From: Hysterium pulicare CBS 123377 | Lineage: Eukaryota; Ascomycota; Dothideomycetes; Hysteriales; Hysteriaceae | Length of the DNA: 26,461 nt | Reading direction: 5' to 3' | NCBI GenBank assembly: GCA_000467715.1 | Contig: AJFK01000292.1 | Location: 1-26,461 of the forward strand | In this document: piece after piece, positions 1 to 26,461 of the stretch | Layout: the number at the start of each line of letters is the position of its first letter | Numbering within the stretch: the first letter of the stretch is position 1 | Made by a program: the position numbers and the translations under genes | Notes under the pieces: model-generated | Seen by the model: the letters and a program-made list of their open reading frames with translations, nothing else | Databases searched by the model: none | Told to the model about the DNA's origin: nothing

Positions 1-9
1 TATAAAATT

Positions 10-23
10 TAGTTAGCTAACTA
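10..23. repeat. 14-bp perfect palindrome
   Basis: TAGTTAGCTAACTA equals its own reverse complement. It lies in an AT-rich stretch at the window edge. No function can be assigned; a short palindrome like this can arise by chance. Confidence 0.5.
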
Positions 24-91
24 GACTCTTTCTAAAAGATATTCTAAAGGCACGTAGTTACTAATCCCAAATAGGAGAGGATAAGTAATTG

Positions 92-453
92 CTAGACTAC
101 CCTTTGAGAGGATGTAGGGAGCAGATGCACTAGCCGAACTAGGCTTAGCGGGACTGCTCCATATGCCAAGTTGCATGCGCCCTGCTGCCACTCGAAGCTG
201 CGTTCAATTCCATAGACAATTGGAGTGCGGCGTTGGTCTACATGGCCATGCACTTCCAGGCTTTCGTCCAGGAGTATATCACAAGGTTCTAGGCATTCGT
301 AGGATTCAGAATCCTGCGCATGTGCTCGTGCGGCATGGTTTCTTGCCGCTTAGTGCGGAAGATGCGGTCGTGAGGCTGATTCGCATCTGTTTTGTACAAC
401 ATCGCCACACCCCACACTTCGGCATTTTCCTTCTCGTCCCCAAACGGGTTATA
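92..453 (-). pseudogene. Possible remnant of an unrecognised protein gene
   Basis: On the minus strand two overlapping open stretches have protein-like composition but lie in different frames. One (453 down to 289) reads 54 residues rich in charged and aromatic residues, including ENAEVWGVAMLY and HEHMRRIL, then stops. The other (about 350 down to 92) includes YECLEPCDILLDESLEVHG and TPIVYGIERSFEWQQ. Neither begins with a plausible ATG in a good context and neither resembles a HET domain. They may be a decayed gene, exons of a gene with an unseen intron, or chance. I do not recognise the family. The nearest gene, at 564, is on the opposite strand. Confidence 0.25.
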
Positions 454-563
454 TCATATCGCTTATGTCCCACCCTTCTTGCCGATTCCACTATTTAATG
501 TCCTAGTCAGTCCGCCGATTTTCACTTCAATATCGCACACTCTTCAGTTCCTTATATCTTTCG

Positions 564-1763
564 ATGGCTGCTCCATATCTCATTGGTTCTCACGCCACCT
601 TGGCCGTTGGTCTTGTCAGTGTATTCGCTGGCTATATCGGCGCCGCTGTCGCCCCCGAGACCCTTATTGAGAGATTAATATGGCCTCAACGAGCCTACAA
701 CGGAACCACAGCAGGTCAGATTCTGAACCTCGCCTTCTTTTTACCCTCTGGTGGTCCCCTATATCGAGTGGCTCTCAAGACTCTGGACACCTTTTTCACC
801 AATTCACTTCACAAGGGGAACGAACAAGGCCACATGCTGGGTACGGCTTTCTTTCCAGATACAGGTTTGAAGTATAAAGCATACACCAGCAGTGGACCGA
901 TTGCAGAAAAAGAATACATCCGGAATGGCATCTTAGTCAGAGCTCTTCGTGCTATGCCTACTTTACCAGGGCGCCGACTTGATCCGTCTACAGCCCGATT
1001 GCGTCAGAAGATTACTGTCAACCATTTGAGGCTTTCCAGCTTCGAAAACATTTCGCCCAAAGATGCTATTACTATGGATGCCGGCGATGTTACTGCGACA
1101 ACGATGCTAGGAATCATCGCTACCGAGATTCCAGCCATATTGGTGGCGTCTTACGTTGCCATCGCCCATCACTCTGCATTTGGATTCCTCTGGATGATTC
1201 CGCTTGCTGTCAAGGTTTGGGCAGCCCTGACTGCAGTCCCACGAGAAGATCTTGTAGTGCCCAACGAGAAGGTGAAATCCATCATAGACGACCCGGCCTC
1301 TACGACGAAGGTTGAAGTGCATATACCCGGAGAGGGATTTCAAGTCATCGAGGGACCAGAGGAGCTCGTCCTTCAATTTTTCCGTCATTACGGCCATCCT
1401 ATTCGGTGCAGATGGAGGGAGATCAGCCAAATGCTCAGCGTGGCTATCATGGGATTCTACTTCCCAGCGGCAACGGTCTGTTCAATCCTGTACATGACAA
1501 GCGATGTCCAGGTGACTTGGACTGTTTATCAAGTCTACTTGATCGGAGCGATGCTCATTGCTCGTTACGGTGGCGGACATCTTTGGGCAACGACGGAGGC
1601 AACTCTAGCTCATTCGTTCTCGCAGTTGGAGAATCAAGGAAAAGATGGTGTGGTCGTCTTGCGCAATCGATCTGGCGAAATGATTGGAGCCCGCTTGAAG
1701 CGAACATCACACTGCAGCTATTCCGAAGGCAAAGCTCAAGTTCAGCGAATCACTTCAGCTTGA
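564..1763 (+). CDS. Multi-pass membrane protein, unrecognised fungal family (copy 1)
   Basis: A 399-residue intronless ORF starting at ATG 564, with a pyrimidine-rich leader and a weak TATTTAAT box near 490. About five hydrophobic segments are visible by eye: residues 7-29, 180-202, 205-224, 288-311 and 318-335. The soluble part between the first and second holds GGPLYRVAL (63-71), GHMLGTAFF (89-97) and EKEYIRNG (115-122). A second conserved block is VLQFFRHYGHP (269-279), just before segment 4. A third is RYGGGHLWATTE (334-345), just after segment 5. All these blocks recur in the paralogue at 6557-7861, so the gene is real and constrained. No catalytic motif is recognised. A family A HET gene follows on the same strand 523 bp downstream. 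The function is unknown; location in a membrane is inferred from hydrophobicity. Confidence 0.85.
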   Translation: MAAPYLIGSHATLAVGLVSVFAGYIGAAVAPETLIERLIWPQRAYNGTTAGQILNLAFFLPSGGPLYRVALKTLDTFFTNSLHKGNEQGHMLGTAFFPDTGLKYKAYTSSGPIAEKEYIRNGILVRALRAMPTLPGRRLDPSTARLRQKITVNHLRLSSFENISPKDAITMDAGDVTATTMLGIIATEIPAILVASYVAIAHHSAFGFLWMIPLAVKVWAALTAVPREDLVVPNEKVKSIIDDPASTTKVEVHIPGEGFQVIEGPEELVLQFFRHYGHPIRCRWREISQMLSVAIMGFYFPAATVCSILYMTSDVQVTWTVYQVYLIGAMLIARYGGGHLWATTEATLAHSFSQLENQGKDGVVVLRNRSGEMIGARLKRTSHCSYSEGKAQVQRITSA

Positions 1764-2286
1764 GTGTTTTAATCAACGATTACGCACTTGTTCGTTTTAT
1801 GGCCATAATTTTTAGCTTAGGTGATCTTACCAGGCTTATCGGGGCCTTGAAGTATGGTCGATGACTGTAAAACTGCTCATTCTATTTCTTGGACGATGGT
1901 TTTGTTCCACTATCTATCGGACTTATAGTATTTTCATGTCAGGTCGATGAAGGGAATCGGATAATAGGGGCTCATCAGTATACGACTGTCCACTTAGTTA
2001 AACACTTTACATAAGTCATTAACATTTAAAGTTAAGCGCTTGAATACTCGCTCTGAAAGTAGGTATGCATAAAGCAATAATACACAACTGAAACGTGAGC
2101 TTCTCTAAGTCCTCATATTATCATTGGTTGCGCTACACTCGGTGTTCGGTCGATACTGAATAGATGGTACATACATGCATGAGTCACGTGGAATCTTGTC
2201 CTGCTGCCTCCAAGGGCCAAGGCTGCCTTTCCCGCACACGAAGTCTTGGGAAGCGACATATTTCCCTGACGCTCTAACATATCTCC
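1764..2286. other. Intergenic spacer between membrane protein and HET gene
   Basis: This 523-bp stretch holds no convincing gene. Minus-strand open stretches here are short and overlap the 5' end of the HET gene. It should contain the 3' end of the membrane-protein transcript and the promoter of the HET gene, but no clear TATA box or polyadenylation signal stands out. Confidence 0.5.
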
Positions 2287-4713
2287 ATGACACTATTGAT
2301 AATGTCCGAAATTCCTGAAACTTGGGCACTCGGTGCCATCGCGCAACTACTTGAACCATGTCCTTCTGAAGTTGATGCTGAGGCTTCAGACTCCATCTCT
2401 ACTCGAGGGCTTCGACATTGGTATCGTCTCAACTACCACGTCATACAAGGCAAAACCCTCCGGGATAAGACGACAGCAATGTCTCTCGAGCAAAAACGCT
2501 CCTATGATCTCCTTCATGAGTGGTGGATTGCTGCATATCAAGACCCTGCTTTTTCTTTGGCCGAAATTCTTAAGCTTCTTAATTCCTGCAGTGATATAGT
2601 CAAGCCCGACGTAGCTACGGATAAGAAGGATACAGAATGGGACTTCTTGTACTCGCATCTGAGGTTGAGGCGATGGCCTGCAGGAGACATCTCTGAGCCA
2701 AATCCAAGGCTGAGCACCAAGAGTCTTAATCACCACTACCATGAAAGAATGCAGTCCTTGTTCAAGTGTGAGTTTCTTTTCGACTCGTGCTACGCTCCGT
2801 CTGCCGAGACAGATCGAAATTTCAAAACACGACGGGCTGCGAGGCAGGTAGCCGCAACATACGCATACTGCCAGCAACTAGCCTGGAAACTTTATATTGA
2901 GTACAAGGAAAAGATTAACGTTCAACACGAACCATCGAATACAACTTTCAATGCTGAATTTGATACTATGCAAGACAAAAGCAGACCTGTCATTCAACAT
3001 GAATCCAGCCAATATCTGTCGCATGGCCCCATTCTGAGAGCTTGTCCTTGGCTTGATGGAGATATCGACGAGTTAGGCAACTTACCCTACTATCTCTGGG
3101 ACGTAAAGCGATGCCAAACTGTAAAAACCGCACATCTCGAACCTTTTCCAAGATATGTCACCGTAAGCCATACATGGGGTCGATGGGTGAAAGACAGGAA
3201 GAACCCCATATCAGTGCCAGGAGTACCATGGAAGGTCCCACGAAATACACGATTCAACGTTAGAGATCTCCCCAAGATTCTATCCAATGTTCCTGGTCAG
3301 ACTCCATATGTTTGGCTTGATCTTGTATGCATTCCGCAAGATGGCTCGGCAATCGGAGCACAAGAAATCGCCCGCCAGGCAAAGATCTTTCAAGGAGCCA
3401 CTCATGCCGTCGCATGGTTAAACGAAGTTGAAAATTTTGAAGGCCTGGCCGCAATTATCAACTGGCAGGTGCTTCACCTTCTTGAGGTCCAGAATGAAGA
3501 AGACAAAAAGATTCGCGATGCATGTATGATTGCAGCATGGTCTCGAATTGAGGGGAAACCGAGTGGCCTCCTTCAACCAAGAACTGGAGCACTCTGCTGG
3601 GAGAACATCGGACTCAATCCTTGGTTCACCTCATTATGGACTTTACAGGAAGCCTGCTTGAGGCCAGATATGTGGCTGTGTGGGAAAGATTGGAGCTATC
3701 TCACATGTGATGGCATTCTGCCTCTTCCTCTTAGTGGTTTCGTAGCCGTATTCGAAAGTTATTTGGCAGGAGATCGAGACCGGGGTAAAGTTCCTCTTGA
3801 GCTCGATCCTACAAAGCAGAGCCATGTTGCTCTCTTCGAGCTCATGCACTGGCGATTCAGTACTGCATTGGACAAACTTCTAGATTTGGATCGGGTAGCG
3901 ATACTATCTTTGGGGGACCGCCGAGAGTGTTCAGAACGGCGCGCCGAAGCGATCATGTCAGCTCTCGGGGTAACACGATGGTACATAAATGCGCTTGATG
4001 GGACTGATCACAATTCAGAGAGCCTTCTGAAGCTAGAGGAGAATCTTGTTCTAGGAAAATACCCACTCGAGTTCGTCAACGAGCTTTGCCGCCAGATCCC
4101 GGGGGAATTCTTTGGCGCCCTGCACAAACTCGATATCGATCTCTCTTTAGGCGAGACCATGCCAGAGGCTCCTCAGACTGGCACAATGCTGCCATTTAGT
4201 AGTAAGGCATCATACTATGCCGATGCAAGTGTATTCAGGCAGAGGAAAATCCCCTCATCCACTCACGAGTCCGTCCTTTCTTGGTCAGTGGAGGCCGACG
4301 GAAGAGTTCTAATTACAAAAGCATGCATAATAAGCTCACCAGAGATGTCACGGAACCACAATGCTGCAATTGTTCCGGGTCATTTGATTGGAGTCTTCAA
4401 AGAATCGCCGATTGCACCACTACCAACCGGCTTACAATCTACGGAAGGGGTAGACTTCAGTGATCCAAGTTGGTTGAATCTTCACGTGTGGATCCGAAAT
4501 CAGCCCCAGGACAGTTATGCTGTTCTGACCGAGTACCGCCTCCTCCGGAGAAGTGATGGTGACCTGAGTTTAAGTGTCGTTCAGGGTACGGGGATAATTT
4601 TGGTACGTTCTCACGCTGGGCTGCTCTTCAAGAAATGCCATTTTATGGTTCATGACGAGACGCCATCTATTGACTTACTGAAGTCGGAAGAGGTTAACTG
4701 GAGGGTTGGATAA
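2287..4713 (+). CDS. HET domain protein, family A (808 aa)
   Basis: An 808-residue ORF from ATG 2287; an in-frame ATG at 2302 is an alternative start. The N-terminal region (1-250) has no recognised domain. CPWL (253-256) and LPYYLWDVK (266-274) lead into a full HET domain at about 289-461. Its motifs are YVTVSHTWGRW (290-300), VWLDLVCIPQD (342-352), EIARQAKIF (360-368), AVAWLNEV (374-381) and PWFTSLWTLQEACLRPD (445-461). Downstream is LGDRRECSERRAEAIM (542-557), shared with the 713-aa HET protein at 18459 and with the decayed copy at 21089-23037. HET domains act in heterokaryon incompatibility, driving cell death after non-self contact. The gene is intronless, which is common for HET genes. 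It sits directly downstream of membrane-protein copy 1 on the same strand. The recognition partner is unknown. Confidence 0.93.
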   Translation: MTLLIMSEIPETWALGAIAQLLEPCPSEVDAEASDSISTRGLRHWYRLNYHVIQGKTLRDKTTAMSLEQKRSYDLLHEWWIAAYQDPAFSLAEILKLLNSCSDIVKPDVATDKKDTEWDFLYSHLRLRRWPAGDISEPNPRLSTKSLNHHYHERMQSLFKCEFLFDSCYAPSAETDRNFKTRRAARQVAATYAYCQQLAWKLYIEYKEKINVQHEPSNTTFNAEFDTMQDKSRPVIQHESSQYLSHGPILRACPWLDGDIDELGNLPYYLWDVKRCQTVKTAHLEPFPRYVTVSHTWGRWVKDRKNPISVPGVPWKVPRNTRFNVRDLPKILSNVPGQTPYVWLDLVCIPQDGSAIGAQEIARQAKIFQGATHAVAWLNEVENFEGLAAIINWQVLHLLEVQNEEDKKIRDACMIAAWSRIEGKPSGLLQPRTGALCWENIGLNPWFTSLWTLQEACLRPDMWLCGKDWSYLTCDGILPLPLSGFVAVFESYLAGDRDRGKVPLELDPTKQSHVALFELMHWRFSTALDKLLDLDRVAILSLGDRRECSERRAEAIMSALGVTRWYINALDGTDHNSESLLKLEENLVLGKYPLEFVNELCRQIPGEFFGALHKLDIDLSLGETMPEAPQTGTMLPFSSKASYYADASVFRQRKIPSSTHESVLSWSVEADGRVLITKACIISSPEMSRNHNAAIVPGHLIGVFKESPIAPLPTGLQSTEGVDFSDPSWLNLHVWIRNQPQDSYAVLTEYRLLRRSDGDLSLSVVQGTGIILVRSHAGLLFKKCHFMVHDETPSIDLLKSEEVNWRVG

Positions 4714-6556
4714 TGTCTCTTTCAAAACATGCCCAGCCGGAGTTTCATGAATCGAGAAGGTGCAAACTCTTCTTTAAGGTACAGCTATTGAATTGCACGG
4801 TTTTATTAAAAGCTGTACTGCAAGGCGAGAAGATCGAAAAGAATGTATGGAGTCAACAACTTAATGGAACCTATCACCTCTAGCCCAACAGGCTTTTGTG
4901 CCAAACTATTCAGTGTCCCCATGAGTACGCGATATGCTGTTCCCAATGCGATGTCCATTGCTCTCTCCGACTAAGATTACTCCTCAAAAATGAGGGCTAC
5001 ACGTCTGATCCTCAATGACCCTAGAGCTAATACATGATTATGGTCTCGTGCGAATTTCTGAGTCATTCAATATGCAAGGCTGTGCTGCTCAGCTCCAGAC
5101 TAGATACCACACCGGCGGCCCCAACTGCTCTACTCCGGTTTCACCATTGATAACAGAGTTTTTATTCGGTTGTACAGCGTCTAGTCAGATATGATGCGTC
5201 CTTCTGAGATGCTCGCCATTCGGACCAAGCTGTGTGTATTATTCGCTCGCTAGTCCCTTTGAAGGGTATCGAATTCGTAAATATATTCGTCATTGTATTC
5301 CGGCCACCGATTCCGGCCACCGTCGACCCGACGAAGGCCCGCTTCGTCCAATTCTTGGCTCTTAATTTGAGACTATATCTACCCAAGGTATACGATATGG
5401 CAATAATGGCATGGTGTTTGGGCGGTCGGATGCGTACTCAATTGTCATAAGAGGAGTAGATCGCACCAGGCGACCATTGTAAGGATAGCTATTCGGGCAG
5501 CCAAAGAAGGCGCCGGTGTCAAGCACTGATTCCAGGTGGTGGGGGCGCATTCTCGTTCGGGATAAGAATATGTAGAGTTTTGGTCTTCTTCTGCAAAGAA
5601 GATGTTGCGGGACATCGCTTTCTCGTCCTCGGGTGGTACAAATTCTCAGCCTGGGGCGGCTATCCTCGGGGGTGGTCATCGAGAGTCTTTTTGATCCATG
5701 ACAAGGTCTATATCAACTCTTGAACGGCCGGGTAGGACTCGAAGATTTGTAATAGAGATCTCCTTGAGCATGATGATTACCTTGAGGAGCATCATCCAAA
5801 TACATCAAGGCTGAAGACTGCTTCTACTTGGTTGCTAGCGAATAGCTTTTGGACACAGCCCCAGTGCTTCCGAGAGAGGTAGGGCTTGAAAATGAGGGTG
5901 CTGCAACATGATGACCAAGGCGACTGAGTCTGCCTTGCCATCAGCATCCAAAACCATATTGTGCGCTTGCATCATCGTATCATTGTGCATATTCATCGGT
6001 GCCATATTGATTATGGATGGATGCGGAGAACGAGGTGGAAGATATACGATCCCTGTAGCAAGTCTTGACTATGTAGTCGTAGTATTGGTGGGGTAATTTA
6101 TTCCGCGGGTTTGACCTTCAAAGAAGAAGAGAACTCATCTCCGGACTATTATTTGGCCTAGGTCGCGGTTGCATGAAGCTGCAGGAAATGATGCAGATGG
6201 TCGCTGAAGTCATTGGTCCACGTCAGTCTGCACGTTGCAGCTCTGCACGCAGCTGTTGATCCTGCAGGATGCGATAGCGAATACAAGAGCAGAGAGGAAA
6301 GGCAACGGATGTGCCGGTCATGCAAAGAAGAAGGCAAGATGGCTGTGCAAAGAAGAGATAGAAAGACTAGTCCCATGCTATACTTTCGAAGAGCCTCAGG
6401 GAGGCTTACAAACTGGCGCAATGCATTTAAAGTAGGGAAGCTGCAGCTCGCACTTCGAATCCACCACCAAATTCCGCTAGTCATATTTTCCGGTCTGTTC
6501 ATACCATTTGTCACTTTCGTCCTGGCGTTGAAGAAGCTTGTGATGTTACTTCAAGC
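4714..6556. other. Gene-poor stretch between the two membrane/HET units
   Basis: Over 1.8 kb no ORF has convincing protein-like content. The longest open stretches (5362-5679 and 6158-6514 minus, 6213-6560 plus) are about 105-118 codons, overlap on opposite strands, carry no HET or membrane-family motif and have odd composition. The stretch holds a 13-bp tandem duplication (5297-5322) and a 16-nt match to a universally conserved 18S rRNA segment (5021-5036). It could be a decayed gene region or simply long UTRs plus promoter. I see no transposon ends. Confidence 0.5.
5297..5322. repeat. 13-bp direct tandem duplication
   Basis: The 13-bp unit ATTCCGGCCACCG occurs twice with no spacer (5297-5309 and 5310-5322). 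It is GC-rich within a less GC-rich surround. It is probably a small replication-slippage duplication; no function is evident. Confidence 0.8.
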
Positions 6557-7861
6557 ATGAGCTCGCAGACTTCAAATGCCCTTAATGCAATTGGAACGGT
6601 GATTGGTTATGTTGGAACTGAGGTAGCAACGGATGATTTCTTCGACCGCCTGCTGTGGCCTCGCCGCTCATTCAACGGATTCAACCTATCGCATGCGCCA
6701 AAAATGGCATTGCTTATGCCCATGGGAGGCCCACTCCATAAAGCCGCGCTCTCAACGCTAGATGATTTTTATAAACACGGTCTTTACCAGCGTCATCAGC
6801 TGGGACATATGTTAGGGACGGCATTCTTCCGTGATTCAAAGCTAAGGTACAAGGTCTACGGAGAGGACGGCATCCCAGAGAAAGAATTCGTCCGGAATGG
6901 ACTATGGATGCGAGCGGTGATGAGGGTACCGTTCCCGTTACTAAAGGTGCGGAATAAGAATGCTTCAAATGAAAATGGGGACGTACCAAAACCAGTTCAA
7001 AAAATCCGCCAGAAAATTTGCGTGAGCCATCTAAATTTATCCCAACTTTCAAGCAGCGACAAGCTGTCAGAATTCGTTACAATCCGAGATGATGCCTGTC
7101 GACCTACTCCTCGCACGTACTTCGCAATATGCATCACGGAACTATCTGGTCTTGCTGTCGCATTGATTGTGGCAATTGTTTGGAGATCGGGCTTCGCAGT
7201 ACTGTGGTTTCTTCCCTTGGTGCTGAAATTGATCAGCGCAGCATTCACAGTAGACCGAGAAGAGCTTCAGGTTCCAAATGCTCGCCCTGCTCAACCAATA
7301 GGCCTTGGAGAAGACGTTAAACTCTTCGAAGCCAAGAACCCAACCGGTGGATTTGTAGTAATCGAAGGGAGCGAGTCCGTTGTCCTTCAATTCTTCCGAC
7401 ATTACGGACATCCTGTCCGATCCAAAAGCCGAGAGACCATCCAAATCGGACTGGTGGTATTTTTCAGCCTTCTCTTTCCTGTCGGCCTAGTCTGCTCGAC
7501 ACTTTGGATGACACCGGTTTTGCAGAAGATGTGGGTTGGTTACCAGCTGTATGCCACACTCGCCATGTATGTATATCGCTACGCTGGCGGACATCTTTGG
7601 GCAACGACGGAAGAACAGATCGCGCAGGTATTTAGAGATAGCGAAAATGAGGACGCGGATGGCTCTACAATCATCAAATATCTAGGAAGGAACGGGGCGA
7701 TAGGTGCAAAACTGGTACGAACGTGTCATGATAGGTATGCGGAAGCAGTGGTGCACAAGGAGCAGTTAACATTGAGGAAAAATCAACCGGCGGCTCCAGG
7801 CGCCACACCTGATAGCGACTGCTGTTCTAAAAGCTCTGTAGATAGTCCGCCGGAGGAGTAG
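6557..7861 (+). CDS. Multi-pass membrane protein, unrecognised fungal family (copy 2)
   Basis: A 434-residue intronless ORF, paralogous to the gene at 564-1763 along nearly its whole length, at roughly 40-50% identity by eye. Shared blocks are RLLWPRRSFNG (31-41), GGPLHKAAL (57-65), GHMLGTAFF (83-91), IPEKEFVRNG (106-115), QKICVSHLNLS (152-162), VVLQFFRHYGHPVR (275-288) and GGHLWATTE (344-352). Hydrophobic segments are clear at about 187-209, 212-230, 295-317 and 325-343. The N-terminal segment (8-23) is weaker than in copy 1. The protein has an extra low-complexity tail (about 405-434) rich in Pro, Ser and acidic residues. A HET gene follows 553 bp downstream on the same strand, so the arrangement matches the first unit, but this HET gene is family B. 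Function unknown. Confidence 0.85.
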   Translation: MSSQTSNALNAIGTVIGYVGTEVATDDFFDRLLWPRRSFNGFNLSHAPKMALLMPMGGPLHKAALSTLDDFYKHGLYQRHQLGHMLGTAFFRDSKLRYKVYGEDGIPEKEFVRNGLWMRAVMRVPFPLLKVRNKNASNENGDVPKPVQKIRQKICVSHLNLSQLSSSDKLSEFVTIRDDACRPTPRTYFAICITELSGLAVALIVAIVWRSGFAVLWFLPLVLKLISAAFTVDREELQVPNARPAQPIGLGEDVKLFEAKNPTGGFVVIEGSESVVLQFFRHYGHPVRSKSRETIQIGLVVFFSLLFPVGLVCSTLWMTPVLQKMWVGYQLYATLAMYVYRYAGGHLWATTEEQIAQVFRDSENEDADGSTIIKYLGRNGAIGAKLVRTCHDRYAEAVVHKEQLTLRKNQPAAPGATPDSDCCSKSSVDSPPEE

Positions 7862-8414
7862 TGAGATGGGAGATGATCTAGAGAATAGCATACTTTATAA
7901 TGGGAGAGAAACGCGTTGAGAGGTGTAATGCCTGTGGCAGGAATCGAGTGCAGCGCTAAGACCATCTTGTTGGAAGTAGCTTAGCCGGTGGCCAAAGCGG
8001 ACCTCAGCCTTCTTCTTTTCTTTAATCTTCAGAGTCACTTTCAACACACCTAGCTCTGCAACTCGCCAGCCTGCCAGGCTGTAACACCACGTACACAAGG
8101 CCTTGAAATCAAAGCATCTTCGTCACCACCCTCTTTTCCTCGGATTTCCATTGAACGTGAAGAAACGTACATTGTCCCTTTCAAAGGAGATTTCTGGGGC
8201 ATTGGATCCAGCTCGAAAACAGCATAAAATAGAGTCGAGACCAACTAAAATTCTAACGGCATTAAAAGTTGGATCAATTACTTCACTCAATTGAGGTTGG
8301 TCCTTTCACGTTAGCGATTGACTACGTGGGCTTTCTTCAGATATTGAAAACTTCGAAAAGCATTTCAAAATTGCTCGCCGTCAATCGCCGTTTACAATAT
8401 CTCGTTTGCAAACC
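7862..8414. other. Intergenic spacer between membrane protein copy 2 and HET gene
   Basis: This 553-bp stretch has no convincing gene. An A-rich CATAAAATAG stretch near 8223-8232 lies about 190 bp before the HET start and is a weak TATA candidate. Open stretches on both strands are short and unlike any gene in the window. Confidence 0.4.
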
Positions 8415-10259
8415 ATGAACCCTGAAAAGCGCGATCATCCACGGTATAAGTACCCGCCAAACGTCATGCTATACAACAGATTAGCGGAAGAGTGGCCTCT
8501 AAGGCTTCTACACATACCCTCTATGACTTCTTACGAAAGAATGGACAGTTCGTCTTACGGAGGTGTTCAAGCACCTCAATACGCCGTCCTCACATATACC
8601 TGGGGCCGTTTTCGCGCACCTGATGGATTCCCAGCGTTGCCTGTCAAAGGAACGACGTGGCAGATTCCTCCGATAAAAAAAGATTGCTTCTCCGTGGAAA
8701 TGTTTCAGCGCGTCATTGACCATATAGGGGAATCATTTGACTGGATGTGGATCGATATTGCCTGTATCGACCAAGAGAACGAAAACATAAAGATGGGAGA
8801 AGTAAAACGGCAGGTCGGAATATTCCAGAGAGCGCAAGAAGCGTATGCTTGGTTACACACTTTGAGTAGTTCAGATGTACTCAACAGCCTGAATCGCATT
8901 TTCCGTATAGATCATGACACGGCGGAACTCGACACGGACGAAGAGATCACTGCGTATCTTGAATCTTGTATAGATGACGTTCACAAAAGCCTGGTCGCTC
9001 TCCTTGCAGATCCATGGTTTACCTCACTCTGGACACTACAAGAATCTCTGCTACGACGAGACGCCACTATTCTTTGTCACGATGCGAACCCAGTATACCT
9101 CTCCGATGATGAAGAGTCGAAACAAACTGCTCAAATGTCAGTCTCATATTTGCAAACCTGGTGTAAAACCATCTACATAAGACTACATAATGCTTTGGAG
9201 ACCAACCTGCTTTCGGCGAAAGCCAAGGATCGGGCCCGTGAGGCATTGTTCGCCGTTGAGAAAGCGGGACTTCAATATTCAGACTCCAGAAACCCGAACG
9301 TGCAATATGGAGCAGCCCGGTTCAGAGAAACAGAGTATCCACTGGATAGGATCTATGCTATTATGGCCATCTACAACTTCGGAGTGGACGAGTCCGCCAG
9401 TCGACTGACCGAAGGAAGTACGACATTGGACGAATTGGAAGATGAGTTCAGCAGGGCTCTAAACCGGCGTTCTCCCATGGAAGGACAGTGCTTCGTGCAT
9501 TTGGAGCGGTCTCTTAAAAGTTGGAGGATTTCCCAAATATCTGCGGTGCCCGGTCGCTTGCAAGGGTTGGATGGAACGGGGTATGTGCATTTCAGTTCCA
9601 TTGTTCCCCAAGCCGATGGAACGGCATCGGTGAAAGGAAAAGCGTGTCCACTTCATGTGTTTTGGGCCTACTGGTCGGCAATGCGGCAGCGAGGCAGTAC
9701 GTTCTGGAATATGCGGCTAGAGTATCCACTAACCATCGCATACGATTACACTGTACATGATCTTTTGCCTCCCATTGCAGGCATAAATCCTGAAAGTGTC
9801 ATAGTGGAAGAAACCGACACATCGAATCGCATCCTCACACAACTACAAATGAAAGATGAGTTTCACGTTAGCCAAGCCCTCATCAACACCTTCCCACCAG
9901 AGGACCTATACGTTGTTCACCTTGGATACCAAGACCGTTCTATTCCATCTACAGTCAAAGTGTTCATTGATGAAAGCTTTGATCCTTCCAACGCCGCTCA
10001 CCTTAAGGTGGATTGTCCACAGATTTTCCGGTTGGATCCTACGGAGAACTTCGCTGTCAATCAAAAATGTATTATTGCAGATGGAGATACAAAGTGGGGC
10101 TTGAAGTGGGAGAAAGCGGTCGCGGGAAGAAAGCAATCACTGGGGCTTTTAGTATTCCGCTATCCAGATGGCCGATGGAAGCGGATCGGTATCTGTCTTT
10201 GGAATGACGATAATATAAGATCTCACGATCTGGCAAACTGGGAGATACAGCTTTATTGA
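8415..10259 (+). CDS. HET domain protein, family B (614 aa)
   Basis: ATG at 8415 is the first in-frame ATG; the open frame extends three codons further up to a TTG, which is unlikely to be used. The protein opens with WPLRLLHIPSMTSYE (27-41), the family B signature. HET motifs follow: YAVLTYTWGRF (56-66), MWIDIACIDQ (111-120), QVGIFQRAQEAYAWL (133-147) and DPWFTSLWTLQESLLRRD (199-216). Further on come YPLDRIYAIMAIYNF and a CFVH...WRIS block, both shared with the other family B members. The C-terminus has the shared module SLGLLVFRYPDGRWKRIGIC, ending in LW. No intron is needed. It lies downstream of membrane-protein copy 2 on the same strand. The inferred role is in incompatibility-type cell death. 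Confidence 0.92.
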   Translation: MNPEKRDHPRYKYPPNVMLYNRLAEEWPLRLLHIPSMTSYERMDSSSYGGVQAPQYAVLTYTWGRFRAPDGFPALPVKGTTWQIPPIKKDCFSVEMFQRVIDHIGESFDWMWIDIACIDQENENIKMGEVKRQVGIFQRAQEAYAWLHTLSSSDVLNSLNRIFRIDHDTAELDTDEEITAYLESCIDDVHKSLVALLADPWFTSLWTLQESLLRRDATILCHDANPVYLSDDEESKQTAQMSVSYLQTWCKTIYIRLHNALETNLLSAKAKDRAREALFAVEKAGLQYSDSRNPNVQYGAARFRETEYPLDRIYAIMAIYNFGVDESASRLTEGSTTLDELEDEFSRALNRRSPMEGQCFVHLERSLKSWRISQISAVPGRLQGLDGTGYVHFSSIVPQADGTASVKGKACPLHVFWAYWSAMRQRGSTFWNMRLEYPLTIAYDYTVHDLLPPIAGINPESVIVEETDTSNRILTQLQMKDEFHVSQALINTFPPEDLYVVHLGYQDRSIPSTVKVFIDESFDPSNAAHLKVDCPQIFRLDPTENFAVNQKCIIADGDTKWGLKWEKAVAGRKQSLGLLVFRYPDGRWKRIGICLWNDDNIRSHDLANWEIQLY

Positions 10260-10537
10260 GCTTGCTCTTGGAACAGCGATTGAATACTAGGTAGGACTCT
10301 CCATGGGAGACCTAAACACTTGGTGTGGACAGAGAGATCTGGTGCAATTGTGATACTACTTTATATACCCTTTGAGCAAGCGCACTACTATCTAGCGAGG
10401 CTACCTACGACTTCACCTCGCTCTTCATGACCAGGCCTTGTCATGATAAATCCGCATCAAGAGTCTGACATTTACGTGTCATCGTTTGAGTCTTGTATGG
10501 ATTTTTCAATACAATCTTACGCTGCTCGATCAGAATA

Positions 10538-12874
10538 TTAGCCAAACAACAGCTCGAGTTGTTCCCAGTGCATACTTTCACCCGCCATCGTGTCCTTTTG
10601 GGAGTCATCTGATTCATCTATCAGACTTGGAGAGTCCCATGAGACGATTCCCAATCGCGCCCACCACGGTCCTATACGGTCGTCGAAACATTCCATTACG
10701 ATGAGACCAAACCGTATAGCACTCGATGCCCATCCACCTTCTTCTACAAAGGAGAACTCATCTGAATATCCTACACGTGGATCGGTGATCTCGAGTTCAC
10801 CCAACATAAGGATCTTGACGCACGCAGCTAAGTCGTGGAATCTGGAGAGCATCATCGATGCGAGCTCAAGTTGCTGCTTGGTCCGCGGGACTTCAGACAG
10901 CGACCATGGCGTTTGAAGCGAACTTCTTAAAAGTACGACTCCTCGATCAAGAGCAATTTGAACAGTGCTCCAGGCATCGCTATGGCTAGTCCGACTTTTC
11001 TCACGATCCACTGCTTCCCAGGCATTGAAAAAAGTCCTCAAAATTGCAGGCCTTGCCAATGAAATGCCCATATATAACATTATTTGCTTGTTTGACAGAC
11101 AACTTGGTCGAAAGCATATCGATATGCCCCAACAGCTCCCCCCGCTCGGATCGTGGCAAGTTCCGCACCAGGGCCGGAATGGTAGAAGAGTTGCTGACAC
11201 GCCATGCCTGCCGGCCAGTGACAAGCTCCTCATGGACGTGTAATTGGCTGAATATTGGAAACTTCTCTATCAAACTTACTCCCAGTTGAACTTCCAGCTC
11301 TGGCAGAGTCCAGTCGTATGAAGGATTTGCCCCCGGTCCCGACTTACCAAGGCGGAAGTCGAACACTTGCATGATACCGTAAACGCGGTCAAGTTCTCTC
11401 TTTGTTGTGCGGTATTTAGCAAGTGTGTAAAGGGTAACGGGGTTATGGGAAGCGAGCGCTTCTAGACCAGCTCGGTTGATTACTCTGAGGAGCGCGATTT
11501 CTTCTATAGACCTATCTAGTCCTGCTGCCGCTCTCATTTGAACGCTCGCAGAGCAAGCCTGAAAGAGGATATTACAGAATTTTAGAAGAGTACTTAGTTG
11601 AAAATCGATGCCGTCCTCGGTAATTATCTGGCCATCTTGATCCAAAAACCGGGCATCGGAACGAAGAAATGCTTCTTGGAGCGTCCAGAGTGAGGTGAAC
11701 CAGGGAGCTTTGGTTAAGTTGGCTACGCTTGAGCAAATTTCATGGAGTATAGACTCGTGTCCATGTACTTTTTGGGAAATTTGAACAGTATCAGGAATGG
11801 ACCCAAAGCCCATACCATGTTGGTTTCGTAGTTGAATAAGCTCGGGTAAGACTGCTCTAGCCATATCCGCTATTTTCTGAACTGTGCCTAGAATACCTTG
11901 AATCGAATTCCAAGGCCTGATATCGAGGAAATCTCTCCCAGCGAGCCATATGAAGGCCCTCTCAGCGCCTCGAAAAATCTTGGCCTGGCGACCTATCTCC
12001 TGGGCACCCGAGACATCATCCTTGTTTTGATTGATACAGGCCACATCAAGCCAGAGGAACTCAAGCTCGCAATTGTCATCTCGGAGAGCAACACACTCTT
12101 GAATAGCATGCTCAAATTGTGAAACTCTGAATAAAGCCTCATCGACACTGGGGGTCTCCCACTGAATTCCCCGGACGTTGAGACGCTCCGCTGGGGTCTG
12201 TTCAACACTTTCAAGCATCCATCTTCCCCAAGTATATGAGATTACAGCATATTTAGGGGAAAGATAAGGTCCATATTGATTCTCGGGTTGCCATTCGTAA
12301 GATGTCATCGTCGGAACATGCAAAAGTCTCCTCGGCCAATTGCCTATCTCGTCTTCATCTTTACTATTTGCGGCATAAGTCAATAACTACTTACTGCTTA
12401 GTCCTGGGGTACTGACTGGCCTGGACTTAAGTATTCCTTCCACAGCTGTCTGTAGTTCTTGCCACTGTTTCCGAAGTTCGTAGCTGGACGACCATGAGGA
12501 TCTGGCACCCTATTCTCCCACTTATCAACATCGCGGGAAAGACCAAGGTCCGTCCAAACGCTCTGCCACATTGAATGGGAATCATTGAAGTCCTTCTGGA
12601 GATGCTCGTAAAGCTCGTTATCATCATCGGGTACCTCGTTTGGTAGCTTCCCGTCTGGAAGGTGTGAAAGAGGGGTTGGATCAAACAACTTATTCATATC
12701 ATGAAGTCGCCCAGCTCGCCACATAGCATGGGCAACTGTATGTGGCTTCTCGTCACTCGATTTTTCCCGATCTTCATGAGGATTTAGAAGCGGAAAGGTC
12801 AGCGAGTCCTTGCTTGGTCCCCCAGCAGAGACATGACCATCGTCTGCGGCTTCACCAGGCGCGCGGCTCGCCAT
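10538..12874 (-). CDS. HET domain protein, family B, spliced and frame-interrupted
   Basis: On the minus strand the HET frame (from about 12363 down) reads NWPRRLLHVPTMTSYEW, YAVISYTWGRW, FLWLDVACINQ, EIGRQAKIFRGA and APWFTSLWTLQEAFLRSD, followed by RVYGIMQVF. This frame has no ATG ahead of the conserved start. A 53-nt intron (12364-12416) joins it in frame to an upstream 152-codon exon beginning at ATG 12874, which gives a complete N-terminus. Downstream, the frame meets a stop at 11001, but family B sequence (FFNAWEAVDREK, then VKILMLGE and WWARLGIVSW) continues in another frame to a stop at 10538. The change of frame falls at a run of six A (11028-11033). It is either an assembly/sequencing error or a true inactivating change. 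The closest relative by eye is the gene at 23081-24808. Confidence 0.75.
12364..12416 (-). other. Predicted 53-nt spliceosomal intron
   Basis: On the minus strand the segment starts GTCAGT and ends AATAG. It contains TTGAC about 20 nt before the 3' end, close to the fungal branch-site consensus. Removing it links codon phase 2 of the upstream exon to the HET frame with no stop between. The consensus-like GTAAGT 21 nt further in cannot serve as donor, because the upstream frame has already stopped and the intron would be only about 31 nt. The intron is inferred, not proven. Confidence 0.6.
12417..12874 (-). other. Upstream exon encoding a 152-residue N-terminal extension
   Basis: ATG 12874 opens a frame beginning MASRAPGEAADDGHVSAGG. 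A disordered, charged first third is followed by a region rich in Trp, Asp and aromatic residues (MWRAGRLHDMNKLF, MWQSVWTDLGL, NYRQLWKEYL). This looks like real coding sequence. No counterpart lies in front of the close paralogue at 23081-24808. If the downstream intron were not spliced, the frame would end at 12398 and give a separate 158-residue protein. That alternative leaves the HET frame without an initiator, so the exon reading is preferred. No known domain is recognised. Confidence 0.6.
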
Positions 12875-13352
12875 GAGTTCTCACAGTATTTTCGACAATG
12901 TAGAGGTCCTGGCGACGGCGGGGTTCGTACCTCTTGCACTCTGATACAAGGTCAAAGTCATGGAAAGATTTGGGGGCTACATCAGCCATCGATGATTAGT
13001 TCGCTTGCAATTGGTGGCGGGGTTGACCGTCGTGTCACCTTCGAAGCTGCCATGATCTATCAAACAAGCATGATCACGTCTTGTTCGAGCAGACCGTTAG
13101 ATTTGACTCTAGAAGCCCACTCCGTTCGAGGATAACGCTCAAAACAAGCTCAGTGCCTATATATCGCCTTTCTCCCGTATCGTCTCTCGAGCTAGTATCC
13201 TATTACTGGAACCTATTCCGCCACGAGCATTTCCGTCATTTTCAAAGCTGATCTGAGTTTGGGAGTTTTAGCACTTACCCCCATAGAACTCCTGACCATT
13301 CGGTGCGACAGCTTAGTCATATCCATAGTCGGCTTATCACTAAACAAGTATC
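12875..13352. promoter_or_regulatory. Shared divergent promoter region of two HET genes
   Basis: This 478-bp region separates the start of the minus-strand HET gene (12874) from the start of the plus-strand HET gene (13353), so both promoters must lie here. A TATATAT at 13158-13164 is about 190 bp before the plus-strand ATG and is the best TATA candidate. No coding sequence is convincing. The two genes may be co-regulated; that is inference from layout. Confidence 0.5.
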
Positions 13353-15359
13353 ATGTCACAGTTCTCACTGCCTCATTCGTTTGGCCCTGCTCCACCACCT
13401 CCTCCTGCTCCCCCTAACCCTTGGGCAGGCCGGACTCTTTCCGGCAACGAAGCCTTGATATCTGGCTTGATATGGCCACACAGGCTTCTTCATGTCGACT
13501 CGATGACCTCCTATGTCAAAGAAGGTCGAAATGTTTACAATGGTGTAGAAGCACCACAATATAACGTTCTAAGCTACACATGGGGATATTACAAGGACAC
13601 GGCCCTCAAAGAAACCCCATTGTTGGTCCATGGAGTTGACTGGCCAATCCCTCCTATTCGGAAAGATCATTTTACAGCCTCTACTTTCGAAGAGGTAATA
13701 AAGCGTGCTGCCAAAGGCGTTGACCACCGCTGCGAATGGCTCTGGGTTGATATAGCTTGCATCCCACAAGTGCATGAGGAAGAGACAGACGAAGCAACTA
13801 TTTTACGCGGTCAGGAGATTGGGAATCAAGTCGAAATTTTCCATCGAGCGCAGGAAGCTTTCGCTTGGTTATCTTCCCTCAAAAAGTCGGAGCTTTCTGA
13901 AGAAAACAAGCCGCTAATTACAATCGATGACATCTTCGCCTATACGCGATCAGGTCGACGTGGATTTCAAAGCCCTGAAACTGCAGCCGAATACTTGGAC
14001 AGTTTGGATGCGGATTCGCGGTCGCTTGAGAAGTGGATGAACATGTTCCTTTATCATCCATGGCTCGAATCCCTCTGGACTCTCCAAGAGATGGTCTTAC
14101 GACCAGATGCTTTCATTCTCTTCGATGACGGGTTACTTCAGTTGTACAAAGATGCGCGGCCTTGGAACTTCATCCACGTCAAAAACGATATATTCTACTG
14201 GCGGGAAATGCTCCACGACAGAGTTACTAGAAAATCCTGGGATAACGCTGAAGCGATGACTTTTATGCCGGCTGCCAATAGTGTGCATGGCATTAAACAG
14301 TACACAGGCTACTCTGCGAGGATCCAGCAACGTCTAGAAGAGTTGTTGACCCTGCAGGAGTTGAAAGGAATGGACGCCTTAAGTATCACAATTCCGCATA
14401 CCGTGTACTCCATCGCACAACGCCGCCGTGTGACGAGGCTTGAAGATCGTATCTACGGCATCGTCCAGACCTACGGCATGAGCTGCAATCCATTCCCACC
14501 TGGGAAGGATGATGCTTCGAGGCTTCGCGCACTGGAGGACGAATTCGGGACGATGCTAGTTGGGAAATCTCCCGTGCTGTCACAAGTTTTTATTCACAGT
14601 TCAGCGGATGAACGTCCTCGAAGAAGTTGGCTGATTACACAGAATTGCAAAGTTGATGACATGTTTTGGCAGTCGTTCTCTTCTGAGAAAAAAGTGGAAA
14701 AACTGTTCAAGACCCTGGAGATCTTGAAAACAATCGACGACGACGGTACAGAAAATGTTGATCTTAGCTTTGTGGGCGAGGCATGGTATCTTGATTCCTT
14801 TGTGGAATCATCATCAGCATCATCAACAACAGCTCCAACAACTTTTGACCAGCAGCTCTTATTCACATCATATCGTCCAGGAGTTCCCCATCTTTATCGA
14901 GGCCTGATGCTAGATCATCACATATCGAAAGCCGTCCTAGGCCACGTGGTCGATTACTTTGACAGCTATGAGAGCATGTCGCGAGCCGTACAGCATCTAC
15001 AGCAACACTATTATCATCGCATTAGGTATAACAGTAGAAGCATGTCTAGTGGCAGCTCCAGCAGCAAGCCCGGAAACCAGAATGATTCCCTGACAATAAA
15101 GGTCGCGATTCTTGGATCCGGATCACCTCCCAATTTACCCGTTGTGGATCACGTCGGTCTCGTTCTTGCTCCTTCTTGTGCTCCCGGATCCAGATCTAAC
15201 AGCACCAAACAAACCCAAGGAAGCCCTAGAAATCTGAAAAGCATGGCGTGGGAGCGTATAGGCCTCATGAGATGGACTGAGATATACGGTGGCACCAACT
15301 TGAAGATGCCGCACTACCATCTCCCACCGCATCACAACTTCCAGTGTGTCATAATATAA
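13353..15359 (+). CDS. HET domain protein, family B (668 aa)
   Basis: A 668-residue intronless ORF from ATG 13353. A short Pro-rich lead (PAPPPPPAPPNPW, 12-24) precedes the family B opening IWPHRLLHVDSMTSY (40-54). HET motifs are YNVLSYTWGYY (70-80), LWVDIACIPQ (130-139), EIGNQVEIFHRAQEAFAWL (155-173) and HPWLESLWTLQEMVLRPD. Later blocks shared with the family are RLEDRIYGIVQTYGM and SPVLSQVFIH. The C-terminal part has a Ser-rich insert (about 561-571) and then the family module IKVAILGSG...HVGLVLAP...MAWERIGLMRW. It also has a long His/Pro-rich tail (MPHYHLPPHHNFQ) missing from its relatives. It is divergent with the gene at 12874 and convergent with the one ending at 15615. The inferred role is in incompatibility-type cell death. 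Confidence 0.93.
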   Translation: MSQFSLPHSFGPAPPPPPAPPNPWAGRTLSGNEALISGLIWPHRLLHVDSMTSYVKEGRNVYNGVEAPQYNVLSYTWGYYKDTALKETPLLVHGVDWPIPPIRKDHFTASTFEEVIKRAAKGVDHRCEWLWVDIACIPQVHEEETDEATILRGQEIGNQVEIFHRAQEAFAWLSSLKKSELSEENKPLITIDDIFAYTRSGRRGFQSPETAAEYLDSLDADSRSLEKWMNMFLYHPWLESLWTLQEMVLRPDAFILFDDGLLQLYKDARPWNFIHVKNDIFYWREMLHDRVTRKSWDNAEAMTFMPAANSVHGIKQYTGYSARIQQRLEELLTLQELKGMDALSITIPHTVYSIAQRRRVTRLEDRIYGIVQTYGMSCNPFPPGKDDASRLRALEDEFGTMLVGKSPVLSQVFIHSSADERPRRSWLITQNCKVDDMFWQSFSSEKKVEKLFKTLEILKTIDDDGTENVDLSFVGEAWYLDSFVESSSASSTTAPTTFDQQLLFTSYRPGVPHLYRGLMLDHHISKAVLGHVVDYFDSYESMSRAVQHLQQHYYHRIRYNSRSMSSGSSSSKPGNQNDSLTIKVAILGSGSPPNLPVVDHVGLVLAPSCAPGSRSNSTKQTQGSPRNLKSMAWERIGLMRWTEIYGGTNLKMPHYHLPPHHNFQCVII

Positions 15360-15614
15360 GTTACATTATGTGTCGATGGCGGGTTTTAAGGCAGCCGGAG
15401 AGACACAGGTTGCTAATAGCGGAGAGCTGGCGAGCCATCATTGAAGAGGTGATGTTCTTCAGGGTTTGAAACAGCGTTATAGACCGGATAAAGATGGATG
15501 GCATCTTTCATCCGCAAATTCATTCTCTTCCCGAGACTACTGCTTGACTGAGTAATTCTTTCGAACTGTATTGTAGCAGATTTTGTACCGCTTTCAATGT
15601 CCTGCGTTATTTCC

Positions 15615-17402
15615 CTACCCATAAAGCCCTTCAACGTGTTCCCATTTCCCTGGCACGCATTCATCGCGGAGAGGAGCAAAATTTGTTTCCCACAAGCAAA
15701 GACCCATGCGATGCCAATAATGCCCATGATTCTCATCGCATGCGTACAAAACAATAACGCCCATGCAGTAAAGAATTGCATCGCCGTCTCGAGTCTGCAT
15801 ACTATCCATAAAATGTCCTAGAAGAAGTATGCGAAGATCATTTTGAGGAACAACATTCTCACACAGCCAGTTGATGACGGCGTCTCTCTCCCTCTTTCGA
15901 AGACGTGTCTCTCTTAGGTAATCAGGTAGCAAAGCAATGTAAACGCACTCATCCATTGCGATCGATATCAAAGCTCCGACAGCTGGTCGATGCAGTAAGA
16001 GTGATGATTCGAGTTCAGAGACACTCGATTGATGGGCCGTTGGTTTCCGCCATCGCTCCGCCATTGAAGAGAAGCTGTAGGCGATTCCCCGGAACGGCAA
16101 ACCCCAGTTCTGCTTATAAGCGTCTGAAAAATTGAGATACATAGCCCAGCTGCGGAGCATTGGAGGCATGAAGTCGTCCGTGATCTCGGAGTCGAGCGAG
16201 AACCTCCATGATCTGCCTGCATCCGTCCGTCGTTTGTGGACGAACATTTGTGAGCTAGGGCCGTGCCGGTTCGTTAGCCAGTAGATGAGCTCTTGGTTTA
16301 GATCTTCAAATGAGCGCGAATCGCCATAGAGACTCTTAGGTCTAGCGAGGTGAACATTGAAAATCTGCATGCATCCATAAATGAGATCGTATTGGATCTG
16401 TGGCCGCCGGTATTTTGTGGCGTAATAGACTGCGAAGACATTGGTGGTGTCAAAACAGTTAAGGCTGGAGCGCCTCACAGTGTCGAATAGAGAGCGTAGC
16501 TTTTGATACAGCAGACTAGTTGTGTGTAGTGTTTCATCCAATAGGAAGTGTAGAAGAAGCTTGTGCATCAAGGAGAGCACGCCCGCAAGAGTCGAGATAG
16601 TCCAATACCTCCCGCACATAGCTAGCTCATGAAGATCGTAGTCTTCCCTTTGAACTATCTCAGCTCTTTTCTGGATGATGGATTTTAACATTCCTCGGGT
16701 CTCCGAATCCAAGGGGACAGGCTGTGCTTCACGAGAAAGTAAAATAGCATCTTGGCGAAGGAATGCCTCTTGCAGTGTCCACAAAGAGGCAAACCAAGGA
16801 TCAGAAATACATTTCTCCAACGAGGCTGAAGCGTCATCGAGCAGGTTAAGGGTTGTCTCCTCGCTCCGGTCAAGTCGGTTTTGCTCGAGTCGATTTGCAT
16901 ACTGGCCGATACGAAGAAGTAACTCCGTCAAAGAGGCGATCGGATGATGGTTTAACCAGATATACGCGGTTCGAGCTCTGCCAAATATCGCTGCCTGCTT
17001 GTTAATCTCTTCGAGCCTGCTCGTCTGACTTTGGTCTGACTCTCCTTGATCAATGCAGGCAACGTCTACCCAGATGTGATCAACCACAGCAGGATCCGGA
17101 AGATTTTGATCCATGATCTCATTCTGCATTTTACAGGGCGTTGCTCCATTCGTGATTTGAGTGATTATATTCTGAAATTGCTGTGCAGTAAAATGGTCCC
17201 GTTTGATTTTCGGCACCGCCCACCCAATGTTGTTGATACGAACAGCGTTTCCATGCTCACCCACATAGTTTCCCCAGGTATATGAAACGATGTTATATGA
17301 TGGTTCCGAATTGCTGCCATATATCTTGTGTTCTTCTTGTGTGTGCGAGATCATCGTCCTTGAGTTTAGTAGCCTTGCCGGCCATGCTGCTGAATTCCTC
17401 AA
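15615..17402 (-). CDS. HET domain protein, family B (about 595 aa, start unresolved)
   Basis: The conserved frame reads AAWPARLLNSRTMISH, YNIVSYTWGNY, IWVDVACIDQ, EINKQAAIFGRARTAYIWL and DPWFASLWTLQEAFLRQD, followed by IQYDLIYGCMQIF and QMFVH...RSWRFS. It ends with the family C-terminal module (LRILLLGHF, ILYCMGVIVL, WHRMGLCLWE) and a stop at 15615. The C-terminus is intact. The start is the problem: 17402 is a TTG, and the first in-frame ATG (17354) lies inside the conserved opening. The frame stays open up to a TGA at 17487-17489. The next in-frame ATG is at 17564, with a TATATA about 210 bp further up. A short intron removing the TGA, or an inactivating stop, would both fit. It is convergent with the gene at 13353. 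Confidence 0.85.
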   Translation of the reverse strand: MRNSAAWPARLLNSRTMISHTQEEHKIYGSNSEPSYNIVSYTWGNYVGEHGNAVRINNIGWAVPKIKRDHFTAQQFQNIITQITNGATPCKMQNEIMDQNLPDPAVVDHIWVDVACIDQGESDQSQTSRLEEINKQAAIFGRARTAYIWLNHHPIASLTELLLRIGQYANRLEQNRLDRSEETTLNLLDDASASLEKCISDPWFASLWTLQEAFLRQDAILLSREAQPVPLDSETRGMLKSIIQKRAEIVQREDYDLHELAMCGRYWTISTLAGVLSLMHKLLLHFLLDETLHTTSLLYQKLRSLFDTVRRSSLNCFDTTNVFAVYYATKYRRPQIQYDLIYGCMQIFNVHLARPKSLYGDSRSFEDLNQELIYWLTNRHGPSSQMFVHKRRTDAGRSWRFSLDSEITDDFMPPMLRSWAMYLNFSDAYKQNWGLPFRGIAYSFSSMAERWRKPTAHQSSVSELESSLLLHRPAVGALISIAMDECVYIALLPDYLRETRLRKRERDAVINWLCENVVPQNDLRILLLGHFMDSMQTRDGDAILYCMGVIVLYACDENHGHYWHRMGLCLWETNFAPLRDECVPGKWEHVEGLYG

Positions 17403-17526
17403 TGGGTTTCTAAGGGCAGACCTTGCATTAATGTTCTCAAAAGGAAGGCTGTTGATGTATGTCCTGAGGTCTCTACGAATCCAGGATCAGACCAGCTTTG
17501 AAGTAAAGTCTACATTTGGTGGCGTA

Positions 17527-17564
17527 CCCGTTTTGAGCCGAAGCAGCAAGCCAAGCCATTCCAT
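17527..17564 (-). other. Candidate first exon of the minus-strand HET gene
   Basis: ATG 17564 begins MEWLGLLLRLKTG in the same frame as the HET ORF, with a TGA between them. A donor GTACGC just after this segment and an acceptor AATTCAG (or CAGCAG) just before the WPARLL opening would remove the stop in frame, by an intron of 138 or 141 nt. That gives about 14 residues before the conserved Trp, similar to the 14 seen in the relative at 23081-24808. Other donor/acceptor pairs are possible, so the boundary is uncertain. Confidence 0.35.
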
Positions 17565-17776
17565 TGCCTGCCGAGTGCTAAGGCTTGCGACAAAAGGCTT
17601 CAACTGTCTGCGGATTGCTAGTAAGCCCCTGGTCCTGGCCAGAGAGAAGAAATTGGATGAGCGTGGGTGCGCCCCAGAGTTTGGCCGTAGGGGCTGTGGG
17701 CTGTTAAATATGATTAGCGCCTTGGCGCGCTGAGGAGTGTCCGAGCGCTTAAGTCTCCCACTCCTTCAACTGTTCC

Positions 17777-17782
17777 TATATA
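17777..17782 (-). promoter_or_regulatory. TATA-box candidate for the minus-strand HET gene
   Basis: TATATA lies about 210 bp upstream of the candidate start at 17564. No other ATG lies between them on the minus strand. Position and context fit a core promoter, but this is a short AT motif and could be chance. Confidence 0.35.
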
Positions 17783-18070
17783 CAACGGTCGCCGTTCTCA
17801 CTTCGTCTCAACTCATGCTTCTCTGTCGCCTTGTTACGCCTTATGAAACTGCCTAAAGCTTTAAGGCCCTACGGTAATCAAAGATAAGAATGTTGTCCGA
17901 ATCTGGCAACTTTAACTAGATCGCTCCACCTCACTATGAAGAGTTTGGTAAAACTCAACCACGCGTAAGTGGTGATTATATCTAAAGCTCTCGTTTATGG
18001 TTGATCTCATTGAGTGACGTATCGGTGTTTCTTTGATTTCGCGTTGAGTTTTCATTGACTTTACTATGAT

Positions 18071-18115
18071 AGAACTCGCTGTGATAGAACTCGCTGTGAT
18101 AGAACTCGCTGTGAT
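18071..18115. repeat. Three exact tandem copies of a 15-bp unit
   Basis: The unit AGAACTCGCTGTGAT occurs three times head to tail (18071-18085, 18086-18100, 18101-18115). It is preceded by a partial match (TATGAT). It lies in the divergent upstream region between the HET genes starting near 17564 (minus) and at 18459 (plus). It may be a simple minisatellite or a repeated regulatory site. Confidence 0.9.
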
Positions 18116-18302
18116 CATATCAGCCTGGGAGACCGATTAATGCCGTCGAGATAGTCCTTTTCAAAGTTCCTCCAACCAACTCCTACTGCTTCGCGTAGGC
18201 TTCCCCACATAGCCTTGTCCGAGACATCCGGGCCAGGACCACTTTTTCGCAGACTGCGGCCGACGCTGGTTTCTAGACAAACACAGTGGGATATGTAGCG
18301 AG

Positions 18303-18308
18303 TATAAA
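18303..18308 (+). promoter_or_regulatory. TATA-box candidate for the 713-aa HET gene
   Basis: TATAAA lies 151 bp upstream of ATG 18459, a reasonable spacing for a fungal core promoter and leader. This is based on motif and position only. Confidence 0.4.
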
Positions 18309-18458
18309 GAGCGGGAACCGTCTAATGTGGATCACAGAAGCTGGGAGAAAGCTCGTTGGAAATTGTCGGCAATACACTCTTATACTTGTGTCATGTGGAG
18401 ACGTTGGATGATCTTAATGGGCTGATGGACTGAGACTCGGTCCTGATGCACCAAGGAG

Positions 18459-20600
18459 ATGGGGTCAGATCACCCGGATCAAAGTTTAGCAGCGCAGATA
18501 AAATCGCACTTCTTGAATATCTCACTGTTATCAAATGCAGAAATCAGCGTTCAAGGAACTCAAGAGGCGTGGTTTGTTGGTGTACTCGGGGACCCACGAA
18601 AAGCAGAGAAATTCCTAGACTCCCTATCTCGTGCGCAGCTGACCTCTCATCAACTGCTGGAAGAATGGTTGAACAAACGGTTTGGAGATAAAGCATTCGA
18701 CGCAGACGCCAGGGCCGCAGAACGTGTCGTCAAAGCGGAGCAGGGGAATAAGCAGCTAACACCTGACCTCGATGCTCCCCGGTCATATCACTATCATCTG
18801 GCGAAACTGTTTTATTTAGAGTTCTCTAACCCAAATGACTGCATTCCACCGGAGCTCTATCATGCGATTCTTCAGCAAGAGAGGCGAGACGCCGCACTTT
18901 ATACTTCCTGCTACAGGCTTGCTCAAGGCTATTACCAATCTCTCGGGGTACCAAATACATCAGACCAATCCGCTACACACCTTGAATCGTCATTCACGTC
19001 AGAACTTCCATTCGATCCCTGTCCTTGGCTTGAAAGGAGGAAAGTAGAAGACCGAGGTTTGCCATTCTATCTCTGGGATGTCCGACAGCATGTAACCATG
19101 GAAGTCAGCGCGATAATATCAGAAAAGGGCTACATCCCACAGTATGTAGCCATCAGCCATACTTGGGGTCGATGGGTTGATGACAAGGCTGATTTGGTAA
19201 AACTTGTGGGAGTTCCGTGGCGGATTCTTCCAAATACTAGGTTCTCGGTAGGCGAGTTGCCAAAGCTCTTGGAAAAATTACCATTTGATTATGTCTGGCT
19301 AGATCTGCTCACCATCCCTCAGGAGAAGCTGTCATATGAGTTGAAAGAAAGGAAAAAGAAAGAGATAGGGCGACAGGCAACCATCTTTCGAAACGCAAAG
19401 TCTGCTATAGCTTGGTTGAACGATGTCCATAAATGGACTAGTCTCACCGCAGCATTGCGGTATATGAGTCTTCGATTCCTGGCAAGCTCACGCTTGCACA
19501 ATGTGGATATGGAGAAGTTAAATGGACTACTTCTCCAGGAGTTCGAAGCCGCAGGGTCACATACAGAACTCACAAACGCCCCTTACGATCCTCTAGTCTT
19601 CCAATCTCATCCCAGGCCGAATACTTGGTTAACATCACTCTGGACTCTCCAAGAGACCTGTCTCAGGCCAGATATGTTATTATGTACTAAGGATTGGGAT
19701 CCTCTACAACTTTTCCTGGGTGCACCTTTATCACTAAGTCATGTCATAGCACTTGATTCCGCCTTAACTCGCCTAGAGCCACAAGCGACATCACTACCTG
19801 CGGGTGTGAAAGAGCTAAAGAAGTTACTCCGAGACACAGAACTGCTCCATCTCCCCAATCAGTCACAGCTATCAGTCATCACGTCGGGCAACCACAGACA
19901 CTGCACGGAACGTCGGGCAGAAGCAATAATGTCTGCAATCGGGATAACGGACTGGTTCGAGCACGTTACGATTGAGAGATTGGAAGAAGATTTAGTCCTC
20001 GAGTTGTACCCTTTGCCATTCGTGAACGAAGTCAGGGATAATCTTGGATCCGTCGCTTTCTTCTCTGCAACGCCCATGGGCTGGGAGTTCGAATATGTGC
20101 TTCGCAAGTTTTGCAGCGACAAGAGGATGAAGAAGTTCAAGCTCGAAGCACTAGGATCACTGCTGCCATTCGGACCCGGAGCTTCAAATATAGCATTTGA
20201 CGTCGAATCAAATATGCACATGGTTCCGCACCCAGCCTTGGAAGAATGGACCCTTGAGCCCACGGGCTGTATACGCATATCATCTGCGGGGATCGTATCC
20301 TCAAGCGATCGAGAACCGTCCACTGATATCCGATGTATCCTTGCTGCTCCGTCTGCAGAAACAGACGAAAATCGCCTCTTGGTACGAGAGAATGTAGAGT
20401 TGAACGCTTGGATCAAAGCATACAAGCCTCATTCGCCGAACTATGCGATTTGTCTTGCGCATTCAGAATTTGCTAGTAGAGGTATCATACTAAAAGAGAT
20501 GGCGCCGGGAACCATGCTAAGGTTAGGGAATTATTGGCAGATGGAGCGACCGGGGTATGCCATTCCAGCTTCCCAAGGCGTGGATTGGCTCGTAATGTGA
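18459..20600 (+). CDS. HET domain protein, family A (713 aa)
   Basis: A 713-residue intronless ORF from ATG 18459 (GGAG ATG G context). It is a paralogue of the 808-aa protein at 2287. The N-terminal region (1-185) is unassigned. CPWLERR (188-194) and LPFYLWDVR (201-209) precede the HET domain: YVAISHTWGRW (229-239), VWLDLLTIPQ (279-288), EIGRQATIFRNAKSAIAWL (302-320) and TWLTSLWTLQETCLRPD (389-405). The second motif has Thr (284) where all other copies here have Cys. RHCTERRAEAIMSAIG (480-495) follows. The C-terminus (NAWIKAYKPHSPNYAICLAH, GIILKEMAPGTMLRLGNYW) matches the decayed copy at 21089-23037. There is a Lys-rich insertion (ELKERKKKE) after motif two. It is convergent with the decayed copy. 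The inferred role is in incompatibility-type cell death. Confidence 0.93.
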   Translation: MGSDHPDQSLAAQIKSHFLNISLLSNAEISVQGTQEAWFVGVLGDPRKAEKFLDSLSRAQLTSHQLLEEWLNKRFGDKAFDADARAAERVVKAEQGNKQLTPDLDAPRSYHYHLAKLFYLEFSNPNDCIPPELYHAILQQERRDAALYTSCYRLAQGYYQSLGVPNTSDQSATHLESSFTSELPFDPCPWLERRKVEDRGLPFYLWDVRQHVTMEVSAIISEKGYIPQYVAISHTWGRWVDDKADLVKLVGVPWRILPNTRFSVGELPKLLEKLPFDYVWLDLLTIPQEKLSYELKERKKKEIGRQATIFRNAKSAIAWLNDVHKWTSLTAALRYMSLRFLASSRLHNVDMEKLNGLLLQEFEAAGSHTELTNAPYDPLVFQSHPRPNTWLTSLWTLQETCLRPDMLLCTKDWDPLQLFLGAPLSLSHVIALDSALTRLEPQATSLPAGVKELKKLLRDTELLHLPNQSQLSVITSGNHRHCTERRAEAIMSAIGITDWFEHVTIERLEEDLVLELYPLPFVNEVRDNLGSVAFFSATPMGWEFEYVLRKFCSDKRMKKFKLEALGSLLPFGPGASNIAFDVESNMHMVPHPALEEWTLEPTGCIRISSAGIVSSSDREPSTDIRCILAAPSAETDENRLLVRENVELNAWIKAYKPHSPNYAICLAHSEFASRGIILKEMAPGTMLRLGNYWQMERPGYAIPASQGVDWLVM

Positions 20601-21088
20601 ACTTTCGGAATGAAGCCTATTCGAATCGACTTTTGTGTTGATAAAAATTAGTCGTCAGGCATTAGAGAAGACTATTCTGATGTGCATTTCTGGGCGACTG
20701 GCAGGATATATCTTTAGACTCCGAGCTCTAATCTACCTTTTGGTTGCAACGCCAAAGAATGGTATTGATATTCTTTTCTATCATTGTAGATCCGTACAAA
20801 TCTACTTAATTCAGGCTTCCAGATCCTAACATTTGAGAGAAAGGTGACAGGTAATATGTGATCCTTGCAAGGTCTGTGCGACAGAAAGGGCTTTGTGTTC
20901 AGCGTATTTTGCATGTCACAAGCACAATGAAATACTCTAGAACTAGGTATGCAGCCCAAAAAATCTTCTTCCTGACATCAGCTTCTTAAATGTTTATGCT
21001 TTAGGTAGGTATTGCCACTTTTGCCGAAGAAAGTCCTAACAAGAGCAGGAGAGAAACGGCCCTCTGAGCCCCGACCATCCAATTGCTT
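20601..21088. other. Convergent intergenic region, no gene seen
   Basis: This 488-bp stretch lies between the 3' end of the 713-aa HET gene and the 3' end of the decayed family A copy. It is AT-rich with only short open stretches. It probably holds the 3' UTRs of both. Confidence 0.5.
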
Positions 21089-23037
21089 TCAATACATAAT
21101 CCATTGAACAAAACTAGTCTCTGGAATAATCAATGTTTGCTCCCTCTCTAGAGTACAAAAATTCCCCAGCTTGATTAAAGTTCCCGGCTGTAGCTCTTTG
21201 AGCACTACGCCATGAGCTATTCTCATGGCCACTTCATCATAGAGCTGCGCAACGCGATACTGTACTAGAGCAGCGTGGACTTTATAAGGTCGTGTCCGGA
21301 CCCAGGCCTAAAGGTCAATGGAAAATCCATAGCTTTTGTACTCTTCCCTTGTTTTTGGTATGGAGGGCCGATCCTTAGTCGTAAGCCCCACAAACTCAGT
21401 GGGTAAGACTTGATCCGGAATATCCGAAAAGCTTGACGAAGATGCAAGAAGGCATACTTCCGAAACGTGTACGCGACCACGTTTGTCGATTACCCAGCAC
21501 CGCAAAGATTTATGAGTCTCAAAGTCTGTTCCTTGGAACGGGCGAACCTGGAAAAAAAGAACGAAGGTTTTCTGCTGAAAGGTAGAAGCGACACTGTAAG
21601 TTTGGTGAGATTATGAGATTGAAAGAGTTCTGTGTCATCCTGATCTGATGATTCATCTTCCGATTCGGAGTGCACCGCCTTCCCCGTGTCATCGTATTCA
21701 ACTGCGGAGGCTTTAAAGAACGAGGTGAAAAATGAACCTCCCATCACATCTCGAACGTCTTCAATGAACTGGTAAGGATATTTCCCTAGTACTAAATCAT
21801 GCTCGTGTTGATCAGGCTCGCTGTTTGAATAGCATTTTGTAGCCCCAAGCACCGACATTATGGCCTCAGCCCTCCTTGTTGTACAGTGACGACGGTCGCC
21901 GAGAGCCAAAACGTCGGCACGATTAATGGAAAGTAGTTTTTCCATCCCTGTTTGTTGTGCCCAATAGTTAAGTTCCCAAAGTGCGACAAATTCTTGATCT
22001 TCTTTTAACCGATATATTGGACTGCTCTCTGTTGGTAATACTTGTTCTATAAAGGCGTTGCGAATCGCGACCAAGCCATTTATTGGAAACGGAATGCTGG
22101 TGCCTAAAGTGATTGGCTCCCAATCCGAAGTGCATAGAATCATGTTGGGGCGAAGGCAAACTTCCTGTAGCGTCCGTAAGGAAGTGAACCAACTGTTCGG
22201 TTGAGTATATTCTCTTCTCAATACGCCTTTCCTCGGGACTAGCAGATGCGACTGTTCGTTACGGAATCGTTGCACTGCGTTATGCACGAGAGTGAGTTTA
22301 GACTTTTCTTATTGCGAATTGTTGGGGAACATAAGCACTTGGAGCGCCATCCATTGCATAATGGCTTCCAATCCTTTAAAATCATGAACGTCACTCAGCC
22401 ACGCTAGGACGGATGTTGAATTGCGAAATATTTGAGCCTGCCTAGCAATTTCTTGTCCCGCAATGATCGAACCATCCTGAGGGATGCAGAACAGGTCGAT
22501 CCATAGATACTGGGTTTTCCATGACTTTTTTGAGAGAACATCAGGAAGGCCGATAACACTGAAACGCGAATTCTGAGGCACTTTCCACGGGACTCCCTCT
22601 ACTTCGGCGGCAGTCTTCTTCTCTACCCATCTACCCCAAGTATGGCTAATAGCGGTATATTCGGGCAGGGTTGGAATATTTTTTCGTTCGGATGGTGCGT
22701 TTATTTTGAACATCCCAAAGGTAGTACGGGTAGTTGTCACGCTTCAAGTCAGAAGCAGCGGTTTGATTAAGCCAAGGGCAAGTCTCAAGGGAAGGGCCAT
22801 TCTCAACTCTATGAGGGAGATTCGATGCGTATATATGCTTTGACTTAGATGAGTCTTGCGATTGCTCGTAACCTTTTGCGAAAGCAGTCTGTACTTTGGA
22901 TGGCTGGTCTTCGCCAGTATTTGATTCTCCTTGGAGTGCTGTATAATAGGTACCTGAGACCCTATATCATACCTTCCAAGATTTCTCTCGAGAACTACTT
23001 CAGCATTGATCTCGCACAAACTAGTCCCTACCCTAAT
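21089..23037 (-). pseudogene. Decayed HET gene, family A
   Basis: On the minus strand, family A sequence can be followed in order across several frames: a YTAL...GE region matching residues 150-170 of the 713-aa protein, CPWLNQ, NYPYYLWDVQ, YTAISHTWGRWV, LWIDLFCIPQDGS, EIARQAQIFRNS, SWFTSLRTLQEVCLRPN, LALGDRRHCTTRRAEAIMS, and a C-terminus (AWVRTRPYKVHAALVQYRV, GVVLKELQPGTLIKLGNF) ending at a stop at 21089. The reading is broken about five times by stops and frame changes. In the TLQE motif the usual Trp is Arg. The 5' end is missing: roughly the first 120-160 residues expected from the relatives are absent. The remnant starts 43 bp past the stop of the family B gene at 23081. It is not expected to make a functional protein, though part could be expressed. 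Confidence 0.88.
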
Positions 23038-23080
23038 CTATTCATTTACTAGAAGTATAGCTAACAAAAATGAGGTGTCG

Positions 23081-24808
23081 TTATAGGATTCGACCGAAAA
23101 GGCCGCAATGCAGTTTCCATTCGGAGCCATTACCCAGAAGAAATTTCTTCTGGGCCGCTTCTAACGCTGGCTGTTGATTTTCTAGATATGTATTGTCCCA
23201 TTGGATGATCCCTAAGCGAGTCCACATCCCAGTTTCTCGCAGCAGTAAGATGATCCCAAGCATCTGACCAAGCTCATAAGTCGACGAAGAGCCTAGTAAA
23301 AGCACCACGATACTACGCTCCGAGTATTCCTGAGAAAGCCAATCTACAAAACGCCTTTGTGGGTCGTTTCGGGGAATACAGTTATGCCCATCGCCTTGAC
23401 TCCATGGCGAGTAAGAAAGCTCCTCTGCTACATCGGGCGCAATGGTGAAAGGTTTCTGCTGAAAGACTCCGCTATGAAAGCCTGATTCGGGGAAGGGTGA
23501 TGGTTTCAACAGCCAAATGTTTTGAATCACATGCTCAAGCGGGGAGATCGGCCCTTGGAACCAAACCCCCCGATATTCCTCGTTTTCTTCCACCCAGAAT
23601 GAGCATCGTGGTCGAGGATCCTCGAAAGGCTCGAAGTCGTATCCACCTCCCCCATCACTTATGTTTGGTGGTACTACCGAACATGGATTCGGTCTCCAAC
23701 GTTTGTCATGGGGTACATGTTGTGTAAAGACGTGTAGTTGGCTGATCATAGGATATTTGATGAGCAGCTCTTCACCAAACTGATTCTCCAGTTCGGATAC
23801 GGTAAAGTGGCGATTTGCTTGTGCGGAACTTGCTGAATTGCCTAATCGAGCCTTAAATATCTGTTGGATACCATATACTCTGTCTTCTGGTCGAGACGTT
23901 TGTCTCTTTTGGCTTGCCTCGTAGGAAGATAGTGGATTCAAGGAGATTAATGATCTTAGACCTCCTTGAGAGATCGCAGACAACAAAGCTTTACTTGTGT
24001 ATAGTGTAAGCTCGTATGCTCGTCTTTGCTCGCATAAAAAAGCCCATTGGTCGCTCCAAGTAGCTAAATCCATGATTGTAGGGTTGATGATGTCGTCAGA
24101 AGCGTCTTCCGATTGGCGAACCGATGATGGGAAGTAAACAAGATCCGCATTTTTAGATAGAAAGAATGCGTCATGCCGAAGGAAAGCTTCTTGCAGAGTC
24201 CATAAAGACGAAAACCATGGGTCAGATAGCAAGTCGGTCATGCTTTTTAACACATTAGAATCAGCAAACTTCGAGATGGCAGCCAAGTTAGGAAATAAGG
24301 CAATTTCCCCCATCATGTCTTGGATATATGGTTGGGAATGAGTAGTCAGCCATACAAATACCTTCTTCGCTCCTTTGAAAATAGCTGCTTGTCGGCCTAT
24401 CTCCGCTGCCGATGTGGGATCGGCCTTCTGTTGGTTTATACACGCCACGTCGAGCCATAAAAACTCGATAGTGAAATGATCTGGCCAGGTATTCGCGTAT
24501 TGAAGAGGCCGAACTCTTACCGCAGCCCGTATGGTCTTTTCGAATTGCTCGGTTGTGAAATGAATAGGATCCACCCTTGGGATAGGCCAAGTTACTCCTT
24601 TAATTTTGAGCGCGGAGACTTCGGGCTTGCTCTCGTCCTCCAGCTTCCAGCGGCCCCAGGTATACGTGATCGCATTATATTCTGGTTCGTGAAAAGGGCC
24701 GTATTGATTGCCGGGCTCCCATTCGTAAGACGTGAGCGTAGGGATGTGAAGAAGCCTGCGTGGCCAGTTCCCTAAAAGTTCTTCTTGTTCGATCAGAGTG
24801 TTGGTCAT
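23081..24808 (-). CDS. HET domain protein, family B (575 aa)
   Basis: ATG at 24808 is chosen; the open frame runs four codons further up to a TTG. After a short acidic lead comes NWPRRLLHIPTLTSYEWEPG (14-33), nearly the same as in the gene at 10538-12874. HET motifs follow: YNAITYTWGRW (44-54), FLWLDVACINQ (116-126), EIGRQAAIFKGAKKVFVWL (136-154) and DPWFSSLWTLQEAFLRHD (196-213). Later come RPEDRVYGIQQIFKARLG and YPMISQLHVF. The C-terminal module reads SIVVLLLGSS, LGIILLLRETGMWTRLGIIQ and W, and the protein ends at 23081. It is intronless and intact. It is upstream of and in the same orientation as the decayed family A copy. The inferred role is in incompatibility-type cell death. Confidence 0.93.
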   Translation of the reverse strand: MTNTLIEQEELLGNWPRRLLHIPTLTSYEWEPGNQYGPFHEPEYNAITYTWGRWKLEDESKPEVSALKIKGVTWPIPRVDPIHFTTEQFEKTIRAAVRVRPLQYANTWPDHFTIEFLWLDVACINQQKADPTSAAEIGRQAAIFKGAKKVFVWLTTHSQPYIQDMMGEIALFPNLAAISKFADSNVLKSMTDLLSDPWFSSLWTLQEAFLRHDAFFLSKNADLVYFPSSVRQSEDASDDIINPTIMDLATWSDQWAFLCEQRRAYELTLYTSKALLSAISQGGLRSLISLNPLSSYEASQKRQTSRPEDRVYGIQQIFKARLGNSASSAQANRHFTVSELENQFGEELLIKYPMISQLHVFTQHVPHDKRWRPNPCSVVPPNISDGGGGYDFEPFEDPRPRCSFWVEENEEYRGVWFQGPISPLEHVIQNIWLLKPSPFPESGFHSGVFQQKPFTIAPDVAEELSYSPWSQGDGHNCIPRNDPQRRFVDWLSQEYSERSIVVLLLGSSSTYELGQMLGIILLLRETGMWTRLGIIQWDNTYLENQQPALEAAQKKFLLGNGSEWKLHCGLFGRIL

Positions 24809-24969
24809 TTCGAGGTCCAAAAAGGAAAGGCGACAAAGACACGGAATGTGAAAAAATTATCTAGATACTTTTGCAAATAGCATTGTACAAGAAAGATTAT
24901 AGAGATGAAGCTTTGACGCCTAATCTAAAAATAGACTTAAAAGCCCGTCACAACATGGACCTCTGCCGC

Positions 24970-24985
24970 GTCGCTACGAAGCGAC
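24970..24985. repeat. Perfect short hairpin (6-bp stem, 4-nt loop)
   Basis: GTCGCT and AGCGAC are exact reverse complements around a 4-nt loop ACGA. It lies about 50 bp before a longer hairpin. It may be part of a decayed small element or chance. Confidence 0.6.
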
Positions 24986-25037
24986 ACATGAACCCTAACA
25001 ATCACATTTTGAGCGCTATTTTAAGACGCTTTTTGAC

Positions 25038-25075
25038 GCTTGTCAGTGCGTAGGCCGCGTCCTATGCGCACAAGC
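25038..25075. repeat. Imperfect inverted repeat forming a 15-bp hairpin
   Basis: GCTTGT (25038-25043) pairs with ACAAGC (25070-25075). Inside, GTGCGTAGG pairs with CCTATGCGC, allowing two G-U pairs. There is a 2-nt bulge (CA) and a 6-nt loop (CCGCGT). As RNA this is a strong stem. It is not inside a supported gene. A non-coding RNA or transposon end is possible, but no target-site duplication was found by eye. Confidence 0.6.
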
Positions 25076-25281
25076 CCGAATTGGGATTTGGACGGCTTCC
25101 GCCCAGCTAAACCTCGTCTTTTTGGGAAGAGACGCCGGACTTTAGAACTGGATCGTAGTTCCATATTAGATTGCTACAGCTTTCCGCAAAAGTACTTTGA
25201 CTGGACATATCACGTATCCCATGAGGATGCACGTCGAGCTTTGTGAAAGACTACTACAGACTTTTGCTGGCCGGGGTTTGA

Positions 25282-25668
25282 TCATATTGCTCTTGGGGTG
25301 AGGTTTATGAGGATTTTCGTCGATGGGCATTCGGCGTACTGCTTTTGAAGGGAAAAGATGAAGCAGAGTGGGTTCATATTGGTATCTTTCTCTGGTTTCC
25401 TAACCCTTTGGGTGATTCGAGCGATCCTCGTGTCACGCAACTCTCGAACCCCGATTACCAGCTCGTCTGAGAACCTTCGGAGCCAGTCGACAAGCAAGCC
25501 ATGCAATTCTTTCCGATCTTACAAGTCGTCGGCTTTCGTAAGATCGTACTCCCGCTTCCACTGTTTACGCTCGTCAAGGGTAGATTTAAGATCGTCATAG
25601 TGCTTTTCGAGGTTGTTAAGAGCGTTTTGGAGATTTTGGGACGCGGTAGTGAATTCGGTTGGGAGCAT
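25282..25668 (-). pseudogene. Possible remnant of a coiled-coil protein gene
   Basis: On the minus strand an ATG at 25668 starts a 49-residue frame with helical, heptad-like composition (NLQNALNNLEKHYDDLKSTL, KQWKREYDL), ending in TAA at 25519. The same frame continues after the stop with equally protein-like sequence (LLVDWLRRFSDELVIGVREL) as far as 25282. The TAA sits inside a GTAAGA that could be an intron donor, with TTCTCAG 50 nt on as acceptor, but that splice leads quickly to another stop. I read this as a decayed gene fragment of unknown family. Confidence 0.35.
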
Positions 25669-26427
25669 ATTGAGGGGCACCAGCAAACCTGGATTGGGGA
25701 GAACGGTGATGAAGGACGAGGATATTATGCGAAGCTTTATACGTGCTCTACATTCCAGTCACCTTCGAAGAAGGGCAAACTGGTCCATAAATATTATGTG
25801 CCACTAATTAAGATTCACACGTGCCCTCCATAATTTACCAATATCAGTACAGTGCTTGTCCGTCATTGATTTTCGAAGTTTGTTTGTACGTGATGACCAA
25901 TTATACGGAAGATTGTGGACGAAATGTTTGCTGGGTAGTTGGCACAGCAATCATAGGGTTCCACCAGCAAAGAGTTTGAAGACCGTAGGCCCAGGAACCT
26001 CCTTGCGTTGCTATACGGTACATGAATAAATCCGATATCGACCTAAAACTTATCTTCCCATCATCCCCTCACATATACTTCTGCAAGGAGTCGAGCAGCT
26101 CAAAGTTGGAGCGGTTTAGCTTTATTCAGAGCCCGATAGTAATAGTACGCCTTGTACCGCCGGCGTACATATCAGACTAGTAAACTCCAGCACTAATCAC
26201 CAGGTCTAAGATTCGGAAGTGCAGGACTACGAGAGCTCGCAAGTAGGACATTAATATATTACTTGAGTTTCTAGATGCAGTTAGATGTGTACACAAATCG
26301 CAATGGTTCCGTACTCTCGTTCTGTTTCTTTCAAGGTATGATTGAAACACGTAAATCCCTGATTAATATCTAAGTAATATGATAAGCTTCCCGAAAGCTC
26401 CTTGAGAAGCCTTATCAATCCTTCTTA

Positions 26428-26431
<4 letters not shown>

Positions 26432-26461
<30 letters not shown>
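26432..26461. repeat. CT dinucleotide microsatellite
   Basis: At least 15 uninterrupted CT units run to the end of the window, so the true length is not known. Such tracts are common in fungal promoters and intergenic DNA. It is not a telomeric repeat. Confidence 0.95.

Follow-up and report, generated by a model that had tools for sequence, protein, structure and literature searches.

Does the gene for a membrane protein that lies twice beside a HET gene on one contig of the ascomycete Hysterium pulicare form a working pair with its neighbour, or does it share a HET-rich region with it? The window, i.e. the whole stretch of 26,461 nucleotides analysed here (contig AJFK01000292.1), carries the following genes and gene remnants, in which M designates the membrane protein family and A or B the type of HET protein.

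564 to 1763, + strand: M1, 399 aa, HET-linked membrane family (open reading frame, alignment with M2, homologues, model)
2287 to 4713, + strand: HET A1, 808 aa (open reading frame, Pfam HET, homologues)
6557 to 7861, + strand: M2, 434 aa, paralogue of M1 (open reading frame, alignment, tree)
8415 to 10259, + strand: HET B1, 614 aa (open reading frame, Pfam HET, homologues, model)
10538 to 12362, - strand: HET B2, B-type, a two-frame locus (11001 to 12308 plus 10538 to 11233) with a frameshift or an unrecognised intron; 10538 to 11233 would be the C-terminal part, judging from its translation
13353 to 15359, + strand: HET B3, 668 aa (open reading frame, Pfam HET)
15615 to 17354, - strand: HET B4, 579 aa (open reading frame, Pfam HET)
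18459 to 20600, + strand: HET A2, 713 aa (open reading frame, Pfam HET)
21095 to 22906, - strand: HET A3, A-type, broken, with matches in more than one frame and stops
23081 to 24808, - strand: HET B5, 575 aa (open reading frame, Pfam HET)

Layout of the locus

The first four genes run uninterrupted from ATG to stop on the same strand. M is upstream in both pairs and is separated from its HET gene by 523 bases (M1 to HET A1) and 553 bases (M2 to HET B1), which confirms the two similarly spaced pairs described in the first-pass annotation. The intergenic DNA of the two pairs has no significant similarity (best E 0.5 or worse), so that the likeness in spacing looks coincidental rather than the mark of a copied module. 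The two pairs are also weak evidence when taken alone, since eight HET loci, of which two are broken or split, crowd the 26-kb contig. HET is the sole Pfam family above its cut-off in the ten window ORFs scanned. The seven HET ORFs scanned, which leave out the broken HET A3, all exceed the PF06985 cut-off of 22.5 bits, with scores of 34.1 to 54.5. Across the genome, 150 or more HET matches were counted after scoring 150 of the 226 candidates; M gives two at E≤0.001, and neither lies outside this contig.

A recent duplication of the two-gene module was rejected, the intergenic and upstream stretches being devoid of significant similarity. A recent duplication giving rise to M1 and M2 was rejected as well: each groups with a different paralogue of Lophiotrema nucula (SH-aLRT 100), M2 being sister to P0016 in the M tree.

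The membrane family and its HET neighbours

M1 and M2 are paralogues, as had been proposed, with 40% identity over 407 aligned columns (E 4e-100). They belong to a family without annotation, for which 99 homologues were found; those with a name spread over many ascomycete genera. M1 and M2 have no Pfam match at E≤1, and the 100 M-family proteins give no match to Het-C (PF07217) or to PF11915 at E≤0.1. One scan each of the viral_contigs and genome_contigs collections with the M alignment returned no locus. A literature search, thin on subscription journals and preprints, yielded no evident description of the family or of its pairing with HET genes. The hydropathy profile has three clear hydrophobic peaks and two weak ones. 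In the confident predicted structure of M1 (pLDDT 93), an N-terminal helix is accompanied by two helical hairpins, and the segments between the hairpins form an alpha/beta part; the PDB offers no convincing match. The stretch QFFRHYGHPIR is strongly conserved. Membrane insertion of M is predicted from hydropathy and the model.

HET A1 and HET B1 carry the HET domain PF06985 with 54.5 and 53.9 bits. The domain occupies residues 290 to 455 of HET A1, preceded by 289 aa, and lies near the N-terminus of HET B1 (residues 56 to 210). At E≤1e-3 only the HET domain aligns between the two (28% over 184 aa). The assignment of the partners to different HET families thus stands outside the HET domain. Contrary to the earlier suggestion, the effector domain is not swapped between the pairs: both partners keep the HET domain and the remaining protein differs.

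The HET domain is reported to be sufficient for inducing death and was proposed to be a distant relative of TIR (PMC10197012, PMC12881547). HET B1 yields a confident model (pLDDT 88.4) that ends in six beta strands (534 to 613). A sequence search of the PDB (E≤0.1) and Foldseek (E≤0.001) turned up nothing similar to HET B1, and its Pfam matches at E≤1 include no lectin family. Its best VIA-align score, 7.8 to STAT helical bundles, is in a range that the tool rates uninformative. In the absence of a structural match to HET B1 a TIR-like fold is not confirmed, and the kinship with TIR rests on the cited papers.

Co-location of M and HET genes in other fungi

Co-location outside this genome was read from identical contig sizes, common data sources and locus tags, i.e. 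at the level of proximity and not of order, strand or spacing. The HET relatives compared were 240, made of 120 of the 712 matches and 120 of the 915 matches for the two HET genes; since the lists are such fractions, absence of M-HET sharing says little. Twelve of the 98 distinct M contigs, told apart by size, are also found among the 240 A/B HET matches listed; jittered sizes gave 0.25 on average and never more than 4 in 20,000 trials. For each of the 12, the M and the HET match share a data source. For contigs of 10 to 200 kb, sharing in 8 of 44 compares with 0.73 expected at the density of A/B-type HET genes, which was estimated solely from this genome, and with 6.9 expected at the density of any HET gene, which leaves no excess. 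Contigs above 200 kb (4 of 26 sharing) have no excess at either density. Because the excess vanishes against the any-HET density, the M link is specific to the A/B branch of HET proteins. The proposal of a HET-linked membrane module beyond this contig is therefore partly supported: it holds for A/B HET genes among the matches listed, and for the locus tags, with no excess over HET genes at large. As a separate observation, A and B HET matches share seven contig sizes between themselves.

Locus tags bring the genes closer together. M and HET are within two tags of each other in three of the four named genomes that have ordered tags and both genes: BP6252_14097/14096 in Leotiomycetes, TWF730_005326/005327 in Orbiliomycetes and FGG08_006741/006743 in Geoglossomycetes. 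The pairs are accordingly not unique to this contig at the level of co-location, the point on which the first-pass annotation had staked its refutation. The Lophiotrema tags BDV96DRAFT_561299/561298 are a hint of M-HET adjacency, JGI-type tags (BDV96DRAFT_, EJ04DRAFT_, BU26DRAFT_) giving hints of gene order only. Named species with M-HET linkage belong to four classes. Eight named species are present in the M list and in a HET list, two of them, Varicellaria rhodocarpa and Aspergillus cavernicola, without contig sharing among the matches listed.

The 16 linked HET proteins comprise seven A-type and nine B-type, the latter scattered over several separate clades of the B-type tree. Linked M proteins occur on either side when the M tree is rooted at its midpoint; Coleophoma, Orbilia and Glutinoglossum form long branches of unsure placement in this tree. 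The association of M with HET genes being old is well supported. A/B HET clusters without M are found on contig C176 of this genome and, among the matches listed, in Diplodia intermedia; M is not obligatory for carrying A/B HET genes, because C176 has such genes without it.

A putative self-defence pair

The pairing of a HET gene with an unrelated, conserved neighbour is already known from het-B and het-c/pin-c. Incompatibility at het-B of Podospora anserina is described as arising when a HET protein interacts non-allelically with the protein encoded by the adjacent partner gene; in distant Pezizomycotina this PII-like partner adjoins HET genes that belong to three or more lineages, with 89 cases counted (PMC10890737). 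As at the M locus, the partner in Bh/Bp is constant while the HET lineage varies. It is described there as PII-like, from a family of small trimeric sensors, and not as a membrane protein (PMC10890737), unlike M, which has no PII-type Pfam match and, with 399 to 434 aa and hydrophobic segments, is of another kind. BH has a C-terminal lectin fold (PMC10890737), to which the six predicted strands that end the HET B1 model may or may not correspond.

The partner in het-c/pin-c of Neurospora crassa is a plasma-membrane protein whose gene lies beside a HET gene, as for M, and this known pair sets non-self recognition (PMC2988816). HET-C is glycine-rich and single-pass (PMC2988816); M has several hydrophobic segments, a multi-helix model and no Het-C match. 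Linkage of het-c/pin-c is restricted to Neurospora/Sordaria (PMC2988816), in contrast to the four classes for M. Polymorphic haplotypes under balancing selection are a feature of that pair. The cwr-1/cwr-2 pair of N. crassa also includes a multi-pass membrane protein without assigned function in linked allorecognition genes, but CWR-2 is predicted to cross the membrane eight times and carries two copies of PF11915, a domain not matched in the M family at E≤0.1, and the partner of CWR-2 is a polysaccharide monooxygenase instead of a HET protein (PMC9550227); no such enzyme scores over cut-off in the ten window ORFs.

The proximity of M and HET genes in several filamentous fungi suggests, short of proof, that they work jointly as an undescribed fungal self-defence pair. 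We tentatively privilege the hypothesis, at somewhat less than even chances, that M is an undescribed fungal membrane family and the long-standing genomic, probably functional partner of a divergent HET branch, guarded by the HET death protein. M would be held in the membrane by its helical hairpins, perhaps also by the N-terminal helix, with the alpha/beta part that includes QFFRHYGHPIR on one side, probably cytosolic. The neighbouring HET protein could monitor M, possibly by direct contact, via its variable non-HET part. Alteration of M by a parasite, a toxin or a mismatched allele upon hyphal fusion would act as trigger, leading to release of the TIR-like HET domain and killing of the compartment. 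A broader version, which we find doubtful, makes M an undescribed class of membrane immune sensor, Pezizomycotina-wide and distinct in fold, that would signal through interchangeable neighbouring HET (TIR-like) death proteins; fungi would thereby have an equivalent of the membrane receptor/TIR pairs of other organisms.

Co-location could also arise without function, M being an accessory gene that rides along in dynamic, HET-rich regions. In Neurospora, HET genes are grouped near telomeres together with lineage-specific genes (PMC10684091), and the many HET matches of this genome, the lack of excess against any-HET density and the contig sizes common to A and B HET matches all fit such a passive origin. 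Hitch-hikers are, however, not expected to recur with one HET branch across four classes, the two genes lie within two tags in three of the four named genomes with ordered tags and both genes, and M, with homologues in many genera, is not a young gene; we regard this explanation as unlikely. It is rather improbable that M is the executioner, with the HET protein sensing or activating and its output (e.g. a TIR-like nucleotide product) opening M as a small membrane channel. HeLo and gasdermin families, like PII-type ones, are absent among the Pfam matches of M, although such pore folds can escape Pfam and PDB searches. Tight linkage of a killer and its protector is a general theme, and M might be a membrane-held, antitoxin-like inhibitor that keeps the HET protein inactive; the A/B HET genes carried without M on C176 speak against this role, to which we give little credence.

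HET genes exceed 100 in some species, and in Podospora anserina about five of 125 are reported to act in allorecognition, the wider role of the family being open (PMC10197012). A conserved partner in the neighbourhood gives direct access to the target that a HET protein watches. If M is the partner of a whole HET branch, what fungal HET proteins sense would become testable in laboratory strains, and fungal innate immunity would gain a membrane-linked arm.

Two M-HET pairs and their surroundings in the window

The window, contig C229 taken entire from an assembly of 37.2 Mb in 596 contigs, carries three type-A and five type-B HET loci, eight in all, and two paralogous genes, M1 and M2, of a putative membrane protein family, M. 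The two M-HET pairs described by the first-pass annotation were borne out, all four ORFs being open:

564-1763, + strand: M1
2287-4713, + strand: HET A1
6557-7861, + strand: M2
8415-10259, + strand: HET B1

The gaps within the pairs are 523 and 553 bases long, with no DNA similarity behind the alike spacings when these two stretches were compared, and M1 shares 40% identity with M2 across 407 columns of the protein alignment. Since the contig carries eight HET loci, every gene on it has HET neighbours, and the pairing inside the window is not very surprising.

Residues 290 (A1) and 229 (A2) mark the start of the HET domain in type A, where A3 is broken; in type B, of which B2 is divided between two frames, it starts at residues 20-70. 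Alignment of A1 with B1 is limited to this domain (28% over 184 aa, E<=1e-3). The two HET families, proposed to be different, thus differ outside the HET domain, and the idea that the effector is swapped has to be reversed: the presumed death domain is common to A and B, and the exchanged part is the one more likely to perform recognition. HET matches in the whole genome number at least 150, with scores for 150 of 226 candidates. Two HETs of C229 are among the matches listed, at 57-59 bits versus up to 126 bits elsewhere in the genome; with such low scores these two seem to be members of a divergent HET branch.

A possible orphan gene is the 158-aa ORF at 12398-12874 (-): none of its Pfam matches passes the cut-off, and the genome gave no match besides the ORF itself. 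A C-terminal-like stretch beside stops at 25150-25500 (+), judged by eye, and a weak N-terminal match at 5369-5515 (-; best E 0.003) are possible remnants of additional B-type HET genes. Positions 17938-18063 hold a copy of a dispersed repeat of ~120 bp with at least 41 genome matches, itself counted (40 of 212 candidates scored).

The M family and the age of its duplication

Neither M1 nor M2 matches a Pfam family at E<=1; the commonest Pfam family among 100 M-family members is FA_desaturase (four members, best E 0.0037), and a PDB search with M1 gave no convincing chain match. The AlphaFold model of M1 (mean pLDDT 93.3, pTM 0.91) predicts an N-terminal helix (3-29) and helical hairpins at 178-222 and 283-335, with strands supplied by the intervening segments. 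A simple hydropathy scan has clear peaks centred at 190, 216 and 299 and weak ones at 21 and 311, which makes the 178-222 hairpin and the leading helix of the 283-335 one the firm candidates for membrane segments. The 100-row alignment has seven invariant columns, and its best-conserved stretch includes QFFRHYGHPIR.

A protein search among the 7,999 candidates with most shared words found at least 99 homologues. The best named ones for M1 belong to Pleosporales (Trematosphaeria, Lophiotrema, Polyplosphaeria), and the named set spans many ascomycete genera, also including Aspergillus, Penicillium, Bacidia, Coleophoma, Trichoderma, Orbilia and Trichophaea. From the Pleosporales matches and its HET-domain genes we take the assembly to be fungal. 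Classification was checked for six M/HET source species; the other named homologues we take to be from Pezizomycotina. In a tree of 100 rows (quick method, support by SH-aLRT alone) M2 is sister to Lophiotrema P0016 (support 100), and M1 belongs to a clade of 14 rows (support 100) that includes Lophiotrema P0005, Trematosphaeria P0001 and Polyplosphaeria P0006. Grouping with different Lophiotrema paralogues suggests that the M1 and M2 lineages separated before these genera diverged. Lophiotrema has both lineages on one 2.1 Mb contig, together with HET A and HET B relatives.

Co-location of M and HET genes in other fungi

Linkage outside this genome was judged by three indirect tests: contig sizes, HET density and locus tags. 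The 99 M homologues, with 98 distinct sizes of longest contig, were compared with two sets of HET relatives, the best 120 of 712 for HET A and the best 120 of 915 for HET B, the latter drawn from 7,998 candidates. Twelve of the 98 sizes are common to the M and HET lists, versus 0.25 on average and never more than 4 in 20,000 trials with HET sizes jittered by up to 10%, and a common data source is listed for each of the 12 pairs. Sharing occurs in 0/28 contigs below 10 kb, 8/44 of 10-200 kb and 4/26 above 200 kb. The eight among the 44 compare with 0.73 expected at the A/B-type HET density, taken from this genome alone (14 genes by our count), and with 6.9 at the density of any HET. The excess therefore holds for the A/B branch in particular and would disappear were the lists to represent all HETs; above 200 kb, four sharing contigs are below expectation under both densities.

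Eight named species occur in both the M list and a HET list, and among the matches listed six have a shared contig, as follows, and Varicellaria rhodocarpa and Aspergillus cavernicola have none.

Contigs shared by M and HET genes
Trematosphaeria, 3.8 Mb (weak)
Lophiotrema, 2.1 Mb
Polyplosphaeria, 36 kb
Coleophoma cylindrospora, 32 kb
Glutinoglossum, 43 kb
Orbilia, 4.5 Mb, but consecutive tags

In three of the four species with ordered tags M and HET are at most two tags apart (BP6252_14097/14096, TWF730_005326/005327, FGG08_006741/006743), for which we calculate a chance of ~4 in 10,000 per genome, assuming ~10,000 genes. The six species belong to Dothideomycetes, Leotiomycetes, Geoglossomycetes and Orbiliomycetes. 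The HET-linked membrane module of the first-pass annotation thus withstands, as far as these tests could be run, the refuting condition set for it there (no HET enrichment near homologues elsewhere, or pairs confined to this contig). Its co-location stands and its details change: the paralogues are old, the HET domain is common to both partners, and a joint function is putative.

Set against the HETs of the window, 16 M-linked HETs are closest to A1 (7) or B1 (9), as expected from list construction. Those of type B fall in several separate clades (67-row tree including HET B1-B5, 12 forks open), and in the M tree the midpoint root has linked rows to either side, though Coleophoma, Orbilia and Glutinoglossum are flagged as long branches; M therefore goes with various HET lineages.

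A/B HET clusters also exist without M. This genome has one at 0-16 kb of contig C176, where no M gene was found by whole-genome search with M1 or by comparing the 99 homologues with 30 of the contig's 39.7 kb (strongest stray match: E 0.003, 56 residues, in a PHO4-like ORF). Among the matches listed, those of Diplodia intermedia include A and B relatives on one contig (SLS58_008238-008246) and no M, and Xylaria species are repeated among named HET rows and absent from named M rows. M is therefore at most a frequent partner, not an obligatory one. Clusters with both types recur among other fungi, as in this Diplodia; A-type and B-type relatives have seven contig sizes in common (best 120 of each list). 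The C176 cluster also includes two ORFs in overlapping frames at 2243-3791 (-) of its stretch L041, one of which (224 aa) scores 51.4 bits for a CorA-like transporter domain (PF01544) and would be a further membrane protein amid HET genes. In Morchella importuna a gene with a CorA domain is described as a candidate for a role in vegetative incompatibility (PMC8940278). At 10-30 kb of C176 the HET cluster adjoins core-type genes (MCM helicase, PHO4 transporter, Vps54-like gene).

A possible membrane-side partner of HET proteins

The HET domain, a proposed distant TIR relative, is reported to be enough alone for cell death induction (PMC10197012, PMC12881547). In het-B of Podospora anserina, allele specificity is described as set by the BH1 lectin-fold region, which presumably recognises the product of the neighbouring gene; the PII-like partner goes with various HET lineages (PMC10890737), as M does. 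In het-c/pin-c of Neurospora crassa the corresponding partner is a protein of the plasma membrane (PMC2988816). By analogy, M would most likely be a membrane-side partner monitored by the variable part of the HET protein; we infer their contact, the topology of M, the trigger and the ensuing death. Rival readings are that M and HET genes are merely co-located, that M acts as an inhibitor, or that M is a channel and itself the executioner. A HET gene with a conserved linked partner is a known kind of system, and the partner family here is an uncharacterised one.
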